Shown: positions 1-64,000 of the stretch, one piece after another
Layout of the letters: every line of letters starts with the position of its first letter
How positions within the stretch are numbered: position 1 is the stretch's first letter
Assembly: GCF_030142045.1 (NCBI RefSeq)
Contig: NZ_CP126242.1
Coordinates: 2,852,001-2,916,000, forward strand
From: Arthrobacter sp. zg-Y919
Lineage (GTDB): Bacteria > Actinomycetota > Actinomycetes > Actinomycetales > Micrococcaceae
Length of the DNA: 64,000 bases
Direction: 5' to 3'
Position numbers and translations under genes: made by a program
The notes under the pieces: model-generated
Databases searched by the model: none
Seen by the model: only the letters and a program-made list of their open reading frames with translations
What the model was told of the DNA's origin: nothing

Positions 1-270
1 CTTCCATAAGCGCTTAGCGACGTCGTCGGGGGCAAGCAAATGCAGGAGCACGGCCTGATGGTCGGATTCCAGAATGCGTGACAACCGAAACCGGTTCCCC
101 TGCTGAGCCCTCAGTTGGGAAGACAGTGGGGCCACAATGCGGCGGATTATTTCATCACCTGCTTCCTTACGCTCCGGCTCTATGGTCAGGATGGACCACA
201 GGGTGGTTGTGCTGGCGTGCTGCTGCACCGGACGGGTAGCTGCTTCTCGATGAACAATGTTCGATTGCAT
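1..270 (-). CDS. Partial CDS, unrecognised protein (N-terminal 90 residues)
   Basis: An open frame runs leftwards from an ATG at 270 and leaves the window without a stop, so only the first 90 residues are visible. They are hydrophilic, with a central run of charged residues and no signal peptide or membrane segment. The segment around residues 62-80 (LSRILESDHQAVLLHLL) faintly recalls lantibiotic-dehydratase or thiopeptide-type biosynthesis proteins, but I would not assign a family from it. Codon use is less GC-biased than in the genes to the right. The ribosome binding site is weak. Confidence 0.55.
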   Translation of the reverse strand, partial: MQSNIVHREAATRPVQQHASTTTLWSILTIEPERKEAGDEIIRRIVAPLSSQLRAQQGNRFRLSRILESDHQAVLLHLLAPDDVAKRLWK

Positions 271-616
271 TAGGCCGCTCTTTTCATCCCCAAAAATGAT
301 TTTTTCTTGGCGTCGCTAGGTGTGTTCCCAACACTGTGTTCCCAACACTGTAAATGTCCATACGGGCTCTCAGAAATTGCCAATTTGTGTCAGAGACTCT
401 TTTCCTGCGCAGGCGGAGCGACTATGGGTTTTGCGAACCAGCGACGCACAGTACCAGACCTTTCTGTTACCAAGGCCTAGGCGTTCGTGACCGAAGCGGC
501 TTGAAGCCGCTGCTGTTCCAGGGGGAATTCCTGTGCAGCAGGGGCGGTTTCCTCCCATAGGGACAGACGCGGGACACCGCGGCCGGCCCAGCTGAACACT
601 ATCGAAGGAATATGCA
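271..616. other. Gene-free stretch left of the F420-type reductase
   Basis: This 346-bp stretch separates the partial leftward gene from the rightward reductase and must hold both promoters. It starts AT-rich (271-370) and becomes GC-rich. It contains a perfect tandem 14-mer (323-350) and a small GCGGCTTGAAGCCGC hairpin near 500. Short frames through it lack ribosome binding sites and protein-like composition, so I see no gene here. Confidence 0.6.
323..350. repeat. Perfect tandem 14-bp repeat
   Basis: TGTTCCCAACACTG occurs twice back to back. The position, 53 bp in front of the ATG of the partial leftward gene, would suit a regulator with tandem half-sites. A chance tandem duplication is equally compatible with the sequence. 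Confidence 0.7.
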
Positions 617-1339
617 ATGCCAACATTGGGAATTATCGGCAGCGGGAACATCGGATCGGCCGTCGCGCGGCTCGCGGTTGCCGCGGGCATGAACGTCGTT
701 ATCGCCAACTCGCGGGGACCTGAAACACTCTCGGACCTGGTCGCCGAGCTCGGGCCGCTGGCCCAGGCCGGGACGGTGGAAGACGCCGCGAAACTCGGCG
801 ACGCCGTCGTGCTTTCCATTCCGCTGAACGCGGTTTCCGCTCTTCCGGACGGACTTCTGGCCGGCAAAATCGTCCTGGACACCAGCAATTACTACCCGTC
901 CCGGGACGGGCGCATCGCCGCACTCGATGACAGCACCGTGACCACCAGTGAACTGGTGCAGAGTTGGCTTCCCGGAGCGCAGTACGTCAAGGCGTTCAAT
1001 AACATCCTGGCGCACCACATTCCGCTTCTCGCCCGCCCCAGCGGTGCCGCGGACCGCTCCGCGCTGCCCATCGCCGCCGACGACGAGTCGGCCAAGGCTG
1101 AGGCGGCGGCACTCCTCGACGGGCTGGGCTACGACGCCGTCGACGCCGGCGCCGTCGCCGTCGCCGAGAGCTGGACGTTTGAGCCGGACTCCGTGGGCTA
1201 CACCCGTCTGTACCTCGCGGACGAGAGCACACCCGATGACCAGCTGATGAGCTCGGTTCCCGGCACAACGCCTAAGGCGAAGGTCGAGTCCGCCCTGGCC
1301 TCGGCCACCCGCGTGAACGTGGCGGAACGGCTCTTCTAA
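617..1339 (+). CDS. NADPH-dependent F420 reductase family oxidoreductase
   Basis: This 240-residue Rossmann protein belongs to the family of F420H2:NADP oxidoreductases (Fno/NPDG), which move hydride between NADPH and a deazaflavin or related acceptor in the cytoplasm. The dinucleotide loop GSGNIGSA is at residues 8-15 and NSRGP at 31-35 is placed to contact the NADP 2'-phosphate. The C-terminal half is shorter than in archaeal Fno and ends in a helical cap, as in many actinobacterial homologues whose true substrate is unknown. AAGGAA lies 6 bp before the ATG. The gene faces the RibD-type reductase convergently across a long inverted repeat. Confidence 0.85.
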   Translation: MPTLGIIGSGNIGSAVARLAVAAGMNVVIANSRGPETLSDLVAELGPLAQAGTVEDAAKLGDAVVLSIPLNAVSALPDGLLAGKIVLDTSNYYPSRDGRIAALDDSTVTTSELVQSWLPGAQYVKAFNNILAHHIPLLARPSGAADRSALPIAADDESAKAEAAALLDGLGYDAVDAGAVAVAESWTFEPDSVGYTRLYLADESTPDDQLMSSVPGTTPKAKVESALASATRVNVAERLF

Positions 1340-1348
1340 TCCTTCGCC

Positions 1349-1408
1349 ATCGAGTCTGCACAATTTACCGATTTCGGGCTGATAAACGGTAAATCGTGCA
1401 GACTCGAT
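1349..1408. terminator. Long imperfect inverted repeat between convergent genes
   Basis: Arms 1349-1370 and 1387-1408 are 22 bp each, start ATCGAGTCTGCA, match at 21 of 22 positions and enclose a 16-nt loop. It lies between the ends of a rightward and a leftward gene, so a bidirectional terminator is the simplest reading, although neither side carries a T-tract. The length and near-perfection also suit a dispersed intergenic repeat. Confidence 0.6.
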
Positions 1409-1442
1409 CCGGGGGCGGGCCGCGTATCCAGGAAGCCCAGCC

Positions 1443-2000
1443 TCACTTCACGGCGTAGGTCACCCGGACTCCCCCGTTGTCGAGGCGTTGTTCCCGCAGG
1501 AGGCGAAGTTTCAGCGACAGTCCGTCGGGCAGCGCCCGCGTGCCGCCGCCGGCAATTACCGGGCAGATCACCAGTGACACGACGTCGACCAGCCCCATCC
1601 GCATAGCGCTCTTGGCCAGCTCCGGACCCCCGATCATGACGTTTCCCGCAGCTTTGGCCCGTTCCACGGCTTCCGGGGTCAGGGCGGGTTCCAGGGTCGT
1701 CCGCCCGGTGAACACCTCCGGGAGCGTGGAGGAAAACACCACCTTAGGCACCGCCGTCCAGGCCGCCGCAAACCGGTTCGCCCCCGGCGGTCCCACGGCC
1801 AGGGCTGGATCGGTTTCCCACACGGCCATGGTTTCGTACATACCCCGCCCGTAGAGCACGGCGGCCGCGTCCTCCAGGTCCTCTGAATGTGAGGCAAGAA
1901 AATCCTCGGTCGGCTCCAACCAGGCGAAGTTGCCGTCAGCGTCGGCGCTGTAGCCGTCCAGTGAGCAGTTCATGGAGTAGGTAAGCAATCCCATCCGCAC
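1443..2000 (-). CDS. Dihydrofolate reductase family protein (RibD C-terminal domain)
   Basis: About 185 residues form a single RibD_C/DHFR-like fold: a beta strand ending in YSMNCSLDGY near the N terminus, AVLYGRGMYETM, and a GGPELAKSAM nucleotide-binding segment near residue 125. Members reduce pteridine- or pyrimidine-like substrates with NADPH, but most small actinobacterial ones are uncharacterised. I chose the GTG at 2000 because GGAGGG sits 6 bp upstream; the ATG at 1994 is 12 bp from it. The open frame continues upstream but that part is antisense-like composition over the membrane gene. It may be the last gene of the ABC transporter run to its right. Confidence 0.8.
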   Translation of the reverse strand: MRMGLLTYSMNCSLDGYSADADGNFAWLEPTEDFLASHSEDLEDAAAVLYGRGMYETMAVWETDPALAVGPPGANRFAAAWTAVPKVVFSSTLPEVFTGRTTLEPALTPEAVERAKAAGNVMIGGPELAKSAMRMGLVDVVSLVICPVIAGGGTRALPDGLSLKLRLLREQRLDNGGVRVTYAVK

Positions 2001-2062
2001 ACTCAACCCTCCGGACTTCACCCAGCACAAGGGTGCTGGCACGCGTCGCCGAGCCGTCGACC

Positions 2063-3613
2063 CTACTTCGGACGGGAGTACATCACCAGCAGAACGCAGA
2101 CCACAGAAAAGCCCGCCTGCGCCAGCAGCAGAACCGCCGGTACGTATCCGAGAAACAGGCCCAGCAGCAACGGCACCGCTGCCAGCAGGATGGTGTCCAG
2201 CCCCTGCGCCAGCGATCCGGTCTGGGCCGTGGGCACCGGACCGAAGACGGTCTCTACAGGCGGTGCGCTCCAGTCGGGCAGCGGCCGATAGGCGCCCCGA
2301 ACCGCCGCCGCACCAAACCCCACCCCGGCGAGCGCGCCAAGCCCGATCAGCTCCGGGGTGCCTGCACCCAGCAGCACCAGGGCGGCGCAGAACACCGCGG
2401 ACCAGAGTGCCAGGGCGGCGGCCGGCAGGGCCGTCCGGCTCAGCCGGACCAGTGCCGGGGACAGCGGCAGCAAGGCGTCCAGCCCCGGCGTGATCGCGGT
2501 CTGACGGGCGAGCGTTCCCAAAGCCGGAACCGCCGCGAAGATGCTGAGCAGGATGATGCCCAGCTGCAGCAGCGCCGGCTGCTGCCCGGCGGACAGCAGA
2601 ACCGTGGCACACAGCAGCAGCACCAGCACCGGCCTCCCCCAGATCCCCGGGGTGCGCAGGAACGCGGTGGTATCCGCCCTCAGCAGCGCGCCGAACGGAG
2701 TGCGGGCGCCCCTGGCGTACCAGCGCCGGGCGTGGGAGGTCTTCCCGCGGCGCGGAGTGCCGGCGAACGCCCGGCCCAGCTCATTGGTGTCCATTAAGTA
2801 CAGTGCGGCACCGGCATGGCCCGACACTCCACCGCCGCGGATCAGTTCCCGGCCCGGGACTGCGCCCATCCGCGCAAACACCACGAGCCAGAGCCCGACG
2901 GCGGCGGCCAGCGCCACGGGGCCGGGCCAGAGTTCCCCGGCGGCGGCCAGCCGGGGGAGGAGACTCAGCAGGGCCAGCAGCACCAATCCGCCGGCAACAC
3001 CCAACGCTTCGTCCGGAAAGCCGTTTCCCGCCGACTGCCGCAGGGCGGCCATGAGCAGTGCGCAGACCGCGGCCAGCCCGAAGACGACGGCACCGGCGAG
3101 CTGGCCCTCAAACGTTGCCTGCAGGTCGGTGATGAATCCGACCGGGAGGTACAGGACCGCACCCGCTGCCCAGACGAGGCCCACCCGGCGGAGCAGCCCT
3201 CCGGCCAGGAACTGGCGCCGGTCCACAGGCAGGCTCAGCCACCAGTACCCCTCGGCCGAGGACACGGCCACCGGCCCGAGCTTCCGGGCCCCAGCCATCA
3301 CCGAGGCCAAAGCGGCGAAGAGCAGAACGGTCACCGCCACGCCGTCGGGCAGGGCGGTCAAGTCCGCGGTGATAACGGTGCGGCGGCCCCCGGTTCCGGA
3401 CCCCAGAGCCCTCGCCACCTCATTCCGCATTGCCAGCACCAATCCTCCGGCCAGGGCTCCGATGGTTCCGACTCCCAGCACAGTGGCATAGGCATCCAGC
3501 AGCACATCCCGGACCCGGACACTGCCGCGGCGGTGTTCCCGCGAGACTGCATGGGTGTAGCGGGCCGGGTTGAATTCCGTGGGCAGCGGGTCGGCTGCTT
3601 CGGTACGGGGCAC
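2063..3613 (-). CDS. Multi-pass membrane protein, probable ABC exporter permease (DUF6297-like)
   Basis: This 516-residue protein is dominated by roughly twelve hydrophobic segments separated by short basic loops, with a 40-residue hydrophilic N terminus. It starts at a GTG 3 bp after the stop of the ATP-binding protein, so the two are translated together and very likely form one transporter. The pairing and topology match actinobacterial DUF6297-type permeases; the substrate cannot be read from the sequence. The N- and C-terminal halves look similar in hydrophobic pattern, which suggests an internal duplication or a fused permease pair. Confidence 0.75.
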   Translation of the reverse strand: MPRTEAADPLPTEFNPARYTHAVSREHRRGSVRVRDVLLDAYATVLGVGTIGALAGGLVLAMRNEVARALGSGTGGRRTVITADLTALPDGVAVTVLLFAALASVMAGARKLGPVAVSSAEGYWWLSLPVDRRQFLAGGLLRRVGLVWAAGAVLYLPVGFITDLQATFEGQLAGAVVFGLAAVCALLMAALRQSAGNGFPDEALGVAGGLVLLALLSLLPRLAAAGELWPGPVALAAAVGLWLVVFARMGAVPGRELIRGGGVSGHAGAALYLMDTNELGRAFAGTPRRGKTSHARRWYARGARTPFGALLRADTTAFLRTPGIWGRPVLVLLLCATVLLSAGQQPALLQLGIILLSIFAAVPALGTLARQTAITPGLDALLPLSPALVRLSRTALPAAALALWSAVFCAALVLLGAGTPELIGLGALAGVGFGAAAVRGAYRPLPDWSAPPVETVFGPVPTAQTGSLAQGLDTILLAAVPLLLGLFLGYVPAVLLLAQAGFSVVCVLLVMYSRPK

Positions 3614-3616
3614 GGG

Positions 3617-4303
3617 TTACCGGCCCGCGATCTCGGCGGCGGCCCGGGCTGGTTCGATCTCCCGCACTTGGTCATCGATCAGCAGGCAGCGTCCGGCCGT
3701 CGCGAGGAGCAGCGCGGGATCGTGGGTCACGAGCAGCACCGTGCCGCCGTCGTCGGCGTATTGGCGGATCCGCTCCCCCACCCGTTCGCGCATCACCGGG
3801 TCCAGCCGCTGCTCGGGTTCGTCGAGGATGAGCAGCGAGGACGGCCGGATCAGGGCCGAGGCGAGCAGCAGCCGCCGGCGCTGGCCGGAGGAAACGGACT
3901 CTGGGACGGCGTCGGCGCGGTCCTGCAGACCAAAGAAATCCAGTTCCGCGTCGACGGCTGAGTCCGGGTCGGCGACACCGTGGCCGCGGGCGACGAGCTG
4001 CAGATGTTCCCGCAGCGACAGGGAAGGGAAGAACGCGTCCTCGTCGAAGAGTGCGGCCACCTGCCGGCGGAACGGGATCGCATCCTCGTTGGCAGGCAGT
4101 CCGTGGACCCGCACCTCGCCGTCAAGCATCAGCTGCTTACCGGCGATGGTGCGGGCGGCGGTGGATTTGCCCGCGCCGTTGAAACCCACGACGCCGAGAA
4201 TCTCCCCTCGGTTTGCACGGGCAGTGATGGCGCCGCAGACCGGCGCACCGGCGTAGCCCACCAGTAGGTTGGAAATCTCGAGCACGGCCCCCGCAGCAGT
4301 CAT
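3617..4303 (-). CDS. ABC transporter ATP-binding protein
   Basis: The 228-residue nucleotide-binding subunit has Walker A GFNGAGKST at residues 40-48, a signature variant VSSGQRRRLL, Walker B LLILDEPEQRLDP and a switch histidine in LVTHDPALL. The signature has SSGQ rather than LSGGQ, a common variant in exporter NBDs. It energises the membrane protein encoded immediately downstream (3-bp gap). I prefer the ATG at 4303 to an in-frame TTG at 4312; neither has a strong ribosome binding site, so the transcript may be nearly leaderless. Confidence 0.88.
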   Translation of the reverse strand: MTAAGAVLEISNLLVGYAGAPVCGAITARANRGEILGVVGFNGAGKSTAARTIAGKQLMLDGEVRVHGLPANEDAIPFRRQVAALFDEDAFFPSLSLREHLQLVARGHGVADPDSAVDAELDFFGLQDRADAVPESVSSGQRRRLLLASALIRPSSLLILDEPEQRLDPVMRERVGERIRQYADDGGTVLLVTHDPALLLATAGRCLLIDDQVREIEPARAAAEIAGR

Positions 4304-4352
4304 GCCGTCCAATCTAGCGGGTGGGACCCTGCGGCGGCGGCCAGGAACATGC

Positions 4353-4667
4353 CTAGTGCAGCGTCTTTAGCCCGATCACGCCGCCAACGATCATGGCCAG
4401 GAACAGGATCTTCAGCAGGGACACCGATTCGGCACCGGTGGCCATGGCGTAGATGACGGTCAGGGTGGCGCCGATCCCCACCCAGACGGCATACGACGTG
4501 CCCAGCGGCAACTCCCGCATCGCATACGCAAGCCCGGCCATGCTGGCCAGCAGTGCGGTAACGAAGATGGCCGACGGCCAGAACCGGCTGAATCCCTGCG
4601 ACTTATCCAGGGCGGTGGCCCACACCGCTTCCAGGACGCCGGACAGCACCAAAACAATCCATGACAT
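4353..4667 (-). CDS. sugE: SMR family guanidinium/H+ antiporter Gdx (SugE type)
   Basis: This 104-residue, four-helix small multidrug resistance protein matches the SugE/Gdx branch closely: MSWIVLVLSGVLE with the coupling glutamate Glu13, then WATALDKSQGFSR, and a last helix ending GVIGLK. Gdx dimers in dual topology exchange cytoplasmic guanidinium for protons. The preceding guanidine-III riboswitch independently supports guanidinium rather than quaternary ammonium as the ligand. GAGGGAG lies 6 bp before the ATG, directly next to the riboswitch. The gene is monocistronic. Confidence 0.93.
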   Translation of the reverse strand: MSWIVLVLSGVLEAVWATALDKSQGFSRFWPSAIFVTALLASMAGLAYAMRELPLGTSYAVWVGIGATLTVIYAMATGAESVSLLKILFLAMIVGGVIGLKTLH

Positions 4668-4680
4668 TTGAGTCTCCCTC

Positions 4681-4722
4681 GGGCCGTCTTGTCGCACACC
4701 GGGTACGGCACCCCTCGTCCGG
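4681..4722 (-). promoter_or_regulatory. Guanidine-III (ykkC-III) riboswitch
   Basis: Read on the minus strand, the 42 nt begin CCGGACGAGG, continue with GCCGTACCCGGT, and end with ACAAGACGGCCC. These are the conserved blocks of the compact guanidine-III pseudoknot as I recall it from the characterised Thermobifida fusca aptamer, in the same order and spacing. The aptamer ends exactly where the Shine-Dalgarno GAGGGAG (4674-4680) of the Gdx gene starts. This suits translational control in which ligand binding to the pseudoknot frees the ribosome site. Confidence 0.9.
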
Positions 4723-4881
4723 GAGACCGTGTCGCGGCCTCCCGTCCACGGTCGCACGTCCGGTTATCCGGGGCAACTCCGCTTCGCGGCGGGTGAACTC
4801 GGCGGGTGAACCGGCGGGGAAGCCAGTGCCAAGTCTGCGCAGACCGTCGACCGGCGCGCACGAAAGTGCCAGAGTTTAGCC

Positions 4882-5127
4882 ATGACCGATGAACAGTTTG
4901 AACGCGATGACCTGGGCATCGCCGGGTGGTGGCCGAAGCTCACGTCCGAGTCCCGCTAGTGGCTGACCGCCAACAACGGCGACGCGGTGGAGCCGTGGGT
5001 CGTGGAGGACATCTCCCGCACCCGCGACATGGCTTCCGACGGCAGCGGCTCCTATTTCCTGCCGGACGCCGCCGTGGACTGGATTGAGGAAGCAGCCAAC
5101 GGGGAGCAGCCGGGGCCGTTCGCCTGA
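4882..5127 (+). pseudogene. Small unrecognised gene interrupted by an in-frame TAG
   Basis: From the ATG at 4882 an acidic reading frame runs to TGA at 5125-5127 (82 codons) but is broken by TAG at 4957-4959, codon 26. Both sides of the amber codon look coding: GC-rich third positions and soluble-protein composition (for example GIAGWWPKLTSESR before and WVVEDISRTRDMA after). One base change from CAG, TGG, GAG or AAG would explain the stop. The other readings are a 25-residue peptide, recoding, or a sequencing error. I do not recognise the family. Confidence 0.55.
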
Positions 5128-5211
5128 AATCCGGAGACACATCCCTGCCCGCCATGATTCGCTAGGGCTGCGGATCGATCCAGCTGACGGGCTGCTTACA
5201 TAACAAACCGG

Positions 5212-5745
5212 TCAGGCAGCGGCCCTAACGGCCCGGCGAAGGGAAGGCAGGAGCAGCGCTGCCCGGAAAAGGCCGTATCCAAGCGGAGCTCCGGCGGTGT
5301 TGGCGAGTAGGTCGTTGATGTCCGCGATATGCCCGCCGTTGGCCAGGACGGCGTTGACGAGCTGAAGCACCTCCATCGCAAGGCTGACGAGTAACCCCAC
5401 GAGGAGGACCCGCCCCACCGAACGGATGCGGGAGATGAGCGGCAGCAGGATGCCCAGAGGAATAAAGACCAGCACATTCATCAACAGGTCCCCCGGTTCC
5501 GCGTGCACCAGGGGTACCAGGTTGAGGCGGATCCACCATGGCTCGTTGTAACGGGGCCCGCCGATATGGATCGGCAGGACGGTGTTCCCAACAACGCCGG
5601 CGCCGTACACGCACATCACCGCACTGACGACGACCCGCGGGAGGGTCTGCTCCCCTCGGCGGTGCAGCCGCCACAGCAGAATTGCGAAGACCACCACCGC
5701 CAGCGGCACGACGACGGGCAGCGCGGTGATCTCGTAGCGTGGCAC
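5212..5745 (-). CDS. VanZ family membrane protein
   Basis: The 177-residue protein has five hydrophobic segments and the VanZ-like core: RLNLVPLV, then NVLVFIPLGILLPL, then a helix containing SLAMEVLQL, then the DINDLLANTAGAPLGY motif. VanZ-like proteins are small integral membrane proteins; the enterococcal founder gives low-level teicoplanin resistance, but the role of the many actinobacterial members is unknown. I chose the GTG at 5745 because AGGAG lies 5 bp upstream; the frame extends further up but that segment is low-quality and lacks a ribosome site. Confidence 0.82.
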   Translation of the reverse strand: MPRYEITALPVVVPLAVVVFAILLWRLHRRGEQTLPRVVVSAVMCVYGAGVVGNTVLPIHIGGPRYNEPWWIRLNLVPLVHAEPGDLLMNVLVFIPLGILLPLISRIRSVGRVLLVGLLVSLAMEVLQLVNAVLANGGHIADINDLLANTAGAPLGYGLFRAALLLPSLRRAVRAAA

Positions 5746-5842
5746 TGGGGCTCCTGCCAGACGGGGGATGTGGTTTGACCTTACTGTCCTGCGGGCCAAA
5801 CCACCTCGAAGCGGGCTCTGCCCGCCCCCGCCGTTAAAGCGG

Positions 5843-5874
5843 GACGACGGCGGCACCCGGGTGCCGCCGTCGTC
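5843..5874. terminator. Perfect 16-bp palindromic hairpin
   Basis: GACGACGGCGGCACCC is followed immediately by its exact reverse complement. It lies 16 bp beyond the stop of the flavin monooxygenase gene and before the VanZ gene, both leftward. No T-tract follows, as is usual for GC-rich actinobacterial terminators. Confidence 0.75.
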
Positions 5875-5890
5875 GTACGTTGAGAACCCG

Positions 5891-7789
5891 TTAGACCTGC
5901 GGCAGACGGGCCGGCAGCAGCGGTGCGAAGAACGCCGCGAGGTCCGCGGTGGCCGTCAGCGGGAGCACATTGGCCACGTACTGGTCCGGGCGGACCACCA
6001 CCACGGCGCCGTTCCGTGAAATCCCGCGCTGCTCGAAGATGTCCGCGGACGGGTCCGCGCCGTAAACCTTGGCCAGGTCGTTGAGCTGGAACGGGCCGAT
6101 CTGCGGCTTGAACACCGGCGGGACGGCGATGAGGTCAATGCCGGTGTGGTCCTGCTGGTAAATGACTTTCACGTCGAACCAGGCGTCGCGGTCGGCGCCC
6201 TCCGGCGTGGCCGCCAGCGGAGAATCCGGCGCGGTGTCCAGCCATTCGGCCAGGTCGGCCACCCGTGAAGGGGTGCCGGCCGCCGCGGCGTCGGCGAAGA
6301 CGTAGATCCGCCATTTGCCGTCCGCCCGCGCCTGGTGGCCGAGGTGCACCGGGTTGGTGTCGCAGACGCGCTGCACGGGCGCCGACTTGAAGCGCTTACC
6401 GAGGGGGAACCCGGCGGCCAGGTCCTGGTGCTTGGGCTCGGCAATGAGCATAGAGGGGGTGTACTCGGTCATAAACCCGGCCGGGAATTCGGCGGTCCGG
6501 ACGTAGAAGTCCTCCAGGTCCGAGGGGTTCTCGAACTCCTCCGGCCGCTTCGCCATGAGCGATGACCACTCCTTGTCGAAGTCAATGAGGTTCTTCGCCA
6601 CCACCTGGCGTTCGGCCGAATACGTGGAGAGCAGGCTTTCCGGGCTGCGGCCGTCCAGCACGTGGCCGAGCTTCCAGCCCAGGTTGAAGCCGTCCTGCAT
6701 GGAGACGTTCATCCCCTGGCCGGCCTTGGCGCTGTGCGTGTGGCAGGCATCGCCGGTGATGAAGACGCGCGGGGTGCGGGCGCCGAGGTCCTCGGGCACG
6801 ACGTCGTCGAACCGGTCGGTGAGCCGGTGGCCCACCTCGTAGACGCTGTGCCAGGCGACGTTGCGGACATCCAGGGTGTAGGGGCTCAGGATGGCGTTGG
6901 CCTTGCCGATGATTTCCTCGATGGTGGTCCTGCGGACGGCACCGTTGTCGTCGTCGGGCACGACGCCGAGGTCCACGTACATACGGAACAGGTGCCCGCC
7001 CTCGCGCGGGATAAGCAGGATGCTGCCGCCGTTGGAGGACTGGATGGCGCATTTGGTGCGGATGTCGGGGAAGTCGGTGTTGGCGAGGACGTCCATCACG
7101 CCCCAGGCGTGGTTGGCCTTGTCGCCGGCCATGGTGCAGCCGATGGCGTCGCGGACCTTGCTGCGTGCACCGTCGGAGCCCACCACGTACTTGGCTTTTA
7201 CGGTGCGCTCGGTGCCCTCGAGCGGGCCGGCGGTGTGCAGGAGGGTGACGGTGACCGGGTACTCGGCGTCGTCGTCGACCTCAAGGCTGCGGAACTCGAA
7301 CCCGTAGTCGGGGGTCATGCGGGTGGGCGAGTTGGCCATGAACCGGGCGAAGTAATCCAGCACGCGGGCCTGGTTGACGATCAGGTGCGGGAATTCGCTG
7401 ATCCCGGCGGGGTCATCCAGCGCGCGGCCGGAGCGGACAATGTTCTGCGGGTTTTCCGGGTCCGGGCGCCAGAAGCACATTTCCGTGATGCGGTAGGCCT
7501 CGGCGGTGATTTCCTCCGCGAAGCCGAACGCCTGGAAGGCTTCCACGCTGCGGGCCTGGATGCCGTCCGCCTGGCCGATGACCAGACGGCTGTCCCGGCG
7601 CTCCACGATCCGGGTGGTGACACCGGGGAACTGCGACAGCTGCGCGGCGGTGAGCATCCCGGCGGGCCCCGACCCCACGATCAGTACGTCGACTTTGTCG
7701 GGCAGATCGGCGGGACGGTCGACGCCGGTGCCGGCCGCCGGCTGGACGCGGGGGTCGCCGGATACGTAGCCGTGGTGGTGGAACTGCAC
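5891..7789 (-). CDS. FAD-dependent aromatic monooxygenase, 3-hydroxybenzoate 4-monooxygenase (MobA)-like
   Basis: The 632-residue class A flavoprotein hydroxylase starts MQFHHHGYVSGDP, has the FAD motif VGSGPAG at 38-44, the second FAD/NADPH motif with SDGARSKVRDAIG, the ribityl motif GDACHTHSAKAGQGMN, and a C-terminal thioredoxin-like phenol hydroxylase domain ending RPDQYVANVLPL. Length and the unusual N terminus match Comamonas 3-hydroxybenzoate 4-monooxygenase, which converts 3-hydroxybenzoate to protocatechuate with NADPH and O2. Phenol 2-monooxygenases share the fold and remain possible. GAGGA lies 5 bp before the GTG start. No ring-cleavage genes are adjacent, so the pathway context is missing here. 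Confidence 0.83.
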   Translation of the reverse strand: MQFHHHGYVSGDPRVQPAAGTGVDRPADLPDKVDVLIVGSGPAGMLTAAQLSQFPGVTTRIVERRDSRLVIGQADGIQARSVEAFQAFGFAEEITAEAYRITEMCFWRPDPENPQNIVRSGRALDDPAGISEFPHLIVNQARVLDYFARFMANSPTRMTPDYGFEFRSLEVDDDAEYPVTVTLLHTAGPLEGTERTVKAKYVVGSDGARSKVRDAIGCTMAGDKANHAWGVMDVLANTDFPDIRTKCAIQSSNGGSILLIPREGGHLFRMYVDLGVVPDDDNGAVRRTTIEEIIGKANAILSPYTLDVRNVAWHSVYEVGHRLTDRFDDVVPEDLGARTPRVFITGDACHTHSAKAGQGMNVSMQDGFNLGWKLGHVLDGRSPESLLSTYSAERQVVAKNLIDFDKEWSSLMAKRPEEFENPSDLEDFYVRTAEFPAGFMTEYTPSMLIAEPKHQDLAAGFPLGKRFKSAPVQRVCDTNPVHLGHQARADGKWRIYVFADAAAAGTPSRVADLAEWLDTAPDSPLAATPEGADRDAWFDVKVIYQQDHTGIDLIAVPPVFKPQIGPFQLNDLAKVYGADPSADIFEQRGISRNGAVVVVRPDQYVANVLPLTATADLAAFFAPLLPARLPQV

Positions 7790-8117
7790 GGGGGTCCTCA
7801 CTTCGTTGTGCTGTTTATGCCCGCCGCGGTGGCCTGAACACGGGGTCCGGTACTCGAAGCGCAGAGGGTCCAGCCACCGTACCGGAGGTATGACAGGCGT
7901 CACAAGCTGGGCTGTTCCCCGTGGCTATCCCGCAATCCCGGCCCAGCCAACAAATCGCGCGGTTTGCGATTCTGCTGCCGTTTCCGGGTTTTACTGCCGG
8001 TTTAAACCGGCAGCAGCTGGGCAAAGTGGCAGTAGATTCCCAAACGGGCAGCAGATGCTGAGGGCGATGCAGCGGCCAACCTTCAGACTCGGGCAGCGGC
8101 CTCCTATTCTTTGTGCC
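7790..8117. other. Divergent intergenic region between monooxygenase and ltrA
   Basis: The 328 bp hold the start signals of two divergent genes. The first part (7790-7960) shows nothing specific to me beyond GC-rich sequence. The second part contains a full copy of the 85-bp GGCAGCAG palindromic repeat (7971-8055) about 60 bp before the LtrA start. Confidence 0.6.
7971..8055. repeat. GGCAGCAG modular palindromic repeat, copy 1
   Basis: The 85-bp element contains five units resembling AAANNGGCAGYAGA at about 20-bp intervals, the first two inverted relative to the last three. The centre is a perfect 20-bp palindrome at 7994-8013 built on CTGCCGGTTT. The outer ends (7971-7983 and 8042-8055) also pair. 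Copy 2 has the same length and layout. Confidence 0.8.
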
Positions 8118-9323
8118 ATGCCGCATCTGCCGCGCCCGCCCCTTCCCGCTGCCCGCATCTCGGACGAAACCCACCGGGTCACCACCTTTGAGCTGTTCTT
8201 CGACCTCGTGTTCGTGTTCGCCTTCACGCAGGTCACGGGATTCATGGTGCATGAGTATTCATTCCTGGGGGTCCTGCAGGGGATGGTCGTCCTGGTCCTG
8301 CTCTGGTGGTCCTGGGCGCCCTTCTCCTGGCTCGCCAACCAGGCCCACGCCGACGAAGGACTCATGCGGTTCGGCCTGTCCGCCGTCATGGTGGCGATTT
8401 TCATTGCCGCACTCGCCATCCCGGAAGCCTTCGAAGACCTCGACGGCGGCCTCCACGGCCCGCTGGTACTTGCCTTTGCATACACGGCGGTCCGGGTCCT
8501 GCACCTGGGCCTGTACGTATATGCGGCCGGGAACGATCAGCCGCTGCGGCGCCAGATAGCCAAGCTGACCTTCACCGCTGTTCTGGGAGCCGCGCTGGTC
8601 ATCACCGGGGCGTTGCTGGGCGGAACCGCGCAGACCTGGTTCTGGCTGGCCGGCATGGCGCTGGACACCGGCATCACCTTCCTCATCTCGTGGCACGGGA
8701 ACTGGCGGGTCCACTCGGCGGTGCACTGGACCGAGAGGTACGGGCTCGTGATCATCCTCGCGCTCGGCGAATCCATCGTGTCTATCGGTGTGGGGGCATC
8801 CGAGGTGCCCGTGAGCGTGCCGGTGCTTGTTGGTGCGGCGGCCGGCATCTGCCTGTCCATCGGACTCTGGTGGCTCTACTTCGACGTGACGGCAGTGGCC
8901 GCCGAACACCGCTTCGCCGCACTGCGCGGGTCCACCCGGTCTTCTGCCGCCGTCGTCGCGTACACCTACCTGCACCTGCCCCTCGTTGCCGGCGTTATCC
9001 TGACCGCTTTGGGCGTGGAGGACGCGCTGGCGCATCTCGAGGAGGGGAAGGGCCTGGGCCGCGTCGGTGCTTTCGCGTTGTTCGTCGGCCCGGCGATGTA
9101 TCTCCTGGCCAGTGCCGCCTTCGCGTGGAGGATGGGCAGCGGCTGGAAGAAGTGGCGGCTGGGAACGGCTGCACTGCTGCTGGTTCTGATGGTGATTGGC
9201 CTGCCGTTGACCTCTTTGGCGGCACTTCTCCTCGTTACCGCACTGATCGTGGGGCTGGTTGCCGTGGAGAGCCTGCTTCACCGCGAGGCCCGGGGGCGGA
9301 TACGGGGTTCACAAGCGGCGTGA
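8118..9323 (+). CDS. ltrA: Low temperature requirement A (LtrA) family membrane protein
   Basis: This 401-residue membrane protein opens with the family signature ETHRVTTFELFFDLVFVFAF (residues 16-35) and then carries about ten to eleven hydrophobic helices, including WWSWAPFSW and GESIVSIGVG. LtrA was named in Listeria for growth at low temperature; the biochemical role is unknown. The ATG at 8118 fits the N terminus of homologues. It stands alone between two copies of the palindromic repeat, and the small membrane gene ynfA follows. Confidence 0.88.
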   Translation: MPHLPRPPLPAARISDETHRVTTFELFFDLVFVFAFTQVTGFMVHEYSFLGVLQGMVVLVLLWWSWAPFSWLANQAHADEGLMRFGLSAVMVAIFIAALAIPEAFEDLDGGLHGPLVLAFAYTAVRVLHLGLYVYAAGNDQPLRRQIAKLTFTAVLGAALVITGALLGGTAQTWFWLAGMALDTGITFLISWHGNWRVHSAVHWTERYGLVIILALGESIVSIGVGASEVPVSVPVLVGAAAGICLSIGLWWLYFDVTAVAAEHRFAALRGSTRSSAAVVAYTYLHLPLVAGVILTALGVEDALAHLEEGKGLGRVGAFALFVGPAMYLLASAAFAWRMGSGWKKWRLGTAALLLVLMVIGLPLTSLAALLLVTALIVGLVAVESLLHREARGRIRGSQAA

Positions 9324-9359
9324 CTTGCGGGCTGGCATAGGTCCCTCCGCACTTGCACT

Positions 9360-9444
9360 TCTGCTGCCACTTTGAGGTTTTGCTGCCGCTTTGAACCGGC
9401 AGCAGCTTCCCAAAGTGGCAGCAGATTCCCAAAACGGCAGCAGA
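9360..9444. repeat. GGCAGCAG modular palindromic repeat, copy 2
   Basis: This 85-bp copy aligns end to end with copy 1 and keeps all five GGCAGCAG-type units in the same order and orientation. Substitutions cluster between the units, while the units themselves and the CAAAGTGGCAG and AGATTCCC blocks are conserved. It lies between the ltrA stop and the ynfA start. Confidence 0.8.
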
Positions 9445-9488
9445 AAACCGGGCCAGGCATGCCCCGAACCTGCGGCAGGATGGATGCC

Positions 9489-9830
9489 ATGACCATTGCA
9501 AAAACCATCCTGCTCTTCCTGCTCGCAGCCGCTGCGGAAATCGGCGGCGCCTGGCTGGTGTGGCAGTCCGTGCGGGAGGACCGGGCGTGGTGGTGGGCCG
9601 GCCTGGGCGTGATGGCCCTGGGCGTCTATGGGTTTGTGGCCACGCTCCAGCCGGATGCGCATTTCGGCCGGATCCTGGCCGCCTACGGTGGAGTGTTCGT
9701 GGCCGGATCCCTGGTGTGGGGCATGGTGTTCGACGGCTTCCGGCCCGACCGCTGGGACATCCTCGGCTCGCTGATCTGCCTCGTGGGGGTCGCCGTGATC
9801 ATGTTCGCTCCCCGCAGCCCGGTGTCGTAA
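9489..9830 (+). CDS. ynfA: YnfA/UPF0060 small membrane protein
   Basis: The 113-residue protein has four hydrophobic helices and the UPF0060 landmarks [14 protein letters not shown] near residue 14, [12 protein letters not shown], and the final [20 protein letters not shown]. The family is related to small multidrug resistance transporters, and some members are reported to export cationic compounds. The start at 9489 is chosen because GGCAGGA is 8 bp upstream; an in-frame ATG at 9480 overlaps that site. Confidence 0.88.
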
Positions 9831-9868
9831 TTGATTCCGGGAGCCGGAGGTTTGGCCCGGGAAGACGG

Positions 9869-9892
9869 CGGAGTCCAATGTTCCGGACTCCG
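9869..9892. terminator. Hairpin after ynfA
   Basis: CGGAGTCC and GGACTCCG pair across an 8-nt loop, 38 bp after the ynfA stop. No T-tract follows. Terminator is the likeliest role. Confidence 0.5.
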
Positions 9893-10011
9893 GACCCATC
9901 CCCTCTCGGAGGCCAATCCGCTATTCTTTGGACGTCGGCCGCCGTACAGAGTCTGACCCCCGCGAGGCCTGCCGGACGGCGCAACAAGCCGCTGCAGAGA
10001 GGTCGCCGATC

Positions 10012-11448
10012 ATGGCCAGTATCCAGGTCAAGCACCCGAGCGTTACAGAACGCGTGGCAGCAGGCAAGGACTGCCGAGAGACAACACCCGTCTCCGCCCA
10101 TCAGGGCTGGGTTCCCAACCCCGATCGCCCGGACCCCGTCGCGCTCATCGAAGAACAGAACCTCACACGGGATCCGGACCTCGTGCCGGTGCGTCACGGC
10201 CGGATGCTTGACTCGCCGTTGACGTTCTACCGCGGTGCAGCCAAGATCATGGCCGCCGACCTCAAGGACACACCTAGGTCCGGCCTGACCACCCAGCTTT
10301 GCGGCGACGCTCATTTGTCGAACTTCGGGGTTTTCGCCTCACCCGAACGGACCCTGCTGTTCGACCTGAATGACTTCGATGAAACACTTCCGGGACCATT
10401 CGAGTACGACGTACTGCGGATGTCCGCCAGTTTCACCATTGCGGCCAGGAACAACTCCTTCACCAGCGAAGAAGCGCGCTCGACAACCCTTGCCGCGGTC
10501 CGGGCGTACCGCGAAGCAATGCGCGAGTTCGCACAAATGGGAACCATGGACATCTGGTACGCACGCCTGACGGAGCAGGATATTTTGTCAGCGGTCCAGC
10601 TGGGGGCGGACACCAGCAAGGGTAAGGGGAAGAAAAAGGCAGCGAAACGGATCGAAAAGAGGGCAGAAAAGACCGCCAGGAAGGCGCGTTCCCGGGACAG
10701 CCTACAAGCACTCTCCAAGCTGGCTGAGCGCGTGGACGGGGAGTACCGAATCGTCAGCCAGCCGCCGATTGTCATCCCCCTCAGGGAGTTCGGTGATTCG
10801 TTCGGCTTATCCGCGGACCAGATCTGGGAGGAATCCCGCGAACAGCTCCGGTCCTACCGGGCCACGCTGCAGGACGACAGACGCTATCTCCTCGAGCGCT
10901 TCGAAATCGTCGACATCGCCCGCAAGGTGGTGGGTGTGGGCAGCGTCGGCACCCGGGGCTTTATCGCGTTGCTTCAGGGCCGCGATTCAGACGACCCCCT
11001 GTTCCTGCAGGTCAAGGAGGCAACCCGGTCAGTCCTTGAGGACCACCTGCCCAAAAGCAGATACCGGCAGCCGGGCCAGCGCGTGGTGCAGGGCCAGCGA
11101 AGGATGCAGGCCGCCAGCGACATTTTCCTTGGCTGGACAAAGGGAGTGCAGGAAAACCGGTACCTGTACTGGCGCCAGCTGCGGGATATGAAAGGCTCAG
11201 CGGTCGTGGAAACGATGAAACCCCTCGGGATGCAGTTTTACGCCCGCACCTGCGGCTGGACACTGGCCCGGGCGCACGCCAGATCAGGAGACCCGGTCGC
11301 GATCGCCGCCTATCTTGGCAAAAGCGAGAAATTCGATAACTCGGTCACCGACTTCTGCGAGCGCTACGCAGATCAAAACGAGCAGGACTATCAAGCCTTC
11401 GCCGACGCGGTACGTTCCGGGCGCCTGCCCGCGGTCGAAGGGGTCTAG
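10012..11448 (+). CDS. DUF2252 family protein (kinase-like fold)
   Basis: This 478-residue protein has the DUF2252 landmarks: FYRGAAKIMAADL, the LCGDAHLSNFGVF motif around residue 101, LLFDLNDFDET about 15 residues later, and a C-terminal HARSGD segment. The HLSN and DLNDFD pair resembles the catalytic and metal-binding residues of aminoglycoside phosphotransferase-like kinases, but no substrate is established. An insertion near residues 204-228 is extremely lysine/arginine-rich and may bind nucleic acid or be a disordered linker. GAGAGG precedes the ATG by about 9 bp. Confidence 0.85.
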   Translation: MASIQVKHPSVTERVAAGKDCRETTPVSAHQGWVPNPDRPDPVALIEEQNLTRDPDLVPVRHGRMLDSPLTFYRGAAKIMAADLKDTPRSGLTTQLCGDAHLSNFGVFASPERTLLFDLNDFDETLPGPFEYDVLRMSASFTIAARNNSFTSEEARSTTLAAVRAYREAMREFAQMGTMDIWYARLTEQDILSAVQLGADTSKGKGKKKAAKRIEKRAEKTARKARSRDSLQALSKLAERVDGEYRIVSQPPIVIPLREFGDSFGLSADQIWEESREQLRSYRATLQDDRRYLLERFEIVDIARKVVGVGSVGTRGFIALLQGRDSDDPLFLQVKEATRSVLEDHLPKSRYRQPGQRVVQGQRRMQAASDIFLGWTKGVQENRYLYWRQLRDMKGSAVVETMKPLGMQFYARTCGWTLARAHARSGDPVAIAAYLGKSEKFDNSVTDFCERYADQNEQDYQAFADAVRSGRLPAVEGV

Positions 11449-11463
11449 CCCCGGCAGCGCGCC

Positions 11464-13866
11464 TCACCCCGCCACGTACGCCGCCAGATGCTCCCCGGTC
11501 AGTGTCGACTCCCCCGCCACCAGCTCCGCCGGCGTCCCCTCGAACACGATGGTCCCGCCGTCGCGCCCGGCACCCGGCCCCAGGTCGATGATCCAGTCCG
11601 CATGCGCCATCACCGCCTGGTGGTGCTCAATGACGATGACCGACTTCCCCGAGTCGACCAGCCGGTCCAGCAGGGCCAGCAGCTGTTCGACGTCAGCCAG
11701 GTGCAGCCCGGTGGTGGGTTCGTCCAGCACGTAGATCCCGTCCTTGCCGCCCATTTTCGTAGCCAGCTTCAGCCGCTGCCGCTCCCCGCCGGACAGGGTG
11801 GTCAGCGGCTGGCCCAGATGCAGGTACCCCAGCCCGACGTCGGCCAGCTGGCCCAGGATCTTGTGCGCGGCCGGGGTGCGGGCCTCCCCCTCGGAGAAGA
11901 AGGTTTCGGCATCGGTGACGGACAGCGCCAGAACCTCGGCAATGTCCTTCCCACCCAGCGTGTACTCCAGCACCGAGGCCTGGAACCGGCGTCCCCCGCA
12001 GTCCTCGCAGACGGATTCCACCGTGGCCATCACGCCCAGCTCCGTGTAAATGACGCCGGCGCCGTTGCAGGCCGGGCAGGCACCCTCGGAGTTGGAGGAG
12101 AACAGGGCCGGCTTCACCCCGTTGGCCTTCGCGAATGCCTTCCGGATCGGTTCCAGCAGCCCGGTGTAGGTCGCGGGGTTGCTGCGCCGGGAGCCACGGA
12201 TCGGGCTCTGGTCCACCGTCACCACGCCGTCCCGGCCGGACACGGACCCGGTGATCAGCGAACTCTTGCCCGAGCCGGCCACCCCCGTGAGCACCACCAG
12301 CACACCCAGCGGAATGTCGACGTCGACGTCGCGCAGGTTGTTGGTCGCGGCACCGCGCACCTGCAGGGACGACGACGGCGGGCGCACCGAGTCCTTGAGC
12401 CGCGCCCGGTCCCCGAGGTGACGGCCGGTCAGGGTGCCGCTGTCCCGCAGCCCGTCCAGCGGACCCTCGAAGGTGACCGTGCCGCCGTCGGTCCCCGCGC
12501 CCGGCCCCAGATCCACCACATGGTCGGCAATCGCGATGGTTTCCGGCTTGTGCTCCACCACCAGCACGGTGTTGCCCTTGTCCCGCAGCTGCAGCAGCAG
12601 CTGGTTCATCCGGGCAATGTCATGCGGGTGCAGGCCGATGGTCGGCTCGTCAAAAACATAGGTCACATCGGTGAGCGACGAGCCCAGGTGCCGGATCATC
12701 TTGGTCCGCTGCGATTCGCCGCCGGACAGGGTTCCGGAGGGCCGGTCCAGGGACAGGTAGCCCAGCCCGATGTCCGCGAACGCGTCCAGCAGATGCTGCA
12801 ACCCGGTCAGCAGCGGGGCCACGGAGGGTTCCTTCAACCCGCGGACCCAGCCGGCCAGGTCGCTGATCTGCATGGCGCACACGTCGGCAATGTTGAGTCC
12901 GCCGATCTTGGAGGACCGTGCTTCCGGGGCCAGCCGGGTGCCGTCGCAGTCGGGACAGGTGCTGAAGGTGATGGCCCGGTCCACGAAGGCCCGGATGTGC
13001 GGCTGCATCGCCTCGGGGTCCTTCGAGAGCATGGACTTCTGTATCTTCGGGATCAGGCCCTCATAGGTGATGTTGATGCCTTCCACCTTGATCTTGGTGG
13101 GCTCCTTGTAGAGCAGATCCTGCATCTCCCGTTTGGAGAACTCGCCGATGGGCTTGTCCATATTAAAGAAGCCGGAGCCGGAGTAGATCCGCCCGAACCA
13201 GCCGTCCATGCTGTAGCCGGGCACGGTGAGGGCCCCATCGGCCAGCGACTTCGCGCTGTCGAACAGGGCGGTGAGGTCGAAGTCGGTGACCGCTCCCGTT
13301 CCCTCGCAGCGCGGACACATTCCGCCCAGCCGGTTGTAGGTGGCCTTCTCCGCCCGGGTCTTGCCGTCGCCGCGCTCGATGGTGATGGCGCCGGAGGCCT
13401 TCACGGAGGGAACGTTAAAGGAGAACGCGTTGGGCGGGCCAATCTGCGGCTGCCCCAGCCGGCTGAACAGGATACGCAGCATCGCGTTGGCGTCGGTGGC
13501 GGTGCCGACCGTGGACCGCGGATTCGCTCCCATCCGTTCCTGGTCCACGATGATCGCCGTCGTCAGCCCCTCCAGCAGATCGACTTCGGGACGGGCGAGC
13601 GCGGGCATAAAGCCCTGCACAAACGCACTGTAGGTCTCATTGATCAGCCGCTGGGACTCTGCGGCCACGGTGCCGAACACCAGCGAACTCTTGCCGGAGC
13701 CGGACACCCCGGTAAACACCGTCAACCGCCGTTTCGGGATCTCGATGCTGATGTCCCGCAGGTTGTTCACCCGTGCACCCTGCACCCGGATCACGTCGTG
13801 GCTGTCCGCTGTGTGCGCCGCCCGCCCGGTGCCGGTGCCTGTCCCAGTGGTGGTGTCCGTGCTCAT
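11464..13866 (-). CDS. UvrA-like ABC-F/excinuclease subunit A paralogue
   Basis: The 800-residue protein has two complete UvrA-type ABC halves: GVSGSGKSS and GVAGSGKSS Walker A loops, LSGGESQR and LSGGERQR signatures, and CPRCEGTG and CPACNGAG zinc-binding half-motifs. It is about 150 residues shorter than housekeeping UvrA and belongs to the short UvrA-like group, which includes DrrC-type drug-resistance proteins. A role in damage binding or self-protection against a DNA-binding drug is inferred, not shown. The N terminus is a Thr/Gly repeat that is probably disordered. It is convergent with the DUF2252 gene (15-bp gap). Confidence 0.86.
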   Translation of the reverse strand: MSTDTTTGTGTGTGRAAHTADSHDVIRVQGARVNNLRDISIEIPKRRLTVFTGVSGSGKSSLVFGTVAAESQRLINETYSAFVQGFMPALARPEVDLLEGLTTAIIVDQERMGANPRSTVGTATDANAMLRILFSRLGQPQIGPPNAFSFNVPSVKASGAITIERGDGKTRAEKATYNRLGGMCPRCEGTGAVTDFDLTALFDSAKSLADGALTVPGYSMDGWFGRIYSGSGFFNMDKPIGEFSKREMQDLLYKEPTKIKVEGINITYEGLIPKIQKSMLSKDPEAMQPHIRAFVDRAITFSTCPDCDGTRLAPEARSSKIGGLNIADVCAMQISDLAGWVRGLKEPSVAPLLTGLQHLLDAFADIGLGYLSLDRPSGTLSGGESQRTKMIRHLGSSLTDVTYVFDEPTIGLHPHDIARMNQLLLQLRDKGNTVLVVEHKPETIAIADHVVDLGPGAGTDGGTVTFEGPLDGLRDSGTLTGRHLGDRARLKDSVRPPSSSLQVRGAATNNLRDVDVDIPLGVLVVLTGVAGSGKSSLITGSVSGRDGVVTVDQSPIRGSRRSNPATYTGLLEPIRKAFAKANGVKPALFSSNSEGACPACNGAGVIYTELGVMATVESVCEDCGGRRFQASVLEYTLGGKDIAEVLALSVTDAETFFSEGEARTPAAHKILGQLADVGLGYLHLGQPLTTLSGGERQRLKLATKMGGKDGIYVLDEPTTGLHLADVEQLLALLDRLVDSGKSVIVIEHHQAVMAHADWIIDLGPGAGRDGGTIVFEGTPAELVAGESTLTGEHLAAYVAG

Positions 13867-14039
13867 TGCCGCTCCATCCGCCTGCGGACCGTCCGCCGTA
13901 CCGTCCGATTCTGCCCGGCCACCCCGCGCGGAGCAACGGTCTGCCGGAACGACGGCGGGGCGCGCCTGCCCGCGTCGGGTGGGGCAGGCTGTGGAGGACT
14001 ATATTCAGGCCTAGCGGACCGGATGAAAGAAGGCACACC

Positions 14040-15002
14040 ATGGCAAAGCTTGATCTTCGCGTGCGGCTGGTAGGGAAAGTGCTGGCCCGGACCTCCGTGG
14101 CGCGCAAGAGCGAGGAACAGATCCTCGCGGACCAGCAGCGCACCATCAAGCACAACCCGGTGTTGGATTGGGTGCTGGGCGGGCTCGCCAAGGGAGTGAC
14201 AACCCTGGATGACACCGCTGCCGGAGCGGAAGGCAGAATCCCGATCCGGGTCTACCGGCCGGCCGACGCCGCCGGAACGTTGCCGCTGGTGGTCCTGATC
14301 CACGGCGGCGGCTGGACCGTCGGCAATTTGGACATCTATGACTCGCTGGCCAGCACCATCGCGCGGGACGCTCACGCCGTCGTCGTGTCCCTGGAATACC
14401 GGCTGGCGCCCACGCATCCCTGGCCCGCCGCCGCTGAGGACTGCTATGCCGCGCTGCTCGAGGTGGCCGACCGCGCCGCGGAATGGGAGGCCGACGCCGG
14501 CCGGCTCGCCGTCGTGGGCGACAGCGCCGGCGGGAACCTGGCAGCGGTGCTAACCCTGATGACCCGGGACCGGTCGGGCCCCGCCATTTCCTTCCAGGGG
14601 CTGATTTATCCGGCCACCGACATGACCCTGGGCAGCGCATCGATCGGCGAGAATGCCCATGCGCCCATCCTCACCGAGGAGGACATCCACCGCTACGGCA
14701 GCCTCTACGTTCCGGATCCGGAGGACCGGCGTAACCCCTATGCCTCGCCGCTGCTGGCGCTGGACCACTCCGGGCTCCCGCCGGCGCTGATCCAGGTGGC
14801 CGAGCATGATCCGATCCGCGACGACGGCCTGCGGTACGCCGATGCCCTCCGCGCGGCAGGCGTGCCGGTCCGGGTCACCACCTATGTCGGGATGCCGCAC
14901 GGCTATCTGGCGTTCCCCCGGCTCTGCCGCAGCGCTCCCCAGGCGCTGGCCGAACTCACCGCGGAACTGCGGCGGCAGCTGGTCCCTGCGGGCGTGAGGT
15001 AA
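14040..15002 (+). CDS. Alpha/beta hydrolase, hormone-sensitive lipase family esterase
   Basis: The 320-residue enzyme has the oxyanion motif HGGG at 88-91, the nucleophile elbow GDSAGG with Ser162, and the likely acid and base Asp257 (AEHDPIRD) and His287 (GMPHGY). This is the complete HSL/family IV catalytic set for short-chain ester hydrolysis. There is no signal peptide, so it is cytoplasmic. An N-terminal cap of about 80 residues covers the core. It stands between the divergent UvrA-like gene and an unrelated membrane gene. Confidence 0.9.
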   Translation: MAKLDLRVRLVGKVLARTSVARKSEEQILADQQRTIKHNPVLDWVLGGLAKGVTTLDDTAAGAEGRIPIRVYRPADAAGTLPLVVLIHGGGWTVGNLDIYDSLASTIARDAHAVVVSLEYRLAPTHPWPAAAEDCYAALLEVADRAAEWEADAGRLAVVGDSAGGNLAAVLTLMTRDRSGPAISFQGLIYPATDMTLGSASIGENAHAPILTEEDIHRYGSLYVPDPEDRRNPYASPLLALDHSGLPPALIQVAEHDPIRDDGLRYADALRAAGVPVRVTTYVGMPHGYLAFPRLCRSAPQALAELTAELRRQLVPAGVR

Positions 15003-15058
15003 CTTCCGCAGGCGCCCCTGCCGGATTCGCCTTGAGGACGGCGGGGTAACCTCACTGC

Positions 15059-15676
15059 ATGGGGACCTCTGCCGCAAGATTGAAACCACTGCTTCTACCC
15101 GCCGCCGTCGCCGCCCTCTGGCTGCTGTCCGGGTTGGGATACACGGTACTGGTGAATGACGGCCGGCTACCGGCCGCCTTCACCGCTTTGGTATTCCCGG
15201 ACACGCTGCCGATCCGCGCCCAGGTGCTGCTGGACAATCCGGGACGGGTGCTGGTCGCCGGGCTTACCTCACTGGCCATAGCGGCCGCTGCGCTGGCGCT
15301 CATGCCGACACCGGAAAGGGCCGGCGCCACGCCGCGTCACACCAGGTTCCTGGCAGCATGGATGGCCGTCGCCCTGGCGGCCGTGGCGGGGTCCGCGGCA
15401 CTGGGCACGGCACTGGTGCTGGCCGATTGGCCGACTGGGCACGAGGCCTGGGTTTTCAATACGGTCACTCCGGTTCTGCTCACCGGGGCGTACTGGGGCA
15501 TCTCGTGGGGATGGCTCCCCGCCCTTGTGTCGCTGGTCTCCCGCGCTGACGACGTTGCCATGCCGCCGGAGCGCAGCGAGGCCCCGCGGCGCGGGTGGAC
15601 CCTGGGCGCATTCGTTCTGTTCTCGGCAGCCGTTCTGGTGGCACTGCCCCTCACCGCCCGGACGCCCGGCGGCTAG
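15059..15676 (+). CDS. Hypothetical five-helix membrane protein
   Basis: I do not recognise the family of this 205-residue protein. It has about five hydrophobic helices: near residues 12-30, 63-82, 97-120, 133-150 and 185-200. A periplasmic loop between the first two contains FPDTLPIRAQVLLDNPG. The ATG at 15059 is preceded by GAGG-like sequence at a loose distance. Its stop overlaps by 4 bp the stop of the leftward serine-repeat gene. Confidence 0.65.
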   Translation: MGTSAARLKPLLLPAAVAALWLLSGLGYTVLVNDGRLPAAFTALVFPDTLPIRAQVLLDNPGRVLVAGLTSLAIAAAALALMPTPERAGATPRHTRFLAAWMAVALAAVAGSAALGTALVLADWPTGHEAWVFNTVTPVLLTGAYWGISWGWLPALVSLVSRADDVAMPPERSEAPRRGWTLGAFVLFSAAVLVALPLTARTPGG

Positions 15677-15915
15677 GCGTTTCCGGCTGCCATGATCCGG
15701 GCCCTTGATTGTGCGGACATGATCGACCCGACCGACAGCCAGGACATCACCGCCACAGCGGACAGCGCCGATCCGATGGACAGCACTGAGCCGAAGGACC
15801 CGATCGAGCCGATGGAGCACGCGGATCCCACGCTGCCGATCGACAGCACCGAATTCTTCGATCCAATGGACAGCACCGACCCCGTTGACCACAACGACAG
15901 CCTTGAAGGTTCCAT
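15673..15915 (-). CDS. Small Ser-x-x triplet-repeat protein
   Basis: This 80-residue protein has serine at every third position from residue 4 to 70, with one exception (Ala55). Intervening pairs are mostly IG, VL, VG, WL or AL. There are no charged residues between 21 and 70 and no signal peptide. Such strict triplet periodicity suggests a solenoid or other rod-like fold, or a membrane-active peptide. GGGGAG stands 5 bp before the ATG, strong evidence for this strand. The opposite strand also has an open frame, rich in Asp-Pro, which I treat as a by-product of the repeat. Function unknown; it is divergent from a small membrane-protein/HTH operon. Confidence 0.72.
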   Translation of the reverse strand: MEPSRLSLWSTGSVLSIGSKNSVLSIGSVGSACSIGSIGSFGSVLSIGSALSAVAVMSWLSVGSIMSAQSRARIMAAGNA

Positions 15916-16017
15916 GTCCGCTCCCCTATCTTTTGCAGGTGCGCCGCTGATGGTGCATCTGTCCCTGCACGGTAGCCGCCGCGAACCCGGAACACGCGAG
16001 TAGCCGAAGGCAGAAAG

Positions 16018-16064
16018 TGTCAATAAATGCTTGACGTCTCGTTCATGTCAAGCTTTACTTGACA
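16018..16064 (+). promoter_or_regulatory. Promoter with two TGTCAA/TTGACA operators; predicted leaderless
   Basis: TTGACG (16031-16036) and TTTACT (16054-16059) are 17 bp apart, a good -35/-10 pair. The start site would then fall at about 16066, the A of the ATG, so the downstream mRNA would be leaderless. TGTCAAG and CTTGACA (16046-16052 and 16058-16064) form an inverted repeat over the -10 box, and TGTCAA...TTGACG (16018-16036) forms a second one over the -35 box. Confidence 0.6.
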
Positions 16065-16065
16065 C

Positions 16066-16311
16066 ATGAGAACTTTCCGCGTCTTCATCGCCGTTTACGC
16101 CACCGTGATGTTTCTGGGCGGAGTGGCGCTGTTGGCCGCCTGGCTGCTGCTCGATCTGCACGGGTTCCCCAAGGGGCTCTGCCAGGGCGGCGGCTTCACC
16201 CTGATCGTGGGCAGCGTGTACCTTGCGGTCACCTTTGTCTGGCGCGGGAACACCGACAGCAGGGGCACCGAGTACTGGCTGCCCAGCCGGGACCGGACGG
16301 ATAAGCAATGA
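16066..16311 (+). CDS. Small two-helix membrane protein
   Basis: The 81-residue protein has two hydrophobic helices (about 5-30 and 42-59) separated by a glycine-rich loop with one cysteine, and a charged C-terminal tail. No Shine-Dalgarno precedes the ATG, in keeping with the promoter spacing that predicts a leaderless transcript. Its stop overlaps the start of the next gene (ATGA), so it is co-translated with a helix-turn-helix protein that may control both. Family not recognised. Confidence 0.72.
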   Translation: MRTFRVFIAVYATVMFLGGVALLAAWLLLDLHGFPKGLCQGGGFTLIVGSVYLAVTFVWRGNTDSRGTEYWLPSRDRTDKQ

Positions 16312-16868
16312 TGGCCCGGAACGGAACCCAGCCCGGCCAGCCCGGCCCAGACCTGCAGGAGCAGATCGGGTCACTGATCCTCGGCGACTACGACGACGCC
16401 GGGACCCTCACCGAGGCGGACCACCTCGCCCTGGTGGCCCGGACGGGCGCCGCCGAGCAGGCCAGCCAGCAGCTGCAGCACCGGGCCGTCGCGGCGGCAC
16501 GGAGCGCGGGAATCAGCTGGGCCGCGCTGGGCCGCGAGCTGGGGATGACTCGGCAGGCGGTGCAGCAGCGTTTCGGCGCGCGGCCGGAGGAGCCGGCCAC
16601 CGGTTCCCGCGAGCGCTGGCTCGGCCCGGTCACGGCCTTCGACGAAATGCCCGAGCTGGAACTGGCCGGGCGGCTGGGCTGGCGCACCATCGGCGTCGAC
16701 ATGCTCCGGCACCGCATGCTGCAGACCGACACCCAGTGGGAACACCGCCGCGTGCTGTGGACCCGGCCTGCACACCACTACGAAACGGATGGCTGGCAGG
16801 TGGGCAGCCGGTCCTTCCCCTGGCTGTACCTGGTGCGGGACCTGCACCGAACCCCCGAAACAACCTAG
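16308..16868 (+). CDS. Helix-turn-helix protein, possible regulator of its own operon
   Basis: The 186-residue protein contains a predicted HTH at about 58-90 (AARSAGISWAALGRELGMTRQ), a sequence style common in actinobacterial DNA-binding proteins. A basic, Trp-rich C-terminal half (RERWLGPVTAF through WEHRRVLWTRPAHHY) may be an effector or dimer domain. It overlaps the preceding small membrane-protein gene by 4 bp. The palindromes at 16018-16064 are candidate operators for it; this link is inferred from position only. Confidence 0.72.
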   Translation: MMARNGTQPGQPGPDLQEQIGSLILGDYDDAGTLTEADHLALVARTGAAEQASQQLQHRAVAAARSAGISWAALGRELGMTRQAVQQRFGARPEEPATGSRERWLGPVTAFDEMPELELAGRLGWRTIGVDMLRHRMLQTDTQWEHRRVLWTRPAHHYETDGWQVGSRSFPWLYLVRDLHRTPETT

Positions 16869-16893
16869 GTCCGCCGCCCCCTACTCCGCCCGC

Positions 16894-17739
16894 CTAGTCC
16901 AGCGTGACCCCGCCCAACCGGGCGACGGCGGCCGGGTCCCGGTGGTCGAAGAACAAGGACTTTCCGGTATCGAGGTCGGCGATGGAGGCCATTTCCTGCG
17001 GGCTGAGCTCGAAGTCGAACACGTCGAAGTTCTCCGCCATCCGCTCCGGCCGAACGGACTTCGGGATCACCACCACCCCGCGCTGGATCAGCCAGCGAAG
17101 CACCACCTGGGCAATGGACTTGCCGTGCACGTTCCCGATGTCCGACAGTGTTGGATCCGAGAAGAGGTTGTGCTTCCCTTCGGCGAACGGCGCCCAGGAC
17201 TCGTGCCGGACGCCGCGTTCGGTCATCAGCTGGTTCTCCACCGCCCGCTGGTAGAACGGGTTGGTTTCGATCTGGTTCACCGCGGGAACCACGTCGTTGT
17301 GCAGGATCAGGTCCAGCAGCCGGTCCGGCATGAAGTTCGAGACCCCGATGGCCCGGGCGGCGCCGTCGTTGTAGAGCTGTTCCATTACCCGCCACTCGCC
17401 GTAGACATCGCCGAAGGGCTGATGGATCAGGTACAGGTCCACGTAGTCCATGCCCAGGTTCTGCAGCGAGGTCTCAAACGCCCGGCTGGTGGTGGCTTCG
17501 CCGTTGTCCTGGATCCAGAGTTTGGTGGTGATAAACAGGTCGCTGCGGGCAATACCGCTCGCCTGCACTGCACGGCCCACGGCGGCTTCGTTCTGGTAGG
17601 CCGCGGCGGTGTCCAGCGAGCGGTACCCGGCGGCCAGGGCGTTGGTGACGGCTTCCTCGGTCTGGTCCGGCGGAACCTGGTACACGCCGAAGCCAAGGAT
17701 CGGCATTTCGACGCCGGTGTTCAGGGTGACGTGCTCCAT
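16894..17739 (-). CDS. Aldo/keto reductase
   Basis: The 281-residue TIM-barrel enzyme has the complete AKR tetrad: Asp43 and Tyr48 (DTAAAYQNE), Lys73 (TTKLW) and His106 (LIHQPFG). The NADPH-binding segment [13 protein letters not shown] is near the C terminus. It belongs with 2,5-diketo-D-gluconate reductase-like AKRs that reduce small aldehydes and ketones. The cupin gene lies 31 bp upstream on the same strand, so the two are probably co-transcribed. Confidence 0.9.
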
Positions 17740-17770
17740 CGGTTTTCCTCTCGCAGGTGTCTTTCGTGAC

Positions 17771-18169
17771 TCACGCCCCGTATTCCTGGTCGGTGACCAG
17801 ATCACCCCAGTCGGATTCCGGGGTGTCGTCGGGCGGCGCCTCCCACATGGCCAGGTGGGTCATGAGGTTGTCCGGGGCGGCGCCGTGCCAGTGCCACTCC
17901 CCCGGCGGGGTGTACACGGTGTCGCCGGGCCGCATCGTCAGGATCTCCCCGCCGCGGGCCTGGACCAGGCCGTAGCCTTCGGTGACGTGCAGGGTCTGCC
18001 CGACGGCGTGGACGTGCCAGGCGGTACGGGCGCCGGGGGCAAAGTGGACAGCATTGACCCGCATCCGGGACGGTGTGGGATGCGGTGCGGCAATGACTTC
18101 GAACCAGACATCGCCGGTGAACATATCTGCCGGCCCCTTGATACTGGGACTGCGCGGTTCCAGTTGCAT
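17771..18169 (-). CDS. Cupin domain protein
   Basis: This 132-residue single-domain cupin has metal-ligand histidines His52 and His54 (WHVHAVGQ), His61, and the second motif PGEWHWHG with His93 and His95, which usually hold Mn, Fe or Zn. Its sequence matches small cupins often encoded next to oxidoreductases. I chose the second of two adjacent ATGs because GGGAG is 5 bp from it and only 2 bp from the first. It precedes the aldo/keto reductase in a probable two-gene operon; the substrate is not evident. Confidence 0.86.
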
Positions 18170-18486
18170 CATGGCTCCCTGAGGGCTTACAGGTTCGGCA
18201 CGGACCCGCGTCGATACCGGGGTCGGCGGACGTTCGGTGCCGTCGGCCTTTTCGAGACTACAAGCGGAAAACGCCGACGGGGAGGGTCTGCGCCGATTCC
18301 ACCCGGCCGCGCCCCGCATCCGGAACGGCGCCCCGCTCATGGCCCCACGGATATGACACTGCCCACAACGGGGCCCCTACCGCGGATTCTGCCGGATTCC
18401 GCCACCGTACGATCGAAAATGGGCCCCGCCCCACCCAGCGGGAACGGGCCGGGAAACCCGGCCATCTACAACAGGAGAATGTAAAC
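18170..18486. other. Divergent intergenic region before the SDR gene
   Basis: The 317 bp separate the leftward cupin gene from the rightward SDR. It has no convincing gene. It ends with a perfect hairpin (18447-18463, GGCCGGG/CCCGGCC, 3-nt loop) just before the SDR ribosome binding site AGGAG at about 18472. The hairpin could shield the site or stabilise the mRNA end. Confidence 0.5.
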
Positions 18487-19239
18487 GTGAGCGAACGACT
18501 CAAAGACAAAGTAGCCCTTATTACCGGAGCTGCCAGTGGAATGGGCGCATCGCATGCGCGGGCCTTCGTACGCGAAGGCGCCAAGGTCATGATCGCGGAC
18601 ATCAACGACGACGCCGGTGCCGCGCTGGCTGAGGAGCTGGGCGACGCCGCCCGCTACGTACACCTGAACGTCACCAGCGCCGAGGACTGGGCCGCCGCCG
18701 TGGCGGCCACCCTGGAAACCTTCGGTTCCCTGAATGTCCTGGTGAACAATGCCGGCATCCTCGACGGCGGCCCGCTCGGCCAGTACCCGGCGGAGCGCTG
18801 GCAGCGGGCACTGGATATCAACCTGACCGGTCCCTTCCTGGGCATGACGGCTGCAGTGGACGCACTGAAGGCCTCCGCGCCGTCGTCCGTCATTAACATT
18901 TCCTCCACCGCCGGGCTCGAAGGCATCGCCGGAATGCACGGCTACACGGCGTCGAAGTTCGGCCTGCGCGGGCTGACGAAGTCCACCGCACTGGAGCTCG
19001 CGGCGTCCCACGTCCGGGTCAACTCGGTGCACCCCGGGTCCATCCAGACCCCGATGACCGCCGTGATGGGCCGGCAGAAGCCGATCGACTTCACCGAAAC
19101 CACCCTCACCCGGCCGGCTGCACCAGAAGAGGTCACCAGTGTTGTCCTGTTCCTGGCGAGCGACGAGTCCAGCTTCTCCACCGGCGCCGAGTTCGTCGTC
19201 GACGGCGGCATCACCGCCGGGAAGATCTACAACGTCTAA
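18487..19239 (+). CDS. Short-chain dehydrogenase/reductase (3-alpha/20-beta-hydroxysteroid dehydrogenase-like)
   Basis: The 250-residue classical SDR has TGAASGMG at 13-20, Asp38 after the second strand (favouring NAD), NNAG at 87-90, and the catalytic Ser140, Tyr153 and Lys157. The overall sequence, including HPGSIQTPM and the C-terminal EFVVDGGITAGK, resembles FabG-like and hydroxysteroid SDRs. AGGAG precedes the GTG start by 10 bp. It is a single-gene unit; the natural substrate is unknown. Confidence 0.88.
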   Translation: MSERLKDKVALITGAASGMGASHARAFVREGAKVMIADINDDAGAALAEELGDAARYVHLNVTSAEDWAAAVAATLETFGSLNVLVNNAGILDGGPLGQYPAERWQRALDINLTGPFLGMTAAVDALKASAPSSVINISSTAGLEGIAGMHGYTASKFGLRGLTKSTALELAASHVRVNSVHPGSIQTPMTAVMGRQKPIDFTETTLTRPAAPEEVTSVVLFLASDESSFSTGAEFVVDGGITAGKIYNV

Positions 19240-19319
19240 GACGGCGCAGTCCGGGGGCGGGGAAGGCTGCCGGAGCGCGGGTAATCCACCCCGCGCTCCG
19301 GCGAGCATCCCGGGAATCC

Positions 19320-20462
19320 CTATCGCTGATTCGCCTGGCCGCTACCCCGCAGCTCTCCGAACGGCTTCCAAAAGAAGTCGAAGTGGCCCTGCGGGCTGCT
19401 CATAAACCGCTGGGTGAACACGACGCCGATATCCCCGTTCGGGTAAACGGCGGCACTGGTCCCGGACCCGCCGGCCCAGCCCCACATACCCGGCTCGGAC
19501 CATACGGCGCCGAGGCCTGTCTGCACGGCGGTCATAAAGCCCCAGGACTCGTCGGGTCCGGCTACTTCGGCCACGCCGGCCTGCTGCAGGGAGGTCAGCT
19601 GGTCCACGGTCATCTGGTGCCGCAGTTCAGCCGGCAGCACGTTGTCATCGGCCAGTCCGGCGAGGAACTGGACGAAGTCCGGCACGGTGGACACCATGCC
19701 GCCGGCCAGGGACGCGAACTTCGGCGGACCTGCCAGTGCGTCCCGGTAGGACTCCGCCTCGAAGAGCCCGCCGTCGTCGTTGGCGGCATACACTCCGGGG
19801 AAATGCTCTTCGCCGGTCGGAAACCCGGTCCCGGTCAGCCCAAACGGTTCGCTGATCCGTTCCTGCACCAACTGACCCAGGGGCGTGAGGGCGGCGGCGG
19901 CGAGCAGCACCGAGAGCACGTCCGCGCTCGAGTGGTACATCCAGCGCTCCCCGGGCTGGTAGGCCAGCGGGAGGCTGCCGAGCCGGGCCAGATACTCCTC
20001 GGGTGTCATGTCCGGTGGATTGGGACCCCAGAGGAAATCCTGCGTCGCCGCCACATACGGGGTCGGGTCAAAGTCGACACCCAGTCCCGCGGTGAAGGTC
20101 AGCAGGTGGCGCACCGTGAGGGGGCCGCGGGAAGGTACCGTCAGGGTCAGCGGGGCATCCGGAGTCACCAGCACGCGGGGGTTCGCGAGGGCAGGGAGCC
20201 AGCGGGCAACCTCGTCGTCCAGGCTCAGCGTGCCGTCGGCTACGAGGCTGAGGGCCAGGGCGCCGCCAAACAGCTTGCTCAGCGAGGAGATCCGGAACGG
20301 GGTGTCCTCGGCCATCGGCCCGGACTGCTCCAGGTCCAGGGAACCGACGGCGAACACTTCGGTCCGCCCGTTGATCCGCACACCGGCCACTAGCCCCGGG
20401 CACCAACCGGATTGAACGGTCTCGGTCAGCCTGTCCCAAAGGGGTGCGGCAATGCCTGGCAT
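19320..20462 (-). CDS. Beta-lactamase family serine hydrolase
   Basis: The 380-residue protein has the class C-like SxxK motif at Ser60-Lys63 (ISSLSKLFG), a YHSS motif in RWMYHSSAD as the YxN equivalent, and a C-terminal GWAGGSGTSAAV segment at the KTG position. It is therefore an EstB/carboxylesterase or DD-peptidase-like family member rather than a proven beta-lactamase. No signal peptide is present, which favours a cytoplasmic esterase. It diverges from the membrane-anchored GNAT gene. Confidence 0.86.
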   Translation of the reverse strand: MPGIAAPLWDRLTETVQSGWCPGLVAGVRINGRTEVFAVGSLDLEQSGPMAEDTPFRISSLSKLFGGALALSLVADGTLSLDDEVARWLPALANPRVLVTPDAPLTLTVPSRGPLTVRHLLTFTAGLGVDFDPTPYVAATQDFLWGPNPPDMTPEEYLARLGSLPLAYQPGERWMYHSSADVLSVLLAAAALTPLGQLVQERISEPFGLTGTGFPTGEEHFPGVYAANDDGGLFEAESYRDALAGPPKFASLAGGMVSTVPDFVQFLAGLADDNVLPAELRHQMTVDQLTSLQQAGVAEVAGPDESWGFMTAVQTGLGAVWSEPGMWGWAGGSGTSAAVYPNGDIGVVFTQRFMSSPQGHFDFFWKPFGELRGSGQANQR

Positions 20463-20530
20463 GGCTCTACTGTCCGCTTGCCCCGGGGAGGGAGTCAACG
20501 GGTTAAAGCCACGGGGCAGGAACGAGGGGA

Positions 20531-21673
20531 ATGATTCAGCTGAGCAGACCACCACGATGGATTAGGTCCATCTCCGATGTTCCTGCCTATGATCAACGAA
20601 TGTTTACCGCAGAGTCACTAATCTCAGACGTCTTCGTTGGCCTATTAGGCGCTGTCGTTATTGGGCTCGGATCCCTGGCACTCCGATTGATACGGGACTT
20701 TGTCATAAACCGGAAGCATCCCATAGCCGGCGAATATGCATCGACGTTTGAGGATTACGTAGATGGGCAGCGGATTGTCACCAAGGCGACAGCACGGCTC
20801 TCCCAACGGGGACGCAGGATATACGGACCAACCACCATGGCCGCGGGGGGACGTACGTGGATGCTCGAAGGCCGCCTGACCAAGAACGGCCGGGTTTACG
20901 GAAACTACGAATCGCAGGATCTCCATGACGATGGCTCCGGTGGTTTTTTCCTTGAGACGAAACCGGGCAAGAGGCTGGAAGGATTCTGGGCCGGTTATGA
21001 CAGTGCAAATAACAGTGTCACCGCAGGGAAATACAAGTTTTGGCCCCTCGAGAAAATTCCCGCCGCTGCCTTGGGGCCCAACGAGTTGGACCAAGCGCTT
21101 TCAGTATTGGGCAGCGAGCTCGGCTATAAGTACGTCAGCCGCGAAGAATTGGCTTCCTATTCGCAGGATACGGACAAAATTGCCCTCATCTCGAAGGACG
21201 CCCAAGGTGTTATAGGAGCGGTAACGGGCAGGATTTTCGAAACCGTGGACGCCTTCTTAGCGTCGCTTCCACAGGACATGACCAATCCGCTTCGTGAGTG
21301 CCTTCCCGGCCTGGACTTCAACAAAATCGGCTTTATCAAATCAGTTGCGGTGGACAGGAGTATGCAGGGCCGCGGTATCGCCAGCGGGCTCGTGGATGCG
21401 GCAACCAGCAAACTCTGGTCCCTCGGTGCCACGCTGATCGTTTCCATCGGCTGGACTGACGAGGAAGGCTGCCACATTCAGGGAGTGTTCGACGCCGCGC
21501 ACTTCAGTACCAAGGGAGATATCCCGGATTTTTGGCTCCAGGATTCCCTGGACAAGGGCTATTCCTGTCCAACGTGCGGCACTCCTTGCCGGTGCGTAGC
21601 AAGAATCTTCTCCAAACACCGTCGGGACTCAGCTGCTGTTGCAGAGACCGAGCCCACCAATATGTCAGCCTAG
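20531..21673 (+). CDS. Membrane-anchored beta-domain protein fused to a GNAT-like acetyltransferase with Cys cluster
   Basis: The 380 residues divide into a single hydrophobic helix (33-52), a strand-rich domain at 64-172 with repeated aromatic/Gly edges (RIYGPTT, WMLEGRL, VYGNYES, GFWAGYD, GKYKFW), and a GNAT-like domain at about 185-340 whose acetyl-CoA loop is QGRGIA (279-284). Four cysteines close the protein (346, 349, 353, 355 in CPTCGTPCRC), a likely zinc site. I do not recognise the full architecture. GC content is visibly lower than in neighbours, suggesting acquisition. GAGGGG is 1-4 bp before the ATG; an ATG at 20600 would keep the whole architecture. Confidence 0.75.
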   Translation: MIQLSRPPRWIRSISDVPAYDQRMFTAESLISDVFVGLLGAVVIGLGSLALRLIRDFVINRKHPIAGEYASTFEDYVDGQRIVTKATARLSQRGRRIYGPTTMAAGGRTWMLEGRLTKNGRVYGNYESQDLHDDGSGGFFLETKPGKRLEGFWAGYDSANNSVTAGKYKFWPLEKIPAAALGPNELDQALSVLGSELGYKYVSREELASYSQDTDKIALISKDAQGVIGAVTGRIFETVDAFLASLPQDMTNPLRECLPGLDFNKIGFIKSVAVDRSMQGRGIASGLVDAATSKLWSLGATLIVSIGWTDEEGCHIQGVFDAAHFSTKGDIPDFWLQDSLDKGYSCPTCGTPCRCVARIFSKHRRDSAAVAETEPTNMSA

Positions 21674-21706
21674 TACCCTTCGAAACGTGGATCCGCAGTC
21701 GGCGGG

Positions 21707-22273
21707 CTACGCCTTGCGTTCCCGCAGCGCCGAATAAATCAGCAGGTCCCGGCGCTGCCCGGAAATTTCCATGTAGCTACGCAGCAGACCCTCCCGCTCG
21801 AAGCCCGCGAGTTCGGCCGTGCGGGTCGAGGCGGTATTCCACGGTTCGATGTGCAGCTCCACCCGGTGCAGTTCCGGAAGAGTCCAGGCGAACTCCAGCG
21901 CGGCCAGCAGCGCGGACGCAGCGAACCGGTGGCCGCGGGCCGACGGCGTAATCCCGTACCCGGCCTGGGCGCGGCCCTTCTCCAACTCCCGGATCCACAG
22001 TCCCAGCTGGCCCACGCAACGGTCGGTGCCGGCGTCGGCCACCGCAAAGGAAAACCCGGCGCCCTCCCGGTACCGGTTCCGCTGCCGTTCCACCCACTCC
22101 ATAGCCTGCTCGGGGCTCGCGTTCCCGGGAAGACTGCCGATGGCGGGGAAATACTCGTCCCGGGACATCTCGATGACCGTTGCCACATCCTCATCCCGGA
22201 AGGCTCGGAGCCGCACGTTTCCGTGCTGCGGATCGGTGGACGGCCAGGCTGGCATGCCGGTGCTGGTTTCCAT
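21707..22273 (-). CDS. GNAT family N-acetyltransferase (RimJ/RimL type)
   Basis: This 188-residue enzyme starts with VRLRAFRDEDVATVIEM, as in RimJ/RimL-like acetyltransferases, has the acetyl-CoA region YGITPSARGHRFAASALLAAL, and ends with VELHIEPWNTASTRTAELAGFEREG, the typical C-terminal motif. Substrates range from ribosomal-protein N termini to small amines and cannot be told here. The ATG at 22273 is chosen because AGG is 8 bp upstream. It is convergent with the membrane-anchored GNAT gene but unrelated to it in sequence. Confidence 0.86.
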   Translation of the reverse strand: METSTGMPAWPSTDPQHGNVRLRAFRDEDVATVIEMSRDEYFPAIGSLPGNASPEQAMEWVERQRNRYREGAGFSFAVADAGTDRCVGQLGLWIRELEKGRAQAGYGITPSARGHRFAASALLAALEFAWTLPELHRVELHIEPWNTASTRTAELAGFEREGLLRSYMEISGQRRDLLIYSALRERKA

Positions 22274-22406
22274 GGCCACAGCCTGCCACAGCCGCACGCC
22301 CGGCGGCACGAGGAGCGGCTGCTGCGGCGGGTTTGCTGCGGCTAGTCCAACACGGCGGTGGTGCGGCGTTTGACGAGAGCCTGTAGTTTTTAGCCCCTGA
22401 ACACCG

Positions 22407-23789
22407 TTAAACCGACCGGGTCTCCCCCGCCCGGTCCGTGAAGGCGGACCGCAGGTCCCCGGCCAGCGCTTCCTCGACCCGGCGGGCCATGTCCCGGACC
22501 TCCTGCTCATCGGCGACGGCCAGATCCCGGGAGGTGCTCCCCAATACCAGCGAGGACTGCCGGCGGATCTCCTCACGCTGGTCGTCGTTGACGGCGTTGG
22601 CAGCGCAGTCACGCAGCAGCCGCAGGATTGCGGACAGCACAATCGGCTCGGAGTGGGCATAGCGGCGCACCGGCCCGCAGACCAGGTCCATGAAGTACCG
22701 GTAGTCCCGGCCGACGGTCACCAGACGCAGCACGCCGTCGACGTCGGTTTCCCCCTCCGGTCCGAGCCGGCGGCGGGAGAGATCCACCAGCAGGTCCGCG
22801 CAGTAGCCCAGCGCGTGCGCTGCGGTTATCGGGTCATTGATGCTCGGTGACAGGGCCTTGACCGTGATGTCGGTCAACTGGCGCAGGCCCAGCGCCGCGT
22901 CCTGCTCCGGCGTCCGCTCGTAACCGATCTCCAGGGCAGCAGCCAGAGCCTCGCGCACCGCCTCCTCCGGAACCGGTCCGCCGTCGTCGCTCCACGCCCG
23001 GGCCACAGGTGTCCCAACGGTGACATGGTCCCCGGGCTGCACCTCGATCCGCATGGTCAGCCCGTACTCGTGCAGCATCTGCACCAGCGGTTTCGCCTGC
23101 ACCGCCTGGATGATGCCGCTGCGGCGTACCGGGACGGGAGTGCCGCCGTCGGGCTCCGGGAAGTCCTGCACCTCGCCGCTCCCGGACTCCGGATAGGTTT
23201 CACGCAGCACGGCCAGGCAGCCCTGGTGCGCATTGAGCATCATGGTGTCCACGCGCAGGGACCGGGTGATGTGCCCGATAAACAGCAGCAGCACCACACC
23301 GCAGGCGATCCCGAGGATGTAGACGAGCCCCACCACCAGCACGGGGACGGGCCGGTCAGCATCCATGCCGTGCAGGCCGGTAATGGAGACCATGAAGGTG
23401 CCCATCAGCACGCCCAGGATCGTCTGCGTGCGGGCATCGCGGGCGAACTCGCGCAGCAGCCGGGGCGAAAACTGCTGCGAGGCCAGCTGCAGGGCCACCA
23501 CGGTCAGCGAGAAGGTCACGGTGGCGGCGGTCATCACGCTGGTGGCCACCGTCTGCAGCAGGCTGCTTGCCGTATCGACGCCGGTGGGCCAGATCCAGCG
23601 AGCCCAGGCGGCGTCGGCTTCCGGGCGGACCTGCAGCAGCACGAGGGTCAGCAGCACCGCGGCGAGGGAAGCGCAGGTGGGCCAGAACCAGAGGGACGTC
23701 CGCAGCGCGTCCCGTGATAGGTGGAACCGTGGCTCCGGACCCGGGTGGCGCGGCGGGAAGGTGGACGGACCATGCGTGGTGTTGCTCAA
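22407..23789 (-). CDS. DUF2254 family membrane protein
   Basis: The protein (460 residues from TTG at 23789) has four hydrophobic helices in its first half, including LLQTVATSVMTAATVTFSLTVVAL followed by QLASQQFSPRLL, the DUF2254 hallmark. Its soluble second half includes LRQLTDITVKALSPSINDP. Function is unknown. No ATG lies near the expected N terminus; the TTG has AAGGGG 7 bp upstream. Longer in-frame starts are possible but would add sequence without family resemblance. It diverges from the MFS exporter gene. Confidence 0.8.
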   Translation of the reverse strand: MSNTTHGPSTFPPRHPGPEPRFHLSRDALRTSLWFWPTCASLAAVLLTLVLLQVRPEADAAWARWIWPTGVDTASSLLQTVATSVMTAATVTFSLTVVALQLASQQFSPRLLREFARDARTQTILGVLMGTFMVSITGLHGMDADRPVPVLVVGLVYILGIACGVVLLLFIGHITRSLRVDTMMLNAHQGCLAVLRETYPESGSGEVQDFPEPDGGTPVPVRRSGIIQAVQAKPLVQMLHEYGLTMRIEVQPGDHVTVGTPVARAWSDDGGPVPEEAVREALAAALEIGYERTPEQDAALGLRQLTDITVKALSPSINDPITAAHALGYCADLLVDLSRRRLGPEGETDVDGVLRLVTVGRDYRYFMDLVCGPVRRYAHSEPIVLSAILRLLRDCAANAVNDDQREEIRRQSSLVLGSTSRDLAVADEQEVRDMARRVEEALAGDLRSAFTDRAGETRSV

Positions 23790-23950
23790 CGGCGCCCCTT
23801 GGAAGGTGGAATCTCGGCCACTTTCATTGTGCCCGGTTCTCCCTTGTGCGGCCCAAAATCGGTGCGGAGTGACGACGCCGTCACGTACCCCCATGAGATC
23901 GCTCACGGACAGGCACATATCGGCAGGGCAGGGGAAAACCCGGACGTACC

Positions 23951-23966
23951 GTTGATTTAAATCAAC
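23951..23966. promoter_or_regulatory. Candidate MarR operator, perfect 16-bp palindrome
   Basis: GTTGATTT is followed directly by AAATCAAC. The palindrome is AT-rich in GC-rich surroundings and lies 31 bp before the start of the MFS exporter gene, whose operon also encodes a MarR regulator. Size, symmetry and position suit a MarR dimer site. Confidence 0.7.
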
Positions 23967-23997
23967 CTTTGACCTTCGTCAGCTTTTTGGAGTGCGC

Positions 23998-25923
23998 ATG
24001 TCCATTTCCCCTGCCCCGCAGGGCGCTGCCCCCACCACCCGCGCCGAGGCCAGGGCAGAAGCAAAGCGCAAGCACCGCGCCATCCTGCAGGCCCTGACCG
24101 GCCTGCTGCTGGGCATGTTCGTCTCGATGCTGGCCAACACCGTGGTGAGCACCTCGCTGCCGGTCATCATTTCGGACCTCGACGGCGACCAGGCCGCCTT
24201 CACCTGGGTGGTCACCGCCACCCTGCTGGCCACGGCGGTCTCCACCCCGGTCTGGGGCAAGCTTGCGGATCTGCTCAACCGCAAGGTCCTGGTCCAGCTG
24301 GCCTTGATCATCTTCATCGTCGCCAGTGCGGCCGCAGGTTTCGCCCACAACACCGACTGGCTGATCGCCATGCGCGTGATCCAGGGCATCGGCGCCGGCG
24401 GCCTCGGTGCGCTGACCCAGATTGTTATGGCGGACATCGTTTCCCCGCGGGAACGCGGCCGCTACATGGGCCTGTTCGGTGCCGTCATGGCCCTGTCCAC
24501 CGTCGGCGGACCGCTGATCGGCGGCGTCATCACGGATACCGTCAACTGGCGGTGGAACTTCTACGTGGCGGTGCCGCTCGCCGTCGTCGCGCTGGTGATA
24601 ATCCAGAAGACCCTGCACCTGCCGCCGCTGAAGAAGCGGAAGGTGCAGATCGACTACGCCGGCATCATCCTGCTCTCGGCCTCCGTGTCGTGCCTGCTCA
24701 TCTGGGTGTCCCTGGTGGGCACCGACTTCGGCTGGGCCAGTGCCGCCACCGCGTGGATGGTGGGCGGTTCGCTGCTGGGCCTGGCCGCGTTTGTTGCCGT
24801 GGAGCTGAAGGCGTCGGAACCGCTGATCCCGCTGAGCCTGTTCCGCAACCGGACCTTCACCTTCTCGGTGATCGGATCCCTCGCCGTCGGCGTCGCCATG
24901 TTCGGCACTACGGTGTTCCTGTCCCAGTACATGCAGCTGGCCCGCGGCGCCTCCGCGACCATGTCAGGGCTGATGACCATCCCGATGATGGCAGGACTGC
25001 TGATCATCTCCACGCTCGTGGGCCGGATGATCACCAAAACCGGCAAGTGGAAGGCCTACGTGGTGGTCGGATCGGTGCTGCTCACCGCAGGCCTGGTCCT
25101 GATGGGCACCATTGAATACGACACCAATTTCTGGCTGGTCTCGCTGTACATGTTCCTGCTCGGTGCCGGCGTGGGCATGGTGATGCAGAACCTGGTGCTC
25201 GTGGTGCAGAACGACGTTTCCACCCGGGACCTCGGCGTCGCCAGTTCCAGCATCAACTTCTTCCGCACGATCGGCGGCACCGTGGGCGTGTCCGCGCTCG
25301 GCGCGGTGCTGGCCACCCAGGTCACCGACCGGCTGGCGCAGAAGCAGGGCGAGCTGATGTCCGCCATCACTGCGCTCGGTGAAGAGGGCAAGGAAGTCGC
25401 CGCATCACTGGCCTCCGGCAGCATCCCGGATGTGAACGCCCTGCCCGAATCCGTGCGTTTCATTGTCGAATCCGTCTATGGCTCCTCCGTGGCGCACATC
25501 TTCATGATCGCTGCACCGCTGGGGCTCCTGACGCTGCTGGCCGTGCTGTTCCTGCCGAACCTGCCGCTGGGCAGCATGACCCGGCACGAGAAGATGCAGG
25601 CCGAAGAATCTGCCGCGGCGTCCGGCAAAGCGTCCGCGACAACTTCCGCTACGACCTCTGAGACCGTAGCGGCCGTGTCCGAAGGTGCCGCCGGCCATAC
25701 CCCGGAGTCGCCCGCAAAGGGCGCGCCGGCAAAGGATGCGTCATCCGGAAAGGGCTCGCCCGCCGTAAAGAACGCAGCCGCGAAGCGCGCGCCCGCAGGA
25801 AAGGGCGCGCCGGCTGCAAAGGGTGCGCCGACTGCAAAGGGTGCACCCTCCGGAAAGGGCGCACCCGCAGGAAAGGGTTCGTCATCGGGAAAGGGAAAGT
25901 CATCCGGAAAGGGTAAGAACTAG
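23998..25923 (+). CDS. MFS multidrug exporter, DHA2 (EmrB/QacA) family, with long Lys/Ala/Gly tail
   Basis: This 641-residue protein has the 14-helix layout of DHA2 drug:H+ antiporters: ANTVVSTSLPVIISDL in helix 1, the motif A loop WGKLADLLNRK, and motif C in helix 5 (AVMALSTVGGPLIGG). After the last helix (about residue 530) comes a tail of about 100 residues of degenerate KGAP/GKGS repeats, very basic and surely disordered. GGAG lies 5 bp before the ATG at 23998. The MarR gene starts 2 bp after the stop, so the pair forms one operon. Confidence 0.88.
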   Translation: MSISPAPQGAAPTTRAEARAEAKRKHRAILQALTGLLLGMFVSMLANTVVSTSLPVIISDLDGDQAAFTWVVTATLLATAVSTPVWGKLADLLNRKVLVQLALIIFIVASAAAGFAHNTDWLIAMRVIQGIGAGGLGALTQIVMADIVSPRERGRYMGLFGAVMALSTVGGPLIGGVITDTVNWRWNFYVAVPLAVVALVIIQKTLHLPPLKKRKVQIDYAGIILLSASVSCLLIWVSLVGTDFGWASAATAWMVGGSLLGLAAFVAVELKASEPLIPLSLFRNRTFTFSVIGSLAVGVAMFGTTVFLSQYMQLARGASATMSGLMTIPMMAGLLIISTLVGRMITKTGKWKAYVVVGSVLLTAGLVLMGTIEYDTNFWLVSLYMFLLGAGVGMVMQNLVLVVQNDVSTRDLGVASSSINFFRTIGGTVGVSALGAVLATQVTDRLAQKQGELMSAITALGEEGKEVAASLASGSIPDVNALPESVRFIVESVYGSSVAHIFMIAAPLGLLTLLAVLFLPNLPLGSMTRHEKMQAEESAAASGKASATTSATTSETVAAVSEGAAGHTPESPAKGAPAKDASSGKGSPAVKNAAAKRAPAGKGAPAAKGAPTAKGAPSGKGAPAGKGSSSGKGKSSGKGKN

Positions 25924-25925
25924 CC

Positions 25926-26390
25926 GTGACGGCGCCGGTAGCGGGGGACGCTGGCGATGGGACCTTCGAGTCCTCTGTGCTGGAGGTGGAACGCGAGTTC
26001 TCGGTGACACTTGCGGCAGCCCGCCGGATCTTCAAGGATTGCGCCACAGCCGTCCATCCGGCCCTGCAGCCCTTGGGGTTCTCGGTGCTGATGACCCTGT
26101 ACCGCACCGGGGAGTGCCAGCAGGGCGCCGTGGCCGAAGCACTTCAGGTGGACAAGGCCCTGCTGAGCCGGACAGTTACCCAGCTGGAAACCCTGGGCCT
26201 TGCGGCCCGGCGGGCGGACCCCTCCGACGGACGGGCCCAGCTGCTCGACCTGACGCCTGAGGGCCGGGTCCGCTTCGAAGGTGTACACAGTGCGAAGCGG
26301 TCCCGGCTGCGGGAGCAGCTGGGAAGCTGGACTCCCGCCGAGCTCAGAAACCTTTCCAAGCTGCTGAACAAGCTCAACGAGCGGGACTGA
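25926..26390 (+). CDS. MarR family transcriptional regulator
   Basis: The 154-residue winged-helix protein has the MarR core: GFSVLMTLYRTGECQQGAVAEALQVDKALLSRTVTQLETLGLAARR, then the wing DPSDGRAQLLDLT. It begins at a GTG 2 bp after the MFS exporter stop. It most likely represses that operon through the palindrome at 23951-23966 and is released by an exporter substrate. Its 3' end overlaps the histidine kinase gene by 17 bp on the opposite strand. Confidence 0.88.
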   Translation: MTAPVAGDAGDGTFESSVLEVEREFSVTLAAARRIFKDCATAVHPALQPLGFSVLMTLYRTGECQQGAVAEALQVDKALLSRTVTQLETLGLAARRADPSDGRAQLLDLTPEGRVRFEGVHSAKRSRLREQLGSWTPAELRNLSKLLNKLNERD

Positions 26391-27996
26391 TCCCGCCCGC
26401 AGTCTCCACACCGGGCAGGGATACCGTGAACTCGCTTCCCTCCCCCGGGCTGCTGACGAAGCTCAGCTCGCCGCCATGGGCCGCCACGATGTTCCTGGTG
26501 ATCACCAGTCCCAGGCCGACGCCGGGAATGGCAGAGGCAATGGCGCGGCGGGCGCGGAAGAATTTTGTGAAGACCTTTTCCTGTTCGGCTTCGCTCATCC
26601 CGATCCCGGTGTCCGCCACGCAAAGCCGGACCGCCTCCGCGTCCTGCCACAGCCGCACCGTCACCGTCCCACCGCCGGGTGAGTACTTCACCGCATTGGA
26701 CAGCAGATTATCGACCACCTGGGCCAGGCGCTGCGGATCCACGTCCGCAATCAGCGATTCCGGAATGTCGGTTACCAGCGCAACCCGGCTCGCAGCGGCC
26801 TTCGGGGCTGCCGACACCACACCCGCCCGCACAATTTCGGCAAGGTTCATCGGGCGGCGGTCCATTTTCGTGGCGCCCGACGCCACGGACAGCAGATCGG
26901 AGACCAGTGCCAGCAAGCGTTCCGAGTTGCGCAGCGCAATCTCGATGGCTGATTTCACCTGCGGAGACAGCCCCTCCTCGTCCAGGGCGAGGTCCAGGTA
27001 GCCCATGATGGAGGTCAGCGGAGTCCGCAACTCGTGCGACACGCTGGCTACGAACTCCTCCTGCGCCGCCACGGCACGGACCAGCCGGCTGACGTCGCTG
27101 AAGGCAATCACGGATCCGGAGAAGGATCCCTCGCCTTTAATGGGCCGGGCCGAAACGTTAAGGGCCATCTCATGCTCGCCGGCACCGAACCATACCAATT
27201 GGTCGGAGAAGGCCTCTCCGGCGGCGGCCCGCCTAGCGGGGTTATCGGCATCGCCGATGGGCGTCACCCGGTCCGGACCGAACATCGTTTGTTCCTTCGC
27301 GGTGATGGGAATATCCCCCATGACCCGGCGCCAGCTGGAGAGCAGGTGGGTGTTGGTAAGCAGCGTGTTGCCCTTCGGATCCACCACCAGCAGGCCGACG
27401 TCGGCGGCGTCCAGAACCGATTCCAGCAGGGCCTCGCGTTCCCGGCTTTCCAACAGGTTCGCCTGCAGGATGCGGTCCTTTTCCTCCAGGGCCTTCTGCT
27501 TTTGTCGGATTTCCTCCTCTGCTGCGGCCCGGGCCGCTTCCGCCGCCTCTGCTTTCCGCAGGGCCGCCACGAGATCCTGCTCGTAGAGCCGGCGTTCGGA
27601 GGCGTTAAAAACGGCAATCCGGTCAATCTCGGCACCGTTCCCACCGTCTTCGGAGCGCACACCTGAGAGGAGGACCGGGACACACTCCCCGTCCGCAGAC
27701 ACCAGGTCCGCCGCCATTTCATTGAAGCACCCGGATACTGCGAGCTGCGGCACGGCATAGGAGGAGAAGAGCACTTGGTCCGCCCGCGGCATCAGGTCAA
27801 GGATGTTGCCGCCGAGCAGTCCGTCCCTGGAGCGCCCGGTCCAGGAGGCCAGTGTCTGGTTGACATCCAGGATCGTACCGTCGGTGGTGAGGACGAGATA
27901 TCCGGAGGCCGCAGCATGGAAGTGTTTCTCGTAATCCATGCCCGGGTCGGTGTTTTCAGGGTTCTTGTGCCGGGGGTGGCCGTCAATGCTAGGCAC
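26374..27996 (-). CDS. PAS-domain sensor histidine kinase (partner of RsbQ-like hydrolase)
   Basis: The 540-residue kinase has no membrane segment. It carries PAS 1 at about 22-135, an Ala/Glu coiled coil at 140-190, PAS 2 at about 190-305, a HisKA domain with His321 in SVSHELRTP, and a HATPase_c domain with N box DNLLSNAVKYSP (429-440), G1 DTGIGM (462-467) and G2 GVGLGL (492-497). It is therefore a cytosolic sensor. GGAGG precedes the GTG start by 9 bp, and its start overlaps the hydrolase stop by 8 bp. No response regulator is adjacent. Confidence 0.9.
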   Translation of the reverse strand: MPSIDGHPRHKNPENTDPGMDYEKHFHAAASGYLVLTTDGTILDVNQTLASWTGRSRDGLLGGNILDLMPRADQVLFSSYAVPQLAVSGCFNEMAADLVSADGECVPVLLSGVRSEDGGNGAEIDRIAVFNASERRLYEQDLVAALRKAEAAEAARAAAEEEIRQKQKALEEKDRILQANLLESREREALLESVLDAADVGLLVVDPKGNTLLTNTHLLSSWRRVMGDIPITAKEQTMFGPDRVTPIGDADNPARRAAAGEAFSDQLVWFGAGEHEMALNVSARPIKGEGSFSGSVIAFSDVSRLVRAVAAQEEFVASVSHELRTPLTSIMGYLDLALDEEGLSPQVKSAIEIALRNSERLLALVSDLLSVASGATKMDRRPMNLAEIVRAGVVSAAPKAAASRVALVTDIPESLIADVDPQRLAQVVDNLLSNAVKYSPGGGTVTVRLWQDAEAVRLCVADTGIGMSEAEQEKVFTKFFRARRAIASAIPGVGLGLVITRNIVAAHGGELSFVSSPGEGSEFTVSLPGVETAGGISPAR

Positions 27997-28804
27997 GGGT
28001 GCTCGCCTCCAGGTACTCCAGAATGGCCCCTGCAGTTTCCCGGGGAGAACTAAGGTGCGGCATGTTCCCGCGTGCTAACAGGTCCACACGCGTGCTTTGG
28101 GAAAGATGGCTGTGCAGGAACAACGACGCCGGTTCCGGGGTCAGCGGGTCGCCCGGGGACTGCAGGATCAGGGCCGGGACAGACACCTGGGGCAGTAGTT
28201 GCCGGACGTCCGCGGCGAAAGACATCTCCAGGAAGTCACGCACATACTCCGGACGCAACCGGCACATGTTCTCCGCCAGTTCGCCGCTCACCTCGGAGCC
28301 GGGTTCCGCGCCTGCTATTTCCGGCGCCATCGCCCGTGCCCACAGGGGGTAGTTGACTTCCACCATCTGCAGGACAGCCTCGATGTCCTCCGGCTGAAGC
28401 CCACCGGAGTACCCCTCGTCGTTCACATAGCAGGGCGAGGCGCAGAGTAGGACAAGACGCGCGATCCTCGGGCTCCGCGTCGCCGCCGCCAGTGCCATCG
28501 TGCCGGCGATGCTGTGCCCGACGACCGTAGCGTCGTCCAGCTCCAGCACATCAATGATTTCGATCAGGTCTGCCAGGTAACCCTCGAAGGCAGCATATTT
28601 AGCGTCGCCGTAGGCATCCGGATCAGCACCTCCGGTTCCAACATGGTCGAACAACACCACTTTGTAGGTGTCCGTAAAGAACGGCAGAATCCGGTCCCAG
28701 ATGACTTGGTCACAGCCAAAACCCTGCGCCAAAAGCAGCGCGGGACCGTCCGTACGTCCGAGGACCCGGACATTGTTGCGGTGGATCACTGCGTCCGCAT
28801 TCAT
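27989..28804 (-). CDS. RsbQ-like alpha/beta hydrolase
   Basis: This 271-residue protein matches Bacillus RsbQ and the KAI2/D14 group through its length: FAPGFGCDQ-like QGFGCDQVIWD at the N terminus, VVGHSIAG with nucleophile Ser98, SPGDPLTPE with Asp219, and RGNMPHLSSP with His250, a full catalytic triad. RsbQ activates the PAS phosphatase RsbP in the energy-stress branch of the Bacillus SigB response, and plant relatives sense butenolides. Here the overlapping partner is a PAS histidine kinase instead of a phosphatase. AAAGG is 6 bp from the ATG. Confidence 0.88.
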   Translation of the reverse strand: MNADAVIHRNNVRVLGRTDGPALLLAQGFGCDQVIWDRILPFFTDTYKVVLFDHVGTGGADPDAYGDAKYAAFEGYLADLIEIIDVLELDDATVVGHSIAGTMALAAATRSPRIARLVLLCASPCYVNDEGYSGGLQPEDIEAVLQMVEVNYPLWARAMAPEIAGAEPGSEVSGELAENMCRLRPEYVRDFLEMSFAADVRQLLPQVSVPALILQSPGDPLTPEPASLFLHSHLSQSTRVDLLARGNMPHLSSPRETAGAILEYLEASTRA

Positions 28805-29347
28805 CCTGTACCTTTCGTTGGTCTTGTTCACGCCTCGCTGGCAGCGCAATTGGCTGTGCACCGGGAATCCGGTGCGGAGCAGGCTGGTGGACGGGCCTCT
28901 GGCCTGTCAAAGGGGAAGAATCAACGTCCGCCCAACTGGTTTTCAGCGGCAGGAAAGCCGGAGAACCAACATTGTCATCCGGCCATTTGGCCGACACGCT
29001 GCCGGGTTCCGGCCCCTGCCCTACAAGGGGCGGGCAGGTTTTTCAGCGGGTGAAGGGGAACTGACTGCGGGCCCTGCTGTGGCCGGAGCGGCACACGGAG
29101 CAAAGGACTTACCGGTCGTATTGCGCATGAAATGGAAACCTTATAACGAGACTGTTTCAATCACCGGCGAGTTCGCCGGAGCGGAAGGCGCGAAAAGCGC
29201 TGGATTCCTCTTCGAAACCTAACAGAACGACCACCACAGGAGAAAATCAGGTGGCTTAGTTTCGCCGGAATGGACATCCAAACGAAGCCCTCATAAGTCT
29301 CGATGCGGAACTGCGTCGATGTGAGCTTCTAAATCGAAGACTCAGCG
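28805..29347. other. 543-bp gene-free region left of the MarR/ABC exporter unit
   Basis: The region lies between the start of the leftward RsbQ-like gene and the stop of a leftward MarR gene. It is less GC-rich than its surroundings. It contains a good intrinsic terminator pointing right (29015-29043), a perfect CCGGCGA/TCGCCGG hairpin at about 29163-29178, and a 31-codon ATG frame at 29127-29222 without a ribosome site. I see no convincing gene; a small RNA or decayed sequence is possible. Confidence 0.5.
29015..29043 (+). terminator. Orphan intrinsic terminator
   Basis: CCTGCCC and GGGCAGG pair across a 10-nt loop and are followed by five T residues, a classical rho-independent terminator on the plus strand. 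No rightward gene ends upstream of it, so it would stop an unannotated transcript or an antisense transcript. Confidence 0.55.
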
Positions 29348-29845
29348 TTAGCCTTTCAAGCCGTCCCCGCTCCCGCTGAGCTCCCCGAGGATCCGTGCGA
29401 GCTCTACCCGGTCGCCCGGTTCCAGGACGGAAAAGAACTCATCTGCCTCACGCTTCCGGTCCGCCAGCACCGTGCCACGCAGCTTTTCCCCCGCGTCGGT
29501 CAGCCTCAGCAGAGTAGCCCGACGGTCGGTCGGGTGCGCCCGGCGCTCCATGAGCCCCTTCGCGGTCAATTGATCCACCACCTCGGTGGCTGACCGCGGG
29601 GCAATACGCAGCCGCTCCGCCAGTTCCTTCAACCGCAGCCCCGGCTCACCGGCTTCGTGTGCGCCGACGGGCGCATCGGCGGGCCCACCCCCCTCCGGCT
29701 CAGCCGCCCGGGCCACCGCATTCATCGCCCGGAACTGATGCGGGGTCAGCTCATACGGTGCGAGCTGGTGCATCCACCGCTTCCGCAGCCTGCGGAACGC
29801 CGCGTGCATCAGTTCTCCCAGAGCGGCCGGGTCCGTGTTATCCAT
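29348..29845 (-). CDS. MarR family transcriptional regulator (exporter-linked)
   Basis: The 165-residue winged-helix protein has the MarR core RLKELAERLRIAPRSATEVVDQLTAKGLMERR followed by the wing HPTDRRATLLRLT. An Ala/Gly/Glu-rich insertion of about 20 residues separates helix 2 from the HTH, longer than usual. It is transcribed away from the ABC exporter gene across a 95-bp gap holding repeated GGTAACC boxes, the normal arrangement for local control. Confidence 0.87.
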   Translation of the reverse strand: MDNTDPAALGELMHAAFRRLRKRWMHQLAPYELTPHQFRAMNAVARAAEPEGGGPADAPVGAHEAGEPGLRLKELAERLRIAPRSATEVVDQLTAKGLMERRAHPTDRRATLLRLTDAGEKLRGTVLADRKREADEFFSVLEPGDRVELARILGELSGSGDGLKG

Positions 29846-29870
29846 GAAGACGAGTCTACCCACATTTGCC

Positions 29871-29902
29871 GGTAACCACATAATGAGGTAACCTCTGCAT
29901 TA
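29871..29902. promoter_or_regulatory. Candidate operator between marR and ABC exporter
   Basis: GGTAACC occurs twice in direct orientation, 16 bp apart (29871-29877 and 29887-29893), and TAATG...CATTA (29881-29902) brackets the second copy. The boxes sit between divergent regulator and exporter genes, 39-70 bp before the exporter ATG. Confidence 0.5.
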
Positions 29903-29940
29903 GCTGCCGCCTCGCACCTCACGGCAGCACAGGAGGAATC

Positions 29941-31803
29941 ATGGCTATTCCCGAAGCGGCCCCTGCGGCCCCCGGAAGCGGTAGAGGATCAGGTGGCGGG
30001 CCCGGCCCCGCGAAACTGAATCCCGCCGATCAAAAACAGCTGAACCGGCATCCGGTTTCCCTGCGGCGCATCGCCGCACTCTTCGCCCCGCACAAGGGGA
30101 CCATCGCCGTCGTCGTACTGCTGATCACCGCCTCCTCGGTGGTCGGACTCGCCCAGCCGTTCCTGGTCCGGGCTGTAATCGATGACGCACTCCCGCACGG
30201 CAACACCCGCCTGCTGCTGTTCCTCACCGCATCCATGGTGGGCGTGGCGGCACTGACCGCCGCGATCGGCGTGGTGCAGACCTGGCTGGCCACGAGCATG
30301 GGCCAGCGCGTGATGCATACCCTGCGCGTGAAGCTCTTTACCCACCTGCAGGCCCAGTCGCTCGGCTTCTTCACCCGCACCCGCGGCGGGGAGGTGCAGT
30401 CCCGGCTCACGCACGATATTTCCGGCATGCAGTCGGTCGTCACCACAACCGCCACAGGCGTAGCCTCCAACCTCACGACCGCGGTTGCGACCGCCGTCGC
30501 GATGGTGGCCCTCTCCCCCGGGCTGAGCCTGATCTCGCTCGTGGTGCTGCCGCCCGCGATCTGGCTCTCCCGGCGCGTAGCAATGATCCGCCGCGACGTC
30601 ACCGATGAACGCCAGCGCGAACTCGCCGCCCTGCACACCCAGGTGGAGGAGGGCCTCTCGGTCTCGGGCGTGCGGCTGGCCAAAACCCTGGGCACCGTAC
30701 CGCGCGACGCCGACCGGTTCCGCGCGCGCTCGGAGACCCTCGTGGGCCTGGAGCTGCGCAGCCAGCTCGCCGGGCGCTGGCGGATGGCGACCATGCAGAT
30801 TGTCTTCGCGGCCATTCCGGCCGTCATCTACCTCGCCGCGGGTTTCCCTGCCACCAACGGCGGAATGACCATCGGCACCCTGGTGGCGTTCACCGGGCTG
30901 CAAGCGGGCATCTTCCGGCCGGTGATGGGCCTGCTGAACATCGGCGTGCAGTGGGTAACCGCCCTGGCGTTCTTCAGCCGGATCTTCGAATACCTGGATC
31001 TTGAGCCACAGATCCGCCCAGCCGCCGCTCCCGTCCGGCTGGATCCGGCCGCGGTCCACGGTGACGTGCGGTTCCAGGACGTGCATTTCACCTACGACGA
31101 CGGCACAGAAGTCCTGCACGGCATCGACCTGACACTGCCCGCCGGGACCACCACCGCAGTCGTTGGATCCACCGGCTCCGGCAAGAGCACCCTGGCGTCC
31201 CTGCTGCCGCGGCTGAACGACACCAGCTCGGGCCGCGTCAGCATCGATGGCGTGGACGTGCGCGATCTGGCCCCCGAGGATCTGGCCCGGATTGTCGGTG
31301 TCGTCTCCCAGGAGACCTATCTGATCCACGCTTCCATCCGCGAGAACCTGCTGCTCGCCGATCCGGACGCCAGCGACGACCAGCTATGGTCCGCCCTGGC
31401 CGCGGCGCAGATGGCCGACACCGTCGGCGCCCTGCCCGAGGGCATGGACACCCTGGTGGGGGCGCGCGGCCACCGTTTCTCCGGCGGCGAGCAGCAGCGC
31501 CTGGCCATTGCCCGCACCATCCTGCGCAATCCGCCGGTCCTGGTCCTGGACGAGGCCACCTCGGCGCTGGACAACACCACCGAGGCGCAGGTGCAGCTGG
31601 CCCTGGAGCACCTCTCCGCCGGGCGCACCACGCTGACCATCGCCCACCGGCTCTCAACCGTGGAGAACGCGGACCAGGTGGTGGTGCTCGACGCCGGCCG
31701 GGTCATCGAGACGGGGTCACCGGCCGAACTCCGGGCAGCCGACGGTGCGTTTGCCCGGCTTGCCGCGCACACAGCCACGCTGGAGGACAACCTCTCCCGC
31801 TAG
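29941..31803 (+). CDS. ABC exporter half-transporter (TMD-NBD fusion)
   Basis: The 620-residue protein has a Pro/Gly-rich N terminus, an ABC_membrane domain with six helices (about 60-345), and a nucleotide-binding domain with Walker A GSTGSGKST at 409-417, signature FSGGEQQRLA, Walker B VLVLDEATSALD and switch His in IAHRLST. It should work as a homodimer or with a remote partner, as no second half-transporter is adjacent. AGGAGG is 5 bp before the ATG. MarR control is inferred from the divergent layout; a drug or lipid substrate is likely but not identifiable. Confidence 0.9.
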   Translation: MAIPEAAPAAPGSGRGSGGGPGPAKLNPADQKQLNRHPVSLRRIAALFAPHKGTIAVVVLLITASSVVGLAQPFLVRAVIDDALPHGNTRLLLFLTASMVGVAALTAAIGVVQTWLATSMGQRVMHTLRVKLFTHLQAQSLGFFTRTRGGEVQSRLTHDISGMQSVVTTTATGVASNLTTAVATAVAMVALSPGLSLISLVVLPPAIWLSRRVAMIRRDVTDERQRELAALHTQVEEGLSVSGVRLAKTLGTVPRDADRFRARSETLVGLELRSQLAGRWRMATMQIVFAAIPAVIYLAAGFPATNGGMTIGTLVAFTGLQAGIFRPVMGLLNIGVQWVTALAFFSRIFEYLDLEPQIRPAAAPVRLDPAAVHGDVRFQDVHFTYDDGTEVLHGIDLTLPAGTTTAVVGSTGSGKSTLASLLPRLNDTSSGRVSIDGVDVRDLAPEDLARIVGVVSQETYLIHASIRENLLLADPDASDDQLWSALAAAQMADTVGALPEGMDTLVGARGHRFSGGEQQRLAIARTILRNPPVLVLDEATSALDNTTEAQVQLALEHLSAGRTTLTIAHRLSTVENADQVVVLDAGRVIETGSPAELRAADGAFARLAAHTATLEDNLSR

Positions 31804-31825
31804 CCGGAAGCCAGGGCGCCGGGAT

Positions 31826-32203
31826 TCAGTCGTCCTTCCAGCCAACACAGAGGCAGAAGGGGTGGCCTGCCGGATCCAGGAACACGCGGAAGGTCCTCCC
31901 CAGCTGGTGCTCGTGTTTGGTTGCCCCCAGCGCGAGGACAGCAGCCTCGGCCTCGTCCAGGTCGTCAACATCCACGTCGATATGCATCTGCTGGGGCATG
32001 TCCTGGCCTGGCCAGGCCGGTGGCGCGTAGTTCTCCACCTTCTGGAAGGAGTAGCGCTGACCGGTGACGTCGGAGATTTCGGTCCAGTCGCCGTCGTACC
32101 CGTTCAAGTCCACCTTCCAATCCAGGAGGGTGCCGTAGAAGGTGGCGAGTGCCACGGGATCCGGGCAGTCGATAACAGTGATGGGAGCGCGTGCGATAGC
32201 CAT
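31826..32203 (-). CDS. VOC (glyoxalase/bleomycin resistance-like) family protein
   Basis: The 125-residue protein has the paired beta-alpha-beta-beta-beta modules of the vicinal oxygen chelate fold: TVIDCPDPVALATFYGTLLDWK at the start, HIDVDVDDLDEAEAAVLALG in the second module, and a terminal VFLDPAGHPFCLC. This form is common in actinobacteria with unknown ligands. It is convergent with the ABC exporter (22-bp gap). A short GGCAG repeat separates it from the next leftward gene. Confidence 0.87.
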   Translation of the reverse strand: MAIARAPITVIDCPDPVALATFYGTLLDWKVDLNGYDGDWTEISDVTGQRYSFQKVENYAPPAWPGQDMPQQMHIDVDVDDLDEAEAAVLALGATKHEHQLGRTFRVFLDPAGHPFCLCVGWKDD

Positions 32204-32268
32204 GGGAGGAAGCCTAGGACCAATTGCGGACAACCACTGTCCGCATGGAAACTTTTTCGCGCCGTGGC

Positions 32269-32318
32269 GTTTCTGCTGCCGGTTTAAACCGGCAGTAGAA
32301 ACGCAAAGTGGCAGTAGA
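32269..32318. repeat. GGCAGCAG modular palindromic repeat, short copy 3
   Basis: This 50-bp version has one inverted and two direct units. It keeps the same perfect 20-bp central palindrome as copy 1 (32276-32295) and the AAAGTGGCAGTAGA unit. The stem extends to CGTTTCTGCTGCC/GGCAGTAGAAACG with one mismatch. It lies between two leftward genes. Confidence 0.8.
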
Positions 32319-32323
32319 CGTTC

Positions 32324-32779
32324 CTAGCCGCGCGCCTGCAGGGCCCGGTTCAGGGCAACTAGCGCCTCCGCTGCCGCCTCCAGCGCCTCCCGCTGCTCAT
32401 CATCCAGGCGGGCGATTCCGGCGCGGATAGGCCCCGCCCAGGCATGGGCAATAACCTCATTCTGCGCCCGGGCCTCCTCGGTGGGCTCCAGGAGGCTGAC
32501 CCGCCGGTCCGTGGGGCTGCTTGCCCGGGCCACCAGCCCACGCTCGGTCAGCGTACGGACGGCCGCGCTGGCATTGCTCTGCTTGAGCCCCATCAGCCGG
32601 GCCAGCTCGGTGACCGTCAGGCCCGGAGTGTCCAGCACATGCTTGAGCACAGCCAACTCGGTGCTGGGCAGCGGTTCGATCCCGGTGATCTCCGGCGGCT
32701 TCCGATGGATGTTCCAGGAAAGATCGCGCAGCAGGTCCGCAATTTCGCGCGGTGCCGCGGGCACGCCGTCGTTGGTCAT
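32324..32779 (-). CDS. MarR family transcriptional regulator (MFS-linked)
   Basis: The 151-residue protein has a standard MarR winged helix: ELAVLKHVLDTPGLTVTELARLMGLKQSNASAAVRTLTERGLVAR, then the wing SPTDRRVSLLE. It is divergent from the Bcr/CflA exporter with a 92-bp gap that includes an AT-rich palindrome, so control of the exporter and itself is likely. The repeat element lies 6 bp beyond its stop. Confidence 0.88.
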   Translation of the reverse strand: MTNDGVPAAPREIADLLRDLSWNIHRKPPEITGIEPLPSTELAVLKHVLDTPGLTVTELARLMGLKQSNASAAVRTLTERGLVARASSPTDRRVSLLEPTEEARAQNEVIAHAWAGPIRAGIARLDDEQREALEAAAEALVALNRALQARG

Positions 32780-32810
32780 GCCAACGATCCTAGCGCATAT
32801 CTTAGAATAT

Positions 32811-32824
32811 ATATGTCCACATAT
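32811..32824. promoter_or_regulatory. Candidate MarR operator, ATATGT-CC-ACATAT
   Basis: A perfect 6-2-6 inverted repeat lies in an AT-rich patch (about 32796-32830) between the divergent MarR and MFS genes, 48 bp before the exporter ATG. Further CATAT-like half-sites overlap it. This is the only such patch nearby. Confidence 0.6.
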
Positions 32825-32871
32825 GCTATGCTCGCTCGGCACTTATACGGTTTGAGAAGAAGGTTTTTTCC

Positions 32872-34116
32872 ATGACGAGCACCCCGCTCCCAGCACCGCC
32901 TGCCCGGCGGCCCAAGGCCGGCATGCTGACCGGCATCCTGGCCCTGCTCACCGCAGCGGCCCCGCTGTCCATCGACATGTACCTGCCGGCTTTCCCCCAC
33001 ATGGCGGAGGACCTGAACACCAGCGCCACCGGCATCCAGCTGACCATGACGGCGTTCCTGGTGGGCCTCGCCATCGGCCAGCTGGTCATCGGCCCGCTCT
33101 CGGACGGCATCGGCCGGCGTAAGCCGCTGCTGATCGGCTCCTTCGTGGCCCTGCTGGCCACCCTGCTGTGCGCCGTGGCACCGAACGTCGAAATCCTGAC
33201 CACCGCCCGCTTCCTGCAGGGCCTCGGCGGCGCCGCCGGCATTGTGCTGGCCCGCGCCATCGTCTCCGACACGTCCCGCGGTGCGGCTGCTGCCAAGCTG
33301 CTGGGCGTACTGACCATGATCAGCGTCATTGCCCCCGTGGTCGGCCCGCTGGCCGGCGGTGCCATCATTGCCGCCGGCGGCTGGCGCATGGTGTTCTGGG
33401 TCCTCGCGACCCTTGTCCTGCTGATGTTCCTGGGCGCCCTGTTCGGCGTGAAGGAAACCCTGGCCGAGGCCGACCGCAACCGCGGCGGACTCAAGACCAC
33501 CTTCCGGGTGGCCGGCGAAGTGCTGCGCAACCGCAACTACACCGGCTACCTGCTGACCTTCTGCTTCTCCTTCGCGGGTCTCTTCGCGTACATCGCCGCG
33601 TCCCCGTTCGTGATCCAGAACATCCTCGGCATGTCCGAGACCCGGTTCTCGCTGGTGTTTGCCATGAACGCCGTGGCCATCACCATTGTCAGCGCCGTGG
33701 CCGCCGCCCTGGCCGGCAAGGCACCGTACCGCCTGATGATTGCCATCGGCCTGGCGGTAGCCGTGCTGGCAGCTGCCGGCATGCTCATCGCGATGTCCAA
33801 CGGCACTCCGATGGTCCCCACCCTGGTGCTGTTCGCCGTCTTCCAGGGGTCCCTGGGCCTGATCTTCGGCAATGCCACGGCGTTGGCCCTTGAAGAAGCC
33901 GGGCACCACGCCGGCACCGGGTCCGCGTTCCTGGGCTCCCTGCAGTTCCTGCTGGCTGCCCTGGTGTCCCCGCTGGTTGGCCTCTGGGGCGAAGAAACCG
34001 GCGTGCCGATGGCCGTGGCCATGCTTGGCTTCCTGGTCCTCGCCGCCGCGTCCTTCCTGCTGCTCACGCGCAGGAGCACGTCCGTGGAGGCACCGGCCGA
34101 GTCAGCTGCCGTCTAG
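32872..34116 (+). CDS. MFS drug resistance transporter, Bcr/CflA family
   Basis: The 414-residue, 12-helix transporter matches Bcr/CflA proteins: AAPLSIDMYLPAFPHMAEDL in helix 1, the motif A loop GPLSDGIGRRKPLLIG (about residues 74-89), FLQGLGGAAGIVLARAIVSD in helix 4, and the PLAGGAIIAAGGWRMVFW helix 5/6 region. Members export chloramphenicol, bicyclomycin, sulfonamides or cysteine, so the substrate is open. GAAGG lies before the ATG. A strong terminator follows. Confidence 0.9.
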   Translation: MTSTPLPAPPARRPKAGMLTGILALLTAAAPLSIDMYLPAFPHMAEDLNTSATGIQLTMTAFLVGLAIGQLVIGPLSDGIGRRKPLLIGSFVALLATLLCAVAPNVEILTTARFLQGLGGAAGIVLARAIVSDTSRGAAAAKLLGVLTMISVIAPVVGPLAGGAIIAAGGWRMVFWVLATLVLLMFLGALFGVKETLAEADRNRGGLKTTFRVAGEVLRNRNYTGYLLTFCFSFAGLFAYIAASPFVIQNILGMSETRFSLVFAMNAVAITIVSAVAAALAGKAPYRLMIAIGLAVAVLAAAGMLIAMSNGTPMVPTLVLFAVFQGSLGLIFGNATALALEEAGHHAGTGSAFLGSLQFLLAALVSPLVGLWGEETGVPMAVAMLGFLVLAAASFLLLTRRSTSVEAPAESAAV

Positions 34117-34156
34117 AAGCACCGGATGCTCCCCGGGATGATTGTCCCGGCAACAA

Positions 34157-34198
34157 AAAAACGTGCCGCCCTTCCCGAAGGAAGGACGGCACGTTTTT
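34157..34198. terminator. Bidirectional intrinsic terminator
   Basis: ACGTGCCG (34161-34168) pairs with CGGCACGT (34187-34194), and the stem continues inward with one mismatch. It is flanked by A-tract on the left and T-tract on the right, so it can end transcription from both the MFS gene and the convergent MMPL gene. Confidence 0.88.
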
Positions 34199-34220
34199 GT
34201 GTGGTCAAGACCGGCGGGAG

Positions 34221-36740
34221 CTAGCTCCGGGCCGGTTCCTCCACCTCGGAGTGCGACTCATCCACATGCGGATGGCGGCGTTCCAGGGAGGCACCCTCGA
34301 CGTCGACGTCCGGCAGGATCTTGTCCACCCACTTCGGCAGCCACCAGGCCTTGTCGCCTGCCAGGTGCATCAGGGCGGGGATCAGCAGCATCCGCACCAC
34401 GAACGCATCCACCAGGACACCGAAGGCCAGGGCGAAGCCGATGGGCCGGATCATCGTGCTGTGCGAGAAGATGAAGCCGCCGAACACGGACGCCATGATG
34501 ATTGCCGCAGCGGCGACCACCGAACGCCCGGCCCGGAAGCCCTGGGCGACGGCGAGGCGTGCCGGCGCGCCGTGGACGAAGGCCTCACGCATGCCCGAGC
34601 CCAGGAAGAGCATGTAGTCCATGGCCAGGCCGAAGAGGATGCCCGCCAGGATGGTTGGCAGGAAGCTCAGGATCGGGCCGGGGGTCTCCACCCCGAAGAT
34701 GCCGGACAGCCAGCCCCACTGGTAGATGGCCACCACGCCGCCGAGGGCGGCGAAGTAGGACAGGATGAAGCCGAGGGTCGCGATGATCGGCACGAAGATC
34801 GACCGGAACACCAGGATCAGGATCAGCAGGGACAGTCCCACGACCACACCGAGGTAGAGCGGCAGGGCCTCGCCCAGCTTCTCGGAAATGTCGATGTTGC
34901 CGCTGGCGGAGCCGGCCACACCGATCTCATAGTCGCCGTTTTCGCCCTCAACCGGGGACATGCCACGCAGCGAGTTCACGAGGTTCTCGGTGGATTCGCT
35001 CGTGGGGCCTTCTTCCGGAATGACCTGGAAGGCAGCCACGCTCCGGTCTTCGGAGGTGCCGATGGGGGCAACTGCCGCCACATCGTCCTGGTCGAAGATC
35101 GCGGTGGCAATCTCGTTCTGGGCTACCAGCGCTTCCTCTTCGCTGGGCTCGCCCGGCAGTTCCGCCACCAGCAGCAGCGGGCCGTTCTGCCCTTCGCCGA
35201 ACTTCTCGGAGACGGCGGCATAGGCCCGGTACTGGGTGGTGTCGTGCGCTTCGGCGGATCCGTCGGGCAGGTTCAGCCGCAGGTCCATTGACGGCACCGC
35301 CAGCAGCAGCAGTGCGGCAATGGAGGCCACCACCGTCACCACGGCGCGGATGGAGGACATGGGCTTGGCTTCAGCGAGCTGCGGGCGGCCCTCCTTGGCG
35401 GCAGCGCTTTCGGACGGGTGAATTGCGGCCCGTTCCTTGCGGCTGAGGATGCGCATACCGACAAGCTTCAGCAGTGCCGGCGTCAGGGTGACCGCAACCA
35501 GCACGGCGATGGCGACACAGGCTGCGCCCACGGTACCCATCAGGCCCAGGAACGGAATTCCCGTGACGTTCAGGGCGAGCAGGGCAATGAACACGGTTGC
35601 ACCGGCAAACACCACGGCGTTGCCCGAGGTGCCGTTGGCCAGCGCGATGGATTCCTGCAGGGGAAGGCCGGTCTTGAGCTGGCGGCGGTGCCGGTTCACG
35701 ATGAACAGTGCGTAATCGATGCCCACGGCGAGGCCGAGCATCAGGCCGAGCACCGGGGTTACCGACGCCATCTCGACGACGCCGGAGAACGCCAGCCCAC
35801 CCAGGGCACCGATGCCGACGCCGATCAGCGCGGTCAGAAGCGGCAGCCCGGCAGCGATCAGGGTGCCCAGCATAACGAACAGGACCACACCGGCGATGAC
35901 GAGGCCAACCACCTCGCCGATGCCGAAGAGCGCCGGAGCAGCGGCCGAAATTTCAGCGGAGTAATCCACCTTGACCCCGTCGACGGGCTCGTCCTCAAAG
36001 AGGGCCACCACTGCATCCTTGGTTTCCTGCGTGATCTCCATCTGCGACTCACTGAAGGTCACGTTCAGGATGGCGGCGCTTCGATCCTCGGAAACAGTGC
36101 GGATTTCCTCGGCCATATCCAGCAGGGCTGCGCCCTGCTCGGCCTGCACGGCGCCGGCTTCCAGCTCTTCACTGCCTGCGTCCAGCTCCGCCCGCTTGGC
36201 ATCCAGCTCGGTCTGCTGAGCATCCAGCTGGGCCATCATTTCAGCGGGTGCACCCGCCGCTTCTGCCTGCTGCCGTGCGGCGTCGAGCTGGCTCTGACCT
36301 GCCTCCAGCTGCGCGCGGCCGTCCTCAATCTGGGCGCGGCCTGACTCAACCTGCGCCAGGCCCGCCTGCAGCTCCTGTGCCTGGGCCTCCCGGTCGGCCT
36401 CGGTGGCGAACGGGTCGATGACGTTTTCCACACCGTCGATGTCGGAGGCCTTGCCGACCAGCTCGGTGATTTCCTGCTGCTGCTCACCGGTGAAGCTGGA
36501 TCCGTCCTCAGTCTGGATCATCACTGACCCGGATCCGCCCGACGCCTGCGGGAGCTTCTCCTGCAGGCGCTCTGTGACCTTGGTGGTGGGCGTGTCGGGA
36601 ATGGAGAACGCGGTGGTGAGGGTGCCGCCGAAGAGCGTGTAGGCAACACCGGCCACCACGAGCACTGCGAACCACGCCGCCAGCACGGAACGCGCACGGC
36701 GTGCGGCCGCCGATCCGAGGCGGTAGAGGAATTCAGCCAT
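34221..36740 (-). CDS. MMPL family RND transporter with periplasmic coiled coil
   Basis: The 839-residue protein has the duplicated MMPL layout: one helix at the N terminus, a large extracytoplasmic loop, five helices (about 265-425), then a second loop and five more helices. GLAVGIDYALFIVNRHRR carries the conserved Asp/Tyr pair of the proton relay, and GLAMDYMLFLGSGMRE is its counterpart. The first loop contains about 95 residues (110-205) of Ala/Glu/Gln heptads. Actinobacterial MMPLs move lipids or drugs. The TetR gene lies 37 bp upstream on the same strand. Confidence 0.9.
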   Translation of the reverse strand: MAEFLYRLGSAAARRARSVLAAWFAVLVVAGVAYTLFGGTLTTAFSIPDTPTTKVTERLQEKLPQASGGSGSVMIQTEDGSSFTGEQQQEITELVGKASDIDGVENVIDPFATEADREAQAQELQAGLAQVESGRAQIEDGRAQLEAGQSQLDAARQQAEAAGAPAEMMAQLDAQQTELDAKRAELDAGSEELEAGAVQAEQGAALLDMAEEIRTVSEDRSAAILNVTFSESQMEITQETKDAVVALFEDEPVDGVKVDYSAEISAAAPALFGIGEVVGLVIAGVVLFVMLGTLIAAGLPLLTALIGVGIGALGGLAFSGVVEMASVTPVLGLMLGLAVGIDYALFIVNRHRRQLKTGLPLQESIALANGTSGNAVVFAGATVFIALLALNVTGIPFLGLMGTVGAACVAIAVLVAVTLTPALLKLVGMRILSRKERAAIHPSESAAAKEGRPQLAEAKPMSSIRAVVTVVASIAALLLLAVPSMDLRLNLPDGSAEAHDTTQYRAYAAVSEKFGEGQNGPLLLVAELPGEPSEEEALVAQNEIATAIFDQDDVAAVAPIGTSEDRSVAAFQVIPEEGPTSESTENLVNSLRGMSPVEGENGDYEIGVAGSASGNIDISEKLGEALPLYLGVVVGLSLLILILVFRSIFVPIIATLGFILSYFAALGGVVAIYQWGWLSGIFGVETPGPILSFLPTILAGILFGLAMDYMLFLGSGMREAFVHGAPARLAVAQGFRAGRSVVAAAAIIMASVFGGFIFSHSTMIRPIGFALAFGVLVDAFVVRMLLIPALMHLAGDKAWWLPKWVDKILPDVDVEGASLERRHPHVDESHSEVEEPARS

Positions 36741-36777
36741 TGAGAGTCTGTCCTTTAGAGGGATGGTTGGAGGGAAA

Positions 36778-37443
36778 CTACGGATTGGGGGAACTAGGGC
36801 GGGCCTGGCCGGCCGGCCCGGCAGCGTGGCCGGCCCGGACGGTCTCGAGGAGCTGGTTCAGCATCCGCTCCCAGCTGACCCTGGACGCGGGGGTGTCAAC
36901 AGCGCCGGTGGCGCAGTGCCAGTGGTGGTACAGCACCCCCAACCCGCTGGTGAGTGCGCCCACGAGCAGATCCACACTGAGCTTGTCCGCCTCCGGGTGG
37001 CGCCGGAGCATCACGGCTGAAAGCCGCTCGCTGAGCTCGGTAAACGCACGAAGCGCCATGGGATGCGCGGCCACTGCCGGTCCCCCGTCGCCGAGTACGC
37101 GGTTCAGGTAGGCCATGGGCGCCACTAGGTCCGCCTTGCGGAATGCCTCGGCAATCTCATCGAGCATCCCCATGCCCACGGCGTCGGACGCCGGAACAGC
37201 GGTCAGGCTCGCGACGGCGGAACTGAGTACGTCGCTGCACACCTCGGAGACGATGTCGTGGATGGAGGCGAAGTGATTAAAGACCGTCCGCCGCGAAACA
37301 TCGGCGCGCCGGGCCAGCTCGTCCACGCTGAAATCCGTGGCCTGGCGCTCGTCGATAAGCGCCGCCGCGGCAGCCACAATGGCCTGGCGATGGCGGCTTT
37401 TGAGCGCCTTGCGGCGGTCTTCGACCGGGAGGGTGGATAACAC
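36778..37443 (-). CDS. TetR family transcriptional regulator
   Basis: The 221-residue protein has an N-terminal TetR DNA-binding domain with RQAIVAAAAALIDERQATDFSVDELARRADVSRRTVFNHFASI (about 19-61) and a helical ligand domain ending in a disordered Pro/Gly-rich tail. It begins at GTG 37443 and precedes the MMPL gene by 37 bp, so it is probably co-transcribed with and autoregulates that exporter. The palindrome 20 bp upstream is the obvious operator. Confidence 0.87.
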   Translation of the reverse strand: MLSTLPVEDRRKALKSRHRQAIVAAAAALIDERQATDFSVDELARRADVSRRTVFNHFASIHDIVSEVCSDVLSSAVASLTAVPASDAVGMGMLDEIAEAFRKADLVAPMAYLNRVLGDGGPAVAAHPMALRAFTELSERLSAVMLRRHPEADKLSVDLLVGALTSGLGVLYHHWHCATGAVDTPASRVSWERMLNQLLETVRAGHAAGPAGQARPSSPNP

Positions 37444-37462
37444 GTTTCTACACTACGTGCAT

Positions 37463-37481
37463 CTTTGCACTCGGTGCAAAG
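37463..37481. promoter_or_regulatory. Candidate TetR operator, CTTTGCAC-TCG-GTGCAAAG
   Basis: A perfect inverted repeat of 8-bp arms and 3-bp spacer lies 20 bp before the TetR start, where it would overlap the promoter of the tetR-mmpL unit. Size and symmetry are typical of TetR dimer sites. It is also 21 bp beyond the stop of the upstream aldo/keto reductase. Confidence 0.75.
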
Positions 37482-37502
37482 CGTTCCCGGCACTAGTGAG
37501 GG

Positions 37503-38480
37503 TCAGTACCGGGCACCCTCCGGCTGCGGTGCGTTGTTGAGCATTACCAGATCCTCGCCGCTGAGGACCAAGTCCCCGGCGGCTACGTTTTCCCGCAGAT
37601 ATTTCGGTGTTTTGGTGCCCGGGATCGGAATGACCCGGCGGCCCTGGGCCACCACCCATGCGAGTGCCACCTGCGCCGGCGTCGCACCCACCCGTTCCGC
37701 GACGTCGTGCACCCGCTGCACAATCGCCAGGTTTGCCCGCAGGTTCTCCTGCTGGAACCGCGGGAGCCTCCGGCGCATGTCGTCGGGCGGAAGGTCATCG
37801 AATGACGTGAACCGGCCGGTGAGGAAGCCGCGGCCCAGCGGCGAAAAGGCCAGGAACGCCAGACCCTGTTCCTCGCAGTAGGGGACGACGTCGGCGAGCC
37901 GGTCCCGGGTCCAGAGCGAGAGTTCGGACTGCACGGCAGCCACCGGATGCACCGTCTGCGCCAGCTGGATCTGTTCCACGCTGGCTTCCGACAGGCCGAT
38001 CGCCCGGGCCTTGCCATCCGTGACGGCCTGCGCCATGGCGCCCCAGGATTCCTCCAGCGGCACCTGCGGATCCACCCGGTGCAGGATGTACAGGTCAACG
38101 TGGTCGGTGCCGAGCCGGCGCAGGCTGCCGTCGATGGACTCCCGGATGTGCTCGGGCCGGCCGTCCTTCTTCAGCCCGGGCATGGTCCCGGCGGCCGGGG
38201 CCTCGTTGCTGACCTCCAGCCCCACTTTCGTGGAGAGCACTACCCGCTCCCGGTAGCCGTCCCTCAATGCCCGGCCCACCAGTTCCTCATTGGTATAGGG
38301 TCCGTACACATCAGCGGTGTCGACCAGGGTGACCCCGAGCTCGACACCTCCGCGTATCACCGAGATGGACGTTTCATCGTCGCGTTCCGCGTCCATGTCA
38401 TAGGCGTAGCTCATCCCCATGCAGCCCAGGCCGATAACTCCGACCTCCGGTCCATTGGTTCCCAGATTTGTCGTGCGCAC
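37503..38480 (-). CDS. Aldo/keto reductase (AKR13-like)
   Basis: The 325-residue enzyme has the AKR tetrad Asp54 and Tyr59 (DTADVYGP), Lys85 (STKVG) and His134 (ILHRVD). The N terminus VIGLGCMGMS and the C-terminal IPIPGTKTPKYLREN match the group of NADPH-dependent actinobacterial AKRs resembling YakC and AKR13. AAGGAGG is 5 bp before the GTG start, an ideal site. It starts 27 bp after the Rieske gene and may be the end of the lactate operon. Confidence 0.9.
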   Translation of the reverse strand: MRTTNLGTNGPEVGVIGLGCMGMSYAYDMDAERDDETSISVIRGGVELGVTLVDTADVYGPYTNEELVGRALRDGYRERVVLSTKVGLEVSNEAPAAGTMPGLKKDGRPEHIRESIDGSLRRLGTDHVDLYILHRVDPQVPLEESWGAMAQAVTDGKARAIGLSEASVEQIQLAQTVHPVAAVQSELSLWTRDRLADVVPYCEEQGLAFLAFSPLGRGFLTGRFTSFDDLPPDDMRRRLPRFQQENLRANLAIVQRVHDVAERVGATPAQVALAWVVAQGRRVIPIPGTKTPKYLRENVAAGDLVLSGEDLVMLNNAPQPEGARY

Positions 38481-38507
38481 AGCAGCCTCCTTGATTGGCG
38501 GGCAGGT

Positions 38508-39392
38508 TCAGGGTTTAACGCTCACCTCCAGCAAACCGTCCCGGATCCGGGTGGAAAAGGACGGCTGCGGAGCAGTCGCCGGCCCGTGCACCACGTTCCC
38601 CGACTGCACGGAGAAGGTGCTGCCGTGCCAGGGACAGACAATGCACAGCTCGTTTTTCACTTCCCGCAGTTCCCCCTCGTGCAGCGGACCGCCGAGGTGG
38701 CTGCAGGTGTCCGCGAGGACGGCCACCGCACCGTCCGCGGCGCCGTCGGTCCGCTTGAGCACCATCAGACTCACCGGTCCGAGCCTCGCCGGCTGCGGAA
38801 CGCCGGATGCGAACGCATCCACCGGCCCCAGTGAGTGCCAGCCTTCCGGCACCTTCGCCGGGAAGTCCTCATTGCGGTTTACTCCGGCACCCTGCCGGTA
38901 GGACAGGTGCCCGCCCAGGAACCCGCTTACGCCGGTGACCGCCAGGCCGGCGAAGGCGAGGACGCGGCCCAGCCCCGTCCGGCCCTTCCCGCGTACCAGC
39001 CAGGACACGGAATAGAGGCCGACGGCGATCGCGTTGGAACCCTGGTGCACAATCCCGGTGCGTTGCTGCTCGGTATTCAGCTGCGAGAAGTCCGTAACGC
39101 CCGCGAGCGCGGTGGGAGCGGCCGCCACTACTCCCACGCCAACCAGTGTCCGGGCGGCCCGCTCATTGCCGGGCAGCACGTCCAGCACCGCGGCGGATAC
39201 CCAGGCTCCCAGCGGCACCACGATCATCAGCGGGTGCAGGGGATGCCCGAGGGGAACACCGTGCAGGACGTCCCGCACGGCAGGCCACGGCAGTACCGAC
39301 TTCGCGGTCCTCGCCACCCATCCGGCGGCCGGGTCCAGCCACCCCGCGTTTTCCAGCTTGTCGGCAACAGTAACTAAGGGCAGTCGGCGCAT
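38508..39392 (-). CDS. DUF2231 membrane domain fused to Rieske [2Fe-2S] domain
   Basis: The first 165 residues form a DUF2231-like domain with four hydrophobic helices and the histidine motif GHPLHPLMIVVPLG (49-62). The C-terminal 110 residues are a Rieske ferredoxin domain whose cluster ligands are Cys230, His232 (CSHLGGPL) and Cys253, His256 (CPWHGSTF). The combination suggests a membrane-tethered electron carrier facing the cytoplasm, possibly with heme bound by the histidine pair; partners are unknown. It lies between the 2-hydroxyacid dehydrogenase and aldo/keto reductase genes on one strand. Confidence 0.87.
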   Translation of the reverse strand: MRRLPLVTVADKLENAGWLDPAAGWVARTAKSVLPWPAVRDVLHGVPLGHPLHPLMIVVPLGAWVSAAVLDVLPGNERAARTLVGVGVVAAAPTALAGVTDFSQLNTEQQRTGIVHQGSNAIAVGLYSVSWLVRGKGRTGLGRVLAFAGLAVTGVSGFLGGHLSYRQGAGVNRNEDFPAKVPEGWHSLGPVDAFASGVPQPARLGPVSLMVLKRTDGAADGAVAVLADTCSHLGGPLHEGELREVKNELCIVCPWHGSTFSVQSGNVVHGPATAPQPSFSTRIRDGLLEVSVKP

Positions 39393-39528
39393 GGCTTCTC
39401 CTCACGGGGTAAACACCTGGTGGACTGCACAGGGTAAGGGCGGGGCGGGGCGGGCGCCACCGAAGCCGCGGCAGCGTGCCGCGCCCGGCACAGTTGCGCA
39501 GGCCCATGCGACCGGGAACCACCCCGGC

Positions 39529-40899
39529 CTAAAGCGCCTTGCCCGGATTGAGGATGCCCAGCGGATCCAGGGCGGTGCGGATCGTGTGCATAACCTCCAG
39601 GGAGACCCCGCCCAGTTCCTCCTCCAGCCAGTCCCGCTTGAGCAGTCCGATCCCGTGCTCCCCGGTCAGTGTGCCGCCCAGCCGGTGCGCGAGGTAGAAC
39701 ATCTCCCCCAGGGCCGCCTTGGCCGGTCCCGTGGTCACCGAGTCCTCCGGATCCAGCACGATCATGGGATGCAGGTTGCCGTCGGAGGCATGCGCAATGG
39801 TGAAGATCCGGACCCCGGTGCGGGCGGAGATCTCTTCAAGCCCGCTCACCACTTCGGCCAGCCGTCCCCGGGGGACACCGATATCGCCGATGGACACCCT
39901 GCCCAGCTGTTCCAGTGAGGGAATGGCCTCCCGGCGGGCGGTGATCAGCGCGGCGGCGTGTTCGTCGTCGACCGCCCGCTCACAGCTGCCCAACGTCGTG
40001 AGGACGTCCATCACCACATCCTGCTCCAGGAACGCCCCGTACCCGTCTGTCTGTACCAGCAGGAACGCGCCGCCCTTGGACCGGTAATCGGTGCCCATGG
40101 CCATGTCCACCGCTTCAAGCGTGGGTCCGTCCATCAGCTCCATCACCGAGGGCTGGATCCGGGCGGCGACGACGGCGGACGCCGCCTGGGCCGCGGTGGT
40201 GACATCCGGGAAGAAGGCGGCCACCGTGGCGGTGTGCACCGGCAGCGGACGCAGCCGCAGCGTGGCTTCGACCACCACCCCGAGGGTTCCCTCCGAACCG
40301 ATCATCAGGGCATTGAGGTCATACCCGCTGACGCCTTTGATCGTCTCGCGGCCGGTGCGCAGTTCCCGTCCGTCCGAGAGGATCACGCGCAGGGCCAGCA
40401 CCGACTCCCTGGTCACGCCGTACTTGGCGCAGCGCATGCCGCCGGCGTTGGTGGCAATGTTTCCGCCGATGCTGCAGATGGCGGTGCTCGCCGGGTCCGG
40501 AGCGTAGAACAGGCCGTATTCCGCCGCGGCGGCATTCAGGTCGGCGTTCAGGACACCGGGCTCCACCACCGCCAGCTGCTCCTGGGGGTCGATGCGCAGG
40601 ATCCTGTTCATGCCCGAAACATCGAGTACCAGCTCACCCGCCCGTGAGGACGACGCTGCCGCGAGCCCGGTGCCGGCGCCCCGGGGGACCACCGGAACGC
40701 GGTGTTTGGTGGCTCGCTGGAGGGTGGCGACGACGTCGTCGGCGGAGCGGGCGAAGACCACCCCGTCCGGCAGGGATTCGGGGACAAAGCCGGAGCGGTC
40801 GGTGCTCACCCGTTGCCGGTCCGCTTCAAGGAAGGAGACGGACGGGAAGCCGCTTAGGACGGTACTGCCGGAAACCGGGTCAAGTGAATGCGTGGTCAC
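39529..40899 (-). CDS. FAD-binding 2-hydroxyacid dehydrogenase (GlcD/D-lactate dehydrogenase type)
   Basis: This 456-residue flavoprotein has the VAO-type FAD domain, with VVPRGAGTGLAAASS (about 73-87), ICSIGGNIATNAGGMRCAKYG and IGSEGTLGVV, and the C-terminal oxidase domain with FTIAHASDGNLHPMI and LTGEHGIGLLKR. It oxidises glycolate or D-lactate to the 2-oxoacid and passes electrons to the respiratory chain. The lactate permease gene 85 bp upstream favours lactate. AAAGGAG is 6 bp before the GTG start. Confidence 0.9.
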   Translation of the reverse strand: MTTHSLDPVSGSTVLSGFPSVSFLEADRQRVSTDRSGFVPESLPDGVVFARSADDVVATLQRATKHRVPVVPRGAGTGLAAASSSRAGELVLDVSGMNRILRIDPQEQLAVVEPGVLNADLNAAAAEYGLFYAPDPASTAICSIGGNIATNAGGMRCAKYGVTRESVLALRVILSDGRELRTGRETIKGVSGYDLNALMIGSEGTLGVVVEATLRLRPLPVHTATVAAFFPDVTTAAQAASAVVAARIQPSVMELMDGPTLEAVDMAMGTDYRSKGGAFLLVQTDGYGAFLEQDVVMDVLTTLGSCERAVDDEHAAALITARREAIPSLEQLGRVSIGDIGVPRGRLAEVVSGLEEISARTGVRIFTIAHASDGNLHPMIVLDPEDSVTTGPAKAALGEMFYLAHRLGGTLTGEHGIGLLKRDWLEEELGGVSLEVMHTIRTALDPLGILNPGKAL

Positions 40900-40984
40900 G
40901 GGTTTCTCCTTTGGAGTTCGGCGCGGGGTGCCGGTCAGGATGCCGGAACGCAGGACGTCGGATTTCTGGGGGGTTTATTTGGGC

Positions 40985-42823
40985 TCAAGGGACCATCCAG
41001 CCAAGAATCGACGTCGACTGCAGCCAGATCAGCAGGGTGATGAACGCCAGCAGGCCGAGGCTCCAGCCGATGAGCTTGCGCAGCAGTGTTCCCTCCGCCC
41101 CTTCCAGCCCGACGGCGGCCGAGGCGATGGCGAGGTTCTGCAGCGAGAGCATCTTGCCCATGACCCCGGCGGAGGAATTCGCCGCGGCCATCAACGTCGG
41201 TGACAGCCCGGTCTCATTGGCAGCGGCCACCTGGAGGGCCCCGAAGAGGGAGTTCGAGGAGGTGTCGGATCCGGTGAGGGCCACCCCGATCCAGCCCAGC
41301 AGCGGGGAGAGCAGGGCGAAGAACCCACCCGCGGATGCCAGGGCAACCCCGAGGGTGGTGGTTTGGCCGGACAGGTTCATCACGAAGGACAGGGCCAATA
41401 CGGAACAGACCGTCAGGATGGTCCAGCGCAGCTGCTTCAGGGTTTCCCCGTAGACGCGTACCCCGCGGGACGGTGCAATCCGGTACAGCACCATGGTGAT
41501 GATGCCGGAGAACAGCAGCAGGGTGCCGGTGGCACGGATATGGTCGAAACGCAGGGTCTGCGCGGCCACAGGCTTGCCGTTGGAGCCGGTGACATCCAGG
41601 CCCGGCCACAGGAAGGTGGTGCTGCCGATACTGGTCAGCCAGGTCTTGACCGCTGGGATCTGGGCGAGGGAGAACACCACGATGATGATCAGATACGGAG
41701 CGATGGCCATCCACACGTCGTGGCCCGAAGGCCGGCCGGTGTGCGAGGTGGCGCCGCTGGCGGCGCCGCCTCCATCCCCACCACTCCCGGACTTAACACC
41801 GTCAGCCCCGGTGCCGGCGCCGGCACCCACGGCGGTGGCTCCCCCGGTGGCTCCCCCGGCGGTTCCCCCGGCTCCGGCCCCGGGACCCGCGCCCCGGCCG
41901 GAGCCGGTGAGGGTGTCGGTTCCGGCAGTTTCATCTAGGGACTCGGCTTCGCCCGCGTTCTCGGCCTCCCGGGTTTCCCCGGTCATGCCGATAATCTCGG
42001 CCGGCTGCCAGACCCGGAGCATCAACAGCACGGCCACCACCGTCACCACGGCGGCAACGACGTCGGTCAGTTCCACGATGAAGAAGTTCGAAGCCACAAA
42101 CTGCGCCAGCCCGAAGGCCGCTCCGGCCACCAAGGCAACCGGCCAGGTCTGCCGCAGCCCGCGCTTTCCGTCGACAAGGAAGACCAGGATCAGCGGAACC
42201 ACCAAGGCAATGAACGGCGTCTGCCGTCCGGTCATGGAGGACAGTTCCTGCAGCGGAATGCCCGTGACGCCGTTCAGCGCAATAATCGGTGCTGCCATGG
42301 CGCCGAAGGCCACCGGTGCCGTATTGGCCAGCAGGGCAACGACGGCGGACTTCAGGGGCTGCATGCCTGCTGCCATCAGCATGGCGGCCGCAATGGCCAC
42401 CGGTGCGCCGAAGCCGGCCAGGGATTCCAGCAGTGCGCCGAAACAGAAGGCGATGAGGATGGACAGGATGCGCAGATCGTCGGAGATGGACCGGATGGTG
42501 CGCCCCAGGACCTCGAACCACGGCGTTGCCACGGTCAGCTTGTAGATCCACAGGGCATTGATCAGAATCCAGAGGATGGGAAAGATGGCATAAAAGGCAC
42601 CGAGGCCCGTGGCCGAGGCGACCTGGCCCACCGGCATCTGCCAACCCACGATGGCCAGGATGATGGAAAGCCCCAGGCTGATCAGGGCCGCCTGATAGGC
42701 CTTCATCCGGAACACGCCCAGCAGGATGAACAGGATCAGCAGCGGCAGCGCCGCAAGGATTGCGGACAGGGCAAGGGAACCGGCAATCGGGTCGAGCGGT
42801 TGTTGGAATGCAGCAGTCGTCAC
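40985..42823 (-). CDS. lctP: L-lactate permease (LctP family) with Gly-rich insertion
   Basis: The 612-residue transporter has about 13 helices and LctP landmarks: FGALLESLAGFGAPVAIAAAM in the first half, and GWIGVALTGSDTSSNSLFGALQV and AAANSSAGVMGKMLS near the end. It imports lactate or glycolate with protons. A cytoplasmic loop at about 278-369 carries an unusual Gly/Ala/Thr low-complexity insertion. AAAGGAG lies 5 bp before the GTG start. It leads the run towards the FAD-dependent dehydrogenase, consistent with lactate use. Confidence 0.91.
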   Translation of the reverse strand: MTTAAFQQPLDPIAGSLALSAILAALPLLILFILLGVFRMKAYQAALISLGLSIILAIVGWQMPVGQVASATGLGAFYAIFPILWILINALWIYKLTVATPWFEVLGRTIRSISDDLRILSILIAFCFGALLESLAGFGAPVAIAAAMLMAAGMQPLKSAVVALLANTAPVAFGAMAAPIIALNGVTGIPLQELSSMTGRQTPFIALVVPLILVFLVDGKRGLRQTWPVALVAGAAFGLAQFVASNFFIVELTDVVAAVVTVVAVLLMLRVWQPAEIIGMTGETREAENAGEAESLDETAGTDTLTGSGRGAGPGAGAGGTAGGATGGATAVGAGAGTGADGVKSGSGGDGGGAASGATSHTGRPSGHDVWMAIAPYLIIIVVFSLAQIPAVKTWLTSIGSTTFLWPGLDVTGSNGKPVAAQTLRFDHIRATGTLLLFSGIITMVLYRIAPSRGVRVYGETLKQLRWTILTVCSVLALSFVMNLSGQTTTLGVALASAGGFFALLSPLLGWIGVALTGSDTSSNSLFGALQVAAANETGLSPTLMAAANSSAGVMGKMLSLQNLAIASAAVGLEGAEGTLLRKLIGWSLGLLAFITLLIWLQSTSILGWMVP

Positions 42824-43006
42824 AAAAACTCCTTTGTTTTTGTTTCCACATCCACGTGATGATGCGTTCGACCCTAGGCCCGCCCTACTGCAGGGTCAAC
42901 GGTCTGCGCGGAAGCACCGCCCGCCTGCCCGCCAGTCCGCTGCTGCGCCGAGACCCGTCCTGCATCCGGTCTTCTATTTGCCCCGGATAAACAACCGGTT
43001 AAACAC

Positions 43007-43055
43007 AGCCGCCGCCGTGTTCCCGGCGGTGAGGCCAGGAACCGCGGCGGCGGCT
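43007..43055. terminator. GC-rich inverted repeat after the DUF4383 gene
   Basis: AGCCGCCGCCG (43007-43017) and CGGCGGCGGCT (43045-43055) pair across a 27-nt loop with further internal pairing. It lies 55 bp beyond the DUF4383 stop in the 287-bp gap before lctP. No T-tract is present. Confidence 0.5.
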
Positions 43056-43110
43056 GGGTGGGGGTATGGGGCGGGCAGGCAGACGATATCTGCCTACCCG
43101 GTGCGTTCAA

Positions 43111-43575
43111 TTAGACGCGGGCGGCCGGGGCGTCCCGGCGATCGCGGGTCAGGGCAAAGCCCGAACCAATCATGGCAACCGCGAGGAAGCCGTGCAGCCA
43201 GTTGTCCGCGGTGTTCAGCGGAACGAAGTTGGCCGCGGAGTCATGGCCGATGAACAGGCCGTAAACCAGCAGCAGTGCGTAGACCGCGCCGCCGCCGATG
43301 AGGTAATTGCGGGCGCCCGTTATCGTGCGGGAGAACATCAGGCCGGCGATGCCGAACAGGAGGTGGACGATGTTATGCAGAGCGGAAACCTGGAAGATGC
43401 CCAGCAGCTTCGCTTCGGAGTGGTGGCCAGCGAAGGTGAGTTCGCTGTAGTTGGTGGTTACGCCCGGAATGAAGCCCAGGACGCCGACCAGCAGGAAGAC
43501 GACGCCGAAGGCCAGCGCGGCCTTCTGGACATTGGTGCGCCCGGAGGCTGCGACAGTATTGCCATGGTTCGACAT
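43111..43575 (-). CDS. DUF4383 family membrane protein
   Basis: The 154-residue protein has four helices and the DUF4383 pattern: AALAFGVVFLLVGVLGFIPGVT, LGIFQVSALHNIVHLLFGIAGLMF, YLIGGGAVYALLLVYGLF and DNWLHGFLAVAMI, with conserved His67 and His71 in HNIVH. The family is common in actinobacteria and uncharacterised. It is monocistronic. Its leader carries CTTAG half-sites and a 14-mer shared with the AGCS symporter leader. Confidence 0.87.
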   Translation of the reverse strand: MSNHGNTVAASGRTNVQKAALAFGVVFLLVGVLGFIPGVTTNYSELTFAGHHSEAKLLGIFQVSALHNIVHLLFGIAGLMFSRTITGARNYLIGGGAVYALLLVYGLFIGHDSAANFVPLNTADNWLHGFLAVAMIGSGFALTRDRRDAPAARV

Positions 43576-43593
43576 TGCCAGTACCTAACTTTA

Positions 43594-43653
43594 GTTTCTA
43601 ACCCCTGAGTGAATTCCTAGGGGACTACTTAGAAACATACTAAGCATACTTAG
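43594..43653 (-). promoter_or_regulatory. DUF4383 leader: shared 14-mer and CTTAG/CTAAG half-sites
   Basis: On the minus strand CAGGGGTTAGAAAC (43594-43607) is preceded by a complementary CCCCT (43619-43623), so the box can fold back on itself. Upstream lie three CTAAG/CTTAG half-sites (43628-43632, 43640-43644, 43649-43653), the last two forming a palindrome. The patch is AT-rich and ends about 18 bp before the ATG. Confidence 0.55.
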
Positions 43654-43687
43654 CTCAATGTCCTAATTGCTCGGGATGGCATAAGAG

Positions 43688-45442
43688 TTATTGCCGGGGA
43701 TCGGGATTGCGGGGTTCCTCGCTGCCCATATCCGCGGCGCCAAAGAGTTTTTCGGCAGGTGAATCGGTGTCGGAATTTGCCCGCGCCATTAGTTCCGGAT
43801 GGTGCAGGTCCAATGCCGGACGCTCCGAGCGGATCTTCGGCAGCGAGGTGAAGTTGTGCCGCGGCGGCGGGCAGGATGTTGCCCATTCCAGGGAGCCCCC
43901 GAAGCCCCACGGATCATCCACCTCCACCTTCTTTCCGTGCCGCCAGGTGGCGTAGACATTCCAGATGAAGGGAATCATGGACAGCGCCAGAATTGCCGAG
44001 CCAATGGTGGAGAGCTGGTTCATCCCGGTGAAATTATCCTCCACCAGGTAGTCCGCATACCGCCGGGGCATACCCAGCACGCCCAGCCAATGCTGGATCA
44101 GGAACGTCGTGTGGAAACCCAGGAACAGCAGCCAGAAGTGAATTTTACCGAGTCGTTCGTTGAGCATTTTTCCCGTGAATTTGGGCCACCAGAAATAAAA
44201 GCCGGCAAACATTGCGAATACGACGGTGCCGAACACCACGTAGTGGAAATGTGCCACCACGAAGTACGTGTCAGAGACGTGGAAGTCCAGCGGCGGGGAG
44301 GAGAGGATGATCCCGGTCAGGCCGCCGAAGAGGAACGTGATCAGGAAGCCGATGCTCCACAGCATGGGGGTTTCAAACGTGATGGATCCCCGCCACAGGG
44401 TGCCGATCCAGTTGAAGAACTTCACCCCGGTGGGCACTGCAATCAGCATGGTCATGAAGGAGAAGAACGGCAGCATCACGGCGCCGGTTACGTACATGTG
44501 GTGTGCCCAGACCGTGACGGAGAGCGCGGCAATGGAAATCGTGGCGAAGACCAGGCCCTTGTAGCCAAAGATCGACTTCCGGCTGAAGACGGGGAAGATT
44601 TCGGACACGATGCCGAAGAACGGCAGGGCAATGATGTAGACCTCGGGATGACCGAAGAACCAGAACAGGTGCTGCCAGAGGATGGAGCCGCCGCGTTCGG
44701 GGTTGTAGATGTCGGCCCCGAAGCGGCGGTCCGCGCCCAGGGCGAAGAGTGCTGCCGCCAGGGGCGGGAAGGCCATCAAGACCAGAATCGCCGTCACCAG
44801 GGTGTTCCAGGTGAAGATCGGCATCCGCCACATGGTCATGCCCGGAGCCCGCAGGCAAATGATGGTGGTGATGAAGTTGACCGACCCCAGAATGGTGCCG
44901 AAACCGGACAGTGCCAGTCCGAAGACCCACAGATCACCGCCCAGGCCGGGGCTGAATGCAACGTTGGACAACGGTGTGTAGGCGGTCCAGCCAAAGGACG
45001 CGGTGCCCTGCGGGGTGATGAACCCGGACAGTGCTATCAGCGAGCCGAACAGGAAGAACCAGAACGCGAGGGCATTCAGGCGCGGGAATGCGACGTCGGG
45101 CGCCCCGATCTGCAGCGGCATAATCACGTTCGCGAAGCCGGCGAAGAGCGGGGTGGCGAACATCAGCAGCATGGCCGTGCCGTGCATGGTGAAGAGCTGG
45201 TTGTACTGCTCCCGGGTCTGCAGGATCTGCATGCCGGGCTCAAACAGTTCGGCACGGATGAGCAGTGCCATCACGCCAGCCAGGGAGAAAAAGACAAAGG
45301 ATGCAATCAGGTACATGTACCCGATGGTTTTGTGGTCCGTGGACGTGAGCCAGTTGACGACGATGCGTCCCCTGGATACGGGGACGACCCGGGGTGCGAC
45401 GAAGGTTCCGTCCGGTTCCGCGGTGTATTTCATTGTCGACAT
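43688..45442 (-). CDS. ctaD: Cytochrome c oxidase subunit I (aa3-type)
   Basis: The 584-residue protein has twelve helices and all heme-copper ligands in typical motifs: [10 protein letters not shown] for low-spin heme a, [10 protein letters not shown] with the Tyr-His crosslink pair, WAHHMYVTG for CuB, and [10 protein letters not shown] for hemes a3 and a. It reduces O2 and pumps protons in the cytoplasmic membrane. The start [10 protein letters not shown] is chosen at 45442. Subunits II, III and the bc1 genes normally clustered with it are absent here, so this may be a second copy. Confidence 0.95.
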
Positions 45443-45638
45443 GGAACTATCCCGATCCGCCGAAGGGTACTGCCCTGCCAGAACGACCTGTGCTTGGTAT
45501 CGTAGGGCGGCGGCGGACGGCCCGCCAGAGGTCTCGGACAATCCGCGGGCGGGGCCTGGCGATGGCGCGGAATCCGCGTAGGCGGACCTGTTCGGGAAAC
45601 CCGTGCCACAGGTGCAGGCGGCAAGGCAGAATCGGGTC

Positions 45639-46418
45639 ATGGATACCCACACCCAATCGGCCGACCCATTTGCGCCCCGCGTCGCAGTCATCACCGGAGC
45701 CGGCTCGGGGATCGGCCGGGCGACGGCGCGGGCGTTCCTGGCCGCCGGCTTCCGGGTGGTCCTGGCCGGACGGCGGGAGGCGGAACTGCGGGACACCGCC
45801 GCCGGAGCCGGAGAAGAGGCGCTCGTACTGCCTTCGGATGTCACGGTGCCCGACGACGTCGAGCGGCTCTTCGCAGCCACCGCGGGCTCGTTTGGGCGGG
45901 TGGATGTTTTGTTCAACAATGCCGGCACCCTCGGCCCCACCGGCAGCGTCGACGAGCTGAGCCTCGAGGACTGGGACAGGACGCTGGCGGTCAACATCAC
46001 CGGCACCATGCTGTGTTCCGCGGCGGCCGTACGGCACATGAAGGCTCAATCCCCGCAGGGCGGGAGGATCATCAACAACGGTTCCGTCTCGGCGCACACG
46101 CCGCGGCCGCTGTCGGCCGCGTATACGGCCACCAAGCACGCCGTGACCGGCCTGTCCAAGGCCATTGACCTGGACGGCCGGCCGTTCGGCATCACGTGCG
46201 GCCAGATCGACATCGGCAATGCCGGCACCGAACTGCTCAGCGGGATCGGGGGCGGCCAGGGCGCCCTGCAGGCGAACGGCACCCGGGCCGTGGAACCCGT
46301 GTTCCCGGTGGAGGAGGCCGCGGCCGCCGTGCTGTTTATGGCTCAGGCCCCGGCTTCGGCGAACGTCCGCTCGCTCGTGGTCACGGCATCCGGCATGCCC
46401 TTCGGCGGCCGCGGCTGA
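45639..46418 (+). CDS. Short-chain dehydrogenase/reductase
   Basis: The 259-residue classical SDR has TGAGSGIG at 19-26, NNAG at 93-96, Ser149, Tyr162 and Lys166. The basic RR pair at 45-46 after the second strand favours NADPH. Its C terminus ([16 protein letters not shown]) lacks the usual DGG loop and is typical of a distinct actinobacterial branch. It is divergent from ctaD and convergent with the AGCS symporter gene; substrate unknown. Confidence 0.87.
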
Positions 46419-46433
46419 GGGCGTTCCGGGGTG

Positions 46434-48008
46434 TTACGCCGTGGCGGCGGCTTCCTTGATGTCGTCGTTGTCAATGCCGAGCATTTCCAGCTTGCCGCTC
46501 TTGCGGTCCGCCAGGTACTCCTTCATTTCCTTCTTGATGACGGGCAGCAGCATGTACACGCCGAGCAGGTTCACGAACGCGCAGACGAACAGTGCCGCGT
46601 CAGCGAAGCTGATGACCTGGCTGAAGGACAGGACACAGCCGGCCACGGTGAAGACCAGGAAGATGACCTTGTAGACGATCTCCCGGCGCTTGCCACGGCC
46701 GAAGAGGTATTCCCAGGACTTCAGGCCGTAGTAGGACCAGGTGATCAGGGTGGAGTAGGCGAAGAGTGCCACGGCGATGGCGAGCACGATCGGGAACCAC
46801 GGGAGCACGGTGGCGAAGGCGTCGGAGGTGAGGATGACGCCGTCGGGCGCGGCTCCGCCGCCCTGGACCTGGTCGATACCGGCCTGCAGGCTGGGGGTGG
46901 ACGCCATGATGATGGCCAGGGCGGTCATGGTGCAGATAAGCACGGTGTCCACGAGCGGTTCGAAGAGCGCCACGAAGCCTTCGCTGACCGGCCGGCGGGT
47001 CTTGACGGCCGAGTGGGCGATGGCCGCGGAGCCGACGCCTGCCTCGTTCGAGAAGGACGCACGCTGGAAACCGACGATCATGACACCGATGATGCCGCCG
47101 GCGAAGCCCTCGGGGCGGAAGGCGCCCTCGATGATGGCGCCGAAGGCTGCCGGTACGTTCTGGAAGTTGACGATGATGACGAACAGGCAGGCCACGACGT
47201 AGATGCCGGCCATGGCGGGCACCAGCTTGGAGGTGGTGGCACCGATCGACTTGATGCCGCCCAGGATCACCACGGCCACCAGGGCAGCCAGGACCAGGCC
47301 GAAGATCAGGGCCGCGCCGGCGCTGCCGAGAAGGCCGTCGTCGCCGCCGGTGACATTCTGGATCTGCGCGAAGGTCTGGTTGGCCTGGAACATGCTGCCG
47401 CCGGCAATGCCGAAGATCAGGATCGCCACGGCGAAGATGCCCGTGAGGATTTTGGCCGGCCAGGTGCCGAAGCGGGCGAAGGCGACCGGCAGGTACTTGA
47501 ACGGACCGCCGCTGATGGAACCATCTTCATGAACTTCGCGGTACTTCACGCCGAGCGTGCATTCGGCGAACTTCGAGGCCATACCGAGCAGCCCGGCCAG
47601 GATCATCCAGAAGGTCGCACCGGGGCCGCCGAGGGCCATGGCCGCACCGACGCCGGCAATGTTGCCCAGGCCGACGGTGCCGGACAGGGCGGAGGTGAGC
47701 GCTTGGAAGTGCGGCACTTCACCCGGATCATCCTTGGAGGAGAATTTGCCGCGGACCACCTGCACGGCGACCTTGAGCCCGCGCAGCTGGATGAAGCCGA
47801 AGTAGAACGTAAAAACAATGCCGGCGAGAATCAGCCAGGCGACGACGATCGGGAAACTGAAGTCGCCGATGGTGACCGGAAAGAACACGATTCCGGAGAA
47901 CACGGTGGTAATCGGTTCGAAAAAGGAGTTGACCGCGGAGTCAATGGTGCCCAGCAACCCACCGTCCTCCGATGCCGGTGCCATGGAAACTGCCCGTGCT
48001 GCGTTCAT
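46434..48008 (-). CDS. Alanine/glycine:cation symporter (AGCS) family protein
   Basis: The 524-residue, about 11-helix protein has AGCS landmarks: QALTSALSGTVGLGNIAGVGAAMALGGPGATFWM near residues 100-135, SGGPFKYLP, and FSNEAGVGSAAIAHSA near 325-340. It co-imports alanine or glycine with Na+. Its position after the glycine/serine operon fits uptake of the same substrates. The leader can pair its Shine-Dalgarno with an upstream complement, suggesting separate translational control. Confidence 0.92.
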   Translation of the reverse strand: MNAARAVSMAPASEDGGLLGTIDSAVNSFFEPITTVFSGIVFFPVTIGDFSFPIVVAWLILAGIVFTFYFGFIQLRGLKVAVQVVRGKFSSKDDPGEVPHFQALTSALSGTVGLGNIAGVGAAMALGGPGATFWMILAGLLGMASKFAECTLGVKYREVHEDGSISGGPFKYLPVAFARFGTWPAKILTGIFAVAILIFGIAGGSMFQANQTFAQIQNVTGGDDGLLGSAGAALIFGLVLAALVAVVILGGIKSIGATTSKLVPAMAGIYVVACLFVIIVNFQNVPAAFGAIIEGAFRPEGFAGGIIGVMIVGFQRASFSNEAGVGSAAIAHSAVKTRRPVSEGFVALFEPLVDTVLICTMTALAIIMASTPSLQAGIDQVQGGGAAPDGVILTSDAFATVLPWFPIVLAIAVALFAYSTLITWSYYGLKSWEYLFGRGKRREIVYKVIFLVFTVAGCVLSFSQVISFADAALFVCAFVNLLGVYMLLPVIKKEMKEYLADRKSGKLEMLGIDNDDIKEAAATA

Positions 48009-48009
48009 T

Positions 48010-48078
48010 GTTTCTAACCCCTGTTTTCGATAAGGCTGCTGTCAAAAGCGACAACAAAGCTTTACCCAAAACAGGGGT
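48010..48078 (-). promoter_or_regulatory. AGCS leader with predicted Shine-Dalgarno-sequestering helix
   Basis: On the minus strand ACCCCTGTTTT (48068-48078) is exactly complementary to AAAACAGGGGT (48017-48027), 40 nt apart. The second arm contains the AGGGG ribosome binding site, 9 nt before the AGCS ATG. The enclosed RNA can form further stems (AAAGC/GCTTT or TGTC/GACA). The segment CAGGGGTTAGAAAC at 48010-48023 is identical to one in the DUF4383 leader. Confidence 0.6.
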
Positions 48079-48114
48079 ATTGCACAAATCACATGCCGTA
48101 CGTGAGACGGATCG

Positions 48115-49530
48115 TCAGCACTCCACCACATTGACGGCCAGGCCGCCGAGTGCGGTTTCCTTGTACTTGGAACTCATATCGCGTCCGGTTTCCCGCATTG
48201 TCACAATCACTTCATCCAGTGAAACCCGGTGCTCGCCGTCGCCCCAGAGCGCCATCTTGGCTGCGTTCACTGCCTTCGCGGCGCCGATGGCGTTGCGCTC
48301 GATGCAGGGCACCTGCACCAGCCCGCCGATCGGATCGCAGGTCAGCCCCAAGTTGTGTTCCATAGCGATCTCGGCGGCGTTTTCCACCTGCTCCGGGGTG
48401 CCGCCCAGGATTTCCGCCAGTCCGGCGGCGGCCATGGACGACGCCGATCCCACCTCGCCCTGGCAGCCCACCTCCGCGCCGGAAATGGAGGCCTGCTCCT
48501 TGTAGAGCACGCCCACGGCGCCGGCGGCAAGCAGGAAACGGACCACGACGTCGTCGCGCTGTTCGGGGGTGGCGTTCTCCATCCCGGGGCCGTAATGCGT
48601 GGCGTAGAACATCACGGCGGGAATGATGCCCGCCGCGCCGTTGGTGGGCGCGGTGACCACGCGTCCGCCGGAAGCGTTTTCCTCGTTGACAGCCAGGGCC
48701 ACCAGGTTCACCCATTCCTGCCAGAATTTCGGGTCCCGGTCCGGATCCTCGGCACGCAGCCGGGTGTGCCAGGCCGGTGCCCGGCGGCGGACCTTCAGCC
48801 CGCCGGGCAGCAGGCCAGTGCGGCGGATGGCGGAATTCTTGCATTCCTCCATAACGTCGCGGATGTGCAGCAGGCCGGAGCGGATGTCCGCCTCTGACCG
48901 GGATACCAGCTCGTTAGCCAGCATCACTTCGCTGATGCTCAGTCCGCTGCGGGTGCAGTGCTGCAGCAGCTCGACGGCGGTGCGGAAGGGATACGGCAGG
49001 TCGGACTTGCTGGCCTCCAGTTCCAGGGCATCCGCCCGTTCTTCACCGTCTCGGACAATGAAGCCGCCGCCTACGGAGAAGAAGGTCGCTTCGTGCAGCA
49101 CGGAACCATCGGCGGACATCGCGGCGAACTTCATGCCGTTGGTGTGCCGCGGCAGCACGGTGAGCGGGTGCAGCACGATGTCCGCCTCGCCGTATTCCAG
49201 CGGGCAGGCCACGGCGCCCGGCACCTCGGCGCACAGCTGCAGTTTCCGCGAAGCCTCAATGTCGGCCAGCCGCTGCTCCACCTGTTCGGGCAGGATCAGC
49301 TCGGGCGCGAACCCCTCCAGGCCCAGCAGCACCGCGGTCATGGTGCCGTGGCCGCGGCCCGTTGCCGCGAGGGAACCGTACAGGTCAACCCGGAGGCCTG
49401 CGACGTCGGGCAGGCTGCCGGCGTCGACCAATTCAGCCGCGAAGACCGCAGCGGCACGCATCGGGCCCACCGTATGGGAGCTCGAAGGGCCGATGCCCAC
49501 GGTAAAGAGGTCAAAAACGCCGACAGCCAA
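48115..49530 (-). CDS. sdaA: L-serine ammonia-lyase (iron-sulfur, single chain)
   Basis: The 471-residue enzyme joins the beta and alpha domains of [4Fe-4S] L-serine dehydratases: [19 protein letters not shown] at 6-24, [10 protein letters not shown], and the alpha-domain motifs [32 protein letters not shown] and [12 protein letters not shown]. It converts L-serine to pyruvate and ammonia. The start is TTG with AGGAA 8 bp upstream. It follows glyA by 11 bp, so serine formed from glycine can be drained to pyruvate. Confidence 0.94.
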
Positions 49531-49541
49531 GGTAGTGCTTC

Positions 49542-50849
49542 CTAACGGTGTGCCGCAGCGGGGGCAGCGGAGAGGTCCGCCACCTCCGGGTACAGCGGAT
49601 GGGCCTGCGCGAGGGCGGTGACGCGCCCGCGCAGGGGTGCCAGGTCGGAGTCCTCATCGGCGATGAGTGCCTGGGCAATGATGTCTGCGACTTCCCGGAA
49701 CGCGGCTTCGCCGAAGCCACGCGTGGCCAGGGCCGGGGTGCCGATCCGCAGGCCAGACGTCACCATGGGCGGACGGGGATCGAACGGGACCGCATTGCGG
49801 TTCACCGTGATGTCGATCTTCGCCAGCCGGTCTTCGGCTTCCTGGCCGTTGAGGGCCGCATTGCGCAGGTCAACGAGCACCAGGTGCACGTCGGTGCCGC
49901 CGGAGACCACCGAGATACCGGCCGCGGCGACGTCGTCGGCCAGCAGGCGTTCGGCGAGGATCCGCGCGCCCGCAAGCGTCCGTTCCTGGCGCTCCCGGAA
50001 CTCGGGGGTGGCAGCGATCTTGAACGCGGTCGCCTTGCCGGCGATCACGTGTTCCAGCGGACCGCCCTGCTGGCCCGGGAACACTGCCGAGTTGATCTTC
50101 TTGGCAATGTCGGCGTCGTTGGAGAGGATGATGCCGCCGCGCGGACCCGCGAGGGTCTTGTGCGTGGTGGTGGTGACCACGTGGGCGTGCGGGACCGGGC
50201 TGGGGTGCAGCCCGGCGGCCACCAGGCCGGCGAAGTGGGCCATGTCGACCATCAGGTAGGCACCCACTTCATCGGCGATGCGGCGGAATTCAGCGAAGTC
50301 CAGCTGCCGGGCGTAGGCGGACCAGCCGGCCACGATCAGTTTCGGCTGGTGCTCCTTGGCCAGGGCTTCCACTTCGGCCATGTCCACGCGGTGGTCCGCT
50401 TCGGACACGCTGTAGGGCACCACGTTGTAGAGCCGGCCGGAGAAGTTGATCTTCATGCCGTGGGTCAGGTGTCCGCCGTGTGCCAGGGACAGTCCGAGGA
50501 TGGTGTCTCCGGGCCGGATCAGGGCATGCATGACGGAGGCGTTGGCCTGCGCGCCGGAGTGCGGCTGTACGTTGGCGAAATTCGCGCCGAAGAGGGACTT
50601 GGCCCGGTCAATCGCCAGCTGCTCAATCACATCCACGAATTCGCAGCCGCCGTAGTAGCGGCGTCCCGGGTAGCCTTCGGCGTACTTGTTGGTCAGTACC
50701 GACCCCTGGGCTTCCATGACGGAAACCGCAGTGTGGTTCTCCGAGGCGATCATCTCCAGGCCCTGCTGCTGCCGGCGGAGCTCGTTGTCGATCTGCTCCG
50801 CGACCTCCGGGTCAACTACCGCCAGGGGATCGTTGAGGTAATCGCTCAC
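49542..50849 (-). CDS. glyA: Serine hydroxymethyltransferase
   Basis: The 435-residue PLP enzyme shows [40 protein letters not shown] motifs in full, the active-site Lys231 in [14 protein letters not shown], and [15 protein letters not shown]. It interconverts serine and glycine with tetrahydrofolate. In this operon it can use the methylene-THF from glycine cleavage to turn a second glycine into serine. The GTG start overlaps the gcvH stop by 4 bp. Confidence 0.95.
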
Positions 50850-51223
50850 AAGTCGCCGCCGTTCTTTTCGGCGTATTCCTCGGCGCTGAGGAGTTCGCCT
50901 TCGGCCGTGGCGTTGACGGTGAAGAGCCAGCCGGCGCCGTACGGGTCCTCGTTCAGCAGGGCCGGGTTGTCGATGGCCTCCTGGTTGATTTCCACGATTT
51001 CCCCCGACACCGGAGCGTAGAGATCCGAGACCGACTTCGTGGACTCGACCTCGCCGCAGGTTTCGCCTGCCGTGATCGTGTCGCCGACGGCGGGCAGGTC
51101 AACGTAGACGACGTCGCCAAGAGCGTCCGCTGCGACGGCGGAAATGCCGACGCGGACGGGGCTCGAAGAGTCTACCCACTCGTGTTCGGCGGAATAACGG
51201 AGTCCTGCGTTTACTTTGCTCAT
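50846..51223 (-). CDS. gcvH: Glycine cleavage system H protein
   Basis: The 125-residue lipoyl carrier has HEWVD near the N terminus and the lipoylation site Lys63 in [15 protein letters not shown]. It shuttles the aminomethyl group from P to T protein and is reoxidised by L protein, whose gene is not in this window. It overlaps glyA by 4 bp and follows gcvT after an unusually long 264-bp gap. Confidence 0.95.
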
Positions 51224-51291
51224 CTTGGGCCTCTCGGAAGCTGTTCGTCGGGTTCGTTCACTAATTCAAAGTCTAGGTTCCGAGTGCCCGC

Positions 51292-51311
51292 GGGGCGGCA
51301 TTCGCCGCCCC
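51292..51311. other. GC-rich hairpin in the gcvT-gcvH gap
   Basis: GGGGCGGC and GCCGCCCC pair across a 4-nt loop inside the 264-bp gap (51224-51487). The gap also contains repeated CTCGCTCG words. It may be a partial terminator, a processing or stability element that tunes gcvH-glyA-sdaA expression, or part of a mobile repeat. No gene is visible in the gap. Confidence 0.45.
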
Positions 51312-51487
51312 TTAGACACCTCGCTCGTTCCTCGCTCGGCGATGCGGGGCTACACGAACGCCGCGCCGCACGCACCGTTCGCGGCCTCAGAAAGGTGCTC
51401 ACCTACACACGTGAGCCGCTCTCTGCGCCCGGCCACGGCGTCACCCCGCGCCGCCGTCACAAGAATCTTTGGTCTTTCGTTTACTAC

Positions 51488-52615
51488 TTACTGCTTACTG
51501 CGCCGATAGAACGGAAGTTCCACAACCGTGAACTGCTCCTGCTTGCCGCGGAGGTCGACAGAGAGTTCCGTGCCGGGGGCCGCGAATCCCGTATCTACGT
51601 AGGCGAGGGCGATGGGATAGCCGAGGGTGGGGCTGGGAGCGCCGGAGGTGACTTCGCCGATGACTGTTTCGCTGTCGCTGAGCACCGGGTAGTGGGAGCG
51701 GGCGGAACGGCGGCCGGAACCCTTCAGGCCCACCAGCTTCCGGGCCGGACCGGCTTCCTTAAGGGCTTCGAGAGCGGAACGGCCCACAAAGTTGCCCTCC
51801 TTGGAAAGCGCGACGACGGGTCCCAGACCTGCGGCGTACGGGTCCGTATCCAAGGTGAGTTCGTTGCCGTACAGGGGCATGCCCGCTTCCAGGCGGAGCG
51901 AATCACGGCAGGCCAGACCAGCGGGAATCAACCCCCGGCCCTCCCCCGCAGCGAGCAGCGCGGTCCAGAGGGCCGCTGCACCGTCGTTGGGAACGTAGAT
52001 CTCGAAACCGTCCTCGCCGGTGTACCCGGTGCGGGCCACGAGCAGGTCCAGCGTCCGCTCCCCCGCCCGGACGCCAACGGTGGCGGCCGCGTAGTACTTC
52101 ATGCCCGTGACCACCTCCTGCTGGCCGGCGGCGACCAGATCCAGGAGAATCGCTTCGGCCACAGGTCCCTGCACGGCCACCAGCGAGGTTTCCGCTGAAA
52201 TGTTGTTAACCGTGACGTCAAAACCCTCGGCGCGGGCCGCCAGTTCGGCCGCCACAGTATCCGCGTTGCCCGCGTTGGGCACCACCAGGTAGGCATCGTC
52301 GGCGAGGCGGTAGCTGATCAGGTCATCGATGATCCCGCCGTCGTTGTTGGTGATCAGCGAATACTTCGCACGTCCCTCCTTCACTGCGGAGAGCTTCCCG
52401 ACCAGGGCGTAGTCCAGGAACGCTGCGGCGTGGGGTCCGGCGACCTCCACTTCGCCCATGTGGGAGAGGTCGAACAGTCCGGCGGCACTGCGGACGGCCT
52501 TATGCTCGGCCAGTTCGGAGCTGTATTTGAGGGGCATCTGCCAGCCGCCGAAGTCGGTGAAGGAGGCGCCCAGCTGTTTATGTGCCTCGTAGAGGGCGGT
52601 GTACTTCTCAGTCAT
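51488..52615 (-). CDS. gcvT: Aminomethyltransferase, glycine cleavage T protein
   Basis: The 375-residue protein has HKQLGASFTDFGGWQMPLKY at the start, GLFDLSHMGEVEV with the conserved DLSHMGE, SRTGYTGEDGFEIYVP-like RTGYTGEDGFEIYVP for folate binding, and a C-terminal RGKQEQFTVVELPFYRR. It transfers the methylene carbon to tetrahydrofolate and releases ammonia. It follows gcvP by 13 bp. Confidence 0.95.
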   Translation of the reverse strand: MTEKYTALYEAHKQLGASFTDFGGWQMPLKYSSELAEHKAVRSAAGLFDLSHMGEVEVAGPHAAAFLDYALVGKLSAVKEGRAKYSLITNNDGGIIDDLISYRLADDAYLVVPNAGNADTVAAELAARAEGFDVTVNNISAETSLVAVQGPVAEAILLDLVAAGQQEVVTGMKYYAAATVGVRAGERTLDLLVARTGYTGEDGFEIYVPNDGAAALWTALLAAGEGRGLIPAGLACRDSLRLEAGMPLYGNELTLDTDPYAAGLGPVVALSKEGNFVGRSALEALKEAGPARKLVGLKGSGRRSARSHYPVLSDSETVIGEVTSGAPSPTLGYPIALAYVDTGFAAPGTELSVDLRGKQEQFTVVELPFYRRSKQ

Positions 52616-52628
52616 AGGAATGGTCCCT

Positions 52629-55481
<2,853 letters not shown>

Positions 55482-55544
55482 GAGGGGCTCCAGGAAAGGC
55501 AGACGGGGGTACGCCCACAAATGGACGGCTCCTCCCCGCTCTGT

Positions 55545-55735
55545 ATTGGACCTGAGAGTTTCCGCGGGTGTACTTCCGCTTGCACCGTCGGTGAGTTCCG
55601 GGCGCCGCCCGGCACTGCTTTCCAGAGTTGCCTCGCTGTGGCGGTACGGGGGCCTGAGAGATTCCCGGGGAGGGTTTGCTCCTACGGCGCCCGGCGGATG
55701 CTGATGCGCATCCGGCGGGACTCTCCCGCCACGGC
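55545..55735 (-). promoter_or_regulatory. Tandem glycine riboswitch (gcvT element)
   Basis: On the minus strand the first aptamer (about 55651-55731) runs from GCGGGAGAGTCCCGCC through GGAGCAAACC to CTCTCAGGCC, and the second (about 55549-55640) ends with AACTCTCAGGTCC after GGTGCAAGCGG. The paired CTCTCAGG ends and the GCAA-type joins are the hallmark of two cooperatively glycine-sensing aptamers. It lies 64 bp before gcvP and should switch the operon on when glycine is high. No clear terminator follows, so the mode may be translational. Confidence 0.93.
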
Positions 55736-55869
55736 TGATAAAGGCATATTCAATTGGGCACTGCTGGTGTGACAGGGCCAACTTTAGCCTGCACCCGGTA
55801 CCGCCTCAACCCCCTGACACGCCCGGCCGCGGGGCTCCCTCGGGGCGGAAGAAGGAAAGCCCTGTGGCG

Positions 55870-55892
55870 GGTGTGACGTGCAACGTCACACC
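55870..55892. promoter_or_regulatory. Perfect palindrome upstream of the CycA-like gene
   Basis: GGTGTGACGT and ACGTCACACC are exact complements separated by GCA. It lies 133 bp before the permease ATG and 135 bp beyond the glycine riboswitch, in the divergent promoter region. Symmetry and length fit a dimeric repressor or activator site; the protein is unknown. Confidence 0.6.
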
Positions 55893-56024
55893 GGTGAAAT
55901 TTGACGGCGCCCGTCGGCGGCTTCCAAACTGAAATGTCGGCGGCAGCGCCAACGGTACTGCCTTCCGGGGCGGAATAGGCGGGTGCGGCGGAGCTGCCGG
56001 CAGGTGCCTATATGAAGGAATTCG

Positions 56025-57512
56025 ATGTCTGAGCGCAGAACCCGTCCACCAGGCGGCACTGCTCCCGCGCCGCAAAACGCCGCGGAGGAACCCCACCTCG
56101 CCCGCTCCCTCTCCAGCCGGCACATCCAGCTGCTGGCCATTGGCGGCGCCATCGGCACCGGACTGTTCATGGGGTCCGGCAAGACCATCTCCGCGGCCGG
56201 ACCGTCGGTGATCTTCGTCTACGCGATCATCGGCTTTATGCTCTTCTTCGTTATGCGGGCCATGGGCGAACTGCTGCTCTCCAACCTCAGCTACAAGTCC
56301 TTTACCGACTTTTCGGCGGACCTGCTGGGCCCGTGGGCCGGTTTCTTCACCGGCTGGACCTATTGGTTCTGCTGGGTGGTCACGGGTATTGCGGATGTGG
56401 TGGCGATTGCCCACTACGTCACCTTCTGGTGGCCCAACGCGCCCCTCTGGATACCGGCACTCGCCTGCATCCTGCTCCTGCTGGCGCTGAACCTGCCCAC
56501 CGTCAAGGCCTTCGGCGAAACCGAATTCTGGTTCGCCCTGATCAAGATCGTCGCCATCCTGACCCTCATCGTGGTGGGCCTGGTGATGGTCCTGACCGGC
56601 TTCACGCACGGCGATGGGGTCACGGCCGGCTTCAGCAACCTCTGGGAACACGGCGGCTTCTTCCCCACCGGTCCCATGGGCTTTGTGGCCGGATTCCAGA
56701 TTGCCGTGTTCGCCTTCGTTGGCATTGAACTGGTGGGCACCGCTGCAGCCGAGACCAAGGACCCGGAAAAGAACCTCCCCCGGGCGGTGAACTCGATTCC
56801 CATCCGCGTCCTGCTCTTCTACGTAGGCGCACTGGTGGTGCTTATGGCCGTTATCCCCTGGGACGAATTCAGCGCCGATGAGAGTCCCTTCGTTGGCATG
56901 TTCACCCTGGCCGGGCTCGGCACCGCCGCGGCAATCGTGAACTTCGTGGTGCTGACCTCCGCCGCTTCATCGGCCAACTCCGGGATATATTCCACGTCGC
57001 GTATGGTTTTCGGCCTGGCGCACGACGGCGATGCCCCCCGCCCGTTCGGCCGCCTTTCCCGGCGGAAGGTTCCACAGAACGCCCTGTTCTTCTCCTGCAC
57101 CTTCCTGCTGGCCGGCGTCGTGCTGTTGTACGCCGGCGAGTCCGTCAGCGCCGCCTTCACCCTCGTGAGCACCATTTCCGCGCTGTGCTTCATGTTCGTC
57201 TGGTCCATCATCCTGGTCAGTTACCTGGTGTACCGGAAGCGCCGTCCGCAGCTGCACGAGGCTTCGACCTTCAGGCTGCCCGGCGGCGTCGTTATGGCCT
57301 ACGTGGTTCTGGCATTCTTCGCGTTCATCCTGTGGACGCTGACCACCAATGCGGACACCCTGCAGGCGCTGCTGGTAACCCCCATCTGGTTCGCCCTGCT
57401 CGGCATCGTCTATGCCGTCCTGCGGCGCACCCCGCTGCATCAGGCCCGGGTTGCGGCGTACCGGGCCGAGACCGCCCGCGAGCGTGCCGAGCTGGCGGCA
57501 GGGCAACCGTAA
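56025..57512 (+). CDS. cycA: D-serine/D-alanine/glycine transporter (CycA-like APC permease)
   Basis: The 495-residue, 12-helix amino acid permease is strikingly similar to E. coli CycA across its length, for example LLAIGGAIGTGLFMGSGKTI, GPWAGFFTGWTYWFCWVVTG, FQIAVFAFVGIELVGTAAAETKDPEK and VLTSAASSANSG. It imports glycine, D-alanine and D-serine with protons. It is divergent from the riboswitch-controlled glycine cleavage operon and supplies its substrate. The N terminus has a Pro-rich extension of about 25 residues. Confidence 0.93.
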   Translation: MSERRTRPPGGTAPAPQNAAEEPHLARSLSSRHIQLLAIGGAIGTGLFMGSGKTISAAGPSVIFVYAIIGFMLFFVMRAMGELLLSNLSYKSFTDFSADLLGPWAGFFTGWTYWFCWVVTGIADVVAIAHYVTFWWPNAPLWIPALACILLLLALNLPTVKAFGETEFWFALIKIVAILTLIVVGLVMVLTGFTHGDGVTAGFSNLWEHGGFFPTGPMGFVAGFQIAVFAFVGIELVGTAAAETKDPEKNLPRAVNSIPIRVLLFYVGALVVLMAVIPWDEFSADESPFVGMFTLAGLGTAAAIVNFVVLTSAASSANSGIYSTSRMVFGLAHDGDAPRPFGRLSRRKVPQNALFFSCTFLLAGVVLLYAGESVSAAFTLVSTISALCFMFVWSIILVSYLVYRKRRPQLHEASTFRLPGGVVMAYVVLAFFAFILWTLTTNADTLQALLVTPIWFALLGIVYAVLRRTPLHQARVAAYRAETARERAELAAGQP

Positions 57513-57534
57513 CGGCTGCCCTGATAGACAACCG

Positions 57535-58158
57535 TTAATAGACAACCGTTCCCCGGGAGCTGACCGCAGCGCCTCCACCCGGAGCGCCTGCCTTGCTGCT
57601 GGCATCGATTTCCAGGCCGAAGGTATTCAGGGGCACCTCCAGGGTGGACACCAGGTGCGGCACCACATCCTGCTGGATCCGGGCAATCACCCCCTGCACG
57701 TCGGCGTCGGAATTGACCGTCACCTTCATGGCCAGGTCCGGATCGTCAGCGGTGCCGCGCAGCCGCACGGATGAGCCCACTACTCCGGGCAGCCTTTCCG
57801 TCTCATGGCTGACGGCCGCCGCCAGCACCTGGGGATCGCACACGGTGATGCCGTGCACCGGGTCTTCCTGCAGCCGGAACACTCCTGCCGCCCGGGTCCA
57901 CGGGATCTGGACCACGAGCCACCAGAGTCCCAGGATGCCGAGGATCACCCCCGCCAGCAGCACCGCCCACGGCGCGTAGTCCCCAGCCAAAAGGCCCGAA
58001 GAATCGGACAACACCCGGTCCGACTGTGCGGGGCTGCCGCTGATCAAACGGCCCAGCCACCCGGCGGCAATGAGCAGCGCCAGCGCCCCGGCGGCAAGGA
58101 AAAGGAGCCCGAGGATAATCAGCCAGGTCCGGTTGGCTCTTCCTGAATAGTGCCTCAT
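57535..58158 (-). CDS. AmaP-like alkaline shock membrane anchor protein
   Basis: The 207-residue protein has two hydrophobic helices (about 12-33 and 60-82) and a C-terminal alpha/beta domain with KVTVNSDADVQGVIARIQQDVVPHL, as in AmaP, which holds Asp23 at the membrane in Staphylococcus. It is the last gene of a five-gene leftward run of Asp23-type proteins. The name is inferred from this context and topology. Confidence 0.78.
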   Translation of the reverse strand: MRHYSGRANRTWLIILGLLFLAAGALALLIAAGWLGRLISGSPAQSDRVLSDSSGLLAGDYAPWAVLLAGVILGILGLWWLVVQIPWTRAAGVFRLQEDPVHGITVCDPQVLAAAVSHETERLPGVVGSSVRLRGTADDPDLAMKVTVNSDADVQGVIARIQQDVVPHLVSTLEVPLNTFGLEIDASSKAGAPGGGAAVSSRGTVVY

Positions 58159-58206
58159 TGCCGCTCCGTTTCCTGTTCATCGCCCGCTGCCGGCCGTCCG
58201 GCGTCG

Positions 58207-58821
58207 TCAATCCCGCATCCGGATCGTGGCGGTGACTACCGGCACCGGATCCAGCCCGGTGGCTGCGAGGCGCGAGCGCACCCCGTCCACCACCCAGTGC
58301 TCAAGGTCCGAGGTGCCATGCAGGGCCGTGGACACCTCCAGATGGACCTTACGTGCGGAAGCCGTCGCCGAGGCCGACGCCACCCCGTCAATGTGGTTAC
58401 AGGTGGATGCCGCCAGCCGGGCAACCGCACGCCGGCTCATCACCACGGTTTCCCCGCCCCGGACCGACGGGACACCGCCGGATTCCCCTGCCCCGGGCAG
58501 CCCCGGCATATTCACCGGCTTCGCCCGCAGCGGCAGCGTGGAGAACTCACCCGGGATCATGGCGCACAACAGCAACACCAGCCCAATCAGCAGCAGCACC
58601 ACGGCGCCGGTCCAGCCCCGGGTACTGTTCCAGCCGGTCTCACCGAGCCAACGCAGCGGTTCGGTGACGAACGGGGGCCAGCTTCCCTGCACCAGGCGCG
58701 CGATGGCGCCCCACACCAGCCCGACACCCAGGGCGAGCAGAAGGACTGCGGAAATGGCCGCGGGAACGGACCGGCTGGGCCGGCGCCGCATGGACACCGG
58801 CGGCGGGGTTTTCGCTGTCAT
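58207..58821 (-). CDS. DUF6286 family membrane protein
   Basis: The 204-residue protein has two hydrophobic helices (about 20-42 and 72-90) and a soluble C-terminal domain beginning VMSRRAVARLAA and containing RKVHLEVSTALHG. This resembles DUF6286 proteins that accompany actinobacterial Asp23 genes. Its soluble domain looks structurally similar to that of the AmaP-like protein. Its start overlaps the stop of the Asp23 gene (ATGA), showing translational coupling. Confidence 0.78.
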   Translation of the reverse strand: MTAKTPPPVSMRRRPSRSVPAAISAVLLLALGVGLVWGAIARLVQGSWPPFVTEPLRWLGETGWNSTRGWTGAVVLLLIGLVLLLCAMIPGEFSTLPLRAKPVNMPGLPGAGESGGVPSVRGGETVVMSRRAVARLAASTCNHIDGVASASATASARKVHLEVSTALHGTSDLEHWVVDGVRSRLAATGLDPVPVVTATIRMRD

Positions 58822-59219
58822 TGCAGCTTCCTCCGGCCGCGTTTCTCCCGCTGCGGCGGCTTCAGCCAGGACACGGTAATGTCCACCTGCTTCACCTGCA
58901 CCCCGGTCAGGGCCGTCACCCGCTCGGTGATGCGCCGGCGCAGCTGTTCGGTGGCCTGCCGCAGCGGCATCGGATAGGGAAGGCCGACGGTGACCTTGAG
59001 GCTTGCGGCGTTGCCGGCCAGTTCCACTGTGGCATCCGGGCGTGCCGAGAGGTCGGCCCGCGTGCCGATGCCCAGGAATCCTCCCGAGCTCCCGCCCGCA
59101 AACGTTTCGTCCCGGGCCACCTGGCTTGCTGTTTTCTCCAGCACCCGGCGGGCCAGGACCGTTTCGCCTCGGTCATTAACATCGGCCGCCGGATGCAGCG
59201 GTGCCGGGGAAATGCTCAT
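58818..59219 (-). CDS. Asp23/Gls24 family envelope stress protein (short paralogue)
   Basis: This 133-residue cytoplasmic protein has the Asp23/Gls24 pattern: a strand VELAGNAASLKVTVGLPYPMPL followed by a helix LRQATEQLRRRITERVTALTG and a strand VKQVDITVSWL. It is more divergent than the first Asp23 gene. It overlaps both neighbours by 4 bp, so three consecutive genes are translationally coupled. Confidence 0.83.
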   Translation of the reverse strand: MSISPAPLHPAADVNDRGETVLARRVLEKTASQVARDETFAGGSSGGFLGIGTRADLSARPDATVELAGNAASLKVTVGLPYPMPLRQATEQLRRRITERVTALTGVQVKQVDITVSWLKPPQREKRGRRKLQ

Positions 59220-59395
59220 CGGCTTGACGCTTTACCGAGCATTCCCTGAACGTCCACCTTCCCGTCCGCCACCAGCCCCACCAGCAGGCCGATCAGGCCG
59301 AACAGGACCGTGATGAGGAAAGCCAGCCACCCACCAAAGGCCAGTACGATTCCCAGCGCCAGCCCGATTACCAGACACCACCGCGTTGCGGACAT
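59216..59395 (-). CDS. Small DUF2273-like membrane protein
   Basis: This 59-residue protein consists of a long hydrophobic hairpin (about residues 6-46, LVIGLALGIVLAFGGWLAFL and then LFGLIGLLVGLVADG) followed by a short hydrophilic tail KVDVQGMLGK. Size, sequence style and operon place match DUF2273 peptides that accompany Asp23 genes. AAAGGAGG is 5 bp before the ATG at 59395, one of the best ribosome sites in the window. Its stop overlaps the next start. Confidence 0.85.
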   Translation of the reverse strand: MSATRWCLVIGLALGIVLAFGGWLAFLITVLFGLIGLLVGLVADGKVDVQGMLGKASSR

Positions 59396-59425
59396 GGAGT
59401 CCTCCTTTTGGTTCTAGAAGTGCCT

Positions 59426-60004
59426 TTACTCCAGGGACTTGGACGGCCTGGAGTCCGACTGGTCGTCCTGGTCATCGCTCTCATCCGGCAGATGGACGTC
59501 GGTGACATTCACATTCACTTCCAGCACTTCCAGCCCGGTGGCGTTCTCCACCGACCGGATGACGTTACGCCGGATGCCCTGGCTCACCTCCACCACGGAA
59601 TAGCCGTACTCCACCACGATGCTCACGTCGATGGCGGCCTGCCGTTCACCCTTTTCCACCGTGACGCCGTTGCTGACATTGGTCTGCGAACCCGGAATCC
59701 GTTCAGTCATGGAGCTGAACGCCCGTCTGGCCGCATTGCCCATCGCGTGCACGCCCGGAACCTCCCGGGTGGCCATTCCGGCCAGCTTCTGCACCACGGT
59801 TTCCTCAATGGTGGTATCGCCCCTGGGCGTCTGCAGCGGCCCGCCCCTTTGCCGGGTGTCGGCCGACGGCGACCCCTGGCCCGAGCCCTCTACGCTCTGC
59901 TTGCTCGGGCCGCCCTGCATGCTTTGGCCACCCTGCATACTCTGGCCGCCCTGCGAACGGGCCGTAGCGGACGTAGCCCCCGCTGTCTCTGATGGATCTG
60001 CCAT
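59426..60004 (-). CDS. Asp23/Gls24 family envelope stress response protein
   Basis: The 192-residue protein has a low-complexity N terminus with repeated GGQSMQ units (about 18-50), then the Asp23 core: TTIEETVVQKLAGMATREVPGVHAMG, AAIDVSIVVEYGYSVVEVSQGIRRNVI and LEVNVNVTDVHLP, and an acidic tail. Family members line the inner membrane and respond to cell-wall stress. It heads the operon, with AGGAG 10 bp before the ATG, and diverges from a sigma factor gene. Confidence 0.9.
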   Translation of the reverse strand: MADPSETAGATSATARSQGGQSMQGGQSMQGGPSKQSVEGSGQGSPSADTRQRGGPLQTPRGDTTIEETVVQKLAGMATREVPGVHAMGNAARRAFSSMTERIPGSQTNVSNGVTVEKGERQAAIDVSIVVEYGYSVVEVSQGIRRNVIRSVENATGLEVLEVNVNVTDVHLPDESDDQDDQSDSRPSKSLE

Positions 60005-60233
60005 GGGAAATCATCTCCTGCATTCATTGCGGCTTCACCGCGCACGTCCCTTACAGACTTAAAGACGGACGCTGCCCGGAATCGTCACGGTGAAACCATA
60101 AGTTCGGGCATCTTCCCCCTGGACCGGGGCCGGGTTATTCCGCCGGGTCTGCGGCTCTGGGAAAATATGCCGAAGGAAAATGCGGCGAAGGAGTGCTCTA
60201 GGTCCGGTCGCTTCCGGACGGGACAGGGACACC

Positions 60234-60875
60234 ATGGCAGGGCTTGCACCGGCGGCACCGAACGGCAGCGATCCCCAGCGCAGCTGTTCCGCAGACAGGC
60301 AGTCCCCTGAGGCTGCGCTGGTTGCACTCGCCCGGGAAGGGGACCTGCCCGCCTTCGAGTACCTCGTGGCCATGTACCAGCGGCGGCTGTTCCGGCTGGC
60401 GTACCGCATGCTTCGGGACCGCGGGGAGGCCGAGGACGTCGTCCAGGACACGCTTACCGCCGGATGGCGGCAGCTCCCGGACCTGAAGCGGGAGGACGCC
60501 TTCGGCAGCTGGGTGTACCGGACGGCCACCAACCGCTGCCTGGATGTGCTGCGGCACCGTTCCGCCCACCCCCAGGACCTCCCCGGAGCCGATCCCCTGG
60601 CCGACGCGGCCGCCGGCACGGACGGACCGGACCGGCAGCCGGTCCAGGGATCGGATCCGCACCACACGGCAGAGGTCGCGGCGGAACTGGACGCCCTCCG
60701 GCGGGCCCTCGCCCTGCTCCCCGCGGACCAGCGCGCCTGCTGGCTGCTGCGCGAAGTGCATGGCCAAAGCTATGCGGAGATCGGTGCCGCCCTACGCATC
60801 ACTCCGCAGGCGGTGCGGGGCCGGCTGGCCCGTGCCCGCGAGCGCCTGTCGGCAGCTATGACGGAGTGGCGCTAA
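60234..60875 (+). CDS. ECF-like RNA polymerase sigma factor
   Basis: The 213-residue protein has region 2 (FEYLVAMYQRRLFRLAYRMLRDRGEAEDVVQDTLTAGW) and region 4 (ALALLPADQRACWLLREVHGQSYAEIGAALRITPQAVRGRLARAR) joined by a charged linker, the layout of extracytoplasmic-function sigma factors. An ATG at 60180 in the same frame is possible; 60234 has AGGG 5 bp upstream. No anti-sigma gene follows. The divergent Asp23 operon is the natural candidate target. Confidence 0.88.
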   Translation: MAGLAPAAPNGSDPQRSCSADRQSPEAALVALAREGDLPAFEYLVAMYQRRLFRLAYRMLRDRGEAEDVVQDTLTAGWRQLPDLKREDAFGSWVYRTATNRCLDVLRHRSAHPQDLPGADPLADAAAGTDGPDRQPVQGSDPHHTAEVAAELDALRRALALLPADQRACWLLREVHGQSYAEIGAALRITPQAVRGRLARARERLSAAMTEWR

Positions 60876-60930
60876 CGCCCTTGTTGTTCCACTGGGCTGA
60901 CAATAATATCTCCGATACGGAAAAGGTTTC

Positions 60931-60952
60931 GGGGATCACTTTTGGGGATCAC
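60931..60952. promoter_or_regulatory. Direct repeat GGGGATCAC before aceB
   Basis: GGGGATCAC occurs twice with a TTTT spacer (60931-60939 and 60944-60952), 41-62 bp before the aceB ATG and next to an AT-rich stretch. A 13-bp period with identical 9-mers is typical of tandem activator or repressor sites. Glyoxylate genes are strongly carbon-regulated in actinobacteria, but I cannot name the regulator. Confidence 0.5.
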
Positions 60953-60992
60953 CCTTGACTGTCCACCCGGATTGCCCACAGGGAGAATCATT

Positions 60993-62591
60993 ATGGCCAT
61001 TGAAGTAACAGACCTCTCGCCCGCCGAAGGATCGGAGCACATCCTGACGCCGGCGGCGCTGGAATTCATCGAGGAACTCCACCGCCGCTTCCGGAGCGTC
61101 CGGGACGAACGCCTTGCTGCCCGTTCCATCCGCCGGCAGGAGGCCGCATCCACCGGCCGGCTGGATTTCCTCCCCGAGACCACCGATATCCGCAACGGGG
61201 ACTGGAAGGTGGCCGAAGCGCCCTCCGCCCTGCAGGACCGCCGGGTGGAAATGACCGGCCCTGCCTCGCCCGCCAAGATGGCCATCAACGCGCTCAACTC
61301 CGGCGCCAAGGTCTGGTTGGCGGACCTTGAGGATGCCTGCACCCCCACCTGGCACAACGTGGTGGATTCACAGGTGAACCTTTACCGTGCGGCACGCAGC
61401 GAGCTGTCCTTCACCTCCCCCGAGGGCAAGGAATACTCACTGCGCACGGATACGCCGCTCGCCGTCGTCGTGATGCGTCCGCGCGGCTGGCACCTGCCGG
61501 AAAAGCACGTGGTGATCGACGGCGAACCTGCCGTGGGCGCACTAGTGGACTTCGGCCTGCACTTCTTCGCCAACGCCCGGCAACTGCTGGACAACGGGCA
61601 GGGACCGTATTACTACCTGCCCAAGATGGAAAGCCATCTGGAAGCCCGCCTCTGGAACGATGTCTTCACCTTCGCCGAGGACTACGTGGGTGTGCCCCAG
61701 GGTTCCGTCCGTGCCACCGTCCTGATCGAGACCATTCCGGCCGCGTTCGAAATGGAGGAAATCCTCTACGAACTGCGGGACCATGCCTCGGGGCTGAACG
61801 CCGGGCGCTGGGATTACCTGTTCAGCATGATCAAGGTCTTCCGCGACGCCGGGAAGGACTACCTGCTGCCGGACCGGGCCGATGTCTCCATGACCGCACC
61901 CTTCATGCGCGCCTACACCGAACTGCTCGTGAAGACCTGCCACCGGCGCGGGGCCTTTGCCATGGGCGGCATGGCGGCCTTCATCCCCAACCGGCGCGAG
62001 CCCGAGGTGACGGCAGCCGCCCTGGCGAAAGTGAAGGATGACAAAACCCGTGAGGCCGGCGACGGTTTTGACGGTTCCTGGGTGGCCCACCCCGATCTGG
62101 TGCCCGTCTGCCGGGAGGTCTTCGACGACGTCCTGGGCGACAAGCCGAACCAGGTGGACCGGCAGCGTGAAGACGTCTCCGTCACTGCCACCGACCTGCT
62201 CGATGTCAGCACTGCCGAAGGGTCCATCACGGAGGCCGGGCTGCGGTCCAACCTGTACGTGGCCATCTACTACGTGGCCATCTGGCTCTCCGGCAACGGT
62301 GCCGTGGCCATCCGGAACCTGATGGAGGACGCCGCCACGGCGGAGATTTCCCGGTCGCAGGTCTGGCAGCAGGTGCGGAACAACGTGGTGCTCGAAGACA
62401 CCGGCGAGACCGTCACGGAAGAGCTGGTCAGCCGGATCCTGGCCGAGGAAACGGAGCGGCTGCGCGGGGAGGTGTCCGCGGATATGTTCACCGGCTACTT
62501 CGAGCCGGCCAGCCGCATCATCGGGGAGATCTGCCTCTCCAAGGACTACACCGATTTCCTGACGTTGCCGGCGTACGAACTCATTGACTAG
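60993..62591 (+). CDS. aceB: Malate synthase A
   Basis: The 532-residue enzyme has the MSA layout and motifs: NSGAKVWLADLEDACTPTW near the N terminus, ATVLIETIPAAFEMEEILYELRDHASGLNAGRWDYLFS in the centre, and SFDGSWVAHPDL-like GFDGSWVAHPDLVPV. It condenses glyoxylate with acetyl-CoA to malate. Length equals E. coli AceB (about 533). Isocitrate lyase is not in the window. GGGAG is 6 bp before the ATG. The 3' end overlaps the alcohol dehydrogenase gene by 11 bp on the other strand. Confidence 0.95.
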   Translation: MAIEVTDLSPAEGSEHILTPAALEFIEELHRRFRSVRDERLAARSIRRQEAASTGRLDFLPETTDIRNGDWKVAEAPSALQDRRVEMTGPASPAKMAINALNSGAKVWLADLEDACTPTWHNVVDSQVNLYRAARSELSFTSPEGKEYSLRTDTPLAVVVMRPRGWHLPEKHVVIDGEPAVGALVDFGLHFFANARQLLDNGQGPYYYLPKMESHLEARLWNDVFTFAEDYVGVPQGSVRATVLIETIPAAFEMEEILYELRDHASGLNAGRWDYLFSMIKVFRDAGKDYLLPDRADVSMTAPFMRAYTELLVKTCHRRGAFAMGGMAAFIPNRREPEVTAAALAKVKDDKTREAGDGFDGSWVAHPDLVPVCREVFDDVLGDKPNQVDRQREDVSVTATDLLDVSTAEGSITEAGLRSNLYVAIYYVAIWLSGNGAVAIRNLMEDAATAEISRSQVWQQVRNNVVLEDTGETVTEELVSRILAEETERLRGEVSADMFTGYFEPASRIIGEICLSKDYTDFLTLPAYELID

Positions 62592-63723
62592 CGGGACTGT
62601 CGAAGCGGATCACCTGGCGGATGGCCTGGCCGTCCGCCAGGGTGTCCATGGCCGCATTGATGTCTTCCAGTGCGATGGTGGCGGACACTAATTCCTCCAC
62701 CGGCAGCTTCCCCTCCCGCCACAACTGGGCGTAGACGGGAATGTCCCGGTCAGGGACGGCCGATCCCAGGTAGCTGCCGATGATGGTGCGTGCCTCCGCG
62801 GTGAGCGTCAGCGGCGCAATTTCGGCGGTCTGGTCCGGTGCTGGCAGTCCAACAGTGACCGTGGTGCCGCCCGGGGCGGTAATCCGCACGGCGGTTTCGA
62901 ACGCGCGGGGATGCCCTGCCGCTTCGATCACGAGCGCGGGCCGGATGCCGGCGTCGAGCGCCTCCTGCGGGGTGTAGACCGCGTCGGCGCCGAGTTCGCG
63001 TGCACGGGCCAGCTTCTCCGGCAGCGCATCGATGCCGATCACGCTGCGCACGTCCAGGGACAGGGCCGTCAGCAACGCGGCCATCCCGACGCCGCCCAAC
63101 CCAACAATGGCGACGTCGTCATCCTTGCCGGGGCGTGCAGGGTTCAGCACCGCGCCGCCTCCGGTCAGCACGGCGCAGCCCAGCAGGGCGGCCACGTGCG
63201 GGGGTATGTCGTCATCCACCGGCACCACGGATCTGCGGTTGACGACGGCGTGCGTGGCGAAGCCGGAGACCCCCAGATGGTGCCGCACTTCTTCGCCGTC
63301 GGCACCGTGCAGGCGTATCCCGCCCCCGAGCAGCGTCCCGGCATTGTTGGCAGCGGATCCGGGGATGCAGGGCATCTTGCCCCCGGTGCGGCAGCCGGCA
63401 CATTCCCCGCAGCGGGGCAGGAAAGCCATCACCACGCGCTGGCCGACGGCGAGGTCCGCCACGCCCTCACCCAGTTCCTCCACCTTTCCCGCAGCCTCAT
63501 GCCCAAGCAGCATGGGCAGCGGCCGGACCCGGCTGCCGTTCACCACCGACAGGTCAGAATGGCACAGGCTCGCGGCCTCGATGCGCACCAGGATTTCGCC
63601 CGGCCCCGGCGGGTCCAGCTGGAGATCCTGGACCACCACCGGCCGGGAATCCGCATATGGCCGCGGGGCGCCAATGGTCTGCAGGACCGCGCCTCTGATC
63701 GACCTGGTGCTGTGGGTACCCAT
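62581..63723 (-). CDS. Zinc-dependent alcohol dehydrogenase (MDR family, class III-like)
   Basis: The 380-residue MDR enzyme keeps the catalytic zinc ligands (CHSDLS, GHEAAG), the structural zinc loop CGECAGCRTGGKMPC, the coenzyme fold VGLGGVGMAALL followed by IDALPEK (Asp for NAD), and the C-terminal LEDINAAMDTLADGQAIRQVI. It resembles S-(hydroxymethyl)mycothiol/glutathione and aryl-alcohol dehydrogenases, so a role with aldehydes or alcohols is likely. It is convergent with aceB. Confidence 0.9.
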   Translation of the reverse strand: MGTHSTRSIRGAVLQTIGAPRPYADSRPVVVQDLQLDPPGPGEILVRIEAASLCHSDLSVVNGSRVRPLPMLLGHEAAGKVEELGEGVADLAVGQRVVMAFLPRCGECAGCRTGGKMPCIPGSAANNAGTLLGGGIRLHGADGEEVRHHLGVSGFATHAVVNRRSVVPVDDDIPPHVAALLGCAVLTGGGAVLNPARPGKDDDVAIVGLGGVGMAALLTALSLDVRSVIGIDALPEKLARARELGADAVYTPQEALDAGIRPALVIEAAGHPRAFETAVRITAPGGTTVTVGLPAPDQTAEIAPLTLTAEARTIIGSYLGSAVPDRDIPVYAQLWREGKLPVEELVSATIALEDINAAMDTLADGQAIRQVIRFDSPASQ

Positions 63724-63896
63724 GAACTCTCCCTCGAGTAACGTCGAACCGTTTCCGGTCCGGGCCGGCTTTTCTCCACGACAGCCCTATTCCACCATGC
63801 CTGTGCTGCACCGTTCCGGCGGTGGCCCAGGCATCTTTACCCGTGCCGCCCCGCGTTTCCGTGCGCCATGGCCGATTACTTTGGCAAGATGAGGGC

Positions 63897-64000
63897 ATGA
63901 GTGAGAGTTCCAGGACCGTACCGGCACTGCCGGACAAAGACACCCTTGCATTGAAGCGTGCGCTGGCCGCCGGTGACGTCACCGTCTTCGTGGACGGCAC
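63897..64000 (+). CDS. Partial CDS, unrecognised N terminus
   Basis: An ATG at 63897 with GAGGG 1-5 bp upstream opens a frame that leaves the window after 34 complete codons. The visible part (MSESSRTVPALPDKDTLALK and following) is hydrophilic and ends in a strand-like VTVFVDG. This is not enough to identify a family. It diverges from the alcohol dehydrogenase gene. Confidence 0.6.
   Translation, partial: MSESSRTVPALPDKDTLALKRALAAGDVTVFVDG

Follow-up and report, generated by a model that had tools for sequence, protein, structure and literature searches.

An RsbQ-family protein without the catalytic histidine is encoded in overlap with a PAS histidine kinase in Arthrobacter

The overlapping gene pair

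The window (64,000 nucleotides of Arthrobacter sp. zg-Y919, contig NZ_CP126242.1, positions 2,852,001 to 2,916,000) carries a hydrolase gene and a histidine kinase gene that overlap on the minus strand. Features are listed in window coordinates, with the basis of each call.

27989..28804, minus strand: RsbQ-like alpha/beta hydrolase (clade A), 271 aa (ATG-start ORF; Abhydrolase_6)
28724..28726, minus strand: Gln27, replacing the pocket His (AtD14 His26) (alignment; H26=Q27 read from the HGFG motif)
28511..28513, minus strand: Ser98, nucleophile position, kept (alignment)
28148..28150, minus strand: Asp219, triad acid, kept (alignment)
28064..28066, minus strand: Asn247, codon AAC, replacing the catalytic His (alignment to RsbQ)
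26374..27996, minus strand: PAS-helix-PAS histidine kinase, cytosolic, 540 aa (GTG-start ORF)
27637..27933, minus strand: PAS1, RsbP-PAS type, residues 22-120 (Pfam)
27427..27597, minus strand: helical linker, probable coiled coil, residues about 134-190 (AF2 helix 133-164; rest inferred)
27088..27426, minus strand: PAS2, residues about 191-303, with a DIT-like D-V-S at its end (inferred from homologues)
26878..27066, minus strand: HisKA, residues 311-373, phospho-acceptor His321 (Pfam)
26413..26739, minus strand: HATPase_c, residues 420-528 (Pfam)

The 8-bp overlap of the original prediction was borne out by the reading frames (28804..27989 and 27996..26374), and hinges on the GTG codon at which the kinase starts; with the following ATG (residue 20) as start, the two genes would be separated. 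The claimed close likeness to RsbQ also held, with RsbQ (1wom) as the best solved relative of the hydrolase (E = 8.6e-56) and a matching fold (AF2 domain vs. RsbQ/KAI2/D14, target TM about 0.9). By sequence and fold homology, the hydrolase is by descent a member of the RsbQ/KAI2/D14 family.

For the kinase, two PAS domains, HisKA and HATPase had been proposed. PAS1, HisKA and HATPase were recovered by Pfam; PAS2 had no Pfam match in the window protein and the best PAS_4 stretch in the homologue L126 (192-303) was below threshold on its own; the assignment of PAS2 therefore relies on homologues and alignment. The maximum Kyte-Doolittle mean over 19 residues was 1.55, so the kinase lacks a clear transmembrane segment, in agreement with the cytosolic location assigned to it. 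The H-box, N-box and G-boxes of HisKA histidine kinases were all found; H321 was present in 17/17 clade A and 24/24 clade B kinases (clade B being the in-genus paralogue), and N430, D462 and G464 were kept together with it in 17/17 clade A loci.

RsbP-PAS residues were numbered by an ungapped offset of +21, which was inferred, RsbP itself being outside the alignment. Equivalents of RsbP G11, L13, Y59, P62, E72 and P86 were present in the window PAS1, and those of P9/C10 were A/S. Across the 41 clade A and B kinases, the E72 equivalent was found in 41, an aromatic residue at the Y59 equivalent in 41, P86 in 39 and P62 in 37, and no DIT motif was found after PAS1. With these diagnostic residues and no DIT motif, PAS1 appears mostly to conform to the type expected of the module.

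An RsbQ homologue is thus encoded directly upstream of a PAS protein whose output, among the PPM, histidine kinase and GGDEF outputs of the RsbQ-PAS module, is a histidine kinase, and the overlapping pair, as read from its sequence, is an RsbQ-PAS sensing module of this output class. The architecture itself is not new: Nadezhdin, Brody and Price described histidine kinases joined to RsbQ-PAS in 2011 (PMC3183031). The window pair shares with the RsbQ-RsbP / RsbQ-PAS module the upstream RsbQ homologue, the N-terminal RsbP-type PAS, the helical linker and the histidine-kinase output class; the published module has a coiled coil of at least 21 residues between PAS and output, and here a single long AF2 helix was obtained (133-164, the model ending at 165). 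It differs in its actinobacterial kinase output, its second PAS and a hydrolase without the catalytic and pocket His. In the 2011 set of 45, kinase outputs were found in Gram-negatives only and extra PAS domains in five (PMC3183031).

The original prediction tied an RsbQ-type hydrolase to a two-component kinase, and a HisKA+HATPase protein follows 41 of the 42 RsbQ-like loci in the genus (exception, L084). Such hydrolases are therefore not rarely next to a kinase in the genus, whereas in wider samples a SpoIIE/PP2C-type partner was commoner (20 of 35 downstream ORFs, vs. 5 with HisKA). An RsbP-like PAS frame was found downstream in 70 of 80 named RsbQ loci and not in the other 10, the six query PAS sequences having come from these 80 loci themselves. 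The 10 loci and L084 would suit a reading in which the two genes are chance neighbours, functionally unlinked; that reading has next to no probability against the genus-wide pairing and the overlaps at 17/17 clade A loci, and hydrolase-kinase adjacency is, by these counts, apparently non-random.

Substitution of the catalytic and pocket histidines

A full triad (Ser98, Asp219, His250) had been claimed for the hydrolase. That claim failed, as the catalytic His247 of RsbQ aligns with Asn247 and His250 is a neighbouring His; the intact-triad reading was dropped. The catalytic residue is given as His247 in the text available of PMC3548789, and that of a 2012 modelling paper prints RsbQ 'His250' (PMC3436726). 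Column 250 was Gln or Asn in 30 of the 80 named RsbQ loci, so His250 probably does not serve as the family's catalytic residue. Ser98 and Asp219 of the Ser-His-Asp triad of serine hydrolase enzymes are thus there and the His is absent, the RsbQ triad being broken by H247N. Gln27 stands at the pocket His, described as invariant across D14/KAI2 (AtD14 H26) in the portion available of PMC10191409. A sequencing error at 247 was rejected, since N, S or T occupied this position in 16/17 intact loci of clade A, spread over 15 genomes including the window's own.

Among 57 clade A proteins, including that of the window, position 247 was N in 41, S in 12, T in 2 and H in 2, and position 27 was Gln in 57/57. 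Ser98 was kept in 38/57 and replaced by Thr in 19/57; Asp219, His97 and His250 were each invariant (57/57). The presence of His247 in two clade A proteins is a point against the receptor reading of the clade. The 24 non-A proteins from the same search kept Ser98, His27 and His247 throughout. His247 was present in 78 of the 80 named RsbQ loci, both exceptions belonging to clade A, and the 78 outside it kept the pocket His as well (78/78). The in-genus paralogues (module B) kept triad and pocket His in 24/24 loci.

In a tree built from 68 selected rows, clade A was monophyletic (support 100/100). The fewest changes were one at position 27 and three at 247 (scored as His or not), the latter being read, from this tree, as one putative loss and two returns of His. 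Triad loss is, on this sampling, the mark of one Arthrobacter clade.

That clade A hydrolases are still enzymes, with slow or changed chemistry through His250 or through Asn/Ser/Thr247 via water, perhaps with a long-lived Ser98 acyl-enzyme and signalling by Model 1 (product delivered to PAS; PMC3183031), is quite unlikely. The retained Ser98 and Asp219 and the clade-wide His97 and His250 speak for it, and since His250 is invariant in clade A and not among the 24 non-A proteins, an altered active site is possible. His250 is, however, equally present in intact clade B (24/24 in the alignment) and is therefore no new gain in clade A; His27 is lost in 57/57 and His247 in 55/57, both losses mapping in our reading to the clade stem, and a third of the clade's own nucleophiles (19/57) are Thr.

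Retention of the pair and a candidate regulator

An overlapping kinase ORF was found in 17/17 intact clade A loci. By NG86, which gives rough values, dN/dS of clade A hydrolases was 0.16-0.36 in 6 of 7 pairs, the seventh being without non-synonymous change. For clade B, six pairs gave 0.04-0.09 in three, 0.50 in a very close pair and an undefined value in one (no synonymous change); the pair L021/L093 was left out because a stop sign at the head of one row had made its value an artefact. Clade A hydrolases thus look to be under purifying selection, seemingly weaker than that on B. MFS-MarR and MarR-ABC genes lay on the two sides of module A in 9/16 fetched stretches; none of the tested neighbours lay next to the pair in 4/16, and L080 had one distant MarR match.

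Module A was found in 16/29 genus genomes and module B in 26/29, with both in 14 of the 16. In the window genome the module B hydrolase is G000:C1:2761214-2762005; hydrolase and PAS-PAS kinase are 52% and 51% identical to those of module A, and B differs in its kept triad and pocket His and in an apparently stronger constraint. G007 and G018, whose completeness is rated at 100%, carry module A; neither gave a further RsbQ-like match (E<=1e-40) or a match to a B-type kinase, so A can be the sole module.

In B. subtilis, RsbQ with a substituted triad residue is null for signalling (PMC3183031), and in the portion available of PMC10191409 catalytic-site substitutions in D14 lower or abolish sensitivity; the sensor of clade A could accordingly be dead. 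A relaxed, decaying duplicate, with module A being lost and its kinase constitutive or drifting, would fit the weaker constraint, the lower frequency of A, the clade A hydrolase split over two frames in L081 and the degenerate-looking clade A kinase of the second copy in G016 (L078). It is nevertheless unlikely, as clade A pairs gave dN/dS well below 1, overlap and kinase motifs persist in 17/17 loci, the clade spans 57 diverse proteins, and A is the only RsbQ-like match in two genomes. A trans-acting role, in which the pseudo-hydrolase competes or heteromerises with intact module B, draws on the coexistence of A and B in 14 of the 16 genomes having A and on the 51% identity of the kinases, which could form mixed dimers; it is improbable, and as a general account, with A only modulating B, it is ruled out by G007 and G018, which lack B.

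As had been stated, no response regulator is adjacent, the nearest receiver match being >60 kb off. There were 16 receiver matches in the genome, 12 of which were set aside as partner by position (own kinase nearby); another was a receiver-kinase protein at 551-553 kb. L025 and L028, which by eye resemble ANTAR and NarL proteins, respectively, and have no kinase close to them, are presumably less likely partners of a HisKA kinase. The regulator G000:C1:883931-884752 sits between two membrane kinases of the window-kinase family, which from PAS2 onward share 48-49% identity with the window kinase, and this regulator, with a family kinase match within about 3 kb, was in our reading present in 29/29 genus genomes (the G022 match covers 123/274 residues). 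Over 26 residues around the H-box, the window kinase was matched by the flanking kinases at 21 and 22 and by three regulator-paired kinases at 13, 13 and 16, with two further regulator-paired kinases (hk448 and hk1644) missed by the H-box pattern; rival likeness was shown by the receiver-kinase protein at 551-553 kb (19/26) and an orphan kinase at 2958 kb (21/26). By paralogy and position, G000:C1:883931-884752 is the likely regulator of the window kinase.

Proposed mechanism and known receptors

Loss of catalytic residues with retention of the pair suggests that the hydrolase acts as a receptor and not as an enzyme. The clade A hydrolase would bind a small hydrophobic ligand without turnover and sit on the F-alpha helix of PAS1 of the dimeric kinase; ligand-dependent contact would set kinase activity via the linker and PAS2, and phosphate would pass probably to G000:C1:883931-884752. 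This joint reading, in which a pseudo-hydrolase serves as the receptor for a two-component kinase, with ligand binding, PAS1 contact and regulator included, is judged slightly favoured to be correct, and the small-molecule-sensing kinase first offered as a model was judged right. Melville et al. (Curr Biol, 2024) reportedly found that butenolide sensing by RsbQ involves modification of the catalytic His; clade A differs in lacking the His concerned.

The window hydrolase and PAS1 were folded as a fused chain with AF2 and gave pTM 0.67, the domains being without confident placement; one intact-triad control pair only (L233, a cyanobacterial record) gave 0.71. The folding alignment had 61 rows (window chain, 3 read-through, 12 hydrolase and 45 PAS rows). 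A 97-row alignment (window chain, 3 read-through, 48/80 hydrolases and 45/70 PAS frames) was set aside, as about 50 PAS-row residues were misplaced.

The KAI2/D14 strigolactone/karrikin receptors share hydrolase family, fold and proposed ligand sensing with clade A. According to a passage of PMC10191409, every D14 and KAI2 is regarded as having a functional triad, whereas clade A is without a triad of the functional type and signals through a kinase in place of an F-box/SMXL complex. The gibberellin receptor GID1 is an alpha/beta-hydrolase turned receptor, as proposed here for clade A, its catalytic His being replaced by Val according to passages of PMC10191409 and PMC3436726; it is a plant protein of another hydrolase branch, with only the catalytic-His loss in common, which is analogy and not membership. 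No naturally triad-less RsbQ or Arthrobacter RsbQ-kinase module was found in titles or abstracts among the matches listed, most subscription papers being outside the search.

It is conceivable, at somewhat less than an even chance, that within the RsbQ/KAI2/D14 family a bacterial lineage has passed from signalling hydrolase to catalytically dead receptor that still drives a PAS kinase. Catalysis versus ligand occupancy in RsbQ/KAI2/D14 signalling is debated, with two models (PMC3183031; Seto et al. 2019, via the portion available of PMC10191409). If true, clade A would demonstrate from nature that RsbQ-PAS can signal with neither hydrolysis nor an adduct on the catalytic His (Model 2, Nadezhdin et al.), and would parallel GID1 in bacteria, inside the source family of the strigolactone receptors. 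Triad-intact and triad-less copies of the module together in 14 genomes are a natural paired experiment. The histidine-kinase outputs of the RsbQ-PAS module are extended to actinobacteria, and the candidate regulator may be a point where several sensors meet.

Gene pair and the catalytic position of the hydrolase

The pair lay on the minus strand of the window, hydrolase first and kinase second, with the two open reading frames overlapping by 8 bp:

28804-27989, minus strand, RsbQ-like hydrolase ORF, 271 aa (Pfam Abhydrolase_6)
27996-26374, minus strand, histidine kinase ORF, 540 aa, GTG start (Pfam PAS, HisKA, HATPase_c)

The host genome is a single contig of 3.08 Mb, in which the window occupies positions 2852001-2916000. 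The 3' end of the kinase overlapped a convergent MarR ORF by 17 bp, and no hydrophobic segment indicative of a membrane protein was found in the kinase. The second PAS domain was weak: it was not detected by Pfam in the window kinase itself, a sub-threshold PAS_4 stretch was present at 192-303 of the homologue L126, and the block was conserved in the alignment. Among solved structures RsbQ was closest to the hydrolase, with KAI2 and D14 next, and the predicted fold agreed with this relatedness.

In the alignment to solved RsbQ, the G-H-C-P-H motif of RsbQ was matched by G-N-M-P-H. The catalytic His of RsbQ is His247 (PMC3548789), which corresponds to the first His of the motif because the crystal chain starts with two extra residues; the window hydrolase has Asn247 (codon AAC) at this position. 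The original prediction of a full triad (Ser98, Asp219, His250) therefore failed at its third member, as His250 is the second His of the motif. His250 is also printed for RsbQ in PMC3436726. Across 80 named RsbQ loci, column 250 was His in 50, Gln in 22 and Asn in 8, vs. His in 78/80 for column 247. His250 may have a structural or an altered catalytic role.

Distribution and residues of the two modules

The window genome encodes a further RsbQ paralogue (52%) at 2761214-2762005, with a PAS-PAS kinase next downstream (module B; the window-type pair is module A, and its members clade A). Across 29 genus genomes, including the window's own (E<=1e-40), module A was present in 16 (among them G022, with a frame-split hydrolase) and module B in 26; G007 and G018 had module A without module B, and G024 had neither at this cut-off. 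Position 247 in the intact A loci (n = 17) was Asn in 12, Ser in 3, Thr in 1 and His in 1, and position 27 was Gln. B loci (n = 24) had His at both 27 and 247, as did two additional B loci, L126 and L127. No window-type members were found outside the genus among matches at E<=1e-40 in 197 family and 396 phylum genomes sampled; His247 was kept in 32/33 loci from beyond the genus fetched from these samples, the remaining one (L124) being unreadable at this position owing to a frameshift.

The protein search returned 82 proteins at E<=1e-60. Clade A was represented by 57 that spanned the region, many of them lacking a named source (this count includes the window hydrolase and omits truncated P0080); in these, position 247 was Asn in 41, Ser in 12, Thr in 2 and His in 2, position 98 was Ser in 38 and Thr in 19, and Gln27, His97, Asp219 and His250 were each found in 57/57. 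The 24 non-A proteins of the same search all kept His27, Ser98 and His247; their residue 250 (window 28055-28057 in the window hydrolase) was His, Gln or Asn. Built from 42 genus rows plus 26 selected others, the tree recovered clade A as a single supported group on a long stem (100/100, 0.55); the minimum number of changes was one at position 27 and three at position 247, scored as His or not. An Arthrobacter-like RsbQ module was also encoded in L183, a record (WNZI01000003.1) bearing the title Vibrio cholerae strain 35D; its title or assembly is probably mislabelled or contaminated.

Retention and genomic setting of module A

The kinase ORF overlapped the hydrolase in 17/17 intact A loci, with gaps of -4 to -65 (longest-reading starts were used, so exact overlaps are approximate), and a HisKA and HATPase protein was downstream of 41/42 genus hydrolase loci. 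The exception, L084 (G014, 5399-6214), had an intact-triad RsbQ-like hydrolase, sister to clade A, with a flavodoxin-type gene next and no kinase. Clade A kinases carried His321, Asn430, Asp462 and Gly464 in 17/17 and Asn434 and Gly496 in 16/17, and they grouped together as the clade A hydrolases do (99% SH-aLRT, quick method). For clade A hydrolases dN/dS was 0.16-0.36 in 6/7 pairs, the seventh having no non-synonymous change; of the module B pairs, three gave 0.04-0.09, one pair of very similar sequences gave 0.50, and the other two could not be used. By these ratios the hydrolases are under constraint, seemingly less so in clade A than in module B.

MFS-MarR on one flank and MarR-ABC on the other were present in 9/16 fetched stretches. 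L067 and L074 had the MarR-ABC flank only, these neighbors surrounded two modules in L078, and in L076, L079, L080 and L081 the module was situated elsewhere. In the window, 23992-34116 contained three MarR-type genes, each adjoining a likely exporter gene (Pfam tests covered the first MFS and two MarR genes):

23992-25923, DHA2 MFS, likely exporter (Pfam), with a repetitive Lys-Gly-Ala-Pro-Ser-rich C-terminal tail of about the last 60 residues
29941-31803, ABC, likely exporter (by eye)
32872-34116, MFS, likely exporter (by eye)

The second clade A module of G016 (L078) was close to another clade A module; its kinase (9100-10725) kept an intact H-box but carried several substitutions within or near the N-box and G-boxes, and is a possible pseudokinase. 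In L081 (G022, ~2269-3065) the clade A hydrolase was in two frames, with Asn at the catalytic position and a full-length kinase ORF downstream.

Output and signalling model

The architecture has been on record since 2011 (PMC3183031); actinobacterial kinase outputs are absent from the 2011 set, and such an output was also found outside the genus (L125, L170). No description of the triad-less clade was found in the literature searched.

By position, 12/16 receiver matches in the genome were near their own kinase. Among the kinases compared, the closest kin of the window kinase were module B, an orphan at 2958494 and membrane kinases at 882152 and 884850. The orphan (L128, 2958494-2959957) was cytosolic and lacked a neighboring hydrolase match; its first PAS was RsbP-like and similar to that of the window kinase, and it was sister to the clade A kinases (quick tree, long branch). 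A regulator at 883931-884752, OmpR-type by eye, lies between the two membrane kinases and was found in 29/29 genus genomes; in every one of these, one or more family kinase matches lay within ~3 kb. Because kin kinases flank this regulator and a family kinase match is near it in all 29 genomes, it is a plausible shared response regulator for the window kinase and its kin. L036 (~551362-552966) encoded a receiver-like N-terminal domain (39.9 bits, a weak score; degenerate by eye), a GAF-like middle (by eye) and a HisKA-HATPase end.

Two models were set out by Nadezhdin et al. (PMC3183031): the hydrolase makes a product for the PAS domain (Model 1), or its ligand occupancy is relayed through contact (Model 2). 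In that work triad substitutions were null, F55 and Y59 of F-alpha were required for RsbQ contact, and a potential coiled coil was present in 36/45 proteins. Under an inferred ungapped offset of 21, the window PAS1 fits the RsbP-PAS class, with G32, L34, M69, Q74 and L76 corresponding to RsbP G11, L13, L48, Q53 and F55, and F77, Y80, P83, E93 and P107 to C56, Y59, P62, E72 and P86; no DIT motif followed the window PAS1. PMC12143880 presents an AF2 model of a 2:2 complex in which RsbQ sits between PAS and linker; the hydrolase-PAS1 fused chain modelled here was 1:1.

Substitutions in the catalytic site reduce sensitivity (PMC10191409), which speaks against free loss, and the H27Q site is among eight invariant D14/KAI2 pocket residues in the same source. 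By analogy, clade A resembles GID1, which has Val in place of the catalytic His and acts solely as a receptor (PMC10191409). Non-hydrolytic lactone perception through an adduct on the His adjoining the catalytic Ser was described in 2026 (PMC13086240), and the counterpart of that His in clade A is His97, kept in 57/57. Model 2 is favored for clade A, as a hydrolase without its catalytic base is still retained with its PAS kinase.
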